Below, piece by piece: positions 1 through 64,000 of a DNA stretch of 64,000 bases. This DNA comes from Zoroaster sp. YZ-2022. Its lineage: Eukaryota; Echinodermata; Asteroidea; Forcipulatida; Zoroasteridae. The notes beneath the pieces were generated by a model. The model had not been told where the DNA came from and ran no database searches. It saw nothing but the letters and a program-made list of their open reading frames with translations. The stretch lies in assembly GCA_029582265.1 (NCBI GenBank), contig CM055823.1, positions 5,580,001 to 5,644,000 of the forward strand, written 5' to 3'. Each line of letters starts with the position of its first letter. The stretch's first letter is position 1. The position numbers and the translations under genes were made by a program.

Positions 1-802
1 CTCAGTGGACACTATGTTAGAAATTTTCAAAATGAAAACTTTTCCCCTGGTAACCGTTAATACTAGAATGGAGCCAGCTAGTAGCGCACGCCAACAGTTA
101 ACCAGTGATATACGTCACAGCCATAGTTACGGTTGCCAAACTGTGGGCGGCTGCCAGTGCAAAATAAAATCGGGAATTCAGTGTTTTAATTACTGTAATT
201 AGTGAAAAACAGTGATAAAATCAACATACTTTATCAAGATATATTCCTCTTAAATAACTCCGGCGTAAAATGTTTAATTGTGGGCATAATCTCTTGCTAG
301 CCATGTTTAAAGTTTTTGGTCAATGATGGCCGTCCATATAAAATGGCGCTCAATGCCTTCCACGAACTCTAGATCCTGTATCATATGTGATGGCGCCCTC
401 ATATGGTCATGGACGGGCCAACAACATGAAATCCCTTGATTCCATCCTCAAGTTTAATGTAAAAAAGTTACCAATAGCGTATAATGGCTTTAAAAGTGAT
501 GAATTGAAACATTTCTTTACTTGAGGTCCCTCCAAAATATCCCTTTTTCTGTTGAGATAATTAATAAACCTAGAATTAATAGGATTGTGTTGCAAGAAAT
601 AATCCCGAATATCTATCTAAAGTGAAATTTTCATTTGGTTTGATTTACTGGTTTTGACAACCATGTTTGACAACAGGGACAAAACTTGTAATTAGTTGAG
701 TCACGTTTTGACTGACTGCAGAAGGGCCCTTCTCAAACGTAGTTTTTGTTTCTTTCATTTATCCAACATGTCCTCTTGGTTGGTAAGCAGTTTGAAACAA
801 CA
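1..802. other. No recognisable feature
   Basis: No gene, repeat or RNA that I can name. Short open frames only. Confidence 0.5.
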
Positions 803-1175
803 TGGAGTGCCATGGTCGAGCAGTTTAGCGCATCGGATTTGTTTTCTGATGGCCGAGTCATCAGAATGTGGGTTCGAATCCCAATCGCGACCATGGTGTT
901 TGTGTCCTTGAGCAAGACACTTTACCATAATTGCTTCTCTCCACCCAGGGGTAAATGGGCACCTGTGCGGGCAGAGTTGGTTGTTGTGTTCGATTAGCCC
1001 TACATGCGCTGAAATAGCAGCAACTGAGCTGTATACTCCCCAGGGAGCTGAGATGGTTTCAGGAATGATGAGCAGGGGTAATAATATAATGCGCCTTGAG
1101 CACCAGTTTGGTGGATACGAGTGCTATATAAGTCCACATCATCATCATCATTATCATTATCATTATCATTATTAA
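803..1175 (+). mobile_element. tRNA-derived SINE, family B, full length
   Basis: The head has an A-box-like TGGTCGAGCAG and B-box GGTTCGAATCC, then the body shared by all copies (TCCTTGAGCAAGACACTT, GTATACTCCCCAGGGAGC, GCGCTATATAAGTCCAC). It ends in ATC/ATT repeats. Family B has CTTTACC where family A has CTTAACC. Confidence 0.85.
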
Positions 1176-1302
1176 AAGGGTTAACTACTACAGTGGTTAC
1201 ATACTTTGTTATTAATATTTGATTTTATTTGCCCTGCAACAAAATGTGTGTAGCACTGCATACTCAGTGCTTTTCGAGTGTCTGTGAAGAAACTTCACAG
1301 GA

Positions 1303-1545
1303 GACTTGGGTGGGAGACGAACCCACGACCTCCTGCTTACTAGTGCAGACGTCTTAACTTCTCGACCACTGATTATGATTGGCTAGAATCCTATATATCA
1401 GCAGCTCCTGTGATGTTTAGATTGATAAAATTCTTGCGTCGGGTGATAAACAATTGATTTTTTACGCATGTTGGGATTCAAACCCACTAGCTACCTCTCC
1501 TGCTTACAAGTGCAGACGTCTTAACCTCTCGATCACCGAGCTTGC
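1303..1545 (-). mobile_element. Two tandem tRNA-like SINE heads
   Basis: Antisense units at about 1311-1372 and 1474-1545 share TTAAGACGTCTGCACT and AAGCAGGAG and carry B-box-like GGGTTYGWMTCCC. A spacer of about 100 bp separates them. The A-box-like part is GTGATCGAGAGG. They look like a tRNA-derived repeat, not functional tRNAs. Confidence 0.55.
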
Positions 1546-2149
1546 CCAATGACAATTGGCCGGCAAGATACATTTTGTTATTTCAAAACCAGTCAACCAA
1601 ATCACATGACAGTTTCACAGAAAGAGAAATATTTTGGATATTCCTGTAGTTTTTTTAAGGTTCTGACACAAAATTGGGACATTTTTGGGATAACCGTATC
1701 ACAAGTAATCAATGAACAATTCATAATTACTCTGCTCTAACAATTCTGAACATAAACAAAATAAAATGCATCCATCATATTACATTGAATAAGACTTAAT
1801 AATTATTTATGACCGTCAATTTGGTGAAAAATCTTATTTACAAATTGAGCATTCTTAAAATATCTAATTTTTCATTGCCTTTCACTTAAAAAAAACGCAA
1901 ATTTCTGAAGAATGAAAGCTTAGATGAAAGGTCTTCATGAGGTTTTGTTTATTATTTTGTACAAGTTAATCCATTAATATGACCTATTTAATGCTATGCT
2001 TTTATAAATCTTCAACTAAAAAAAAAATAAAAAATTGAAATTCCATGACAAACTGCTCAGTCAGACAACTTGCAGCCTCATATTGTTAATGGCTTCGAGA
2101 CAAGTATAATTCATAATGATAATATTCCATTCTTATTATAGCACTTTCA
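1546..2149. other. AT-rich intergenic, nothing recognised
   Basis: AT-rich sequence with short open frames and no inverted ends or splice-supported coding. Confidence 0.5.
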
Positions 2150-2899
2150 CCCTCCTACTACTACAAGGGTCAAAATCGGTCAAAATGTTGATATACTTGC
2201 CAAGGTATATCTAGTGCACTTAACCAGTTCGCGTCGGAGGCCGTGTATACACGCACATTTTTTTTTGGACAGCGGATCGGAGAGCGTCTAAACACACCAC
2301 AGGATTCTCAGGAATATTTGTATAGATTCCCGGTCGACGTGGCAACGAGCCATAAGCATACGGTGGAAGACGCGGTCTCCCCGGTCACGCTCTGGTGAGC
2401 ACCATTGTTCGTGTTTGTGCGGTAAAAATAAACCCGCCACGGGGGTTCGGAAAAACTTTTTTATTCCCGGTGCGAACTGGTTAAAAGTCAAACCTTACAA
2501 CGTGTCGAACACTGTCAAACCTTACGTGTAGTAAGTACATTTACAGGTCAAAATGAGTCGACTTTTTTTGACTGGTAAAATCATTGACTGGTATTGTTCA
2601 GAGTGGTCAAAATGACAGTAAAAACCAGTCAAAAATGCCCCTGTGTGCACATTTGGGTCAACAGTCAAAACAGGCAGTTGACTGGTTTTGACCTCTACAG
2701 TCAAACACTCTCAAACCTCACATGTACAGGTTAAAACGAGTTTTTGATTTGGCAAAAGCATCGTCTGGTATTGTTGAGGGTGGTCGAAAGGACAGTACTA
2801 ACTACCAGTCAAAAAAGCCCCTGTGGGTCAACAGTCAAAACAGGCAGTTGACTGATTTTGACCTCTACATAGCTACTTGCCACAGCTGTAGTAGGAGGG
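2150..2899. mobile_element. TTAA-type element, CCCTCCTAC family, with nested MITE
   Basis: Ends CCCTCCTACTACT and its complement. The right flank is TTAA; the left is decayed to TTCA. The interior is rich in GTCAAAA/TTTTGAC. The right third is a partial internal duplication. A 257-bp MITE sits at 2224-2480. Confidence 0.75.
2224..2480 (-). mobile_element. piggyBac-like MITE, CCAGTTCGC family, copy 1
   Basis: 257 bp with ends CCAGTTCGCG and GCGAACTGG, flanked by TTAA on both sides (2220-2223, 2481-2484). The host element without it (36032-36340) has a single TTAA at the same point. Confidence 0.85.
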
Positions 2900-3074
2900 T
2901 TAAACCGAGCGCCCCAATCAAATAGACTTCTTTACACGATACAGATGGTATTTTTAAGACTGATCAGTGGATACACATTAATATAAACGTTCTCAGCTCA
3001 CTGGGGTATGGGCACAGTACCGAGTAACTGTATAGCTTAGGAGCATTTTTCAAACACAATATCAACCACTTTTA

Positions 3075-3195
3075 TACTCCCATCCTGGGTGGAGACAAGC
3101 AACTATGGTTAAGTGTCTTGCTTCGAGTGCCCTGGTCATGATTGGAACTCGCATTCTGAGGACTTGACCATCAGAATACAAGTTTGATGCAAAAA
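3075..3195 (-). mobile_element. Old SINE fragment
   Basis: Diverged antisense head and first body block (CTGGGTGGAGACAAGCAA, AAGTGTCTTGCTTCGAG). Confidence 0.5.
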
Positions 3196-4068
3196 AAAAT
3201 TACAAAAAAGAAAAAAAAGAAGAAAAAAAAAACACGACTCAACAATGTGGCACACTGTCGACTAGCTTGAACATATTTTTATATTTTGCAAATTGCTTTT
3301 CCAAAATAAAGTATTAACTTATGATAGATGTTTCATTGTTAACAATTCTAAAGGAAGCAATATGGAGATTACATTAGTTTAAAATTTTAACAAATCTTAT
3401 TAAAACACACACAATTTTTTGGTTAATTTATTCTCAATTTCTTCTTAAACCATATGCTAAAGTGTCTGATAAGAACACTTTATTTCATCTTGCCCATGTT
3501 TTGAACATATGCATAAAAAAATAATGAAATAAAACTAATTGAATTCTGGTCAATGTGGGGGAAAATTTTAGTCAAATTTAAAGTCTTTTGTTTCTAATTG
3601 ACCATTATTTAATTCAGAATCAAGCCGTTTTATCATTGGAATTATTTTAATTTTATTTTTGTGTTAATTTGTGCCAACAAAGGTAGATTGGGTAAAAAAA
3701 TTAAAAATAAAACATGCATCACCGCACCGCATTTTATGCTGAGCTCCGAACAGAAGCAAGATATTTATTTTGTTTAGCCGCAAAGGGAGTTAAACACCAT
3801 TGGTAATTACCGGGAAAGAATGAACAAAATTATCATCTAAAAAATCCATTCGGTTTTGAGATGGTAATTAGGGTTGGAACGTTTACATGAAAACAAATTC
3901 AATGTTAAAAAAAATAAATGGAAGCTTCCATTTCCATGGAAGTTATATAAGTGCGACCATGCAATGGGCCGCTATTAATCACGCTCCCAGGAAGTTCAAC
4001 TGATCATTTGTTTTTAATTTATTACACCAGAAATCATAGATGGTGTTATGTGCCAGGCGTGGACTTGT
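3196..4068. other. AT-rich intergenic, nothing recognised
   Basis: Poly-A and poly-T tracts, no coding signal, no clear repeat boundary. Confidence 0.5.
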
Positions 4069-4072
4069 TTAA

Positions 4073-4402
4073 CCCTCCTAGTTCTGGTACCTTTTTCAGA
4101 CAAGTTGATGCACCATTTGAAACCATTCATTTTGTGAAACACACCAAGGTGTAGTGTATCCACCATTCAAAACCATTTGAATGATTTATAAGCCACTGTG
4201 TAGTACATTCACCATTTGAAACCATTCGGCTATGGAAACACACCAAGGTGTAGTGTATCCACCATTCAGAAACCATTTGAATGGATGTGAATGGTAGTAA
4301 AGCTTGCTACCAACACTGTTCAAATGGTATCACCATGTGTGTACAAAACCAATGGCCATTTTGGTAAGTGGAAATTTTGAATGGTTTCAAATGGTAGGAG
4401 GG
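4073..4402. mobile_element. TTAA-type element, ATGGTTTCAAATGG family
   Basis: TTAA at 4069 and 4403. Ends CCCTCCTAG and complement. The interior repeats the palindromic ACCATTTGAAACCATTC motif. Confidence 0.78.
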
Positions 4403-4527
4403 TTAATCTACTATTTTTTCTGAATCCGTATTGCAGTATTTGGGATTATTTTCTGTACAAAGTATGCAGTCTGTATCACGGCATTTTACTTAGTGATAAC
4501 AAAACTCATTTACACGTATACAAGGTC

Positions 4528-5799
4528 TAAGGCTGTGCTGTGTATCCGGGTACCCAGATACCCGACCAAAACTGTCATTACCCGTTTCCATTTGTTCGGT
4601 TCCAATTACCCGTAAACGACTTTCTAAAATTTCGAATCATTAAGCAACACATATGATTCTTTTGGTTAACCCTTTCATTACCGATTTGTTTCAACAGGAT
4701 GTCCCACTGGTTACCGAATTGTTTGCCCAGTCATGCATGAATTCACACATTATTGCACAACACTATGCATCCATTTACAGGCACTTTTTTCTGAACTCGT
4801 TTTTCATCATGAAGAATTTGTTGGAGATAGATATATCCGAAAACGCACATTAAAGCGACAGTCACGTCACGATATCAGGAAACTTCAGATACCCGGATAC
4901 CCGGATACCCGGATACCCGGATACCCGGATACCCGGATACCCAGATACCTGTTGAAAGTCTGCTCTGATTATTGCTCACGAAATTCCCTTTCATATGATA
5001 CCAAAATCATTGGCATTGCAAATAAAATGATCGAGTTATTTATCTTACTTTCACAAACACAGAGAGCATTTTGTACACAAGTGTATGGCGTTCCATAGCA
5101 CAAATGGCCATTGAAAGGATTGACTTGTATTATGTCTGAAAGATAAGGAATCAGTCTTTCCAACCATATATAGCATGGGTATGGACTGCGAAGAAGGGAA
5201 AAAATACAGCTGTTTTAAAAGCTGGTCATGATACTCCCAATTAAGTGCTGTGTGTGTGTGGTGACCTTGGTCGACTCAAGTAAGACTGTGTCGGGTATAC
5301 GAATATCTGAATACCCGACCGAAAATGTCATTACCCGGTTCCATTTTTAAAAATTCCGACTGAACATTTTAAGCCACACAAAATAATAAAAGTCTCTGAT
5401 TTTTTTGCTAACAAAATGAAGAAAACTTGGATGAAGGCCTTAAAAGTAACATTTGCCGATAAGCTTTTGTTTCAAACCTGTATTCGCATTGGTTATTTTA
5501 TACATTCGGGAGTTTGTGTTTTTACAAAATTGTTTACGGGTACCCGGGTATCCAAAGATTTCAAATTTTGGGTATCCGGTTCACAAAATAACCAAAAACG
5601 CACAGCCAATGGTAAGCAACAGGGGGTATGTGTGTTGTAGACTAAAGTCACCAATGGTAGTGAAAGGGTTAACAAAATGTTTGATATAAAGTGCAGGAAA
5701 TTAATATTTATTATTGGTAATTTTATACATTCGAGAGTTGTTTTTACAAAATTGTTTACGGGTACCCGGGTATCCGAAAATTTCCAATGCACAGCTTTA
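4528..5799. mobile_element. hAT-like MITE with nested insertions
   Basis: Ends TAAGGCTGTGC and GCACAGCTTTA, flanked by 8-bp near-repeats ACAAGGTC (4520-4527) and ACATGGTC (5800-5807). The interior is rich in GGGTATCCGG. Interrupted at 4670-5668 by a TTAA-type element. Confidence 0.72.
4670..5668. mobile_element. TTAA-type element, CCCTTTCATTACC family, nested
   Basis: TTAA at 4666 and 5669, ends CCCTTTCATTACC and GGTAGTGAAAGGG. Contains an 8-bp GATACCCG array (about 4889-4950) and part of a second hAT-like copy (about 5282-5609). Confidence 0.7.
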
Positions 5800-6236
5800 A
5801 CATGGTCTTTGTCAAAACGACGCGTAGACATTTTGCAAATTAAACGGAAAATACCAAGCCTAGTAATGATAACAGTGAACGATTTCCTCTGTATCGCATC
5901 GCAAAATGCGATGTAATTTGGACAATCTGCGACAGAATTTCAAACAATACATCGCAGATTGTGCGATACAAATTGCGACAGATTTTTTTTCACTACAGTG
6001 GTTTAATAATAAATATTTCTGAAATCATATTCACAAACCTTTCCAGAAATAACTTTTACGTGTATCTTTCCGACCCAAAAATATCAAGTGTTCCGTCCAC
6101 ACCGGGTTTGTTTCCGTATGTCCGGGGGGTATATCCATCCGACGTACGTGATCAACGATGACTTCACGACGCGACAGTGTTTATGCAATGGTGAACCCTT
6201 GCACTGGTTTTACCTCTGTGCGCGCCGTCATGCAAC

Positions 6237-6242
6237 TTTATT
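6237..6242 (-). promoter_or_regulatory. Candidate polyadenylation signal for IPO7
   Basis: AATAAA on the minus strand about 200 nt downstream of the IPO7 stop, the first canonical hexamer after it. Assignment is by position only. Confidence 0.4.
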
Positions 6243-6440
6243 TTCCAGCAATCTGCATCTCTGCGATGCGCGCAGAGACCAGAAACGACAAACCTTTTTT
6301 TGGGGCCTTATATATTTCAGTAATTTTGTAATTCCGGTCATTACCAATGTTGTGCCTTCCATTTCATACACACAGTGAGGTAATACGCAATGCGATATTC
6401 TATACACTATCTTCTATTCTTGATAGGTTTGTTACCATGA

Positions 6441-6526
6441 CTACGACATACCACCAAAATTGAAGCTTGTTGGAACATTCGGCGCCTGGAACTTATATCC
6501 GCCTTGCTTTTCAATCCGTCGAGATT
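6441..6526 (-). CDS. IPO7: IPO7 exon 26, conserved C-terminus and stop
   Basis: After a TTTTTACAG acceptor the exon reads [20 protein letters not shown] then FNFGGMS and TAG. Human IPO7 ends with the equivalent GGYKFSAP...SFNFGG. The last intron (6527-7078) holds a 257-bp TTAA-flanked MITE. Confidence 0.93.
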
Positions 6527-9500
6527 CTGTAAAAACATGGGGCAAACAAGAAATGCGGGATTATTTACTCAACATCATAAACACAAAATGACGGAGAAAA
6601 TTCCATTATTTAACCAGTTAGCACCGGGAATAAAAAAGTTTTTCTGAACCCCCGTGCCGGGTTTATTTTTACCGCACAAACACGAACAATGGTGCTCACC
6701 AGAGCGTGACCGGGGAGACTGCATCTTCCACCGTATGCTTATGGCTCGTTGCCACGTCGACCGGGAATCTATACAAATATTCCCGAGAATCCTGTGGCGT
6801 GTTTAGACGCTCTCCGATCCGCTGTCCAAAAACAAATTTGCGTGTATACACGGCCTCCGACGCGAACTGGTTAAAAGTTCAGGGATCTCGCCAGCCCGTC
6901 CCTACCAGGCAAGCTTGGTGGTTGAGAGGTGGTTTTCCGCGTAGGCCTTGACTAAAGGCTAGTTTTCGCATAGCACTGTAAACTTGTCATGAATTTGACA
7001 TCAGAAACAATTTTCTTGCTGCGAACATAAAATGTGGCCCCCATAATGTGCCCCCCATGTTGCACCCCCCCATGTTACCTGCAGCTGCGTTTCTCTGGTC
7101 AGCCATCTTGGCAATCTCCTGCATGTCGTTTTGCTGTTCCACTGACAGGTGTGATGTAAGCGCGTTATACCAGGAAGGGTCGTTAGCTTGGATATCTGCA
7201 ATTGGAAAATAGTTTAAACACAAAAACATTCAAGAGAAGGCACAACATTGATTTCAAGTAATGGACGTCCATTTTCAAGAGAAGATACAACATTGATTTC
7301 AAGTAATGGACGTCCACTTTCAAGAGAAGATACAACATTGATTTCAAGTAATGGACGTCCATTTTCAAGCGAAGATACAACATTGATTTCAAGTAATGGA
7401 CGTCCATTTTCAAGCGAAGATACAACATTGATTTCAAGTAATGGACGTCCATTTTCAAGAGAAGATACAACATTGATTTCAAGTAATGGACGTCCATTTT
7501 CAAGAGAAGATACAACATTGATTTCAAGTAATGGACGTCCATTTTCAAGAGAAGATACAACATTGATTTCAAGTAATGGACGTCCATTTTCAAGAGAAGA
7601 TACAACATTGATTTCAAGTAATGGACGTCCATTTTCAAGAGAAGATACAACATTGATTTCAAGTAATGGAAGACCATTTTAAAGAGAAGATAAAACAGTG
7701 ATTTCAAGTAATGGGCGTCCATTTTCAAGAGAAGATACAACATTGATTTCAAGTAATGGACGTCCATTTTCAAGAGAAGATACAACATTGATTTCAAGTA
7801 ATGGACGTCCATTTTCAAGAGAAGATACAACATTGATTTCAAGTAATGGACGTCCATTTTCAAGAGAAGATACAACATTGATTTCAAGTAATGGACGTCC
7901 ATTTTCAAGAGAAGATACAACATTGATTTCAAGTAATGGACGTCCATTTTCAAGAGAAGATACAACATTGATTTCAAGTAATGGACGTCCATTCTCAACT
8001 AAAAGTTTCATCACAATGCACAAGGTGCTCACTTTTTTATATAAAATGAAAAATGAAAAATGAAAAACCCTTTTTTCTGTTGTAACATTTTACAAAAAGT
8101 TGGGGAATTGTAAGCTTTTAGATAATAATTTTACAATCTGGTAGTCATTGATTAACCCTAACTAACCCATATCCTCCTAAATCCTCCGATGGGCATTTTT
8201 TGGGGAAAAATTCAGCACTGTTGGAAACTGGTACTACCTGGCAAGAAGTACAGGCTATATGTGCTGAATATGAAAGACCAATAAAAATGCATGGTGTATT
8301 TTGAAGATAATGACATGTTTCCAAAAGTGCACTGGAGGATTTTGGAGGATTCTGGAAGGTTCCTAGCCAGAATGCCTAGGGGTTAGCGTTAAATTTGTTT
8401 TTAAATAATATGTGTGAGAGAACTGTATCTCACGGGTGCACCTTAGCGTTTATCGAATGTGCCCATTGTTTGCCACACGGAATGGTTCGCCTACGTCTAG
8501 TTTAAGAACTCATTAGTATCGCTATATGCGGTTTTGTACCATGATGGTATTTTGGTATTGTGACAATTGATGCATCGGTAAATCATTACACCCTAGGGCT
8601 GTGCGTTTTCGGATATTTTTGGAACTGGATACCCAAACTCAGGAAACTTCGGATACCCGGATACCCGTTTTAATTTTTGTTGAAAACATGCCTCCGGTGG
8701 TGTACAAATACATGTACTGTAAATGGTAACAAATTGACCTTTATAATACAGAAGATACCATACTTAAAATTGATCTTTTCTTTACTGTCTTTTTTATTAA
8801 ACTAAACAATTAGGCAAACATTCCCTCCTGTGCTGCTGGTTTGATAAGTTGTTTGAAGCAGCAGCTGCCAGGCCCTTTGCAGCCTTAACGATTCGATACA
8901 ATTCATCACAAACAGTTGGAGAAAAATGTATGGAAAATGTCCATAAAATACTACAAAGACTATATTGGAGTGTAATCTCTTTAATTTAAAGATAATTGTC
9001 CGTGAAAGTGTAAACATTTTTCATTATTCTAGAGTCACAGATTTCTGTTCACTCCGCTCAAATGTTAAGTCCGATTTTTAAAAAGTCTTTTACGGGTAAT
9101 TGGAACCGAAAAATAGAACTGGGTAAATGACTGTTTTGGTCGGGTATCCAGATACCCGGCACAGCCCTATTACACCCCTATCTATTTGTCTGTGGTTTTT
9201 TTTTTCACTCAATCATGAACTCACTTGTCAGGATGTTTTTGAAGAGCATATATTCATCATCAAAGGGGCCATCTTCATCGTCAAGTGGTGTGTTGTATCC
9301 CTCTAAAGCCGTCTCCTCGTACATTTCTTCATCATCACTGTCATCATCGCGGTCATTAGCCTGAGAGTACATAATAACCAAACACTGTCAAATCTATGGC
9401 TAGGAAATGTTGGGGTAAGGCCAAGTAAAAAAAAAATACCAGTTGATCGTCCTGGTTTTTTCAAAAAGAGGAGGATGAGGGCCTTTTTATTTTTTATTTT

Positions 9501-12500
9501 TAAATTTTTTTCCAAGATGGCCGCCAAGCATTTAAATTAAAAATGGCCACCAATTTTTCAGTTTGAAATCACCGCCAACTTTTTTTTAATAGCTATCGAA
9601 CAAGAAGTTGAGTAAAAATATTCATGTTAAACAATGTTTGATGTATTTTGTTAAACCCAAGTAAAAATACATGAAAAATTTACTCTTTTTGTGGACAAGT
9701 ATAACAAATTAAAAAAAATTTAAAAAAAGGATGCGGGTGGGGATGATCAACTGGTATTTTTTTTTACTTGGCCTTAACTTGCCTGGTACAAATACAGACC
9801 AATGTCTAGTGTTCACTTACAACTCTTTCTAACCGCTCTAGGTATTATGCTAACTATTTTTGGTGATTAGTCAATGTCGAGTGTTTACTTACAACTCTTT
9901 CTAACCGCTCTAGGTATTATGCTAACTATTTTTGGTGATTAGTCAATGTCGAGTGTTTACTTACAACTCTTTCTAACCGCTCTAGGTATTATGCTAACTA
10001 TACTGAGACGCAATAGAAACTTACCACTTGTTTTGGAATAGCATAAAATAGAAATGGTTCAAAATAAGACAACACAACAATTTGGATTAGAAATGTTGGC
10101 ATTTTATTGAGGAAATGTCCACGTTTTGTCCGCTGTACTCGATCCCATCTGTATCCACTTCACCGCGAAACATCAGAGGGTCACGTTGCCAAAATAAGTG
10201 CACATATTACATTTGTGCATTGTGATTACTGATAATTTAAGGTCGAAAAAGTGGTAAGTTTCTATTGCGTCTCAGTATACTTATAGTGATTAGTCAATGT
10301 CTAATGTTCACTTACAACTCTTTCTAACCGCTCTAGGTATTATGCTAACTATTTTTAGTGATTAGTCAATGTCTAGTGTTCACTTACAACTCTTTGTAAC
10401 CGCTCTAGGTATTATGCAAACTATTTTTAGTGATTAGTCAATGTCTAGTGTTCACTTACAACTCTTTCTAACCGCTCTAGGTATTATGCTAACTAATTTT
10501 AGTGATTAGCAAAGGTCTAGTGTTTACCTACAATTCTTTCTAACCGATCTAGGTATTATGCAAACTACCTTTAGTGATTCGCCGATGTCTAAAACTGCTC
10601 TAGTATTGTGCGAACTATCTTGAGTGATTAGCCAATGTCTAGTGTTTACTTACAAACCTTTCTAACTGCTCTAGGTATTATGAGAACTATCTTTAGTGAT
10701 TGGCCAATTCTTTTTAACCGCTCTATGTATTATGGAAACTATCGTTATAGTGATTAGTCAATGTCTAGTGTTTACTTACAATTCTTTCTAACCGCTCTAG
10801 GTATTCTGCTCCATCCTCATCTATTTCATCTTCGTCACTATCTAGTGCAGCTTCTTCATAGTCACTGTCATCATCTTCATTATCTGATTCCTCCTCCTCT
10901 GCTGTTGCTCGGCCTGATTAAGGGCAACATTATTAAGGTCAGATTGATTGGAACTGGGTCAGATTGATTGGAATTGGGTCAGATTGATTGGAATTGGGTC
11001 AGATTGATTGGAATTGGGTCAGATTGATTGGAATTGGGTCAGATTGATTGGAATTGGGTCAGATTGATTGGAATTGGGTCAGATTGATTTGTTAAGATGG
11101 ATTTGAATTGAATTAGATTGATGAATAAATAAAATAAAATTGGTTACGACCATATAAATAGGTACAATGTGTCCGATTGGTTGAGGTCATGGATATTCTT
11201 AAGTTTTGCCCGTGTCAGAGATACACATGTATAAGCAAAGGTCAAATTGTATAAGGGTTCTGAATGGTATCAGGTCAAATTGAAGCAGGTCAAATTGAAG
11301 CAGGTCACATTTACGGGTAAATATGTCACATTGATGAGGGAAAGTAAATAATTCGAACTTACACTCATAAGCCCTCTTGAGACCTCTAAACAGCAGGAGA
11401 AGGGCTGGTATGAACTGTTGGGCACACTCCAAGACAACGGGTGGCTTGTTGGTTATCGACAGTAAGGTACAAATACCCAGGACGCAAACTTTCCGATCAT
11501 GTAACCTGCAGTAAAACCATACAGTTGTAATAAGGAGTTAATCATATCTGGTTTATTATCTTTCATAACTGAACTGCGTAAAAATATCCTGACCCCAGGT
11601 ACAATTTGGACTTGCCAACATAACACTATGTCGTGGCCGAGCGGTCTAGCTTACCGGACTCAAGTTCTGGTGTTAGCAGCAGAATGTGGGTTCGAATCCC
11701 GGCCGTGACACTTGTGTCCTTGAGCAAGACACTTAACCATTATTGCTTCTCTCCACCCAGGGGTTAAATGGGTACCTGTGAGGGCAGAATTGGTTGATTA
11801 GCCCTATATGCGCTGTAATGGCAGCAATTGAGCTGTATACTCCCCAGGGAGCTGAGATGGTTTCAGGAATGATTTATGAGCCTTATGAGCAGGGGTAATA
11901 ATATAATGCGCCTTGAGCACCACTCAGGTGGTGGATACGTGCGCTATATAAGTCCACACATTATTGTTATTATTATTACTATGTACTAATGCTTTATGTT
12001 CCTTCTAATTATTACTTCTTTTTTTTTAATTTTAATTTTATTTTGATTTTACTTGTTTTTAATCCCTTGGATTGATTTTTATTTGGCTTTTTATATTATA
12101 TTTATATATTACTCAAAACAATTTAGAGAACACCGGATTTTTAACATCAAATAGGTTTGAAATGTTCCATGAACCGGGATTTTCATTTGCAACCCCATCT
12201 CTCTTTCAGTAGTCATGTCATGAATTGTGTAATCACTACATGCATCCTTTATCATCTGTTTCATTGTGCAGTTGTTTCTCATCAATTCTGTGAAACATTG
12301 TGTTTATCTGAAATAAATGATCTTGCTTTAACTGAGATTATTCCGGTGTTCCCTAAATTGTTTTTAGTAGTATATTATATTTTCATTATATTGTTTGATT
12401 ATGTTTGGCAGCATTATGGAGAGCCACTAGATTGTGATTTGGTTCACATTTTGGTAATCCTACAGGGGTGCTGTCAACATTTTGTCATGTTTACCTTATT

Positions 12501-15500
12501 TTCATCATGTATATGTATTTTAAATTTTTCTCTAATTGGTTTTTTACCATTGTGTTTGTGATTGTTTCTGCCCTGTGAAATAATAAATGAAATGAAATGA
12601 TTAAGGCCATAAACCATTTTGTAAAAAAGCGTAAATTGTCGAATGGATAAAATTACCAATAGGAACACAAGTTTCTCTTGTTTGATTAACCCTCCTACAA
12701 TCGGTGCAATTTTTGAAACAACCCATTCAGGCCACTCCAAGCCATTAGCTGTTGCCAGTGGCCTCCTATGGTTACCCTTCTGTGCACTGTCACACCACTG
12801 AGATTGTAGGGTAAAGTGGTCTCCCATTGATACATTGCAGGCCATACTAATATGTTCAAACATTTACAGTGACCTTGGGTGGCACACAGTTGATTTTGTA
12901 AGATTACTTGGAAAGGACAGCAGGCTTGTACATGTATATGACATAAAACACAATAAAGGGGGCCACTTTGCATCCGTCACGTTAGCAGTTTTTCCAATGG
13001 TTGTTATTTATTTTTAAGTACCTGAAACCGACCAAAAAGTGTTTCAACATGTGAATGGACATGCAGGCTTATACTGGAACTAATTGAGTTTATTTATTTT
13101 ATTTTTTTATTTTTTAATTTATTTTGTTACCCTCAAATTTCCATAAAAATTGGATGGAAAAAGTTACCTCACTTTTCCGTCCATTTGTTGATTGAAATTT
13201 TAGGGTAATTAAAAAAAAAATAGTAATAATCAACTCAAATTATCTTTAGGATAAGCATGCATGTCTATTCAAATGTGAAATTCTTTTTTGATGGTTTCAG
13301 ATATTAAATTTTTTTTTTACAACCATTAGCAAAACTGCTAACGTGACAGTAGGAAAGTGGCCCCCTTTATTGTGTTTTATGTCATATATTGAAGGTTGCT
13401 CAAGATCAGAATTTTGTGGATCGGAGTGGCCTCCATGTGTAGGAGAGTTAAAGTCACAATAAATGTGGACTTACTGTTATAATTTCCCGCCTCGATATTA
13501 AAAACTACTCGTAGCATCCCAATTCCCCACACACATACAAAAAGAATTCATGTGTCCGACACTTGCACTAATCAAATAACTGCGAACAATAGGCACAAAT
13601 ACCAATGCTGACAGTCAACTCCAAACAAACTAGATACATCAAACAAAAGCCAGCAAGTCTGTGAAAGGGTGTCGGCAAATGTTATTTCTAACGCCTTGAT
13701 CTGAGGTTTTCTTCATTTTGTTAACAAACAAAAAAAATAAAATAAAAAAAAATAAATTAAAAATAAAAATTCAGAAACTTCCATTTGTGTGGCTTAAATA
13801 TTCAGTCCAAATTTTAAAGTCATTTACTGGAACCGAAAATTGGAACCGAGTTATGACAGTTTTAACTGGTAACTTAGCAGGTGCGGAAAAAGTATGGTCT
13901 TGCCAACATTACCAATAGGTAAAACTTGTAGCTTTGCATGGTGAGGAGGATAAGTAAGACTAATTGCGGTGACACCATGTGAAATTCTCAATTGAGTAGT
14001 AATAAGTTTCTCCTGAAGACGATCAGAGCATACTGATCGAAACATCGAGTTGTACCTCTAGTTCTTTTCAGAACTTATTACTACTCAATTGAGAATTTCA
14101 CATGGTGTCACCGCAATTAGTCTTACTTAACATTACCAATGTCGTACCTTACTTTTAACACTATCAAATCGGGAATTAAATATCCACAATTCTCACCCAA
14201 GAAAGCAGTCGGTATCATGAAGCCACTGTTTGACAAACTGAGCAGTCACTGCCTCATTGGTGTTGGGTATCGTCATCTTCTCCAGTGTCTCCATCAGCAG
14301 TATAGGGTTATAATACAAGGCCGCTACGACAACCTGTAAGCACATCTGTCTTAACTCTGTCGTCTTGACTTCTCTTGTTAATCTGTTCAGGACGACTTCT
14401 ACAAAGAGGGGTACGCACTGGGAACATACCAAGTCAATACATCGTGTTTAGTTAAAACTAGAATCTTTGCATGATGAAGATTATGTTTTATGCAAATTGC
14501 CCCACACAAGGCCAATGGCCACTCCAAGGTGGGGGCTACTAGTCATTGAGTTGTTACAACGACTCCACACTGAAGAACCGGCCCCTCGCACTGAAACAAG
14601 ACAAGTTAATAACCAGGCTCTTCATGGTGCGAATAGGACTGGGAGGGGTAACTAGTCCAGAACAAGGCAGTTGTTAAACTGCCTCTGCCCCTATGAGCAA
14701 TTATGGTTAAGTGTCTTGCTCAAGGACACAAGTGTTAAGGCCGGGACTCGAACCCACATTCTGCTGCTAACACCAGAACTTGAGTCCGGTAAGCTAGACC
14801 GCTCGGCCACGACACTCCACAAATGATAAGTAAAGACTAGGCTTGGGCGATGACACGATAATATTGAATATAGCAAAACATTTTTTTTACTTGATTATGA
14901 CATCGAGAATTTTTCAAATCATCGAGATATCGGCAGATCGCGATGAAAAAAATATATTGCGATGAAAAAAAAATCCTCAATTGTCAGTTGGGTCAGAAAT
15001 TCCATGGAAAAAACTTAGGGAAGTCTTTTCAGCTTTCGTGAGAAACAAAATCGAACTACTTCTGTAGTAAGACGACTGTCAGATCACAAAGGAGACGCCT
15101 GACGGGGTTGTTGTTTAATAATCCACCGCCACTCAAAGAAATCTATTCAGACTGTTGGGGATTGAATGGGGTATTTGACCCAACAATGTGTAGACAATGT
15201 TTACGTCTCACTCTCTAGCCATGGTGGTCTGTGACTCTGATAAATGTTTGCCGCACCAAAAAGTATCAACGCACCGATTTTGACGCCGAACTATGACCAG
15301 AAACCGGAAACATTTCTATTTCGGACTTATCTTGTGGTCGATTTGATAATACACTGAGCAAAAATATAAACGCCCCATGTTTCAACCTGACGCCCACCGT
15401 GTCCACATGCATGTCCATGATTGCCAGACGCCACTATCGTGTTCTAACGGACAGTAATCTGTAGCATATTGAACAACAAAATGAATTTTGTATGATTTTG

Positions 15501-16144
15501 CAACCTCTAAGGCTAATAAAAGTTTCAAAGTGCCACATGGGGCGTTTATAATTTTGTTCAGTATATATTAAAAAAGTGATATCTTCTCCTAGTGATCCCT
15601 TGACTGCCGCTTCAAATCTCACTTTAGGACATTCTTTGTTTAGTCTAAAATGAAATTTAAGTATGTTTATTACCTGATCAATCTCTCCCTTATACTGAAT
15701 AAGTACAACCTCAAGAAGTTTAGCAGCATGGCTCTCGGGATCATCGCCTGCCTCTTCATCAAGTATCTGGGAATCAATAATCAACATAATAATATAAATA
15801 ATAATAATGTGGACTAATATAGCGCACGTATCCACCAAACTGGTGCTCAAGGCGCATTATATTATTACCCCTGCTCATCAGGCTCATAAATCATTCCTGA
15901 AACCATCTCAGCTCCCTGGGGAGTATACAGCTCTATTGCTGCCATTATAGCGCATATAGGGCTAATCAAACACAACAACCAACTCTGCCCTCACAGGTAC
16001 CCATTTACCCCTGGGTGGAGAGAAGCAATTATGGTAAAGTGTCTTGCTCAAGGACACAAGCACCACGGTCGCGGTTTGGATTCGAACCCACATTCTGACG
16101 ACTCGGCCATCAGAACACATGTCCGATGCACTAAACCGCTCGAC

Positions 16145-16212
<68 letters not shown>

Positions 16213-19200
16213 ACATCACCAACAATCAACACCATGAACAATCAATCAACAAACAAACATCAACAAACAAACATCAACAAACAAACATCAACAAAAACAT
16301 CAACCACCAATAATCAACATCAACCAAACATCAACATTTACAAAAACATCAAAACTCAACAATCAACAATTAACATCAGATATGAACATCAGATAACGGT
16401 TGGTGAGGTCAAGGCCTGAACCAGTGTACAGACCTGTCAAGATGCGACATACAAAAGATTGGTAAAACTTGTAGCTTTGCATGGTGAGGATGATAAGTAA
16501 GACTAATTGCGGTGACACCATGTGGAATCTCAATTGAGTAGTAATTAGTTCTGAAAAGAACTGGGGGTACAACTCGACGTTTCGATCAGTATTCTCCTGA
16601 GAACGATCAGAGCATACTGATCGAAACGTCGAGTTGTACCACCAGTTCTTTTCAGAACTAATTACTACTCAATTGAGATTCCACATGGTGTCACTGCAAT
16701 TAGTCTTACTTATACAAAAGATTGACAAACCTTTTTGCACATGTTATAGACGATTTCAAGGTGTCTTGCATTAGACAAGAAGGCCGGGGGATCTGTAGTG
16801 ATGTAATTATGCAATGCTGGCATCATTTCTGCAGGAAGGGAAAAGGTTTGAAAATGAGGATAACACTTACGGTGACAATGTGGTGGTGGTGGTCAAAGGA
16901 GAAAGTTTTAGAAATTACCAATTCTTTTCAAAACCGAGACATTTACAACTCAATAGAGAATCAGTTGTTGCAAACTGCTTGCCAACCTAAAGGACCTGTA
17001 GTAGAAATGCACAATAGTAGTTATGGAGTGTCGTGGCCGAGCGGTCTAGCTTACCAGGAAATTTGGTCTGGTTCCAATAATTATGTACACAACTATCAAG
17101 TGATTCACTGGTTGGCAAAAAAAAAATAAAAAAATACCCCCCTCCCAAAAAAAACTCACTGCACCGATTTTGAAGCCAACCTATGACCAAAAACCAGAGA
17201 CTTTTTTGGGGGGCCTTAAAGGTAGTGTAAAAGATTGGCAACTTACAAAATAGTCGACTTGTAATTTGGAACTTACTAAATGCATATTCACATTGCATAT
17301 TTACAATGCAACAATGACACAATGTAACAAGTTAAAAATCAAATGTTTGCACAGGATTGTTATTCGAAACCTACCCCCTATAGGTATTCTGGCGAGGAAC
17401 CTTCTTTAACCCTAACCCCCTATAGGTATTCTGGCTAGGAACCTTCTTTAACCCTAACCCTCTATAGGTATTCTGACTAGGAACCTTCCTTAACCCTAAC
17501 CCCCTATAGGTATTCTGGCTGGTAACCTTGTTTAACCCTAACCCTCTATAGATATTCTGGCTAGGAACCTTCTTTAACCCTAACCCTCTATAGGTATTCT
17601 GACTAGGAACCTTCCTTAACCCTAACCCCCTATAGGTATTCTGGCTAGTAATCTTGTTTAACCCTAACCCTCTATAGATATTCTGGCTAGGAACCTTCTT
17701 TAACCCTAACCCTCTATAGGTATTCTGACTAGGAACCTTCCTTAACCCTAACCCCCTATAGGTATTCTGGCTGGTAACCTTGTTTAACCCTAACCCTCTA
17801 TAGATATTCTGGCTAGGAACCTTCTTTAACCTAACCCCTATAGGTATTCTGGCTAGTAACCTTCTTTAACCCTAACCCCAGGTATTCTGGCTAGGAACCT
17901 TCTTTAACCCTAACCCCTATAGGTATTCTGGCTAGGAACCTTCTTTAACTAACCCCCGGGTATTCTGGCTAGGAACCTTCCCGAATCCTCCAAAATCCAT
18001 CAGTGCACTTTTGGAAACATGCCCTTATCTTCAAAATGCACCATGCATTTTCGTTGATCTTTCATATTCATCACTTATAGCCTGTACTTCTTGCCAGGTA
18101 GTAATTTTGTCCCATTTGAAGAGGTGAAAGTACCAGTTTCCAACAGTGCTGAATTTTCCCCCAAAAAGTGCCCCTTGGAGGATTTTGTTGGATTTGGAGT
18201 GGTTAGGGTTAATGTACATCTTGATTCAAAGAGTATACATTTTCGTAAAATCTGCGTCCAATCCTTCCAACGTTGAACCTTCCCTTTAAGGTAAGCCTAA
18301 GTTACCATGGCAACAGTAGAGTCTAGACTCACCAACAAAGTAGTCATATCCATCTTGTTCAAATGTAGTATACAGCATCTCAAAGACTTGCCACAGAGGC
18401 GGGGATACGTGAGTACACGTCATACTGAAGATCAGAGACATAACTTCCTCGTAGAAATCTGCAGATTTAAAATACACCATTGTATTAACCCTAACCTTCC
18501 CAAATCCTCCAAAATCCTCTTTGCTGAAGTGAAGGATTTTGGAGGATTGAGGTTATTAGGCATACTTGCCTTTCCATGGTACATGTACATCCATGTTTGT
18601 TGTAGTGATTGCAAGGTCAGTGCTTGGGTCAGTGGACACTGTTTATTGCTCCATGCATGCAGGGAAGGTCCCTGACCATGTACATGTATCACAGATTAGA
18701 AACACATGTGTGCATACATGTCATGTGCTTGCTTTACTACTGAAGGATTTTGAATGAGTCAGGTTATGTGTAAGCAAGTGGGCCGAGGTTAATAGGTGGT
18801 TTTCACTCAATTTTAAACTGAAAAATTATGTATGGGGAATGAATAATCATCTTTAAAAACACACCTGTAAGCAAAGTGTGCGTTAAGGTTAGCACAGCGT
18901 TTGTAAGGTTTGCACAGCGTGCGTTAATGTTTGCACAGCGTGCGTTAAGGTTTGCACAGCGTGCGTTAAGGTTAGCACAGCGTGCGTTAAGGTTTGCACA
19001 GCGTGCGTTAAGGTAAGCACAGCATCTCAATTGTCGCCAAGTGAGAATGTGGTTCAGGAGAGAACCAATATCGGGCATCTCATCTCTCACCTATCACTAA
19101 GAGAGAATGTGGTTCAGGGAGAACCATGGGGACTTCTCGGGGACTTCTCGGGGGGCTTCTCTACATTGCAATTAGCATGCTCTAAGCATTGTCCGGAGAC

Positions 19201-22200
19201 TGCCGAAAAGTTTTTTTTTTAGAACCCTGTACCTTACTTTGCGATAGTTAACACGTGGTGTTACTGCAAACCTAAATGATATCAATACTCCACCATGTGG
19301 AGTGTCGTGGCCGAGCGGTCTAGCTTACCGGACTCAAGTTCTGGTGTTAGCAGCAGAATGTGGGTTCGAATCCCGGCCGTGACACTTGTGTCCTTGAGCA
19401 AGACACTTAACCATAATTGCTTCTCTCCACCCAGGGGTTAAATGGGTACTTGTGAGGGCAGAGTTGGTTGATTAGTCATATATGCGCTGTAATGGCAGCA
19501 ATTGAGCTGTATACTCCCCAGGGAGATGAGATAGTTTCAGGAATGATTTATGAGCCTTATGAGCCTTATGAGCAGGGGTAATAATATGCGCCTTGAGCAC
19601 CACTTAGTTGGTGGATACGTGCGCTATATAAGTCCACACATTATTATTATTATTATTATTATTATTCAAAGTCTTAAATCTTATGTTCACAATGGATACT
19701 CACCTAGTACGCTATTTTGTAAAACTACTGCCACCACATTCAGAACGATACCTTCAAGCTGGACAACAATCTGCACATATGAATATATAACCATCTAAAG
19801 CTAGACCCATCACTCAATTTAACCTTCCTACAATCAGTGCAATTTTTGAAACAACCCATTCAGGCCACTCCAAGCCATTAGCTGTTGCCAGTGGCCTCCT
19901 ATGGTTACCCTTCTGTGCACTGTCACACCGCTGAGATTGCAGGGTAAGGTGGTCTCCCATCGATACATTGCAGGCCATACTAATATGTTCAAACATTTAC
20001 AGTGGCCTTGGGTGGCACACAGTTGATTTTGTAAGATTACTTGGAAAGGACAGCAGGCTTGTACATGTATGTACTGAAGGTTGCTCAAGAACAGAATTTT
20101 GTGGATCGGAGTGGCCTCCATGTGTAGGAGGGTGCAATAAATTTTGAAAACTATTTTCCTATGTTAAGATGACAGCATTATAGATTGAATTATTTCTCAT
20201 AATTATTATGAAATACACACACTAATTTGATAATCTAGTGTTTACCAATGCTGTATAAACTCCCCTTGAAAATAAATTTGAAGATCAGCTCAGCTTAGAC
20301 CAACCAATTTATTCATGTATTAGGAATACTCAAATATGAAATTTAGTTTTAACCACATACACCTACAATCCCGGCCAAAATAGTTGGGACACGTGACAAT
20401 AAACATACCCTACGCTGTCCCCGCTCCCCTACGTCCCCGCTCCCCTACTCCCCCGCTCCCCCCACCAATGTTGTTATCTCCAGCCGGAGCACAGACCGCC
20501 CAATAAGAGCCAACATTGTCAGGGGGCCCGGGGGGCCCAGCGAGATTTGGCCGGGATTGTCTGAATTCCCTTGTAGTATAATATGTGAGCGACATGCCCA
20601 TTTTATCCATGCGCTTATTGTCTGTCTTTGTGAATTTTTTGTTTTGTTCAGTTTATTTTATTTTATTACTACAGTAGTATTATTAAGTTTTCTCTGGAGG
20701 GGTGTTTGGTTTTGTTTCCCAAACATGAAATAGTGTCCAAAGGTTGAATTAAAGAAAATTATTTGGGGAAAAAATTATAATAATGATAAAATATTATTGT
20801 AGATTTTACACTAACGTGTGATAAATTATACTCTTTATACAAAAAGATACAAACGTTCTAATCGGGTGGGATTCGAACCCACGATCCCCGCGTTTTACAA
20901 CAGGTGTCTTATCCACTATACCACCGTGGTATGCACCAGTTTGGTCCCATTCATATGTCGATGGATAATGTAACCACGGTTCACCACTGAACAATAAAGA
21001 AGGAGAGTCACTCCCTTCCTTTCTTTTTTGGTTTCGATGGATCACCGCTGGATTTTCGTCAAAATAACGGAATGAGGGGATGAAACCAAATTGAAGAGGC
21101 TTGTATGTTGTTTGTGTATCTTAATGTGCTTTTCTCTGAACACAAACTCTCTTTTGGGAACTTATGGACCAAATGGCATGGTGAACCGTGTACGGTGCAC
21201 CCTACAATAAAGTTCTGATCATCTGTGTTTTTGCGCATAGCGCATTGCAGCCATGCATCGTCCAAGGGTATCGAACTGGGAGAACGCTTGCAGGTTGCCA
21301 CGGTGGTCTAGTGGTTAAGACATCTGATCTGAAATGCGGAGATCGTATGTTCGAATCCCAACCAAGTAGAATGTTTATGTATTTTTGTCCGCAACACCGA
21401 CAATAATATTACTTTTATTTATTTATTGTTTATTTTTTTTTTGGATTATTATTTTTTGATTATTGGATGATGATTTTGAGGAGGAGAGTGACGAAGATGA
21501 TGAGGATAATGAGGATGAGGATGACGTCCAGCGTCACCTACATCATTGGCATCATCATCATCACGAGATGATCACCAACACCATCACTTGCCTTGTCCCT
21601 TAATGTATTGTCCTTGAGACAAAGACAAAGACTGCGGTTTGCCCGCGTCTGGTCACGGCTCCGTAGATAAACTAAGAGAAAATTCAGACAATCCCGGCCA
21701 AAATAGTTGGGACACGTGACAATAAACATACCCTACGCTGTCCCCGCTCTCCGCTCTCCGCTCCCCTACTCCCCCGCTCCCCCCACCAATGTTGTTATCT
21801 CCAGCCGGAGCACAGACCGCCCAATAAGAGCCAACGTTGTCAGGGGGCCGGGGGGCCCAGCGAGATTTGGCCGGGATTGTAGATAAACTGTCTGAAATGT
21901 TTTTATCTTAGAGAAAAAATTAATTATGTTGAATTTAGAAGGCAACTTTTAATAAAACAATTTTTTATTATTATTTTTTTTGTACGAAACGATGTCCAGT
22001 TGCAGCCAAAATTGCTGGCTCGATTGGAATTCTGCCGTGCTGTGTTTGAAATGAATTTTTCACATAGGGGTATGGACGTTTGCCCGAATTGTGAGGCCTC
22101 TCTTAGCCAACACACTGTGTATGGAAGGAAAAAAAAGTATCACAGCACTGATTTCGAAGCCGACCAGAAACTGGAGACCATTTTTTTTTATTGGACTAAT

Positions 22201-24083
22201 ATCTTACTTCTTGTTTTTCTTCTACGACATTCAAGATGGTTTCTATCGTGTTGAGGATACCCATAGCTGTGGCGGCTCGGTCGTCCATACTCTCGTCTGC
22301 ATCAATCACTTGAGAGAATGTGGTTGCCTAGGTAATACAAACAACAAAGGAAAATTGACAGGAAAAAATTTGAAAGAAAAATGGTTAACTTTAGAAAACA
22401 AAAAAATGGCGGCCAAGCTATTAAAGTCATTTCCTCCGTATGGGTTGCATTATACAACTTACCTGGGCCCAATTTTCATACATTACATTACATAATAATA
22501 ATAATAATACAGATTTATAGCGCGTACATTACATTACAACAAGTATTTATCATGCGCCATTCCCGAGAGGCTCATGGCGCTTACAAAAGTTAATATGACA
22601 TAATAAATACAAATCAGGATAGACATAAATTGATGCAGAATTAATGAGGAAACAAGTGAGTTTTAAGAGCCTTCTTGAAGGCATTAACAGAAACAGATTG
22701 TCTGATATAAACAGGAAGATTGTAGAGCCACTTAGCAGATGATTTTTTATTACTGTGAGTTTTTCATTTCATAGCGCTAACCGTTAACCCTCCTACGACT
22801 GCAAGAGTCAAAATCAGTCAAAATGTTGATATACTTGCCAAGGTATATCTAGTGCACTTAGAAGTCAAACACTGTCAAACCTTACGTGTACTAAGTACAT
22901 GTACGTGTCGACCGTTTTTGACTGGTAAAAACATTGACTGGTATTGTTCAGGGTGGTCAAAATGACAGTAAAAACAAGTCCAAAATGCCCCTGTGTGCAC
23001 ATTTGGGTCAACAGTCAAAAACAGTCAGTTGACTGGTTTTGACCTCTACTGCAACCTCCCACTAAAGTGCATCAATAGTAGGAGAGTTAACCCTTTCATT
23101 ATTGCTCGCAACAATACAAATCCATGCTGAACGCGTGCGCGCCGCTCCAAATGTTCTTGCCAACCTGTGAAATACGCTTATGCTTAAGCAAATTTATCTG
23201 CTTTAGTTAGCACGAAAATTTGCTTACCGGTATGACAGCGCTATGAAACTGGGCCCAGATGCTGTGTAATTTTTACAGCAATAGATATAAATTATTGTTG
23301 CAAGGTTGTAATATTGAATTCAGGAGTGAATTTGATGGTAGCCCACAGGACGATTATGTCAAAATTTTACTAGTCCTTCTCATTTGTTAGAAGTCCTGAA
23401 AAAAGGTGAAAATGTGGAGTGCATATTTTGTAGTTGAAGTATAGTTTAATTTTTTATACAAATTTTATCACTATTCCCATCAGACTACCCAAACCCCAGC
23501 CTCTAGTAGTCCTTCTGCTAAAACCACTAGCTCGGACTAGCGTGAATTTTGACTCCTGGAATTATATATGGGTCATTCCATGAATGTGGGACCCAAAGTG
23601 TGACATGGAGGTCAAAAATTTCAAGTTCATTAAATAAAGAAAAAAAAAAAATCAGTTTTGTTACCTTATTTATCATAGTTTTTTGTAGGTTGTCATCTTT
23701 TAAAATAATAGATACAAACATTAAAACTGGTGTCATGTATTTACTTCCTGCTTCACCTGATATGAGGTTAACGATGTAACAAAATTACAAGGGGAGACCA
23801 TGTCTTGTTACGTTGTGTAATATACTGACTCAAGTTAATGGATCAAAATAGGGGAGACCCAAGAAATTTGTGTTTGTTGTCATAGTAGGTCTGTATGAGA
23901 TGCAACAATAGGTGAAAGTTATAATCATCAGCTCGTACGATGTAAGGAATAACACAGGCCCCAATATCTGAAATACATGGAAAACACAAGTGTCCCACGT
24001 TCATGGAATGACCCATATCAATTTACCAGATGCTGTGTGATTTAAACAGGATTGAAATATAGTATAGACCTAGGTTGCAGTAT

Positions 24084-24144
<61 letters not shown>

Positions 24145-27100
24145 CTTACCAGATGCTGTGTGATTTCTACAGCAATCGGTATAATTTCATCGCCATAGGT
24201 TGTGATTAATCTCTGCATTACTTCAGTCAGATCGTCGTTTTCCGTTTCTCTGATCACGTACAGCAACGCTAAAAGTTTCAGGACAGAAAAAGGAAAATTT
24301 TGCCTTTAACTTTCTCAGAGGTGTTGCTTAGTTATCTTTCAAGAGCAGAATTACGAAAATCAGGGCTACGATTTGACAAAAGTAAAAAATCCTGAAAATT
24401 GGGTAGCAGGCCTGGGTCTCCCTTTGGTCTAGAGGACAAAGCCCCCTGAACCTCCTGGATGTTTAATTTTGGAGGATTTACAGACTCTCCACATCCCCAC
24501 AAACAACAAGAAACTAGAGGTTTGGACACAATACAGGCTACTTCTTTCTTTCCTTGGTGGCTACTTCTCTTCTTTCAAGAAAAATGTTGAGGCAAAGGAA
24601 CACTTGTAGAAAATCCTGAAATCAGGAAAAATCTTGGGGAATCAAAGGCCTGAATTTTCAGTTTTAAATGTGGGAGGAAAACCAACAACAAATATAGGTA
24701 GCTGGACCTGGTCAGCAGAGGCTGTACCATGACTTTGGCCCTTCTGCCTTAAAGGCATTTTACCAATGCCGTACCATCCCTTTAAACAGATGGGGAAATT
24801 GCCCATGATATATGAGCATAATGGAGTGCCATGGTCGAGCAGTTTAGTGCATCGGATTTGTGTTCTGACGGCTGAGTCGTCAGAATGTGGGTTCGAATCC
24901 CAACCGCGACGATGGTGCTTGTGTCCTTGAGCAAGACACTTTACCACAATTGCTTCTCTCCACCCCCAGGAGTAAATGGGTACCTGTGAGGGCAGAGTTG
25001 GTTGTTGTGTTTGATTAGCCCTATATGCGCTGTAATGGCAGCAATTGAGCTGTATACTCCCCAGGGAGCGGAGATGGTTTTGGGAATGATTTATGCGCCT
25101 GATGAGCAGAGGTAATAATACAATGCGCCTTGAGCACCAATTTGGTGGATACGTGCGCTATATAAGTCCACATTATTATTATTATTATTATAATGCAAAA
25201 TAATTGTTCCCGACCTTAAATTTCAAACCTAGGTTCTTTCTCAAAGGCAAAATGGGGGGAAAATACATACATCATACATACATAAGAGTAAGCTAGTCAG
25301 GTGTGAAATGAACATAAGATGATTCATCTAAAAAATAAAAAAGAGAGAGTCGGGTACTGGTCCTGGACAAAAGGGGGATTAACCCTAACCGCCTCGGTAT
25401 TCTGACTAGGAACCTTCTTTAACCCTAACTCTCTATAGGTATTCTGACTAGGAACCTTCTTTAACCCTAACTATCTATAGGTATTCTGACTAGGAACCTT
25501 CTTTAACCCTAACCCCCTATAGGTATTCTGACTAGGAACCTTCCTGAACCCTAACCCCCTATAGGTATTCTGACTAGGAACCTTCCCGAATCCTCCATAA
25601 TCCATCAGTGCACTTTTGGAAACATGCCCTTATCTTCAAAATGCACCGTGCATTTTCGTTGATCTTTCATATCCAGCACTTATGGCCTGTACTTCTTGCC
25701 AAGTAGTAATTTTGCCCCATTTGGAGAGGTGAAAGTACCAGTTTGCAACAGTGCTGAATTTTTCCCCCAAAAAGTGCCCCTTGGAGGATTTTGCAGGATT
25801 TGGGGGTGGTTAGGGTTAAGTATAGAGGTACCAAGAGTTTTGGGCCGGAAGAGGAGATTATGAGATGAGTGAAAAGCAATGAGTTGGACAGGGAGAGTAA
25901 AACAAAACAAATTTAAAGCAAATATAAAGTGTATGTGGAGAAAGAAAAAAGAAAGAAGAACATGAGAAAGAAAAAGAAAAATTAGTAATTTCCTTCCTGT
26001 ATGTTGAGACCATGGGAGTGAATGGTGTGGGTATGTCTGATCCACATCTTTTCTCTGCTGAGACAGACCGATTATAATGATTAAAATGATTAGATCATTA
26101 TGCCATCATACCTTGGAGTATATCCTTGACGTAAGGCTGAACATACACCTTAGCTTTGTCTTCATGGCTACTGATCAGCTCTTGTAAGGCAATGGCCGCC
26201 TCAACCTTCAAAGAGTTCATAATAGTGTTGTTAAACTTGGGTCAGACTGGCATGCGAGACCGACTGGCATGCGAGACCGACTGGCATGCGAGACCGACTG
26301 GCATGCGAGTCCGACTGGCATGCGAGTCCGACTGGCATGCGAGTCCGACTGGCATGCGAGTCCGACTGGCATGCGAGTCCGACTGGCATGCGAGTCCGAC
26401 TGGCATGCGAGTCCGACTGGCATGCGAGTCCGACTGGCATGCGAGTCCGACTGGCATTAGAGTCCGACTGGCATAAGAGTCCGACTGGCATAAGAGTCCG
26501 ACTGGCATAAGAGTCCGACTCGTAACTCAATGTTTATGACTTGAATTCAAAGCCAAAATGGCCTGTTCAATTTTAACCATGTTTATAATCCCAGAAAAGA
26601 TTACTCAATGTAAAATCATTGTCTTGTATTTTTGACGGTAGTCAAAATGACAGTCAAAACCAGTCAAAAATACCTGTGTGCACAGTTGATTCAACAATCA
26701 AAAACAGGAAGTTGAATGATTTTGACCACTAAAGCTACTTGCCACATGACTTTGATTTGGCATTTGACTAAAACATTCACAGGTTATAAAGAGAGAAGGC
26801 ATACAGCAGTTTTGCCAATGTTGTACCTTCCATAAAAAAAGAAGAAGACAGCATTCATACCTTGACAGGCATCTCTTTGTCGTGGATGAGGCTGTTCCGA
26901 GTCAAGTCGAGGGCGGTCTTCAGATTGCGTTCGTTCTTGAAGTGAGCCTCACAGAATGCGTGGAGCACATAGTTAGCCTGACCAATCAAAACAGACAAGG
27001 AAAAGCAATGAGAAACTATTCAGGAATCATTCCAAAGACAAAGCTGAGCACGTTGTAGCCCTCTGGAGGTGAAATGCACGTAGGCTCCGAGTTCAGGGCA

Positions 27101-30100
27101 TTTTGGGCAACCATTTTATGTATACGTACAAATGTATGAAAAGAAATTGCCATAGTTCTGAATGATTACAGAAATTCATTTTATTATACAAAGTGTTGTA
27201 TTCATGTGTAGTGTTGTATCTTTTAGTCGGGGTTTCTGAGAGATAAACGTGCTTCCGAAAACTTTCCTAAGTAAGAAACTCTTGATAACCAAGACTAACT
27301 GAGCGTGCTCTGTATAGTGGATTTTTTCCCCAACCGGACGAAATATGGAGCGCCGGATTTCTTTGGGGAAAATATGAAAAAATATCATACCGTTTCTATA
27401 GCCCTTTTCACACTAGTCAAATCCCCGAGGTCTTCCCCGGGGAATTACAGTCGTCGTTTTCACACTTTAAAACCCTCCTACACATGGAGGCCACTCCGAT
27501 CCACAAAATTCTGTTCTTTAGCAACCTTCAGTACATACATGTACAAGCCTGCTGTCCTTTCCAAGTAATCTTGCAAAATCAACTGTGTGCCACCCAAGGC
27601 CAGTGTAAATGTTTGAACATATTAGTATGGCCTGCAATGTATCAATGGGAGACCACTTTACCCTGCAATCTCAGTGGTGTGACCGAGTGCACAGAAGGGT
27701 AACCATAGGAGGCCACTGGCAACAGCTAATGGCTTGGAGTGGCCTGAATGGGTTGTTTCCAAAATTGCACTGATTGTAGAAGGGTTAAGTCTCCACAGCA
27801 TACTAATGAATGCTGTATCACGCATTTGACAATTAGGTCATTGGCAAGAAAAGAGTGGCTGGTATGAGGCGTAGAAAGCAGCCACTGCCAACTGACGTCA
27901 GGAGTACCAGTTTAAATCACCCTAGCCTACAGATCTGACATCACGCTTTGAGCTACAGGTGCGTGAATTACACCAGATCCTCGCCGTGCGGCTGCCATAT
28001 TTCCCCCGGTGTTCAATTTTGACCTTGGTTGGTAGCTAGCGCGCGAGCCTCGACAGCGTGGCGTCAGATCTTCAGCACAAGGTATCCAATGAAACCCCTT
28101 GAATGGTACGCCTGGAGCCTGTCTATATCCTTGATATAGGTTCAAGCCAGGGGACCAGTCTACACTCACCCTTGCTCTCATGTATCCCAACTCACTGTTG
28201 AATTCTGGGAAGATGTTGTTGACTAGAACTTGTTCCATCCGTTCTTTGTACATCTTTTTCTGTTCAGAGAAAAAATGAGATTAGCTGATAAAATAACATC
28301 AGAGTTACCAAGTTATTATTATAAATGGTTCACTGAATTAAAAAAAAAAAATATCAAAAAATAAATAACTCAGCTAGGCGATTATATAAGCCTCTACATG
28401 AAGGTCTGGGCAAAGGCTGTGTCTGGCTGGGCTTCTCTTGGTACATCTCTTGGATGCACCAAGACTTTGGCCCTCCTCTCTTACCGACAAGAAGCTATTT
28501 TTAACATACTTTGAGCAAGATGTCAGCCATGGTTCCCACCATGTGCATAACGCCATCTTTCTTCCTTGGCTCCATTCCTGGCTCAGTCATGACCTGCATA
28601 CAGAATCCCATGGTCTTCTGTAGAACTTCCTTTCTCTTGCCAGCACAGGATCGAAGGACTGTCTGAGCCGCAGCGACTGGCGATATAAAGTCCTCAAAAG
28701 CATCTGCAAAATTATGTACGAAATAATGTTTTTTAACCCTCCTACTGTTTGACCATTTGAAACCATTCAAAATTTCCACTTTCAAAAATGCCCATTGGTT
28801 TTGTACACACATGGTGATACCAACAGTGTTGGTAGCAAGCTTTACTACCATTCAAATCCATTCAAATGCATAGAAGGTCCATTGATTCACCACTTAGAAG
28901 TATCCAAACAAGGTTTTGTATTAGCTGTACTACCATTTGGAAAGATCCAAACAAGGTTTTGTATTAGCTGACCTACCATTCAAAACCATTTGGGGGAATC
29001 AATACTGTACAGTTATTTCACCATTCAAAACCACAAAAGCGAATGGTTTCAAATGGTGGATCAACTTGTATGAAAAAGGTACCAGAAGTAGGAGGGTTAA
29101 CCCATTTATTACCCAAAATACCTTAACCCTAACCCCTTCAGGGTTGTGATTTGACTAAGTAAAATGGTTAACAGCGTTTCTTTTAACCAGTTCACGTCGG
29201 GAATAAAAAAGTTTTTCTGGGCCCCTGTGGCGGGGTTTCTTTTTCCCACACACACGTTAATGGAAGCTTCCACAGCACGTGGCCGGCACTTCCGAGCACG
29301 TGTGGCTCAACTGAGCATGCATACAAATATTCCGGAGTTTCCTGTGGTGTGTTTAGACGCTCTCCGATCTGCGGTGCAAAAAAAAAATTGCATGTATACA
29401 CGGCCTCCGACGCGAACTGGTTAAACTAGGACACTGATTCCATGCCCTGTTGAAAGTTCTGATTGTGATGATGTCCCTTTAAATTGTCAGGGTTTATCCA
29501 AACATACCAAACTTGATACGTATGTACTCATACGGGTCCTCATTCCATAATTCCTCGTTTTCATCAGTGTAGCACATCAGTGGAAACAGAACTTCCTGAA
29601 TAATGGGCTATCGTAGGCAAAAAAAAGCAAGATAAATAAAAACCAAATAAGTATCCAATTGTGTTGAGATCGAAAGTAAACATTATTTCAAAGGAACTGT
29701 ATCAGTATGCTCTGATAGACCTTATGCATATGACACAAACTGAATATCGCCCTCTACCAGAGGCAAACGAAGGTCACTCATTGGTTCATGTATGCACACT
29801 GTGTGTATACGCACACACAGCGCGCATACATGAACCAGTGAGTGACCTTCTCTAGCCTCTGATAGAGGGCGACCTTCCGTTTGCAACATCATATGCATAA
29901 GGTCTATTGTCTTCAGGAGAACTACGAGTTCTTTTCAGAACTACTTACTACTCAAGAGAATTTTCCACACGGTGTCACCGCAGTCTTTACTTATCCTTTT
30001 CACCATGCAAAGCTACAAATCTAGCTACATGGTGTCACCGCAAACAGTCTTCACTTATCCTTTTCACCGTGCAAAGCTACAAATCTTAGTACATGGTGTC

Positions 30101-33100
30101 ACCGCAAACAGTCTTCACTTATCCTTTTCACCGTGCAAAGCTACAAATCTTAGTACATGGTGTCACCGCAAACAGTCTTCACTTATCCTTTTCACCGTGC
30201 AAAGCTACAAATCTTACTACATGGTGTCACCGCAAACAGTCTTTACTTATCCTTTTCACCGTGCAAAGCTACAAATCTTACTACATGGTGTCACCGCAAA
30301 CAGTCTTTACTTATCCTTTTCACCGTGCAAAGCTACAAAGCTTACTTAAAAATTATTTGACATCAATTATTTGACGGAGTGCCATGGTTGAGCGGTTTAG
30401 TGCATCGGATTTGTGTTCTGATGGCTGAGTCGTCAGAATGTGGGTTCGAATCCCAACCGCGACCATGGTGCTTGTGTCCTTCAGCAAGACACTTTACCAT
30501 AATTGCTTCTCTCCACCCAGGGGTAAAAATGGGTACCTGTGAGGGCAGAGTTGGTTGTTGTGTTTGATTAGCCCTATATGCGATGTAATGGCAGCAATTG
30601 AGCTGTATACTCCCCAGGAAGCTGAGATGGTTTCAGGAATGATTTACGCGTCTGATGAGCAGGGGTAATAATATAATGTGCCTTGAGCACCAGTTTAGTG
30701 GATACGTGCGCTATATAAGTCCACATTATTATTATTATTATTATTATCATTAAGCTTGGGTGACAAGACAATATCGAACATCGCGATACCTTTTTTTATT
30801 TGATTACGACATCAAGAACCTTTTTATTAAGTTAACCAGATATCACCAAATCGTGATTAAAAGAATATATTGCGATTGAAAAAAAAAATCACAATTGTTA
30901 GGCGAGTCAGAAATTCCATGAAAACAAAAGCAAACTACTTCAGTGGGTAGCCACTGAAAATTCCTATGAAAATGCATGCGGAATGGCTAAAAGTCAAACT
31001 CACTGGTCTGACCGGCCAATGAAAAAAAAATGTCAAGGGCAACACCCGTAAATGTTCAGAAAAAAACATTTAACTGACCTGGATGTGTGGTTTGATGAAC
31101 TTCCAAGCAAACGCATGACTAACTCTGTAAAAAGAAACAAATATTAGGCCATGAATAAAAATTTAAAGTTATGATCATCGTAAAGTATGGTGGCTAAGAC
31201 AGGCCTCACAAATCGGACAAATGCTCATACCTCTATGTGAACAAGTTCTTTAAAAACAGCACGGTAGAATTCCAATCGATCCAGCGATTTTGGCTGCAAT
31301 TGGACATCGTCTCATAGCAAGAAATCTAAAAATGCTGACGTGCGGGTCCGAGGCAAGAAACCGGACTTTTATTTTTGGCCTTGGGGACAAGGGCCAAAGC
31401 CGTGGAACAGCCAAGCCTTTGAGAATCCCGGCCAGGCCCAGGCTTTTCCCCCTGCCTACTAGCCTATATAATGAGCTCTGCTTGCCTGGGCTAGGCCCTC
31501 CAGAAGCCAGGCCCTCCAGAAGCCAGGCCCTCCAGAAGCCAGGCCCTCCAGAAGCCAGGCCCTCCAGAAGACAGGCCCTCCAGAAGCCCAGGTAATGTTG
31601 ATTGGCAGGTACTGTATTGTTACAGGATTAGGACTCACAAAAGACAGATTAGGAGGCCAGGAAGCCTGGGCCGGCCGGGCTTTTCAAAGGCTTGGCTGTA
31701 CCATGACTTTGGCCCTTGTCCCTTATGTATAAAAGAGTTTTTAGTACATGATCATACCCGGTGTTGACGTAGTTCAGAGCTTGTTGTAGTACTCTTGGAG
31801 CCACATACCATTTTTGGCGGTACTGATCTAGAATTCCGAGTATAACTCTAAGCGTAGAAGCTGCAATACAAGATCATATCATAAATTTTTTTAATTTGCA
31901 TTGATAAATTGCTTTTTGGATATCAGGTCAACTATCTCACCTTGTTTTTCCAAAAAATAGGCAGCGGGCCTGAGTCTCCCTTTGGTCTGGAGGACAAAGC
32001 CCCCTGAACCTCCTGTGGGTAGCGGGCCTGGGTCTCCCTTTGGTCTAGAGGACAAAGCCCCCTGAACCTCCTGTGGGTAGCGGGCCTGAGTCTCCCTTTG
32101 GTCTAGAGGACAAAGCCCCCTGAACCTCCTGTGGGTAGCGGGCCTGGGTCTCCCTTTGGTCTAGAGGACAAAGCCCCCTGAACCTCCTGTGGGTAGCAGG
32201 CCTGGGTCTCCCTTTGGTCTGGAGGACAAAGCCCCCTGAACCTCCCTGTGGGCAGCAGGCCTGGGTCTCCCTTTGGTCTGGAGGACAAAGCCCCCTGAAC
32301 CTCCCTGTGGGCAGCAGGCCTGGGTCTCCCTTTGGTCTGGAGGACAAAGCCCCCTGAACCTCCCTGTGGGCAGCAGGCCTGGGTCTCCCTTTGGTCTGGA
32401 GGACAAAGCCCCCTGAACCTCCTGGATGTTTAATTTTGGAGGATTTACAGACTCTCCACATCCCCACAAACAAGAAACTGGAGGTTTGGAAACAATACAG
32501 GCTGCTTCTTTCTTTCCTTGGTGGCTACTTCTCTTCTTTTTCAAACAAATTTTAGACAAAGGGAGATTTGTAAGAAATCATGAAATCAGGCACAAATCCT
32601 GAGAAGTCACAGTCCTGGATAAAGTGTGGTTTCTGTGCTTGGAATTTGTTATCAGCGGAACATCCTGTGCAAAGAAATCAATAAGCGGTTTATCAGCAAC
32701 TTCCGTTTCATTTTGATTCTGATTTCTTGCAGGATATGTGGTATTCAGTATATCGGTGAGACTCACTTAAACGGTTCTACGGTCACAGATCCGAAGCCAA
32801 ACCCCATAAGCTTGACACTCCTGTGGGCCAGCACTTCAATCTACTTAAATCATTCCATTTCTGACATGATTTTGCAGGGCGTGAGGCGCTTGGTAACCGC
32901 AGGGAATCGGTTGGTATCACCAGAGAAAAGATGTGGACCGGGCGTATCCACACCATTCGACCCCATGGTCTCAACATACAGCAAGGGAATGACTAATTTT
33001 TCCTTTCTCCACAGATATTTGTACATAATACGTTTGTTTTAAATTGGTCTTGCTTGGTACTTTGTCTGTTCCGTTTTCCTCTCCCTGTCTGATTCATTGC

Positions 33101-36100
33101 TTTTCACTAATCTCATAATCTCTTCCTCTCGGCAAAAACTCCTGGTACTTCTATTCAAACTTAATCCCCATTTTGTCCGCTCCTAGGACCAGCACCCGAC
33201 TTTAAAGTCATTTTTAAAGCACAGCACGGCAGAATTCCAATCGATCCAGCAATTTTGGTTGCAATTGGACATTATTTCACAGCAATAAAAAAAATATATA
33301 AAAAAATAAAAAATGCTGATCCGTGGGTTTGAGGGGACACGCGCAAGAGACCAGAAACAAGACTTCTTTTGAAAACACTGATAATTTACTTTTAACTCTC
33401 CTACAATCAGTGCAATTTTTGAAATAACCCATTCAGGCCACTCCAAGCCATTAATAACTGTTGCCTGTGGCCTCCTATGGTTACCCTTCTGTGCACTGTC
33501 ACACCACTGAGATTGCATGGTAAAGTGGTCTCCCATTGATACATTGCAGGCCATACTAATATGTTCAAACATTTACAGTGGCCTTGGGTGGCGCACAGTT
33601 GATTTTGTAAGATTACTTGGAAAGGACAGCAGGCTTGTACATGTATGTACTGAAGGTTGCTCAAGAACAGAATTTTGTGGATTGGAGTGGCCTCCATGTG
33701 TAGGAGGGTTTATTAACCCTAACCACCCTGAATCCATCAAAATCCATCCCCCTGTTTTGGAGGATTTCGGCGGATTCAGGATATCTCCACATTGAGCATA
33801 TGGCGGACTTTGATGGATTCAGGATTTCAATAGTTTTTAACTGCTTGGTCATGTTGGTTGATGTATTTTGATGGATTATAGCAGAGCTGCCAACTCTTCC
33901 GGATTCTGCGGAAGACTTCGCGTATTTGACGGTAATTTACTTACTTAAAATATATGCAAGGAGGCCTCTCCTTTTGGCACCAAAAGGAGAGGCCTCCTTG
34001 CATATATTTTAAATAAGTAAATTACCGTCAAATACGCGAAGTCTTCCGCAGAATCCGGAAGAGTTGGCAGCTCTGATTATAGTTACATGTACTGTACATG
34101 TACAGCCAACACTTGTATGTGTTAGATTTTGATGGATTCTATGCAGCAACATACTATACAAATTTTCATGTGAGCATGGTATCCTGAATCCGCCAAAAGT
34201 CCGCCAGAAATTTAGTGGTGGATTTTGGCGGATTCAGGATATGTCCAATATCTACACTGGCGGATTCTGATGGATTCAGGACACCAGCATTTTGTGTGTG
34301 ACAAAAACGGTGGATTTTGGTGGATTCAGGATACTTTCTAGTAAAAATACCCAAGGGGTTAGGGTTAAAAAGAAAAGCAAATGCTTCGAGGTATAATTTT
34401 TCACAAAATAATCGTCAAAAGCTTGGTTTTAAAGTGAACGTTGCCAATACTATTCTAATACTATTCTATTTGCTCACCTGAAAATGTCTTGAGAAACCAA
34501 TCTGAGAATTTCACATAATCCTTCACAACATTTCCAGGGCTTCCATACCTGTAACATTGAATAATAAGTCATACTCATATAGCGCATTATTACATGACTA
34601 GATAAACGCACAGCCCTAGTGGCATATATAAAATGTTCAGTTGAAATTTTAAAATGTCATTTACGGGTAATTGGAACCGAAAAATGGAACTGGGTAATGA
34701 CAGTTTCAGTCTGGTATCCGGGTACCTGGATACCCGACACTGCCTTATTATGAGCTGCAGTCCTATAGGCCCTTTTGAGGAGTGTCGTGGCCGAGCGGTC
34801 TAGCTTACCGGACTCAAGTTCTGGTGTTAGCAGCAGAATGTGGGTTCGAATCCCGGCCGTGACACTTGTGCCCTTGAGCAAGGCACTTAACCATGATTGC
34901 TTCTCTCCACCCAGGGGTTAAATGGGTACCTGTGAGGGCAGAGTTGGTTGATTAGCCCTATATGCGCTGTAATGGCAGCAATTGAGCTGTATACTCCCCA
35001 GGGAGCTGAGATGGTTTCAGGAATGATTTATGAGCCTTATGAGCCTTATGAGCAGGGGTAATAATATGCACCTTGAGCACCACTCAGTTGGTGGATACGT
35101 GCGCTATATAAGTCCACACATTATTATTATTATTATTATCCTTGGTTTCATTACCAGAAAGATGTTAATCCTGTCTGTACATGACTGACAGAGGGCGCTG
35201 TTCATGTAAACAGCAACTTGTCACCAGGGAATTAACATATGACTGGTTAACATGTGCTTTGGATTCACAGTCTAGGTTTGACGGTTACCAGGGAAGAGTT
35301 TATTTAGCATTTATATGCAGTAGCGGTTAGGGACGGCAGCCAAAGTCATGGTGCAGGCAAGCCTTTGAGAAGCCTGGCCAGGCCTGGGCTGGGCTATCTG
35401 ACCTCCTAGTCATAATCCTGTAAAAATTACAGTAGCTGCCAATCAAACTATCATGGGCTTCTGGAGGGCCTAGCCCAGCCAAGTAGAGCTCATTATAATG
35501 GCTGCAGTTGTGAACAAAAGACAGCTGAGGTGTCAGTCAAGTCCGTGTTAACAATAAGAGCTATTTGAGATCTATTCATTTAGTAAAGGGTCTTTTGTGC
35601 TCAGCTAGAGGATTATATAGGCCCACAGGCCTGGGCAAAGCCTGGGCCTGGCCAGGCATCTCAAAGGCTTGGCTGTACCATGACTTTGGCCCTCCTCCCT
35701 TAAGGTATCCGAGTGCAGTAGATGATTTTTTTTTCATGCTGATAAATAAAACTGCAAAAAAAATAACATGCACTTGACCGGGTAGACTGGGTGTACTTTC
35801 ACCAATAGAGCGCTATGCCGTGCACGGAATGGATATCAATCAAGTTTATCCATACCTTTCAAAGACTCTGGCGAGAATGTGTAGAGCCCACTTCTTGACT
35901 TTCCAACAGGGCAGCTCGGGCCGATCGTCAATATCCACTTGCAGAGATGCCTGGAATAATAGACAGATTTGAGACGGGCAAATCAGACTACTTGAGTCGG
36001 ACGCACGATGTCTGTAAAATGTCATTTTTAACCCTCCTACTACTACAAGGGTCAAAATCAGTCAAAATGTTGATATACTTGCCAAGGTATATCTAGTGCA

Positions 36101-38418
36101 CTTAAAAGTCAAACACTGTCAAACCTGACGTGTACTAAGTACATTTACAGGTCGAAATGCGTCAACCGGTTTTGACTGGTAAAAGCATTGTCTGGTATTG
36201 TTCAGAGTGGTCAAAATGACGGCAAAAACCAGTCAAAAATGCCCCTGTGTTGCACATTTGGGTCAACAGTCAAAACAGGCAGTTGACTGGTTTTGACCTC
36301 TATAGCAACTTCCCACTGAAGTGCAGCTAGAGTAGGAGGGATTTATTAAGGATGTAAATATATAAGAATCAGGTTTCAATAAGGCCAAACAAAAAGAAGA
36401 ATGTCATCATTTTGGTCATCATTTTGGTTTTTGCCAACAAGTGAAATACGTGATACATGTATACGCGGTTATTGGAACCAAACCAAACTTCCTATAGACA
36501 AAGTATGGTGGCTAAGAGAGGCCTCACAAATTGGGCAAACGTTCATATCCCCGAATTCCAATCTATCCAACAATTTTGGCTGTAATTGGACATCGTTTCA
36601 TAGCAACAACAACAACAACAACAACAAAACGAGAAGTGCCGATGCACGGGTCTGAGGCGATGCGTGCAGAGACCAGAAATCGGAGAATTTTTGGTTTGGC
36701 TTAACCCTAACGATCCCCATCCAGCCAAACTCCAACACCAGGGATTGTTGGAGTTTGATGGGTTGAGTACTGTGTACTTCTGATATAGCATGTGTAAAGT
36801 GTTGGAATATGGCTGGATGAGTACTGTATGTGTGCAGTAACAGTGTTGGATTTTGATTGAGTGAGGACGGTGGTTCTACTAGCATGCAACATTGTTAGAC
36901 TTTGAGTGGAGAGAGTGTGTGTATGCAACCTGCTGTAATAAACAACTGATAAAGGCAAATATTGTACTTAGGTATGCTTGGCATTGTGTCTAACATCATA
37001 CAACTAGAACCTACCATTTATTCCATAGGGTGTTTTAGTTTTTGTATAGTTAAGTTTTTTTAGCATGAAAACAATTGTTGGATTATGATGGGTTGAGTAC
37101 TGTGTTACTCCAGTGTTCAAACTTTACTTTGGGCCATGTGTCCCCACTCAATCAAAATCCAACAGCTAAGGGCCTGTTGGAGTTTGATGGGTTGAGTACT
37201 GTAAACCAGCAACAGTCAACCATGGTGTTGGGATTTGATAGGTTGAGGAACGTTTCTAGTAAAAATGCTTAGGAAGTTAGGGTTCATGTACTACACGTCA
37301 GGTTTGACAGTGTTTGCACTTCAGGAGACTGAAGTGTGGTAATTATGTTGATAGCAAGTTTACAGTCGTTGTATACAACTGGTTATCTCAAATAGCATTA
37401 ATTGTGCATTCTATTCTGTGAACAGAATGTTTGGTCGCAAATTTACTTGTAGTGCGTTACAAACAACATCTTACAGGGGTGTGCTTTGACAAAAGAATCA
37501 AATCCTGAAAGATGGGTAGTGGCAGCGTGTCAGCCAGGGTTTGGAGATTGGGCGTCCAAATTTGTTATTCTTTGAAAAACAGGGTGTCCAAAACTTTAAC
37601 TCATACTTTTGCATGTGTTATTACAAATAAAACAGGGTGTCCATTTCGCAAACTGGGCGTCCAAAAGACACCCAAAGGTATTGCTGGCTAATACTGATAT
37701 TTCTTGCACGAGATACATAACAGCAAAAGAAACGTCACCCCCTAAATTTTGATAATTCTGAGAACGTGTTTAGCTTATGTGTCCTCAGACGTCATGCATG
37801 ACGAATTTTGAGGTCAACCAAATTTGCCACATTATGTTCGTGTTACACTCCATACTCATAATATTCTTCATTGAACAAATTATATTAATTATAAAATGAA
37901 AATAATAAATATTTTTAGGGGTGACGTTTCTTTTGCTGTTATGTATATCTTGGCAAGTATATCAACATTTTGACTGATTTTGACCGTTGCAGTAGTAGGA
38001 GTTTTGATGAAGGAATATATTAAAATTGCACTACTTACCTCAGGGATTGGCCGGCCAACAATGGTCTGCAGAATCTCCATCCACTGGTCGAATTTGAAGA
38101 CCTCTTTATTGACCAAATCCAATGGGAGATGGTACTACGCAGAGATAAACGCAAATTAAAAACATACTAATTTATGATATCGTTTTGGTTTGTGGTAACA
38201 CCATGTGTTTATCTCAACTATCGCTAAGCGAGGTATGGGGTTCTGAAAAGAAGTTTTTTTTACGGGCAGCTTGTCGCTAAAAGTAAGATTATGGTTCAGG
38301 GAGAACCAGTAACAGGCAACTCGTTTATTAACTAAAGTGAGAACGTGGTTCCGGGAGAACCATGGGGGTCTTCTTTAGGTTTCGATTAGAATGCTCTAAT
38401 CATTGTCAAGAGATATAC

Positions 38419-38456
<38 letters not shown>

Positions 38457-41400
38457 GATTTTTAGCGCGCACATATCCACCCTGCTGGGCGCTCAAGGCG
38501 CAGAAACAAAGAAAAACATGAATACAAACAATATTCAATGATGGCATAGGGGGGGGAAAAAAAAAAGAAAAAAAAAGGAAATTTTAATCAATTTTGTCAA
38601 TGGAACATTATTAATTTCCTTTTGGTTTTGTGGTAACACGATGTGTTTATCTCAACTATCGCTAAGCGAGGTACCGGGTTCTGAAAAGAACGTTTTCGGG
38701 CAACAGTACCTCAACTGTCGCTAAAGTGACATTATGGTTCAGGGAGAACCAATGTCAGGCAACTCGTTTCTCAACTATCGTTAAGTGGGAACTTTGGGGT
38801 GTCCATTTAGCAAATTGGGCGTCAAAAAGTCACCCAAAGGTATTGCCCGGGTCCCTCTCTGCTCTAGAGGACAACGCCCCCTGAACCTGGATGTTTAATT
38901 TTGGAGGATTTACAGACTCTCCACATCCCCACAAACAAGAAACTAGAGGTTTGGACACAATACAGACTACTTCTTTCTTTCCTTGGTGGCTACTTCTCTT
39001 CTTTCAAGAAAATGTCGAGGCAAAGGGAGATTTGTAAGAATTCCTGAAATCAGAAAAAAATCCTGAGAAATCACAGGGCCTGATCTTACCTGAATCATGG
39101 CATAGACTATCTTTAGAATCTGCTTCTGCATCAGAAGTGACAGGTCCGAGGTGTCTGGTAAGAGCTGGATACAGCGGTGATGGATAATGGGCAATAAACC
39201 TAACATAGCCATGTTAAGTGGCTCACGATCTTCAGGCTTCTTGTACCTGATAAAAAAAATTAAACATTTTTATCTTCGTTTCATGGACAATGTATGTTCA
39301 AGGGACAAGAAAGTTGAAAGGGGGTAGGCATACATGTTAGGGAAGAGGGCCAAAGTCATGACACAGCCAAGTCTTTGAGAATAAGTAAGAGTAATTGCGG
39401 TGACACCATGTGAAATGCTCAATTGAGTAGTAATTAGTTCTGAAAAGAACTGGAGGTACAACTCGACGTTTCGATCAGTATGCTCTGATCGTCCTCAGGA
39501 GAACTGAGGACGATCCTGATGACGATCCTCTCCTGAGGATGATCAGAGCATACTGATCAAAACGTCGAGTTGTACCTCCAGTTCATTTCAGAACTAATTA
39601 CTACTCAATTGAGCATTTCACATGGTGTCACCGCAATTAGTCTTACTTATCCTCCTCACCATGCAAAGCTACAAGTTCTACAAGTCCAGCCACCACAGGC
39701 TACCTGGCCTCCCAATCAACCTAACCTAGCCCAGCCAAGTAGAGCTCCTTATAATGGCTGCAGTTGTGAACAAAAGACCGCCAAGGTGTCAGTCAAGTCT
39801 GTGTCTGATATATTCTTTAGTAAAGGGTCTTTTGTGCTCAGCTTGGAGATTATCCAGGCCCTTGGGCCTGGGCAAAGCCTGTGACTTGCCGGGCTTCTCA
39901 AAGGCTTGGCTGTACCACGTGGACCACGTGGAGTGTCGTGGCCGAGCGGTCTAGCTTACCGGACTCAAGTTCTGGTGTTAGCAGCAGAATGTGGGTTCGA
40001 ATCCCGGCCGTGACACTTGTGTCCTTGAGCAAGACACTTAACCATAATTGCTTCTCTCCACCCAGGGGTTAAATGGGTACCTGTGAGGGCAGAGTTGGTT
40101 GATTATCCCTATATGCGCTGTAATGGCAGCAATTGAGCTGTATACTCCCCAGGGAGCTGAGATGGTTTCAGGAATGATTTATGAGCCTTATGAGCCTTAT
40201 GAGCAGGGGTAAATAATATGTGCCTTGAGTACCACTCAGTTGGTGGATACGTGCGCTATATAAGTCCACACATTATTATTATTATTACATCTGTTAACCC
40301 TCCTGTAACTGCAACAATCAAAATCGGTCAAATTGTTGATATACTTACCACGGTATATCTAGTGCCCTTAAATCGAACACTGTCAAACCTTACGTGTACA
40401 TTATTACAGGTCAAAATGAGTCAACCGTTTTTGACTGGTAAAAGCATTGTCTGGTATTGTCGAGGGTGGTCAAAATGACAGTCAAAAATCAGTCAAAAAT
40501 GCCCCTGTGTGCACATTTGGGGTCAACAGTCAAAACAGGCAGTTGACTGGTTTTGACCTCTATAGCTACTTGCCACTAAAGTGCAGCTATAGTAGGAGGG
40601 TTAATGGTCTATCAAAGAGCTACTAAAAAAAACTACGAAGGACCAGTACAGTGCAGTTGTTAACATTAATTTCGATCACTGGTCAAAATTTTGAGACACT
40701 CCTTGATAACAGGCCAAAGTGGCAGTGGCCTCAACATTACAAAATCCAAAGTAACTCTCGCACGATTCCAGTTACTTACTCGTAATTCTTGACCAACTGA
40801 TATACAGCAATGAGCACTCCATGCAGTGTACCAGGATTATCCAGCCCTAGATAGTTGGACATGGTGTCTAGAACGGTCTCCCATCGGCCGGGATAGTCGT
40901 ACTTCAAAATGACACTCAAGCAAACAGCAAGCTGGACCCTGGAGATGAAGATAGCCCAAAATATTAACTCTCTTACTCTCAGAACAATTTTCCAGCAAAT
41001 TGACAGTTGATTCAAAACTAGACAACTGTTTAACATGAATGGTGGATAAGCTGTGCAGCTATTAGTACCATGTACAGTTTAGATGCATTCACCACACAGT
41101 ATCATTTGACAACTGTCTGTTTAAGAATGGTGGATAAGCCGTGTTGATAACAGTACCATGCACAGTTTGGATGCATTCGCCACATGGTACCAGACCTGAA
41201 ATTTCATGGCACCCCTTACAAAAGTTCCCATCTATAGACATTCTGATATTCTAATGGAAGGGCCTTTTACTCAGAAAAAGTGGTCTTGCCCCTACAAGAA
41301 TGAAATTCAAGGCCTGAGAGTATGTTTAACATTCAAAACCATTTGACTGATATTGAACGGTCAATCAACAGGATGGTTATAAATACTCAAGTGCATTTCC

Positions 41401-44400
41401 ATGGTTACTAATGTTACTTTTTTGGGGGTATTAGAGAGGTTTCGCAAGTCTACGGCTACGGCTGCGGACACAGATATGTCATCACTCTATGTGTTGATGT
41501 GACGTGTATTCGTAGTGCACACACTTTGCATGCGAGTCAGCAACGGATACCGGGTGTTATACACGTATGTAGAAAAAAACGGATATCGGTTTTGTGGATT
41601 TTTTGTTGTGTCGATCCCAAATTCTTCAAAATTTGTCACAATATTGCTGATAAAAGGTATCGAGTAATGTAGATCAAAATTGTTTCGTTATTTATGAGGG
41701 GAAATTAGAAAATTGTGCTGTCATGGGACATGGCCTGGTTTGAACTAACGTTAACGTTGTTATGTAACGTGTTGTGTCGCCATGTTGAATGAGAGCGCCC
41801 TCAATCGAGTAAAACAGTCACATACTGCGAAACCAAAACTTGATATGAACTCGACGTGAAGGAATACGCGTATCCGTAGACTTGCCATACCTGTCTAATT
41901 TCCTTACTCATATACAGTATATTTCACTCATATATTTTACAGTAGTATACCCAGACCTTACTCTGCACTGTGAAAAAACTGATGAGTGAAATATATATTT
42001 ATGTGGGCCCAAAACCTCAAAAATGTAACATGAGTAATCACGGGAATTGCCTTCAAGACAAGGGTTAGACAAGGGTTTGCCTGTAACACTGGTCTGCCAG
42101 TTAAAACGGCAGCAGATTTGTCAAAACCCTCTCCAAGTAGTCTAGCGACCAAAATCACAGAGTGTCACGTCACAAAGTCTCCTTATCTTTTACCTGATGA
42201 GATCTGGACTAGATATTATCGCCTCAATTATGTTACTCCTTACGACCACCTTATCGTCCTCATGAATGCTAAACGGGATGGGCTCCAGGGGGCTATCGGG
42301 CTCGCGCAGGTTCCAGAACTGAGTGACCATGTTTTTGAGGTAGATCACACCAGCTTGGCGAACTGGAAATGGTATTCCTTCATCCATCAACACTCGTAGG
42401 AGTGTTGGTGAAAAACCAATTATCTTGTGAACCTGTTAAGTGTTAAAATAAAAATATCATTTAGTAATTGATTTGGAAAGAATGTAGAATACAACTGCCA
42501 CTTATCTATCCAAATTATGAAAAATATCACACAGTTTCCTTTAGAAAATGACACATTTAACCCTAACGATCCCCATCCAGCCAAACTCCAACACCAGGGA
42601 TTGTTGGAGTTTGATGGGTTGAGGACTGTGTACTTCTGATATGGCATGTGTAAAGTGTTGGAATATGGCTGGATGAGTACTGTACATTGTATGTGTGCAG
42701 TAACAGTGTTGGATTTTGATTGAGTGAGGACGGTGGTTCTACTAGCATGCAACATTGTTAGACTTTGAGTGGAGAGAGTGTGTGTATGCAACCTGCTGTA
42801 ATAAACAACTGATAAAGGCAAATATTGTACTTAGGTATGCTTGGCATTGTGTCTAACATACAACTAGAACCTACCATTTATTCCATAGGGTGTTTTAGTT
42901 TTTGTATAGTTAAGTTTTTTTAGCATGAAAACAATTGTTGGATTATGATGGGTTGAGTACTGTGTGACTCCAGTGTTCAAACTTTACTATGGGCCATGTG
43001 TCCCCACTCAATCAAAATCCAACAGCTAAGGGCCTGTTGGAGTTTGACGGGTTGAGTACTTGTTATGGCAAGTGGACTGTTGGACTTTTAATGGGTTGAG
43101 TACTGTAAACCAGCAACAGTCAACCATGGTGTTGGGATTTGATAGGTTGAGGAAGGTTTCTAGTAAAAATGCTTAGGGAGTTAGGGTTAAGGAGAGGAAA
43201 GTGTAATCAAGTGAGGATTGAAAATGATATTTTGAGCAATGAATGTATGCACATCCAGTGAGATGTTGGCCATTTTGTCATCTGCTAAAACACATGCTTA
43301 GACATTGTGCAAAAGTGGCAGTTGGGTTTGACATTATTTCCATTGATTTTTACAACAAATTGGGTGTAAATGTATATTTATTGTCATTTTTGTTTTAAAT
43401 TTTAACATTGCTAATTTCCGAGTGGAAAGAATCTTTTTGATTTTGCTTTAAAATTATTTCACAAGATAAAAGGAGCAATCATTTCACCTCTGGTATTTAA
43501 ACATTATCATGAAACAAATACAAAAAGCTCCTCATGTTTTATTCGAAAACAACAAAAACAATAACATGTTTTTCTACGTTTTTATGAAAATATTCCTGGA
43601 TGATGACTTGTAAATTCAACATTAACCCTAACTCACTAGGCCCATTTGCTTACACATAACCTGAATCCTTCCTAACTCCCTAGGCCCATTTGCTTACACA
43701 TAACCTGAATCCTTCCTAACTCCCTAGGCCCATTTGCTTACACATAACCTGAATCCTTCCTAACTCCCTAGGCCCATTTGCTTACACATAACCTGAATCC
43801 TTCCTAACTCCCTAGGCCCATTTGCTTACACATAACCTGAATCCTTCCTAACTCCCTAGGCCCATTTGCTTACACATAACCTGAATCCTCCCTAACTCCC
43901 TAGGCCCATTTGCTTACACATAACCTGAATCCTTCCTAACTCCCTAGGCCCATTTGCTTACACATAACCTGAATCCTTCCTAACTCCCTAGGCCCATTTG
44001 CTTACACATAACCTGAATCCTTCCTAACTCCCTAGGCCCATTTGCTTACACATAACCTGAATCCTTCCTAACTCCCTAGGCCCATTTGCTTACACATAAC
44101 CTGAATCCTCCCTAACTCCCTAGGCCCACTTGCTTACACATAACCTGAATCCTTCCTAACTCCCTAGGCCCATTTGCTTACACATAACCTGAATCCTTCC
44201 TAACTCCCTAGGCCCATTTGCTTACACATAACCTGAATCCTTCCTAACTCCCTAGGCCCATTTGCTTACACATAACCTGAATCCTTCCTAACTCCCTAGG
44301 CCCATTTGCTTACACATAACCTGAATCCTTCCTAACTCCCTAGGCCCATTTGCTTACACATAACCTGAATCCTCCCTAACTCCCTAGGCCCACTTGCTTA

Positions 44401-46786
44401 CACATAACCTGAATCCTTCCTAACTCCCTAGGCCCATTTGCTTACACATAACCTGAATCCTTCCTAACTCCCTAGGCCCACTTGCTTACACATAACCTGA
44501 ATCCTCCCTAACTCCCTAGGCCCATTTGCTTACACATAACCTGAATCCTTCCTAACTCCCTAGGCCCATTTGCTTACACATAACCTGAATCCTCCCTAAC
44601 TCCCTAGGCCCATTTGCTTACACATAACCTGAATCCTTCCTAACTCCCTAGGCCCATTTGCTTACACATAACTTGAATCCTCCAAAATCCTTCAGTAGTA
44701 AAGTCAGCACATGACATGTGTGCACACATGTGTTTCTAATCTGTGATACATGTACATGGCCAGGGACCCTCCCTGCATGCACGGAGCAATAAACAGTGTC
44801 CACTGACCCAAGCACTGACCTTGCAATCACTATCACTACAACAAACATGGATGTACATGTACCATGGAAAGGCAAGTATGCCTAATAACCTCAATCCTCC
44901 GAAATCCTTCACTTTAGCAAACAGCATGTAGCATGTAACCTCAATCCTTCAAAATCCTTCACTTTAGCAAAGAGGATTTGGGAAGGTTAAGGTTAATGCA
45001 ATGTGTTTATTTGTCTGTAAAGAATGTTATATCAATCATACTGTCCCTTTTTAAGGGTTATTAGCAATTAGGGGATTTTTTGGCAACCACTAACCAGTGA
45101 AAATAAATCTATTTTTAGGGGTACGGAAAGTGAAAGCTACATGTATCTTTAAAATCAACTTTCATGATGATTTTCAGACTTTATTTCCCTTCTAAAAATC
45201 CTCCCCTTCAGAAAATAGAAGGATCCTTTTATACACTCCTCAAAATAAAATAAGGGTCAAAAGTATTTTTGTGAAAAATGTTGACCAAGTCAGGACATAG
45301 AAACATTTTTAGTAAGGGTAATGGGCTAAAGGTTGCTCTGCAACATTTTAAGCACTTTTCACATGGGTTGCATGTCTATTGGCTTAGAAACTGACAGATC
45401 ATGTGACAAGACAAAAAAATGCTGATAACAGGTTCATGATGTCGCAATCAAGTTTGGCACATCTGCTTTATTTTTCTTCAAGACTTAATGAGATTCCCCA
45501 CACATAATCAATAGGATTCTGCACTTGATAGAGTAAAGTTAAACAGTGGGTTAACCAGCATGGAAGCTGTAGGGATGAGGGGACCCCTTGAGCCCCCTCC
45601 CTATTTTGAAGGCTTTCCCACCAGTTGATATTCTCTCCCTGTCATAATCTTTGGCAAATCAACATTATTTCTGTATGTTTTGAGACTTAAAGTTAATGTC
45701 AGTATGAGGTTGCATGACCCCTGACTCGCACACATTCCGTACAACGCCTCCTCATGGACTGTACTGTGTACTCAGTGTTGAATCCTGTTGACAACATCTC
45801 AGTAACACCCCACAAAAGAAATAAAGCAGATGTGCCAAACTTGATTGCGACATCATGAACCTGTTATCAGCATTTTTGTGTCTTGTCACATGATCTGTCA
45901 GTTTCTAAGCCAATAGACATGCAAACCATGTGAAAAGTGCTTAAAATGTTGCAGAGCAACCTTTCGCCCATTACCCTTACTAAAAATGTTTCTATGTCCT
46001 GACTTGGTCAACATTTTTCACAAAAATACTTTTGACCCTTATTTTATTTTGAGGAGTGTAGTTGCCACTGTGCATGTACAATGACCGTGTTGGTCACTAA
46101 CGGGAGTTGACAAGATCAGACTGACATGACTGAGGAAGTCATTGTAGCCTACACCCAAACACCTGATTTTTCATGAAATAAATACCCTGGAATAATTTGA
46201 AGTATATGTCCATCATCATCCATATGTTCTCCACCTTACTGGATAGTTAAGATTACATTATTGGTTATATCATGGAGCTCCATGGTTATATTGAATGAGA
46301 AAAAGTGGCGGTCGGATACGACATTTGTCGCACAGCAGGCAATAACGTTCCTTCTTGTACATTCATTCCATGATATACCCAGTCCCAGCATTATGTCAAT
46401 AATAATGATAGGATCATCCGAGGCTACATAAAGTGTGTTTAAAATGCCTGCTACAACCTATGTATGTTGCTTGCCTAGTTTGGCCAGACATTAGATCTAA
46501 TTTAGACTGATACAAAAGAGAATTGCGCAATAACATGCCCGATAACATACATAACCTCCATGCCATGCATACCGCCATAATGCATGGCCATGGCATGGAC
46601 GGTTAATAAATAACGGTAGACCATGCATGCTCCCATGTGTCAATGCTTGTGGTTGTGCACACAGAGATTTTCAAGTCAGAAATTTCACCATTTTACACTC
46701 ACTTCATTTAACTGTTTTTCGGCTTCTTCTCGAGTATCTGGATGAATAGAACCCTGCAAAATCTGCACTAAGTTCTGCTGTTCCAT
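6441..46786 (-). CDS. IPO7: Importin-7/8 nuclear import receptor, complete gene, 26 coding exons
   Basis: Karyopherin-beta family receptor that, in the known family, carries cargoes (ribosomal proteins, histone H1 with importin-beta, signalling proteins) through the nuclear pore and releases them on RanGTP. Coding exons (plus coordinates, transcript order): 46703-46786, 42194-42432, 40780-40938, 39090-39246, 38039-38134, 35856-35950, 34478-34548, 31758-31860, 31079-31124, 29508-29607, 28510-28703, 28170-28259, 26861-26977, 26112-26205, 24150-24268, 22208-22327, 19704-19770, 18333-18458, 16731-16828, 15674-15766, 14197-14417, 11363-11505, 10780-10913, 9225-9360, 7079-7195, 6441-6526. They sum to 3105 nt, 1034 residues plus stop, close to the roughly 1038 of human IPO7. 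Every junction is GT-AG and frame is kept throughout. Seen: N-terminal importin-beta domain ([12 protein letters not shown]), HEAT-repeat body, acidic loop at about 878-967, C-terminal FNFGG. Invertebrates usually have one gene for vertebrate IPO7 and IPO8, so the name means IPO7/8 orthologue. Confidence 0.96.
6614..6870 (+). mobile_element. piggyBac-like MITE, CCAGTTCGC family, copy 2
   Basis: 257 bp, same family as 2224-2480 in the other orientation, flanked by TTAA at 6610-6613 and 6871-6874. Lies in the last IPO7 intron. Confidence 0.85.
7079..7195 (-). CDS. IPO7: IPO7 exon 25 (residues 968-1007)
   Basis: Encodes [16 protein letters not shown] and [12 protein letters not shown], ending one base into a Glu codon before GTAACA. 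Unspliced, the frame would read 30 unrelated residues to a stop at 6987-6989. Splicing to exon 26 restores the conserved tail. Confidence 0.93.
7229..7996. repeat. 45-bp minisatellite, about 17 units
   Basis: Unit AAGATACAACATTGATTTCA plus AAGTAATGGACGTCCATTTT-type sequence. It is a multiple of three, so frames stay open on both strands; these are not genes. Starts 34 bp upstream of the IPO7 exon 25 acceptor. Confidence 0.92.
8156..8388. mobile_element. TTAA-type element, CCCTAAC family
   Basis: TTAA at 8152 and 8389. The body (CAGCACTGTTGGAAACTGGTA and TCCTAGCCAGAATGCCTA) is the inverse of the elements at 17370-18208 and 25383-25815, but with a single copy of the 42-bp unit. Confidence 0.75.
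8594..9169. mobile_element. hAT-like MITE with 8-bp target duplication
   Basis: Ends TAGGGCTGTGC and GCACAGCCCTA, flanked by TTACACCC on both sides (8586-8593, 9170-9177). The body has CGGATACCCGGATACCCG. About 55 bp from IPO7 exon 24. Confidence 0.82.
9225..9360 (-). CDS. IPO7: IPO7 exon 24 (residues 923-968), second acidic segment
   Basis: Encodes [27 protein letters not shown] and [10 protein letters not shown]. It is collinear with family ETALEGYSTIIDDEDNPVDE. The donor GTGAGT falls after one base of an Asn codon. Confidence 0.95.
9418..9774. mobile_element. TIR element with AGGCCAAGT ends
   Basis: About 30-bp inverted repeats (AGGCCAAGT, poly-A, TACCAGTTGATC) flanked by TA. Lies 57 bp upstream of the IPO7 exon 24 acceptor. 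Confidence 0.7.
9804..10779 (-). repeat. 72-bp minisatellite derived from IPO7 exon 23 end and donor
   Basis: About ten to eleven units. On the minus strand each carries ATACCTAGAGCGGTTAGAAA then GTTGTAAGT, i.e. the last ~25 nt of exon 23 with the splice donor, plus ~47 nt of intron. Units nearest the exon are the most diverged; the distal ones are almost identical. Split by a MITE at 10001. Confidence 0.88.
10001..10277. mobile_element. 277-bp MITE inside the exon-23-derived minisatellite
   Basis: About 29-bp inverted repeats starting TACTGAGACGCAATAGAAAC, flanked by TA. It splits the 72-bp array, so it is younger than the array. Confidence 0.78.
10780..10913 (-). CDS. IPO7: IPO7 exon 23 (residues 878-922), acidic loop
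   Basis: Encodes a run rich in Asp and Glu ending [19 protein letters not shown], equivalent to the IPO7 acidic segment that ends DEDGQEYLEIL. The donor GTAAGT is at 10779. The last ~25 exonic bases plus this donor are the seed of the 72-bp repeat at 9804-10779. Confidence 0.95.
10938..11090. repeat. 20-bp minisatellite, about 8 units
   Basis: Unit GGTCAGATTGATTGGAATTG, in the intron directly upstream of the IPO7 exon 23 acceptor (25 bp away). Confidence 0.9.
11363..11505 (-). CDS. IPO7: IPO7 exon 22 (residues 830-878)
   Basis: Encodes [16 protein letters not shown] and [18 protein letters not shown]. It ends with one base of a Cys codon before GTAAGT, and leads directly into the acidic loop. 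Confidence 0.95.
11628..11983 (+). mobile_element. tRNA-Leu-like SINE, family A, full length
   Basis: Head TGGCCGAGCGGTCTAG with B-box GGTTCGAATCCCGGC has the layout of a class II (Leu-type) tRNA. The common SINE body follows and ends GCGCTATATAAGTCCAC(ATT)n. Confidence 0.88.
12560..12602 (+). mobile_element. Possible LINE 3' end with AAATG tail
   Basis: The sequence GCCCTGTGAAATAATAAATG followed by short AAATG repeats resembles the 3' end of CR1/L2-type LINEs. The AT-rich stretch upstream (about 12000-12560) may belong to it but has no coding signal. Confidence 0.3.
12690..13447. mobile_element. TTAA-type element, CCCTCCTACAATC family, with nested MITE
   Basis: TTAA flanks at 12686 and 13448. 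The body GGCCACTCCAAGCCATTAGC matches 19823, 27473 and 33396. Interrupted by a TIR element at 12939-13384. Confidence 0.82.
12939..13384. mobile_element. 446-bp TIR element with TA duplication
   Basis: Ends TGACATAAAACACAATAAAG with inverted repeats of roughly 60 bp (including CACGTTAGCAGTTTT), flanked by TA. A Tc1/mariner-type MITE is the likely class. Confidence 0.72.
13917..14128. mobile_element. Foldback retroelement with hammerhead-like core, copy 1
   Basis: Arms of about 50 bp (AAGTAAGACTAATTGCGGTG and its complement) enclose a centre with CTGAAGA, a 7-bp stem (CGATCAG/CTGATCG) and GAAACATC at 14013-14046 on the plus strand. Flanked by 12-bp direct repeats AACATTACCAAT (13905-13916, 14129-14140). 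Lies about 70 bp from IPO7 exon 21. Confidence 0.75.
14197..14417 (-). CDS. IPO7: IPO7 exon 21 (residues 757-830)
   Basis: Encodes [37 protein letters not shown] and [10 protein letters not shown]. This is highly conserved C-terminal HEAT region. It ends in a split Gly codon before GTGAGA. Confidence 0.97.
14692..14817 (-). mobile_element. Family A SINE, head only
   Basis: Antisense copy keeping the tRNA head and the first body block. The 3' two thirds are missing. Confidence 0.8.
15674..15766 (-). CDS. IPO7: IPO7 exon 20 (residues 726-756)
   Basis: Encodes [20 protein letters not shown] and continues [11 protein letters not shown], ending before GTAATA. It aligns with family [18 protein letters not shown]. 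Confidence 0.95.
15785..16147 (-). mobile_element. tRNA-derived SINE, family B, antisense
   Basis: Full body in antisense with the (ATT)n tail at its left end. The tRNA head ends within a (CAT)n microsatellite at 16147-16212. Lies in the IPO7 intron between exons 19 and 20. Confidence 0.85.
16147..16340. repeat. (CAT)n and AACAAACATC repeats
   Basis: Pure (CAT)n at 16147-16212 followed by imperfect ATCAACAAACAA repeats. Probably grew from a SINE-associated microsatellite. Confidence 0.85.
16462..16711. mobile_element. Foldback retroelement with hammerhead-like core, copy 2
   Basis: Same arms as copy 1. Flanked by 13-bp direct repeats ATACAAAAGATTG (16449-16461, 16712-16724). The core at 16597-16630 keeps GAAACGTC, but CTGANGA reads CTGAGAA. 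An inverted partial core precedes it. Confidence 0.75.
16731..16828 (-). CDS. IPO7: IPO7 exon 19 (residues 693-725)
   Basis: Encodes [12 protein letters not shown] and [11 protein letters not shown]. The donor is the weaker GTTTGT, but frame and homology fix it. A foldback retroelement lies about 7 bp beyond the donor, separated only by its target duplication. Confidence 0.92.
17026..17057 (+). mobile_element. Family A SINE head fragment
   Basis: Only GTCGTGGCCGAGCGGTCTAG plus a few bases remain, joined to another repeat. Confidence 0.65.
17370..18208. mobile_element. TTAA-type element, CCCTAAC family, with 42-bp minisatellite
   Basis: Right end GGTTAGGG then TTAA at 18209. The left part is about 14 copies of a 42-bp unit (TAGGTATTCTGGCTAGGAAC) at 17370-17985, each containing TTAACCCTAACCC, so the true left end is ambiguous. 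Confidence 0.75.
18333..18458 (-). CDS. IPO7: IPO7 exon 18 (residues 651-693)
   Basis: Encodes [28 protein letters not shown] and FEQDGYDYF. The donor is GTGAGT. A TTAA-bounded element begins about 30 bp upstream of its acceptor. Confidence 0.95.
18489..18788. mobile_element. TTAA-type element, CCCTAACCTTCC family, single unit
   Basis: TTAA at 18485 and 18789. Carries one copy of the unit that is expanded about 24-fold in the related element at 43626-44992. Begins about 30 bp upstream of the IPO7 exon 18 acceptor. Confidence 0.78.
18870..19024. repeat. About 21-bp minisatellite, 7 units
   Basis: Unit TTTGCACAGCGTGCGTTAAGG. Intron between IPO7 exons 17 and 18. Confidence 0.85.
19300..19666 (+). 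mobile_element. tRNA-Leu-like SINE, family A
   Basis: Full copy with (ATT)n tail, ending about 40 bp from IPO7 exon 17. Confidence 0.88.
19704..19770 (-). CDS. IPO7: IPO7 exon 17 (residues 629-651)
   Basis: A 67-nt exon reading [20 protein letters not shown], matching family QLEGICLQVIGTVLQQ. The acceptor is GTGCAG and the donor GTGAGT. Confidence 0.92.
19823..20132. mobile_element. TTAA-type element, CCCTCCTACAATC family
   Basis: 310 bp, left TTAA retained, right lost. Begins 53 bp upstream of the IPO7 exon 17 acceptor. Confidence 0.8.
20365..20562. mobile_element. TIR element, ACAATCCCGGCCAAA ends, copy 1
   Basis: About 195 bp with inverted ends ACAATCCCGGCCAAA, a CCCCGCTCCCC-rich centre and a conserved GGAGCACAGACCGCCCAATA block. 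Nearly identical to 21688-21880. Confidence 0.7.
20868..20935 (-). mobile_element. tRNA-like SINE head
   Basis: Antisense TGGTATAGTGGATAAGACAC with GGGTTCGAATCCCACCC. Internal promoter-like A and B boxes. Body not recognised. Confidence 0.55.
21296..21370 (+). mobile_element. tRNA-like SINE head
   Basis: Reads TGGTCTAGTGGTTAAGACAT with TGTTCGAATCCCAACC. It is diverged from, and in opposite orientation to, the unit at 20868. Confidence 0.55.
21688..21880. mobile_element. TIR element, ACAATCCCGGCCAAA ends, copy 2
   Basis: Same orientation as copy 1, about 1.3 kb away. Confidence 0.7.
22208..22327 (-). CDS. IPO7: IPO7 exon 16 (residues 589-628)
   Basis: Encodes [12 protein letters not shown] and [19 protein letters not shown], collinear with the family [17 protein letters not shown] stretch. 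Donor GTAAGA, phase 0. Confidence 0.94.
22788..23086. mobile_element. TTAA-type element, CCCTCCTAC / GTCAAAA family
   Basis: TTAA flanks at 22784 and 23087. Matches 36032-36340 and 40298-40600 along its length. It abuts another TTAACCCTTTCATTA end at 23087. Confidence 0.8.
23252..23318 (-). pseudogene. Decayed duplicate of IPO7 exon 15 end, distal
   Basis: Contains CAGATGCTGTGTAATTTTTACAGCAAT, the antisense of the exon 15 3' end, with about 70% similarity over roughly 65 bp. The donor is lost. Confidence 0.55.
23570..24014. mobile_element. 445-bp TIR element, TGGGTCATTCCATG ends
   Basis: Ends TGGGTCATTCCATGAA and complement, flanked by TA. Mariner-type MITE likely. Lies between the two decayed exon 15 duplicates. 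Confidence 0.7.
24019..24085 (-). pseudogene. Decayed duplicate of IPO7 exon 15 end, proximal
   Basis: TTTACCAGATGCTGTGTGAT is nearly identical to the exon 15 / donor junction (TTACCAGATGCTGTGTGATT); the rest is diverged. Still has a GT after CATCTG. Confidence 0.65.
24088..24141. repeat. (TA)n microsatellite
   Basis: About 27 TA units beginning 9 bp beyond the IPO7 exon 15 donor. Confidence 0.95.
24150..24268 (-). CDS. IPO7: IPO7 exon 15 (residues 549-588)
   Basis: Encodes [17 protein letters not shown] and [11 protein letters not shown], near-invariant in the family. The donor GTAAGA is followed immediately by a (TA)n tract. Two degraded copies of this exon end lie further down the intron. 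Confidence 0.96.
24822..25192 (+). mobile_element. tRNA-derived SINE, family B
   Basis: Same head, body and (ATT)n tail as the copy at 803, in an IPO7 intron and antisense to the gene. Confidence 0.85.
25383..25815. mobile_element. TTAA-type element, CCCTAAC family, with short 42-bp array
   Basis: TTAA at 25379 and 25816. The same body as 17370-18208, with about five units of the 42-bp repeat at 25385-25590. Confidence 0.78.
26112..26205 (-). CDS. IPO7: IPO7 exon 14 (residues 518-549)
   Basis: Begins [12 protein letters not shown] after an AAG acceptor and ends at GTATGA in phase 1. A 17-bp tandem array starts only about 38 bp upstream of the acceptor. Confidence 0.93.
26243..26522. repeat. 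17-bp minisatellite, about 16 units
   Basis: Unit ACTGGCATGCGAGTCCG, with variants GAGACC at the left and CATAAGAG at the right end. The open frames here are artefacts of the repeat. Confidence 0.92.
26630..26760. mobile_element. Fragment of the CCCTCCTAC / GTCAAAA element
   Basis: Only the right half is recognisable (AGTCAAAACCAGTCAAAAA, CAACAATCAAAAACAGGAAG). The ends are missing. Confidence 0.5.
26861..26977 (-). CDS. IPO7: IPO7 exon 13 (residues 479-517)
   Basis: Encodes [20 protein letters not shown] and ends DKEMPVK at GTATGA. It is collinear with family MRARACWVLHYFCEVKF. Confidence 0.94.
27473..27784. mobile_element. TTAA-type element, CCCTCCTACAATC family, inverted
   Basis: Opposite orientation to the copy at 19823. 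Right TTAA at 27785-27788. Confidence 0.8.
27912..28163. mobile_element. GC-rich repeat shared with 61620-61850
   Basis: Shares AAGGATATAGACAGGCTCCA (antisense here), GTACCATTCAAGGGGTTTCA and AGATCTGACGTCACGCTT-like inverted ends with the FMO-intron copy. Confidence 0.65.
28170..28259 (-). CDS. IPO7: IPO7 exon 12 (residues 449-478)
   Basis: Reads [12 protein letters not shown] and ends SELGYMRAR before GTGAGT in phase 0. A repeat also present near 61620-61850 begins within about eight bases of this donor. Confidence 0.95.
28510..28703 (-). CDS. IPO7: IPO7 exon 11 (residues 384-448)
   Basis: Contains [29 protein letters not shown] and [20 protein letters not shown]. These are nearly identical to the conserved centre of IPO7. 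Donor GTATGT, phase 0. Confidence 0.97.
28737..29096. mobile_element. TTAA-type element, ATGGTTTCAAATGG family, inverted
   Basis: TTAA at 28733 and 29097, related to 4073-4402 in the other orientation. Begins 34 bp upstream of the IPO7 exon 11 acceptor. Confidence 0.78.
29187..29420 (+). mobile_element. piggyBac-like MITE, CCAGTTCGC family, copy 3
   Basis: 234 bp, more diverged, with the same ends and TTAA flanks (29183-29186, 29421-29424). Lies between IPO7 exons 10 and 11. Confidence 0.82.
29508..29607 (-). CDS. IPO7: IPO7 exon 10 (residues 351-384)
   Basis: Encodes [20 protein letters not shown] followed by the conserved [13 protein letters not shown] stretch. The donor GTATGT falls after the first base of the Asp codon. 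Confidence 0.95.
29690..30352. mobile_element. Foldback retroelement relic expanded into a 64-bp tandem array
   Basis: Antisense hammerhead-like centre (GTCTTCAGGAGAA) is split by a TA-flanked MITE at 29718-29904. The arm is then repeated about six times with a 64-bp period at 29975-30345 (CATGGTGTCACCGCAAACAG...CCGTGCAAAGCTACAAATCT). Confidence 0.7.
29718..29904. mobile_element. 187-bp MITE with TA duplication
   Basis: Ends GACCTTATGCATATGA and its complement, flanked by TA. The interior is largely palindromic (AAGGTCACTCA...TGAGTGACCTT). It interrupts the antisense hammerhead-like core. Confidence 0.65.
30376..30748 (+). mobile_element. tRNA-derived SINE, family B
   Basis: Complete copy with B-box GGTTCGAATCC and (ATT)n tail, between IPO7 exons 9 and 10. 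Confidence 0.85.
31079..31124 (-). CDS. IPO7: IPO7 exon 9 (residues 335-350)
   Basis: A 46-nt micro-exon encoding [15 protein letters not shown], matching family VSHALTWKNLKPHIQ. The acceptor is TTACAG and the donor GTCAGT. Its small size could defeat automated gene finding. Confidence 0.92.
31480..31592. repeat. 16-bp minisatellite, about 6 units
   Basis: Unit CCAGGCCCTCCAGAAG, within a wider repeat family (GGCCTGGGC, GGCTGTACCATGACTTTGGC) also seen at 28380-28480, 35330-35700 and 39700-39920. Confidence 0.82.
31758..31860 (-). CDS. IPO7: IPO7 exon 8 (residues 301-335)
   Basis: A GCAG acceptor precedes the exon, which encodes [19 protein letters not shown]. It ends within a Gly codon before GTATGA. 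Confidence 0.92.
31960..32600. repeat. 58/59-bp minisatellite, 8 units, in a dispersed repeat
   Basis: Unit GGTCTCCCTTTGGTCTAGAG plus GACAAAGCCCCCTGAACCTC. The flank (TTTAATTTTGGAGGATTTAC) also occurs as single-unit copies at 24400-24620 and 38850-39070. Confidence 0.85.
32700..32996 (+). pseudogene. Penelope-type retroelement GIY-YIG endonuclease relic
   Basis: Reads [12 protein letters not shown], then in another frame RFYGHRS...TPVGQHFNL, then NHSISDM, then [18 protein letters not shown] followed by a stop. These pieces in order match the GIY-YIG endonuclease domain at the C-terminus of Penelope-like retroelements. At least three frameshifts show it is dead. It lies in the IPO7 intron between exons 7 and 8 and is in the opposite orientation. 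Confidence 0.7.
33396..33708. mobile_element. TTAA-type element, CCCTCCTACAATC family
   Basis: TTAA at 33392. Followed within 10 bp by another TTAACCCTAACC element at 33717. Confidence 0.8.
33717..34364. mobile_element. TTAA-type element, CCCTAACCACC family, with nested palindrome
   Basis: TTAA at 33713 and 34365. The interior repeats GGATTTTGGCGGATTCAGGA-like motifs in both orientations. Contains the hairpin element at 33882-34075. Confidence 0.75.
33882..34075. mobile_element. Near-perfect 194-bp palindromic element
   Basis: Arms of about 95 bp starting CAGAGCTGCCAACTCTTCC meet at CTTTTGGCACCAAAAG. Flanked by the direct repeat ATTATAG. The CAG... ends resemble hAT termini, but the 7-bp duplication is one short of the usual 8. 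Confidence 0.75.
34478..34548 (-). CDS. IPO7: IPO7 exon 7 (residues 277-301)
   Basis: A 71-nt exon with a CAG acceptor. It reads [20 protein letters not shown], equivalent to the family YGSPGNV stretch, and ends with one base of the next codon before GTGAGC. Confidence 0.9.
34605..34746. mobile_element. hAT-like MITE fragment
   Basis: Carries GCACAGCCCTA and the GGGTAATTGGAACCGAAAAA / GGTATCCGGGTACC segment of the family. Lies just beyond IPO7 exon 7. A smaller fragment is at 13795-13875. Confidence 0.55.
34780..35139 (+). mobile_element. tRNA-Leu-like SINE, family A
   Basis: Full copy with a duplicated GAGCCTTAT block near the 3' end, as also seen at 19300 and 39930, which suggests a subfamily. 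Confidence 0.88.
35856..35950 (-). CDS. IPO7: IPO7 exon 6 (residues 246-277)
   Basis: Contains [19 protein letters not shown], one of the most conserved stretches of the family. Its Arg codon is split across a GTATGG donor (phase 2). Confidence 0.95.
36032..36340. mobile_element. TTAA-type element, CCCTCCTAC / GTCAAAA family
   Basis: Left TTAA is intact, right decayed. Its uninterrupted GTGCACTTAAAAGTCAAAC gives the empty site for the MITE at 2224. Confidence 0.82.
36385..36698. mobile_element. GGCC-ended element, uninterrupted copy
   Basis: Shares CAACAAGTGAAATACGTGAT, GCTAAGAGAGGCCTCACAAA and CAATTTTGGCTGTAATTGGA with 52843-53574. Further partial copies lie at 17052-17212, 21965-22190, 31190-31378 and 33220-33375. 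Confidence 0.65.
36705..37283. mobile_element. TTAA-type element, CCCTAACGATCC family, copy 1
   Basis: TTAA at 36701; the right flank is decayed. Interior repeats GTTGGAGTTTGATGGGTTGA. Nearly identical to 42561-43186. Confidence 0.8.
37284..38038. other. IPO7 intron sequence with repeat fragments
   Basis: Holds a repeat with GGGCGTCCAAA and GACACCCAAAGGTATTGC (also near 38795-38850) and, at 37945-38000, an inverted fragment of the GTCAAAA TTAA-type element. Confidence 0.5.
38039..38134 (-). CDS. IPO7: IPO7 exon 5 (residues 214-245)
   Basis: A TAG acceptor precedes YHLPLDLVN. The exon contains [18 protein letters not shown] and ends at GTAAGT, phase 0. Confidence 0.93.
38195..38800. repeat. 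Dispersed repeat with GTTCAGGGAGAACCA motifs
   Basis: Two blocks (38200-38400, 38625-38800) share CTCAACTATCGCTAAGCGAG and GGTTCAGGGAGAACCA. A related block is at 19025-19180. Class unknown. Confidence 0.5.
38410..38455. repeat. (AAT)n tract with AGCGCGCACATATCCACC
   Basis: Looks like the antisense 3' end of a SINE-like repeat. Similar ends occur at 22493-22600 and 52498-52590. Confidence 0.5.
39090..39246 (-). CDS. IPO7: IPO7 exon 4 (residues 161-213)
   Basis: Completes the Glu codon, then reads [10 protein letters not shown] and [14 protein letters not shown], which align with the IPO7 HEAT region. The donor is GTAAGA in phase 0. Confidence 0.95.
39382..39682. mobile_element. Foldback retroelement with two opposed hammerhead-like cores, copy 3
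   Basis: Minus-strand core at 39465-39498 is intact (CTGAGGA, stem II, GAAACGTC). The plus-strand core at 39533-39566 has AAAAC in place of GAAAC. The arms match copies 1 and 2. No clear target duplication found. Confidence 0.7.
39930..40287 (+). mobile_element. tRNA-Leu-like SINE, family A
   Basis: Full copy with the duplicated GAGCCTTAT block, next to a TTAA-bounded element at 40298. Confidence 0.88.
40298..40600. mobile_element. TTAA-type element, CCCTCCTAC / GTCAAAA family
   Basis: TTAA at 40294-40297 and 40601-40604, with inverted ends CCCTCCT and AGGAGGG. Confidence 0.82.
40780..40938 (-). CDS. IPO7: IPO7 exon 3 (residues 108-161)
   Basis: Starts after TCCAG, completing the split Arg codon, and continues VQLAVCL. 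It contains [11 protein letters not shown] and ends YQLVKNYE before GTAAGT, with the Glu codon split. Confidence 0.95.
41449..41889. mobile_element. TIR element, GCAAGTCTACGG ends
   Basis: Short inverted ends GCAAGTCTACGG and CCGTAGACTTGC about 430 bp apart, between IPO7 exons 2 and 3. Confidence 0.5.
42194..42432 (-). CDS. IPO7: IPO7 exon 2 (residues 29-108)
   Basis: The CAG acceptor precedes GTT CAC AAG. The exon encodes the RanGTP-binding N-terminal HEAT repeats, with [13 protein letters not shown] and [13 protein letters not shown]. It ends two bases into an Arg codon before GTAAAA. Confidence 0.95.
42561..43186. mobile_element. TTAA-type element, CCCTAACGATCC family, copy 2
   Basis: TTAA at 42557 and 43187, same orientation as copy 1, and about 45 bp longer through an extra internal repeat unit. 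Confidence 0.82.
43626..44992. mobile_element. TTAA-type element with 44-bp minisatellite of about 24 units
   Basis: TTAA at 43622 and 44993. Units of 44 bp (CCTAGGCCCATTTGCTTACA) at about 43630-44680 are nearly identical. The rest matches 18489-18788 in inverse orientation. Lies in IPO7 intron 1. Confidence 0.82.
45048..46325. mobile_element. TIR element (GTCGTATCCGACCGCC family) carrying a nested long-TIR element
   Basis: Right end GGCGGTCGGATACGACAT. The left end has lost its TIR. The body matches the uninterrupted copy at 58218-58646. Lies in IPO7 intron 1. Confidence 0.72.
45234..46058. mobile_element. 825-bp long-TIR element with TA duplication
   Basis: Inverted repeats of about 245 bp starting CACTCCTCAAAATAAAATAA, flanked by TA at 45232 and 46059. 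The paralogous empty site at about 58396-58404 reads TTATAGTTGCC. Confidence 0.8.
46703..46786 (-). CDS. IPO7: IPO7 exon 1 (residues 1-28)
   Basis: Starts with ATG and ends before a GTGAGT donor in phase 0. It reads [11 protein letters not shown] and ends EEAEKQLNE, the usual start of the importin-beta N-terminal domain. It was too short to stand out as an open frame. The following intron (42433-46702) is the longest in the gene and is almost entirely repeats. Confidence 0.9.
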
Positions 46787-46960
46787 GACGATCAGTCTTT
46801 CGTGGCTTTTTTATCTTGATTTTGACCACGGCAAAACTCGGAAAATCGGGCTCCCTTTTCAGAACCCCAAGTTGGTATTATTGTGAATTACGGCGCGCCA
46901 CATGAAATGTAAACTGCGCATGTGTGAGATTTTATGGCTGACTAGTTTATGTCACTAGAG
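46787..46960 (-). promoter_or_regulatory. Candidate IPO7 5' flank / promoter
   Basis: Immediately upstream of the IPO7 ATG. It contains GGCGCGCC-like and TGCGCATG sequence about 90-135 bp from the ATG, the latter resembling an NRF-1 site as seen at housekeeping promoters. No clear TATA box. The transcription start cannot be fixed from sequence alone. Confidence 0.3.
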
Positions 46961-47211
46961 GGCGCACTCTACTCCTATTCCAAAATAATAACTTTCTCAC
47001 ACAAAAAGGAACAACAATAATTTTGTTTACTAATCCGAGTGTTTCAGTTCTTCCACTTTGTTCGGTAGTTCAAGTGTAGGACGGGAGGACGTTGGATTAT
47101 ATTAGATTATTGGATTACCGCTCCTCCAGCTATAGTTTGACACGAAACTCAATGTAACTTGCTTAATTTAAAAAAAAAATTTATGAATAGTAACTCTCCA
47201 TTCCCAAGTTG

Positions 47212-47408
47212 GTAAAACCAGTGTAGCTTTGCATGGTGAGGAGGATAAGTAAGACTAATTGCGGTTAAGCCAGAGTCTGGCATTCTCCTGAGGACGATCA
47301 GAGCATACTGATCGAAACGTCGAAACAATCGAAACCTCCAGTTCTTTTCAGAACTAATTGCTACTCAATTGAGCATTTCACATGGTGTCACCGCAATTAG
47401 TCTTACTT
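47212..47408. mobile_element. Foldback retroelement with hammerhead-like core, copy 4
   Basis: Core at 47288-47321 on the plus strand is intact (CTGAGGA, CGATCAG loop CTGATCG, GAAACGTC). Flanked by 12-bp direct repeats ATTCCCAAGTTG (47200-47211, 47409-47420). Lies upstream of the IPO7 start. Confidence 0.75.
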
Positions 47409-47885
47409 ATTCCCAAGTTGATTGCTAGTCAGTGAATCGTTTAATTAACTACACTTACTGACTCTGGTCGTTTGGAGTAGAATAGACAGGAATTTTTGTT
47501 GTAATTCTAAACGTTTCTAGAATGGCGTCTGGCGATGATGAAATAATAAAACGGCTTAATTAGCCTTTGCCTCGTACTCGATTTGGAGATAACGGTGTGT
47601 GATGACATTGAGCATTATCATTGCACGGTTCACCATCAAGATCGTGCCTATGCGAGCCGCAGTGTACCTATCGCGGACTCCCGCCTTACAGGTTACGGAA
47701 TTGTTAAGATTTTGAAGCTCTCAGTAGTCCTTTACTTTTATATGATATTTTATTTCCCATTTGCTGGGTTTGCAAGAAAAACTGCAGCCTAAAAAATCCC
47801 AGGGAGGTAATTGCAATTCTTTAAAAGTAGGGGCACGCACTGCATGCCCTCCACTAACCGATCGACGCCAATTGAGAGTCGATAG

Positions 47886-48221
47886 GAGTGCGATGATGGC
47901 TGAGCGGTGTAGTGCACCAGCGTTCTGATGGCTCAGTTGTCAGAATATGGGTTCGAATCCCGACCGCGACCGTTGTACTTGTGTCCTCAAGCAAGACACT
48001 TTGATTCGCTCCACCCAGGAGTAAATGGGTGGGTACCTGTGAGGGCAGAGTTGGTTGTTGTCAAGTTAGCCCATGCGCCGAAATGGCAGCAATTGAACTG
48101 TATACTCCCCAGCTGAGATGGTTTCAGGAATGATTTATGCGCCTGATGAGCAGGGGTAATAATGTACAGCACTGTGATACCTCGTGTAAAAGCGCTTTAA
48201 AATGCCTTTATTATTATTATT
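47886..48221 (+). mobile_element. tRNA-derived SINE with variant 3' end
   Basis: Head and body are family B, but the 3' end reads AAAAGCGCTTTAAAATGCCT then (TTA)n instead of GCGCTATATAAGTCCAC. Confidence 0.75.
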
Positions 48222-48304
48222 TTGCGTTAGCACAGCATGAAAAGAAAGATCTTGTTTTCCTTTCTGCCGGTTACACCTCGAGTCAAGCTATGTCCCATAT
48301 AGCC

Positions 48305-48615
48305 TTAGATCTCGAGTGTCTTTCGCAGAATCCTTGCTGTCCCTAAGAATGCCGCCTTCTGTCGTAATTCTACTCTAACAGCTGTTCCCATCTCCTTGAG
48401 ATGTTTCTCCAACGCCTTCGGGATTGTACCCATGTGCTCCCACTACCACGGGAATAACCTTCACCTTGACTTGCCACAGCTTGTGGAGTTCTCTCGCTAA
48501 ATTCTGATATTTCTGTACCTTCTCCTTCTCCTTCGAAGCTACTCTACTATCACCCGGCACAGCTATATCGATAAGATGACACATCTTCAAACTCATCCAA
48601 GACAACAACATCCGG
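48305..48615 (-). pseudogene. Non-LTR retrotransposon C-terminal fragment (decayed)
   Basis: Minus strand reads CHLIDIAVPGDSRV and continues KEKEKVQKYQNLARELHKLW and VIPVVVGA. After a frameshift it reads EKHLKEMG...VELRQKAAFLGTARILRK and stops at 48305. This tail follows the reverse transcriptase in many invertebrate LINEs. A second frameshift near 48590 removes the upstream link. The RT core is not present. Confidence 0.65.
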
Positions 48616-48665
48616 CCATCTGTGTTCTATAGTTTGCGCGCGCGCACTACGCGAAAATGGGTGCG

Positions 48666-49830
48666 TCCGTATGGGCGGCCAAAAGGGCCAAAATTAAAAA
48701 AAAATATCCAACATATATATTAAGAAGCCTACAAAGGACAAAACAACAGCCAAAGAACAAATTTGTCAATAGAAAGACAAACACAGACAAAGGACAAAAC
48801 ACAAAGAGTACAAAATGATCAATAGAAAGACAAATTAAAATGGCAAGAGGACAAATTTTTAGAAAGACAAAGACAAAATCAAACAAAGGACAAAACGACA
48901 TGAGGACAAATTTACAAAAAGACAAAGTCAAAATCAAGCAAAAGACGAAACGACATCAAGAGGACAAATTTACAAAAGGACAAAGTCAAAACTAAACAAC
49001 CGAAAGACTAACGCTAGTCGAATACAGACATTGTGTGGAAAAACCATAAAGGACAGTCACACACCGTGCGCAAAGGACATTTTCCCAATCGAACAAAGGT
49101 GTTATTGTTAACGACTGCCCTGTCCCTCTCCCTTGAACTTGGTGCGGATGGCAGTGCATCCAAAACCCTCTGAAAGGCCCCTAATAAGTGCCTTGCGGTG
49201 TTCTCCGTTACCGGTAGATTGGACATGTTTAGGACCAAGTAACTATTTAATTTACTAACTTTAGTTTTCCCGCCGAGCAGCGCCTGAAACCAGGTGGAGA
49301 GACACCGGTTGGGGGAGCGAAAAGTGTAGTGACGTACGCCCCCAGCGTTCAACATTAGTTAGACATAAAAAGTTTGTCCTCTCGCGATCGACCTTTGTTT
49401 GATTGGGAAAACGTCCTTTGCGTGTGTGTGACTGTCCTTTATGGTTTTGCCACACAATGTCTGTATTCGAGTAGCGTTAGTCTTTCGGTTGTTTCGTTTT
49501 GACATTGTCCTTTTGTAAATTTGTCCTCTTAATTGATGTCGTTTCGTCCTTTGCTTGATTTTGGCTTTGTCTTTTTGTAAATTTGTCCTCTTGTCGTTTT
49601 GTCCTTTGTTTGATTTTGTCTTTGACTTTCTAAAAATTTGTCCTCTTGCCATTTTAATTTGTCTTTCTATTGATCATGTTGTACTCTTTGTGATTTGTCC
49701 TTTGTTTGTGTTTGTCTTTCTATTGAACATTTTGTTCTTTATTGGCTGTTGTTTTGTCCTTTGTAGGCTTCTTAATGTATATGTTGGATATTTTTAAATT
49801 TTGGCCCATTTGGCCGCCCATACGTCCGAG
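48666..49830. mobile_element. Foldback element with ~450-bp inverted arms
   Basis: Arms 48666-49110 and 49385-49830 start TCCGTATGGGCGGCC and are full of short GACAAA/TTTGTC repeats. The unique middle has no convincing gene. The ORFs seen are arm translations. Confidence 0.78.
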
Positions 49831-49924
49831 TAGCTTTCCCGAGGTAACCCGAGTACGTCACATGGGTGAGCCCCGAGTACAACCTAATCGAACGAGCATG
49901 CCGTTGAACGTTCGCCCTCTTGGT

Positions 49925-50289
49925 CGTTAAAGCGAGTGCGGCTAGGCTATAAGCCAGGCACTTCGTGTATGACGTCACCAAGTGCAGGCTCATCACATGA
50001 GGCCCATTTACGAATTCTCAATTCGTCAAAAAATGACATCATTTTGTAATCTCTACACTAGTTGTCACAGCTACAATTCAATTAGCTGACGCGCTAATTA
50101 TACCTACCTGTTTACAATTACTATGAGTGAAATACTGCAAACACTGTGACTCGATATAAGCACGCACACATGTGCATATTGTTTATATGTTTGCAAATGG
50201 GTTCTCAACTGGGCGCCGTGCAATACCAAATCAAACACAGTGACGTCAGACACGAAGTGCCTGGCTTATAGCCGCACTCCGTTACAGCG
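49925..50289. mobile_element. TIR element, GAGTGCGGCTATAAGCC family
   Basis: About 50-bp inverted repeats containing AAGCCAGGCACTTCGTGT and GACGTCA at both ends. Confidence 0.72.
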
Positions 50290-51032
50290 ATGTGAAGAAT
50301 GTTAAAGGTCACACGGATTTGTAAACAAAAAATTTACAACGAAACGATCTCAAAATAATTCTTTCACGGGTAAAAAAGGAACTAATGATTTTATTACTTC
50401 TCACGTTCGTACAAAACAACACGTCTTTTAGTAAAAGAGCAGTTTCTACTCACAAATTATTTGTTTAAGAGATGAAAATGTACGTCAAACTTCAAGAAAT
50501 TGCCGCACTGAAAACAAAAATGGCGGCCATTCAGAATATTCTCAAAGTGACGTCACACCACTTCACTTTATACCCGGGTCTGCCTCAAGTTAAGTGACCT
50601 GCTTCACGTGCAGGTTACTCGAGGCTGACCCAGGGGCGCGTTTTCGCGACCGTAACCAGAAACATGTTTGGGCTTCGGTCATTGGTGAGCGTTTTTGCGA
50701 GTTCGGTTGCGCTGCGATGACGTCATTGTTCTGACCAAACGTGAACCGAAGTTTGTGATCGGTTACGCTTGGTTTCAAGATGGCGGATTGTAAAAAGTAA
50801 CAAAAGTTTTGTTAATTATGTGTTAAAACATGATGAAATGATTGTTCGCATACCAGTATATCTTTCAAGTTTATTACTAGCACTCACGAGTAAGTTATAT
50901 TTTGCCAAAATTTTAATTACACCGTATATTTTGAGAAATATAAAGTACATTATTTTACATGAATTTTTTTGTAAATGTGCGTAGTTTTCTCTAAAATTAG
51001 AGCACTTCAAATAAAATATATTTTCCATAAGG
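50290..51032. other. Intergenic, CpG-containing stretch without a supported gene
   Basis: GC-rich 50590-50780 includes AAAATGGCGGCC and AAGATGGCGGAT, which resemble YY1 sites or a short first exon. No downstream exon was found. Confidence 0.35.
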
Positions 51033-51911
51033 CCAAAAAAAATGTTGAGTTGCCCTCCAGTGAAAATATTTGAAGGGGTCGGTCGGTCGGGATTTTTTTT
51101 TTCTCCTTGACTGTCATTTTAAGATTGAAATGCATTGGAACTGAAACCACATACCATGTTTTTCAAAGACAATGATCTAGCAGTATGCACAAATACCTAA
51201 AGAATAAAAAGACATCACACATTCAACTTTATAATAATCTTTCAACAACTTTATTTCAACATTTCATACACTTGTTTCTAGCACTTTTGTTCTTAACAAC
51301 TTTATGCATCCCATTGGTTGACATATGATATTAAGACATTTGTATACCTATCATCAAGGAATTTTGCTTCAGAATAAAAGTATCCCAAGCATTTTTGTTG
51401 TACTGTTAAACACAGGTTTTGTTTTGTTTATATTTTGAGTTCTTGACTTCAAACTTCAGAAATTTGACTTTGAAAAGTGAACAATTTGAAAAGAGTATCA
51501 GCCTCTCAATCACTCAAAGCACATAACGTGTAGATCGAGTCGCAATCGTTGACACACGTATAACGGTAGTGCGCGAAGCCAGTGGAAAACATGTGAGGGG
51601 CCATTCGATTGGAAAACGTGTAGATTTGAGTCGCAATCGTTGGCACACAGTGTGCGCGATGGCACCATGTGAGGGTCGGGGCCATTGGATTTGAAAACAT
51701 GCAGATTGAGTCTTGGGTACCGGTAAATTTGAAGTGGAAAATTTCACAAATCAAACGTCTTATGTTTTATACACAGAAAATTGGTAAGTTTCATTAATAA
51801 ATAGGCCTATGAATGACGGGAGGAAAAAAAAAGGAAAAAAAAAAAAACCCGACCCGAGATTTCAGCACTTTTGGGTCGGTCGGTGGAGGGCAACTCACCA
51901 TTTTTTTGGCC
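51033..51911. mobile_element. TIR element with GGCC ends, PIF/Harbinger-like
   Basis: Ends GGCCAAAAAAAATG then GAGTTGCCCTCCA, with complement on the right, flanked by TAA on both sides. Repeats GGTCGGTCGG near both ends. No transposase frame. Confidence 0.72.
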
Positions 51912-51914
51912 TAA

Positions 51915-52840
51915 TGAATGGTTATACCTATACAAACTTCACATCAAGTGAATTTCCCTGTTAATTGAAGATGTAACATTGGTCATTGCCATATTTTAGA
52001 AAATATTATCTATTAACTTACTTGATTTAAAGTTTGTACGTGTATCAGTTATCCTGAGAAATCATTCCGTCTAAAAGTGCTTTCTTCTTAGAGAAAAATT
52101 TGGAATTTATACATCTGGCATTTTTTAAACATACAAACATAACAAACATGTCCAAGTTTTCCCCTTTTTTTCCCTCAAAAATATTGCGATGAAACTTTCA
52201 CAGGTATTTTTTTAATGAAGTAAATTAATAAACTAAAAACCTAATGTTATACCTTCCCTTTAAATACACGTTTATTTATAGAAGGTACTTAACAATAAAT
52301 AAATAAATTAGACTACATGTATTGAAGCCCAGTTCAGCCTCATCATCTTTGTCCTTTATCTATGGTTGCCATTGTCATTGATGCAGAACAAACTGGCTAA
52401 AAGGCAAATTGATTAGTTGTTGTTGCATTTGTTGCAGACGACTGTTCTTTGTCCATAATGATATTCAAAACTAAGTGAAGCGTTTAAAAGGATTCATAAT
52501 AATAATAATAATATTTATTAGAACATACACTTTTAAATCAGTGGCACTCGTCAATCGACGGTGCGTTCTACATTAACGTAATATTCATAATGTAACAATG
52601 TAACAATGGTTTCTTTCATGAAATTGCCATCAATAGACATCAGGATACTACCACCATCATATCTACACAATGGCAGTACGGGTCATGCAAGTCATAAATA
52701 ATCAATAGGCACACTTGCAGCAAGCATCATGATGGCTTTTACATTTTGACTCATTGAAGGCATATTTGTTTGAGCACATAAGCATGAATGACAGTGTTCT
52801 TAGAACTATTTTCCTCTTCTCAATAATTGTATAACCAACT
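51915..52840. other. AT-rich intergenic, nothing recognised
   Basis: Only an (AAT)n-associated repeat end at 52498-52590 stands out. Confidence 0.5.
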
Positions 52841-52842
52841 AA

Positions 52843-53574
52843 GGCCAAAAACGTCTCCGGTTTCTGGTCATCGACCGGCTTCCAATCGGCGCGGTGACGC
52901 GCTTTTTTTTAGGGGGGGGGGGGAGGGGCGGGAATTTTGTTGTTGGCCAACAGGGAAATACGTGATACATGTATACGCGGGGACCAAACTTCCCATATAC
53001 AAAGTATAATAATAATAATAATAATAATGTGTGGACTTATATAGCGCACGTATCCACCAACTAAGTGGTGCTCAAGGCGCATTATATTATTACCCCTGCT
53101 CATAAGGCTCATAAATCATTCCTGAAACCATCTCAGCTCCCTGAGGAGTATACAGCTCAATTGCTGCCATTACAGCGCATATAGGGCTAATCAAGCAACT
53201 CTGCCCTCACAGGTACCCATTTAACCCCTGGGTGGAGAGAAGCAATTATGGTTAAGTGTCTTGCTCAAGGACACAAGTGTCACGGCCGGGATTCGAACCC
53301 ACATTCTGCTGCTAACACCAGAACACCAGTGAGTCCGGTAAGCTAGACCGCTCGGCCACGACACTCCATGGTGGCTAAGAAAGGCCTAAGAAAGGCCTCA
53401 CAAGTTGGGCAAACGTTCATACCCTACGTGAACATGTAGTTGAATACACAGCACGGAGGAATTCCAACCGATCCAACAAAAAAACACAAAACAAAACAAA
53501 AATTAAAAATGCCGACGCGCGGGTCTGAAGCGACGCGCTCGGAGTCCAGACACAGGAGACTTTTTTGTTGGCCT
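52843..53574. mobile_element. GGCC-ended element with nested SINE
   Basis: TAA flanks and GGCCAAAAACG / TTGGCC ends. Contains ACGTGATACATGTATACGCG and GAGGCCTCACAA-like blocks shared with other copies. A SINE sits at 53008-53368. Confidence 0.65.
53008..53368 (-). mobile_element. tRNA-Leu-like SINE, family A, antisense
   Basis: Full antisense copy inserted inside the GGCC-ended element at 52843-53574. Confidence 0.88.
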
Positions 53575-53760
53575 AAGACATGAATTGGAATCATGGTTCA
53601 CCGTATCATATTAGTAGCCTACTCATATTCTGTTATAATTAAAGGGAATTAACTTACAACATTAGTGTATGTTGGTAAAACTGCTTTTTATACGAGTATA
53701 CGAACTGTAAGTATGACTGGATTGTATTGTTGATGTTGAGTCACGTTGCGCAGTCTAAAG

Positions 53761-53936
53761 GGCCGGTCACACTGCAGCGATTACAAGTAACGATAACGAA
53801 AACGACGCAAAAGAACACATTCTATTGGTTAAATTGTACCGCGCGGAATACGCGCACGCTTATTTAACCAATCGATGGCGTTCATTAGCAGCGTTCTCGT
53901 TCTCCTTACTCGTTATCGCTGCAGTGTGACCGGCCC
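53761..53936. mobile_element. 176-bp MITE, AGGGCCGGTCACACTGC ends, TAA duplication
   Basis: Perfect inverted ends AGGGCCGGTCACACTGCAGC flanked by TAA. PIF/Harbinger-type MITE likely. Confidence 0.75.
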
Positions 53937-54545
53937 TTAAGGCAAAAAAAAGTGTCCGGTTTCTCGTCTCCGTGCGTGTCGCCTCATACCTGCGCGTGGG
54001 CATTTGAATTTTGCTATGAAACGATGTCCAATTGCAGCCAAAATTGCTGGATCGATTGGAATTCTACTGTGCAGCTCACATAGCGGTATGAAATGTTGCC
54101 CGATTTGTGAGGCCTCTCCTAGCCATCATACTTTGGGTATGGAAAATTTGGTCTGGTTCCAATAACGACGTATCGTGCATGTATCGTGCATGTATCGTGC
54201 ATGTATCGTGCATGTATCGTGCATGTATCGTGCATGTATCGTGCATGTATCGTGCATGTATCGTGCATGTATCGTGCATGTATCGTGCATGTATCGTGCA
54301 TGTATCGTGCATGTATCGTGCATGTATCGTGCATGTATCGTGCATGTATCGTGCATGTATCGTGCATGTATCGTTCATGTATCGTGCATGTATCGTGCAT
54401 GTATCGTGCATGTATCGTGCATGTATCGTGCATGTATCGTGCATGTATCGTGCATGTATCGTGCATGTATCGTGCATGTATCGTGCATGTATCGTGCATG
54501 TATCGTGCATGTATCGTGCATTTCACTCATGGTTGGCCAAAACAA
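53937..54545. mobile_element. GGCC-ended element expanded by an 11-bp array
   Basis: Inverse orientation copy of the GGCC-ended family whose centre is replaced by an 11-bp tandem array at 54169-54522. Confidence 0.6.
54169..54522. repeat. 11-bp minisatellite, about 32 units
   Basis: Unit TGCATGTATCG with one TTCATG variant. Translates to repeats in several frames on both strands; not coding. Confidence 0.93.
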
Positions 54546-54667
54546 ACAAACAACATTAAATAACCAAACAGAAAGGGAAAAAGCGCGTCACATGTAGGGA
54601 TATGATATTTTCATATCCTACTCAATAATCTTATTTGCTGTGTAATCATGAAATAATATTGAGCCAA

Positions 54668-54937
54668 ACAATTCGTCCCTAATTTGCCATATAGTGACCA
54701 ATCCCGAATTAAGTTGGCATAGTGACCAATGCGGTATTGGTCACCTTGCCAAATTACAAAAATAGACAGTTAGAACATTCGTCATTTGAATGCATGCTCT
54801 ATCTCCAAAACTATAAGGAATACATGCATGTGGATTAGATACAATGGTAGGTCTCTTCGTGAATGTACTAATGGGCGGGGAAACTTAAAATTGAAAAAAG
54901 TCGGATTGGTCATTATGGCAAATTAGGGACGAATTCG
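54668..54937. mobile_element. TIR element, AATTCGTCCCTAATTTGCC ends
   Basis: About 37-bp inverted repeats (AATTCGTCCCTAATTTGCCA ... GACCAATCC). About 270 bp, no coding. Confidence 0.72.
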
Positions 54938-55352
54938 AATACAAAAGAAAAAATACTAGACAGGTAATTTTGTGTATATATATTTTGCTTATTTATTCCA
55001 GCAACTGTTTAACAATTTGTGTTTTGTATAATAATTTTTATAGCAAAGAATTGTGAATAATTTCATAAATGTATGATTTTATGATGGGTCTAAAAAATAA
55101 AAATAATATCGAACACGAAAATGTTGATATGAGAATTTAACTAGATAGTCTGCGGGAATTTCACGGTGATGATGATCGGCATATGGCAGCTATAACACTG
55201 TAACACAGGACAATATGAGAGTGTATTTTTGTGCACTATAAACGTTCGCCATGCGGAAATAGTCAGACATGAACCTCATTTTTGTCAAGTAAACAATTTG
55301 TAAACAATTTGAGTAAAACAAGTCAGCAGAGATCATAAGTCAGCAGAGATCA

Positions 55353-55700
55353 TGTCGTGGCCGAGCGGTCTAGCTTACCGGACTCAAGTTCTGGTGTTAG
55401 CAGCAGAATGTGGGTTCGAATCCCGGCCGTGACACTTGTGTCCTTGGGCAAGACACTTAACCATAATTGCTTCTCTCCACCCAGGGGTTAAATGGGTACC
55501 TGTGAGGGCAGAGTTGGTTGATTAGCCCTATATGCGCTGTAATGGCAGCAATTGAGCTGTATACTCCCCAGGGAGCTGAGATGGTTTCAGGAATGATTTA
55601 TGAGCCTTATAAGCAGGGGTAATAATATAATGCGCCTTGAGCACCACTCAGTTGGTGGATACGTGCGCTATATAAGTCCACACATTATTATTATTATTAT
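55353..55700 (+). mobile_element. tRNA-Leu-like SINE, family A
   Basis: Full intergenic copy from GTCGTGGCCGAGCGG to (ATT)n. Confidence 0.88.
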
Positions 55701-56566
55701 AACTGAATGGTATTGCACCATTTCTCACTGCATTAATTGGCACCATTAGCATAATCATTCATGTGCCGCATTTCAATTTAAAGTCATCATTTTGTCAGAT
55801 TTTTGGGGTATTATTTACTATAATTTTATAATGTTATTTTTCATCTGTAATACTGTTTAGTACGGAATCCGTTAGCAGAAATATGTATTACTAATTCGTA
55901 CATAAGGATTAGTAATTCGTAGGTACGGATTAGCAATTTTAGTTATTTTTTACCATGTCCTAAATACGCTTCCGTACTTTGGATAGTAACCCTGCTTATG
56001 CTGTTTTTGGTTAACCTCTGCATGACTCGCACTGAGTGATGGGAGTCACCCGAGGCCAACAAGCTAGTTCAACTTTGACCCCGGCCCTTACACCCGCAAT
56101 TGATTGTATGAGTTGTATTGACAATGCACTTGTATGCACGTATCCAATGAATACACAAACCTCGTTGTGGTGAAATTTGTTGCTATAACAAGTACAAGTC
56201 AGCCTAAATCGCGGTGTTTTTGCGACAGCGGCGACAACCAAGCATCAGGAAAAAAGACAGCATCCCAGCGTGAGTTGTTGTGGAGAAAATTTATGTCAAT
56301 TGCAAGGATAAAGTCGCTCAACTGGGGGTGGGGGTGTGACACTAATTTGCCAACAAGCTGGGGCGATTTCTGGAGGGAGTTTGTGGGATCTTCAGAGAGG
56401 CTACTGAGATCCACACGACATCGGCTATTTCAGCATATGACTTTCAATCCTACCATCCATGCAGCAAACACACCCCACAGCCTTATGAGTTACTAGTGGT
56501 GGCATTATTTTCCATTCAAAATTTAAAAAAGCGGGTGCCGTTTTAGATTTATGTTGTAGAAGTCTA
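55701..56566. other. Intergenic, no supported gene
   Basis: A 120-codon open frame at 56134-56496 has no recognisable domain, splice context or family resemblance. I do not call it. Confidence 0.45.
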
Positions 56567-57425
56567 CATGCTTGCATGCATATGACAGTTATGTTGCAGA
56601 AGTATAAGAGTTTGTATGGTTATGTTGTAGAAATCTGCATGTTCATGATGTTTAAGATTTTTATCTTGTAGAAGTCTACATGATGATGTTGGTTATCTTG
56701 TAGAAGTCTACTTGATGATTTTTATCTTGTAGAAGTCTACAGAATGATTTTTTCTGAAGTCTACATGATGATGTTGGTTATCTTGTACAAGTCTACATGA
56801 TGATTTTTATCTTGTAGAAGTCTACATAATGATGACTTTTATCTTGTAGAAGTCTACACGATGATGTCGGTTATCTTGTAGAAGTCTACACTATCTGATG
56901 TTTTTATCTTGTAGAAGTCTACATACAGAATGATTTTTTTCTGAAGTCTACATCATGATGTCGGTTATCTTGTAGAAGTCTGCATGATGATGTCGGTTAT
57001 CTTGTAGAAGTCTACATGATGATGTCGGTTATCTTGTAGAAGTCTGCATGATGATTTTTATCTTGTAGAAGTCTACACGATGATGTCGGTTATCTTGTAG
57101 AAGTCTACATAATGTTTTTATTTTGTAGAAGTCTACAGGATGATGACAGTTATCTTGTAGAAATCTACATGATGATGTCGGTTATCTTGTAGAAGTCTAC
57201 ATGATGATTTAAGTCTACATAATGATGATTTTTATCTTGTAGAAGTCTTCATCATGATGTTGGTTATCTTGTAGATGTCTACATGATGTTGTCGGTTATC
57301 TTGTAGAAGTCTACATAATGATGACTTTTATCTTGTAGAAGTCTACATGATAATATTTATCTTGTAGATGTCTACATGATGTTGTCGGTTATCTTGTAGA
57401 AGTCTACAAGATGATTTTTATACCA
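56567..57425. repeat. Irregular ~31-bp minisatellite
   Basis: Repeats ATCTTGTAGAAGTCTACATG followed by variable ATGATGTCGGTT or ATTTTT. Units vary in length and order. Confidence 0.88.
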
Positions 57426-57657
57426 ACCAATACACATCACACAACAGTGGTAGCATCTGACACGCTCCACGAGACACCAGAACACTATCGTTTCATCAAA
57501 TAACTAACAAATACTACTTCAGCAGCTGCATCTCCAACCGTCTTCACGTCTCCCGATGATAGAGCATATACTAAAAGAAACGTAGAGAAGAGATAAACAC
57601 ATGGTGTTGCCGCAAACTGTTGTCATTATTTGTGCTGCCCAAACAGGTCACGTTTGG

Positions 57658-58018
57658 ATAATAATAATAATAATAATGTTCCATTCTTATAGCGCATTTC
57701 ACATAATGTCCCAATGCGCTTTACATTATTACCCCTGGTCACTGGGCCAATATCATTCCTATAATCTTTCTCAGCTCCCTGGGGAGTATACAGCCAATGT
57801 GCAACCTTTTGGCGCTACAGGGCTAATCAAACACAACAACCAACTCTGCCCTCACAGGTACCCATTTAACCCCTGGGTGAAGAGAAGCAATTACAGTAAA
57901 GTGTCTTGCTCAAGGACACAAGTACCACGGTCGCCGCCAGGTTTCGAACCCACATTCTGATGACACAGCCATCAGAACTTGAGTCCAATGCACTTAACCG
58001 CTCAGCCATGGCACCCCA
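57658..58018 (-). mobile_element. tRNA-derived SINE, variant, antisense
   Basis: Antisense copy from (AAT)n to the head with CTCAGCCATGGCACCCC. The body shares the TCCTTGAGCAAGACACTT and GTATACTCCC blocks but differs at the 3' end (TATAGCGC...CAATGCGC). Confidence 0.75.
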
Positions 58019-58217
58019 TGGATAGCACGGGAGATATGTCCGCCCCATCTATTTGGTCTCACAAGGGTTTAGCCCATGTAAATATTGTGCATGGTTCTTT
58101 TGAGGACCATGCACGAGTCCCACTTGTAATAAAAACGGGTTTCACTAAATAGGAATTGAATTATTAAGTTTTATTTGGGCTACCCATGCACCGAGGTCCC
58201 ATGTAGGTCCCAGAAAG

Positions 58218-58646
58218 AATGTCGTATCCGACCGCCACTTTTTAAGGGCTTTTTTGGAATTTTTTTGGCAACTGCACTAACCAGTTAAAAAATTATTCTA
58301 TTGATTTTTGGTGGTACAGAAAGCGAAAACTATCTTTAAAATCCACTTTTATGATGGTTTTCGGACTTTATTTCCCTTCTAAATAAAAGATCCTATTATA
58401 GTTGCCACTGCACATGTACAATGACTGTGTTGGTCACTAATGGGAGTTGACAAGATCAAACTGACATGACCGAGGAAGTAATCGTATACCAAAAATGCCC
58501 GATTTTTCATGAAATAAATATCCTGGAATAATTTGAAGTATATGTCCATCATCATCCATATGTTCTCCACCTTACCAGGTAGGTATAAGATTACATTATT
58601 GGTTATATTGAATGAGAAAAAGTGGCGGTCGGATACGACATTCTAC
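58218..58646. mobile_element. TIR element, GTCGTATCCGACCGCC family, uninterrupted
   Basis: About 26-bp perfect inverted repeats AATGTCGTATCCGACCGCCA. Serves as the empty site for the element at 45234. Confidence 0.75.
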
Positions 58647-59251
58647 CCTAGGTCCCATCTGGATAGCCCCCGTGGGTCCCATTTGGGCTAACCAACGGGG
58701 CCCAATAGAGATTTGACCGCCGGCTCCAGTAGGGTCCCACACATGTTAGCCTATGTAATTTGTACATGGACCTTATGTAGGGCCTATACACGTACGGTTC
58801 CAACGTAGAATAAAAACGATATTCAAGTAGGCATTTATAGGGCTAGGTCCCATGATGTGGATAGCCCATGTAGAGATACCCAACTGGGGCCAAGACACAT
58901 TTGTCCACTGTCACCACTATGGTCCCACATGGGTTAACCCAATTATGTTTAACACTCATAATCTCGGTTAAATTGTCCTGATCTTTTTTACATTCTCAGT
59001 GGCATGACTAGTGTAGGCCTAAGCAATTAATTTTGAAAAGGTTTGCCCAAGTGGCATTTTGTGTGGGCTTCATTTTGTTGTAATATTATGGAGGAAGGAT
59101 TTTCCTAATTCCTCCATGGTTGAAGACCCATAGTATACGTCCCAGATGGGATTGTAACCGTTACCGGTTCAAGTTTCCAAGATTGGCAGATGAATTACCA
59201 TGGATTCATCTCAACATTTATACTTAGCTTACCTTAATACAACCTTTGCAG
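58647..59251. other. FMO 5' flank
   Basis: Low-grade repeats of GGTCCCAT and GGGCTA between 58647 and 58940, then AT-rich sequence ending in a splice acceptor (AACCTTTGCAG) directly before the FMO ATG. Confidence 0.5.
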
Positions 59252-59896
59252 ATGGGGGAATCAAGTACAGCCACAACTGTAGCTATTATCGGCGCAGGAG
59301 TGACCGGTCTGGCAGCTGTTAAGTGTTGCTTGGACGAAGGCCTTCAACCAACTTGCTTCGAGAGATCTGACGCTATCGGCGGCCTGTGGGACTATCGCGA
59401 AACTACTGCCGGCCAGACGGGTGCTTCTGTCTTCAAGTCAACCATTACAAACACATGCAAAGAGATGATGTGTTACAGTGACTTTCCGTTTCCTAAAGAG
59501 TGGCCCAATTTTCTGCACAACACCTACATGAAGAGGTACTGCGACATGTACGCCGATAAGTTTGGTCTCAGAAACTACATTCGTTTCTCTACTAGGTTGA
59601 CTCACTTAGGGCAGGCTGGAGACTACGACACCAGTGGGCGATGGGTCGTCACTGTCCAACACAAGAACGACGATAAGGAGACTAGCCACGAGTTCGATGC
59701 TGTAATGATATGCACTGGAATACTTAACAATCCCTATCGTCCAGAATTCCCTGGTCTTCATGGGTTCAAAGGGAAGGTTTTGCACACCAACGATTATCGA
59801 ACCCCAAAGGAATTTGAAGACAAGCGAGTTGTTGTCATTGGCATCGGTAATTCCGCAGTAGATGCTGCCACGGACGCAAGCCGTCTCGCTTCCCAG
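59252..59896 (+). CDS. FMO coding exon 1 (residues 1-215)
   Basis: Holds the FAD site, the FMO fingerprint and the NADP-binding loop. It ends ASRLASQ before GTAGGT. An upstream in-frame TTG exists, but the first ATG at 59252 fits the family start. Confidence 0.95.
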
Positions 59897-62800
59897 GTAG
59901 GTCGGGTGATCAGAGCGTGTAACACGGCACACGGGCGGGCCGCTATTTGTTCTGCAGCATACTTCGTCAATGGCTTAGAAATTGGCATAAAAATCTAATT
60001 TAAAAAGGTTCTTCAATAATAAATTCACCGTGTAAGTCGAGTGGCATGGTAGTCTAGTGGTTAAATGCTTGTCTTGCAAATAGAATTAGAAGACACCGAG
60101 TTCAAGACTAGGTTTTCAACATTTTCAATTTTGTTATACATGTTTTTTATACTACAAAATTAATTCAGAAGCAAAGACCTTCTACATAATAGTAATTGAA
60201 GGGTGTGGAGGATTTTGTTGAAGGAAAATAAAGTAAAAATTCATTTTTATACAAATGCATATAGTTGATGAAGTGTATTGCAGAAAAACAAATCTCTGGC
60301 GGGCTGGGTGTGTTGGTGGATTGAATGTTTTGGATATAGAAATAAAATTTTACATTCGAATGCAATGTTAAATCAAAAATCATTTTTAAAAACTTAAAGG
60401 GAAGGTATACATCATTGATAATAGATTATCAAATTCAGGTAAGCTTGGGCGATAACACGATAATATCGAATATCGCGATACCTTTTTTTTTATTCGATTA
60501 CGATATCGAGAACCTTTTTAACTTATCGAGATATCGGCAAATCGCGATAAACAAAATATGTCGCGATTAAAAAAAAATCGCCATTGTGAATCAATTCGGA
60601 AATTCCATGGAAACACAATTAGGACAGTCTTTTCAGCTTTTGGAAGTGAGAAACAATTTCAGAACAAGTACATACACGCTATGCAAACGAATTTGCGATT
60701 TATTGTGATATTTGTAGAGGGGTACATACCTGTATCGGCTCTAAAGTACACTTGTATAAATGAAAAAATAATAATCGCGATACTATTGATAATCGCGATA
60801 TATGTTTTCCGATATATCGTGGATGAAAAAAAACAATATTGCCCAAGCTTAAATTCAGGTATTGCTATTTAAAATGTACTTGGTGTCAAGTTGGTACATG
60901 TATCCTGAGAAATTATGTATAGAATTTACAAAAACAATGCTCAAGGACGCATGTGTCACGGCCGGGTTTCGAACCCACATTCTGCTGCTAACACCAGAAC
61001 TTGAGTCCGGTAAGCTAGACCGCTCGGCCACGACACTCCACTGTATCCTGAGAAATTATGTATAGAATTTACAAAAACAATGGAGTGTCGTGGCCGAGCG
61101 GTCTAGCGCACCGAAATCAAGATCTGGTGTTGCCAGCAGCAGGGTGTGAGTTCGAGCCCCGGTCGTGACACTTGTGTCCTTGAGCAAGGTACTTAACCAT
61201 AATTGCTTCGTCCTTCGGATGGGACGTAAAGCCGTAGGTCCCGTGTGTTGTGTAATGCACGTAAAAAAGAATGCGCCTTGAGCACCACTTAGTTGGTGGA
61301 TACGTGCGCTATATAAGTCCACACATTATTATTATTATTATTATGCAACTATTGATAAACATAACAACAGTTTTGCGTTGTTTTGGCTCAAAAACGTGAG
61401 CACCTTTTTCGATGAAACTTTCACAGGTTAGTTTTATGATATATTTTTTACAGACCATGAACTTTTTACGTCACCGCTTGAAAGATCACTTTATGTACCA
61501 TTTCGGGCCCATAGGAGAGGGGGTATAATATATCCCCATCCACCCGGAATTTACGCACAGAGGTAGTCTTGGTGCAAGACGTTACTCGTAATTTTACACG
61601 TACGCGCGCCGATCCACTTAGACTGGTCCCCTGTGTTTATCCTATATCAAGGATATAGACAGGCTCCAGGCGTACCATTCAAGGGGTTTCATTGGATATG
61701 TTGTGCTGAAGATCTGACGTCACGCTTGAGACTCGCGCGCTCGCTACCAACCAAGGTCGAACATCGGGGATAGTATGGCGGCCGCACGGCCAGTATCTGG
61801 CGTAATTCAGGCGACTCTAGCTCAAAGCGTGACGTCAGATCTTCAGGCTACGAACGCCAGCTACGGTGGGTGATTTACGACTGGTGCGGGGATCGTGTAA
61901 CTAGGATCCGCATAATAACATCTTGCATCAAGACTAGCACAGAGGATGAATGAACAATAGCACAATACGGTAAAACGATACGTTTTACCTAAATGGTCAA
62001 TATTCCCTCAGTTTACCCGATATTAACATCTTTAATCTTACAGGTCTACTTGAGTGCTAGACGCGGGGCGTGGATAATAAGCCGGATAGGAGACTACGGA
62101 TATCCAGATGAAATGAGGTTCGCCAAAAGGTTTCACATGATACCCAACCAACTTGTCCTTATGTCATTCAAGAACTCATTGAAGCGCCGATATGATATGA
62201 TTACAAAGCCACTTACGCCTTCTCATGGTTTATTTACGTGTGACCCAATCATTAATGAAGACATCCCTGGGTGTATCATGAACGGCTCCGTGATCGTGAG
62301 AGCTAACCCGGTAAGGTTCACGCAAACAGGGCTGGAGTTTGAAGATGGCTCATACGTGGATGATATTGATTATGTTATCATGGCGACTGGATACCGCTTC
62401 AAGTTTCCGTTCGAGGTGGACTGTCCGGCGTTACGGACGAAGGACAACCGCGTGCCCCTGTACAAACTTGTCTTCCCGTTGGGCCTCAAACACAACACGC
62501 TATCGGTTAACGGCGCGATCGCTTCACTTGGTGCCTTCATTCCATGTGTTGAGCTGCAAGCTCGCTGGGCTGCAAGGGCATTCAAAGGGTTGGCTAAGCT
62601 TCCCTCACAAACCGAAATGAAAGCCGAGGTAAAGAGAACAGATGATGTCATGGAGAACAACTTTTTGCCTTATCACCGCCACGTAATATGTATGCATTAC
62701 GAAGATTCCATCGCGTCTGAAATTGGAGTCAGGCCAAATTTCACGAGGCTATTCTTTACGCACCCTCTGCTGACTCTACGGTGCCTTTTCGGGCCTTTTG

Positions 62801-63000
62801 TACCGTATCAGTATCGTCTTGTTGGCCCGGGAAAGTGGGATGGTGCCGGCGAGGCAATAGCCACCGTCTGGGAACGGGTCCTTGAACCTACTAAAACAAG
62901 ACAGATGGAAACAGATGAAAAACGTGGGACACACTATAAATTTATCATCCCTGTTAGTATTGTTGTTCTGACTATCATCGCAGCCCGACTTTTGATTTAA
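59252..63000 (+). CDS. Flavin-containing monooxygenase (FMO family), complete, 2 coding exons
   Basis: NADPH- and FAD-dependent oxygenase of the class B family, which oxygenates soft nitrogen and sulfur nucleophiles at the endoplasmic reticulum. Coding exons are 59252-59896 and 62044-63000, joined phase 0 with GTAGGT donor and TTACAG acceptor, giving 533 residues (family usually about 532-535). Visible motifs: FAD-binding GAGVTG at 14-19 with acidic E37; FMO fingerprint FxGxxxHxxxY at F172, G174, H178, Y182; NADP-binding GIGNSA at 197-202; ATGY at 329-332; hydrophobic C-terminal anchor at about 515-533. The ATG directly follows TTTGCAG, so a 5' untranslated exon probably lies upstream. The paralogue (FMO1-5) cannot be assigned; invertebrate FMOs expanded independently. 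Confidence 0.96.
60046..60115 (+). mobile_element. tRNA-like SINE head in FMO intron
   Basis: TAGTCTAGTGGTTAAATGCT and GAGTTCAAGACTAGG resemble A and B boxes of a Cys/Gln-type tRNA-derived repeat. Confidence 0.45.
60441..60852. mobile_element. TIR element, AAGCTTGGGCGAT ends
   Basis: Ends AAGCTTGGGCGAT and complement, with direct repeats AAATTCAGGT outside both ends. Interior rich in ATATCGCGATA. Related fragments lie at 14842-14990 and 30752-30900. Confidence 0.68.
60940..61042 (-). mobile_element. Family A SINE, head only, flanked by 39-bp direct repeats
   Basis: Antisense head and first body block. The flanks at about 60901-60939 and 61044-61082 are identical (TATCCTGAGAAATTATGTAT and onward). 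Confidence 0.8.
61080..61344 (+). mobile_element. Chimeric SINE: family A head and 3' end, different middle
   Basis: The head and the GCGCTATATAAGTCCAC(ATT)n end are family A. The middle is replaced by CTTCGGATGGGACGTAAAGC and CGTAGGTCCCGTG, a block known from other invertebrate SINEs. Confidence 0.75.
61620..61850. mobile_element. GC-rich repeat shared with 27912-28163, in FMO intron
   Basis: Contains inverted AAGATCTGACGTCACGCTT ends at about 61708-61835 inside a longer shared segment. Opposite orientation to the IPO7 copy. Confidence 0.65.
62044..63000 (+). CDS. FMO coding exon 2 (residues 216-533)
   Basis: Begins VYLSARRGAW after TTACAG. The family has the same motif (VYLSTRRGAW) at this position. 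It carries ATGYRF and GPGKWDGA and ends in a hydrophobic anchor before TAA. In vertebrates this part is split over several exons. Confidence 0.95.
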   Translation, partial: VYLSARRGAWIISRIGDYGYPDEMRFAKRFHMIPNQLVLMSFKNSLKRRYDMITKPLTPSHGLFTCDPIINEDIPGCIMNGSVIVRANPVRFTQTGLEFEDGSYVDDIDYVIMATGYRFKFPFEVDCPALRTKDNRVPLYKLVFPLGLKHNTLSVNGAIASLGAFIPCVELQARWAARAFKGLAKLPSQTEMKAEVKRTDDVMENNFLPYHRHVICMHYEDSIASEIGVRPNFTRLFFTHPLLTLRCLFGPFVPYQYRLVGPGKWDGAGEAIATVWERVLEPTKTRQMETDEKRGTHYKFIIPVSIVVLTIIAARLLI

Positions 63001-63278
63001 AACGGAATAATGTATCTCAATAATTGTTTACCCCCCCCCCCCACCTCCTGGATCGCCCGAACTCTTCATGTGTGGATTGGTAAATTGGGAAAAGTTAATT
63101 CCCCCCACATATGCACTGTAAAAAATGGTGTTTACATAATTTAAACACATTTCTAAACACTTAGCTTGTACTCACTTTTTTCACATGTTTAGCCTAAAAC
63201 ATGTTTAGATTGTACTTTTCTTTGATGTGTGTTTGAATGCTAAAAACCAATATGAACAGGTGTCAAAAAGCTAAGCAC

Positions 63279-64000
63279 GTTTAGCTTTGTGACATGTACA
63301 GAGGATGGCCGTTTAGCTTTGTGACATGTACAGAGGATGGCCGTTTAGCTTTGTGACATGTACAGAGGATGGCCGTTTAGCTTTGTGACATGTACAGAGG
63401 ATGGCCGTTTAGCTTTGTGACATGTACAGAGGATGGCCGTTTAGCTTTGTGACATGTACAGAGGATGGCCGTTTAGCTTTGTGACATGTACAGAGGATGG
63501 CCGTTTAGCTTTGTGACATGTACAGAGGATGGCCGTTTAGCTTTGTGACATGTACAGAGGATGGCCGTTTAGCTTTGTGACATGTACAGAGGATGGCCGT
63601 TTAGCTTTGTGACATGTACAGAGGATGGCCGTTTAGCTTTGTGACATGTACAGAGGATGGCCGTTTAGCTTTGTGACATGTACAGAGGATGGCCGTTTAG
63701 CTTTGTGACATGTACAGAGGATGGCCGTTTAGCTTTGTGACATGTACAGAGGATGGCCGTTTAGCTTTGTCACATGTACAGAGGATGGCCGTTTAGCTTT
63801 GTCACATGTACAGAGGATGGCCGTTTAGCTTTGTCACATGTACAGAGGATGGCCGTTTAGCTTTGTCACATGTACAGAGGATGGCCGTTTAGCTTTGTGA
63901 CGTGTACAGAGGATGGCCGTTTAGCTTTGTGACGTGTACAGAGGATGGCCGTTTAGCTTTGTGACGTGTACAGAGGATGGCCGTTTAGCTTTGTGACGTG
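63279..64000. repeat. 32-bp minisatellite, at least 22 units, runs off the window
   Basis: Unit GTTTAGCTTTGTGACATGTA then CAGAGGATGGCC. Units change in blocks: GTGACATG, then GTCACATG (four units), then GTGACGTG to the window edge. Begins 279 bp after the FMO stop. Confidence 0.95.

Follow-up and report, generated by a model that had tools for sequence, protein, structure and literature searches.

Foldback repeats with a hammerhead-like motif and a one-sided tail as probable insertions of a Penelope-like element

Penelope-like elements (PLEs) carry minimal hammerhead motifs which lack helix III and whose role is described as unknown (PMC6155905, PMC7761336). Among the closest described systems is PAc, the Poseidon PLE of Anolis carolinensis, whose ribozyme was found to cleave only in the presence of its own protein. 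The substitutions C3G and G8C each abolish this cleavage, which is partly rescued when both are combined, and RNA-seq is reported to have shown no ends where the RNA would be cut (PMC11167929). In vitro, the PAc protein acts on both strands of its target, cutting and extending each, and the tail corresponds to the interval that separates two start sites (PMC11167929). The mode of PLE insertion, the origin of the inverted repeats and tail, and the role of the hammerhead are regarded as open questions (PMC11167929, PMC3846280, PMC7761336).

Foldback copies and their relation to a Penelope-like element

The window, i.e., the whole 64-kb stretch of DNA analyzed here (G000:C8:5580001-5644000), belongs to an assembly of 1.0 Gb in 616 contigs, and all results refer to this one genome. 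Four dispersed foldback copies had been reported in an earlier note on this DNA, and these were found at approximately 13917, 16462, 39377, and 47212 (e1 to e4). Each is a head-to-head inverted repeat, with arms of 58, 104, 126, and 28 bp for e1, e2, e3, and e4, respectively. The copies examined, a few ragged ones apart, end either at site B (...GTCTTACTTA), which is preceded by ...CTTACTTA and lies 112 nt counted from A9 of the hammerhead, or at site A, 33–35 nt farther. The ~33-nt stretch between site B and site A is termed the tail; copies of type AB have it in the left arm and those of type BA in the right. The features are as follows.

13905-13916 (left) and 14129-14140 (right), no strand: target site duplication of e1, AACATTACCAAT, an exact direct repeat
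13917-14128, plus strand: e1, foldback PLE copy, type AB
14013-14046, plus strand: hammerhead-like core of e1, GTC to ATC (sequence reading, strict pattern scan)
16449-16461 (left) and 16712-16724 (right), no strand: target site duplication of e2, ATACAAAAGATTG, an exact direct repeat
16462-16713, plus strand: e2, foldback PLE copy, type AB
16597-16630, plus strand: hammerhead-like core of e2, G8 to A (sequence reading)
29915-30346, plus strand: fifth, more diverged PLE 3′-end copy (sequence comparison)
39377-39681, plus strand: e3, foldback PLE copy, type BA, no target site duplication
39465-39498, minus strand: left-arm hammerhead-like core of e3, intact (sequence reading, strict pattern scan)
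39533-39566, plus strand: right-arm hammerhead-like core of e3, G12 to A (sequence reading)
47200-47211 (left) and 47409-47420 (right), no strand: target site duplication of e4, ATTCCCAAGTTG, an exact direct repeat
47212-47410, plus strand: e4, foldback PLE copy, type AB
47288-47321, plus strand: hammerhead-like core of e4, intact (sequence reading, strict pattern scan)

The left inverted arm carries the tail and the right sense arm lacks it in e1 (left arm on the minus strand to 14008, right arm from 14008, with an edge uncertain by 1 nt at the right duplication), in e2, and in e4, the left arm of which is short; e2 and e4 each have 2 nt in common with their right duplication. The arrangement is reversed in e3, where a target duplication was sought at the edges and none was found. 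The exact direct repeats of 12–13 bp previously claimed for three of the copies were confirmed around e1, e2, and e4.

The fifth copy (29915-30346) had been overlooked in the earlier note. Its segment comprising site B plus tail forms a 64-bp tandem array (29981-30346, 5.7 units), each unit of which starts at ref 492 of the PLE, runs across site B, and includes the tail. The A arms of three foldbacks also end at ref 491-492, and for this reason the array may represent a repeated template jump. Other dispersed repeats are present in the window, as seen from two pairs of open frames with common peptide stretches (12474-12863 with 33183-33572, and 755-1123 with 24642-25157, the latter sharing ...LLPLLI). 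A short array of TTATGAGCC (2.9 units at 19548-19573, 35028-35053, and 40179-40204) is probably part of another dispersed repeat. Long minisatellites occupy 7229-7998 (45-bp units), 43627-44681 (44-bp units), and 63278-63997 (32-bp units), and two open frames within 59228-63000 resemble exons of a flavin-containing monooxygenase in motifs such as GAGVTGL.

Genome searches used e4, e2, and a pair of queries restricted to the arms, with 40 candidates scored from each of 1694, 1899, 1252, and 355 first-look candidates, respectively. Some copies were found to reach upstream into coding sequence. Copy L013 has a 397-aa frame with a match to RVT_1 (Pfam, E 8.7e-9, residues 20–109), the end of which lies ~225 nt upstream of the core CTGATCGAAACGTC; a GIY-YIG-like motif, GVYRIPCECGKVYIGETGR, lies in the same frame farther along than RVT_1, a reading made by eye and without a Pfam GIY-YIG match at E 0.001. 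Coding frames are present in three long inverted insertions (L011, L026, and C18), of which the one on C18 is an inverted copy of 4.3 kb with a 15-bp duplication. The inverted 3′ ends, optional tail of 30–40 nt, and target duplications of PLE type are all found here. On the basis of the reverse transcriptase frame and GIY-YIG-like motif upstream of the core, and of the 4.3-kb inverted copy with its duplication, the organization of the L013 and C18 copies appears to be that of Penelope-like elements, and e1 to e4 are best read as 5′-truncated, rearranged 3′ ends of such an element.

The hammerhead-like core

The core letters are CTGAGGA-CGATCAG-AGCATA-CTGATCG-AAACGTC. A 7-bp stem followed by GAAACGTC had been described, in which one G was counted twice, the last G of the stem being reused as G12; from its letters the core reads either as a 7-bp stem which includes G12, or as a 6-bp stem with one extra C after A9. 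The two-base stem III that had been proposed is loopless and cannot close inside one molecule. The cores named as intact, at 39465-39498 (minus) and 47288-47321 (plus), both fit the description. Core mutations had been assigned to three further cores and are found at 16597 (G8 to A) and 39533 (G12 to A), whereas that at 14013 is merely a change of GTC to ATC. The NUH rule still permits ATC as a cleavage triplet.

The strict pattern used for scanning (CTGANGA, one extra base, a fully paired stem of at least 5 bp, and GAAA) occurs at three places in the 64 kb (14013, 47288, and 39498 on the minus strand) and never in 100 sequences shuffled as two-base blocks. No site with the canonical spacing, which lacks the extra base, occurs in the 64-kb window, and such sites number 0.01 per shuffle. 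The Rfam hammerhead models gave no match at gathering in the window, and in e3, e4, and another 20 loci, searched with these models as proposed in the earlier note, there was none even at E values up to 10. Rows below gathering in the same loci (microRNA, Histone3, and others) are hairpin matches. A canonical type I hammerhead was rejected on the spacing and on the lack of a covariance-model match in the stretches scanned, a lack which the earlier note had named as a refutation but which leaves room for an atypical PLE ribozyme.

Among 114 genomic copies spanning the core, CTGANGA and GAAAC are intact in 87, and in 77 when GTC is also counted. The additional position holds C in 102 copies, T in seven, and G in three, and is missing from two. 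Folding with ViennaRNA gave similar structures for the short cores of this element and of PAc, with a 7-bp stem II, the extra base opposite G12, and a short stem I; a longer stretch of 96 nt from here folds differently around stem I. Given that the extra base, the short stem I, and the missing stem III are the same as in the Anolis PAc ribozyme, the motif belongs to a known, atypical kind of minimal PLE hammerhead and is a candidate ribozyme. The earlier assignment to a hammerhead of PLE or retrozyme type thus holds in that the motif belongs with PLEs; the core, however, is not canonical, having an extra base and a G12 that is paired in the predicted fold.

Outer ends, arms, and inner junctions

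A complete insertion was defined as one bounded on both sides by inverted 3′ ends and carrying an exact duplication of at least 8 bp, a repeat length which mispaired left and right flanks gave in 57 of 3660 cases. The first set comprised 61 complete inverted insertions of 184 bp to 4.3 kb, of which 31 were B/A and 30 A/B, with no A/A or B/B. Their duplications were 8–21 bp in length with a mode of 12 (21/61). Since the queries behind most loci in this set, e4 and e2, have one tail each, two tail-free arm queries of 75–76 nt were used for a second sample, with 59 loci fetched. This sample yielded 21 complete inverted insertions (11 B/A and 10 A/B), seven of which were already among the first 61; the duplications were 8–15 bp with one of the 21 at 12, so that duplication length is not fixed. 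Exactly one tail was therefore found in 75 of 75 complete inverted insertions (61 plus 14 new), approximately 73 of them independent, as two pairs share flanks (two insertions on C3, and L157 with L159).

Pairs of inverted ends without a duplication were less uniform. In the second sample there were five, four A/B and one apparently B/B (L144), which adjoins another copy. In the first set there were 16, namely 13 one-tailed, two A/A, and one B/B; each of these A/A and B/B pairs shares an end with another pair, and they therefore seem to join the ends of different insertions. Single-ended copies with duplications made up seven of the 59 loci of the second sample (four A and three B, L123 and L124 being duplicates), the left end being unseen in 26 of the 59. 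This count replaces one made under a looser rule, by which 12 of 39 loci were single-ended, some of them spuriously.

The terminal inverted repeats and duplications of mostly 11–15 bp are also what a cut-and-paste foldback transposon or MITE would show. However, the ends are unequal in all 75 cases owing to the one-sided tail, and the internal breakpoints are variable. In addition, some copies are truncated and single-ended, and a reverse transcriptase is encoded by a relative. Such a transposon is extremely improbable and was rejected on the unequal ends, and the statement in the earlier note that these are not cut-and-paste MITEs is borne out by these ends and by the reverse transcriptase-encoding relative.

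The two arms of an insertion were compared in 51 copies with both arms spanning ref 425-519 (of the 61, eight were too short and two badly aligned). At ref 449 the arms were T/T in 32 copies and C/C in 15, with no T/C and the remainder involving A or a gap, and at ref 490 they were C/C in 36 and T/T in 15, with none mixed. The mean difference between arms was 1.92 sites within a copy vs. 3.10 between copies, and the within-copy differences summed to 98, below the lowest sum (137) given by 5000 re-pairings, which mix subfamilies. The partner arm was not surpassed in closeness by an arm of any other copy in just 26 of the 51, and a single copy-private variant was present in both arms. This sharing of alleles is consistent with each insertion having come from a single RNA, or from two RNAs transcribed at the same source locus.

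Self-priming, in which a single cDNA or antisense transcript folds back and copies itself into an inverted repeat, is the reading given for rotifer PLEs (PMC3846280). It accounts for long near-perfect arms and for the alleles shared between them, but predicts equal outer ends, while those of all 75 complete inverted insertions are unequal. It was rejected on these ends, and we regard it as very unlikely here.

With regard to the inner ends, an arm ends at ref 397-402 (ATTCTCC) in 44 of the 61 insertions (33 B arms and 19 A arms), and it is the B arm that reaches farther 5′ in 41 insertions and the A arm that does so in 17, with equal reach in three. An initiator-like GGC|ATTC lies at this end with TACTTAAG at about −31 by our reading, and on this basis the ATTCTCC end is taken as the 5′ end of the RNA. 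The internal junctions vary among copies of one subfamily, and the outer ends are fixed. Some junctions recur, with 10 rows at ref 417 and seven copies at 399/406.

Recurrent central junctions would be expected of a stand-alone non-autonomous element (retrozyme- or SINE-like) which borrows the enzymes of a PLE and is both transcribed and copied in foldback form together with its ribozyme. At least 39 other genomic places, among 40 candidates scored, are 92–99% alike over nearly the whole e2 foldback, which also speaks for such an element. However, the variation of central junctions within a subfamily, the wide size range of the inverted insertions, and the coding frames in three of them count against it, and it is considered unlikely. 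A retrozyme would be a noncoding unit with hammerheads in direct repeat that yields circular RNA; the cores of the foldbacks lie in opposite arms, and no tandem or dimeric arrangement of cores was noticed in the copies examined. The earlier note had viewed the copies as products of a retroelement with a link to PLEs, and this part stands, with the additions that outer ends differ, internal junctions vary, and duplications are mostly 11–15 bp. It had also viewed them as a separate small retroelement or retrozyme, a part which is not supported: a related copy with a reverse transcriptase frame upstream of the same motif points to the debris of a coding PLE rather than to a retrozyme or stand-alone element.

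The predicted ribozyme cut lies at ref 437^438, where no ends were expected before the large sample. Of 42 distinct ends in ref 422-500, nine cluster at 437-441, where ends are denser than in any other 5-nt stretch (nominal P 0.001, with the stretch chosen post hoc); they include that of L163, at 438 with a 7-bp repeat, and that of L166, at 439 with a 12-bp duplication. Exactly at 438 there are two ends (P 0.10, not significant), and ends are most frequent three bases beyond the predicted cut, at 441, with five distinct ones (L116, L125, L149, and the blocks at C6:35238500 and C14:33702500). The count was made after removal of two palindromic, unresolvable L117 ends and addition of two later ends, with L122 (438-440, ambiguous) excluded by the duplicate filter. 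No further end within 437-441 came from the final 18 loci, which included several duplicates. The cluster may hint at a trace of the ribozyme cut.

A further reading is that the core is merely conserved coding sequence (codons ...ETS) and does not act as a ribozyme here. An open frame does run through the core in L006, G12 is paired in the predicted fold, and no Rfam hammerhead match was obtained at E up to 10 in e3, e4, and 20 loci. Against this, the architecture is that of the Anolis ribozyme, the C3G and G8C mutants of which lose cleavage (PMC11167929), and the 5′ ends of copies are enriched just past the predicted cut. A purely coding core is a reading that we take seriously, yet hold to be doubtful.

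Insertion mechanism and comparison with known systems

The foldbacks are probably PLE insertions, made mostly from one short RNA stretch around the hammerhead-like motif by two-ended target-primed reverse transcription. The PLE endonuclease would cut the two target strands ~12 bp apart, after which one target end would prime reverse transcription at RNA site B. The other would use site A of that RNA molecule, ~33–35 nt more 3′, as its own start, so that a tail would remain only at this end. Both of the resulting cDNAs would be antisense and would meet head to head, often where one of them had reached the sharp RNA 5′ end ATTCTCC just upstream of the core, and joining and repair would give an inverted repeat flanked by a duplication. 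Two initiations at A and B of one RNA would fit the unequal ends and the ability of PAc to cut and extend both target strands in vitro. From the observed ends, alleles, and duplications we infer the order of events, the single shared RNA, the joining step, and cleavage by the ribozyme; the hammerhead-like motif may cut some templates.

The single-ended copies with duplications (7/59 loci) count against an obligatory use of both ends, and some foldbacks could have been copied as foldbacks, given the recurrent junctions. The copies read all lack a complete 5′ end of the element. As to why one end is A and the other B, it would suffice that two enzymes on one RNA are unable to share a start site. 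It is tentatively suggested, with slightly less than even confidence, that PLEs integrate by coordinated two-ended target-primed reverse transcription, in which a pair of subunits would copy one RNA twice, each using a different target strand and a different fixed start, and in which some RNAs would be cut beforehand by the hammerhead, leaving 5′ ends just past the cut. Every inverted insertion would be one-tailed because each subunit starts at a different fixed site.

By our base-by-base reading of the printed RNA, the core is similar to that of PAc in having CUGAGGA, one extra base, a 7-bp stem II with its first base facing G12, GAAACGUC, a short stem I, and no stem III (PMC11167929). Reverse transcription of PAc starts at a stem loop 111–118 nt into the ORF, with the AUG at A9 by our reading, and site B here lies at 112 nt from A9; the PAc tail of 30–40 bp between two start sites likewise compares with ~33 nt here (PMC11167929). 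In contrast, the extra base is U in PAc and C in 102 of 114 copies here, the triplet at A9 is AUG there and mostly ACG here, and the sequence of stem II differs (PMC11167929). A strict one-tail asymmetry is not stated for PAc in the available text of PMC11167929.

Families of Penelope elements in Adineta vaga are similar in having an inverted pLTR beside a direct one and an optional 31-bp tail at one inverted pLTR (PMC3846280). Their target site duplications are 8–10 bp, compared with mostly 11–15 bp here, and their inverted repeats are attributed to self-priming on an antisense template, whereas the unequal ends found here argue for two separate initiations (PMC3846280). The motif also resembles the set of Lunse, Weinberg, and Breaker (2017), with no stem III, a location in PLE pseudo-LTRs, and a presumed action as dimers (PMC7761336, PMC6155905). 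Metazoan non-LTR retrozymes share the short repeats, hammerhead motif, and target site duplications of more than 4 bp; unlike these, related copies here are protein-coding and the motif has no stem III (PMC7229834).

No statement of the strict one-tail rule or of two-ended priming was found in the literature surveyed, although both may be in print, as key papers (Craig 2021; Cervera 2014; Lunse 2017) lay outside the survey. The kind of motif is already known, while the anatomy of the insertions, i.e., the one-tail rule and the allele-sharing arms, is newer. A rule without exception in 75 insertions, taken together with the shared alleles, would make the tail a record of the start site used by each target end. 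The one-tail rule argues against self-priming, and could be tested in other genomes and with the Anolis enzyme.
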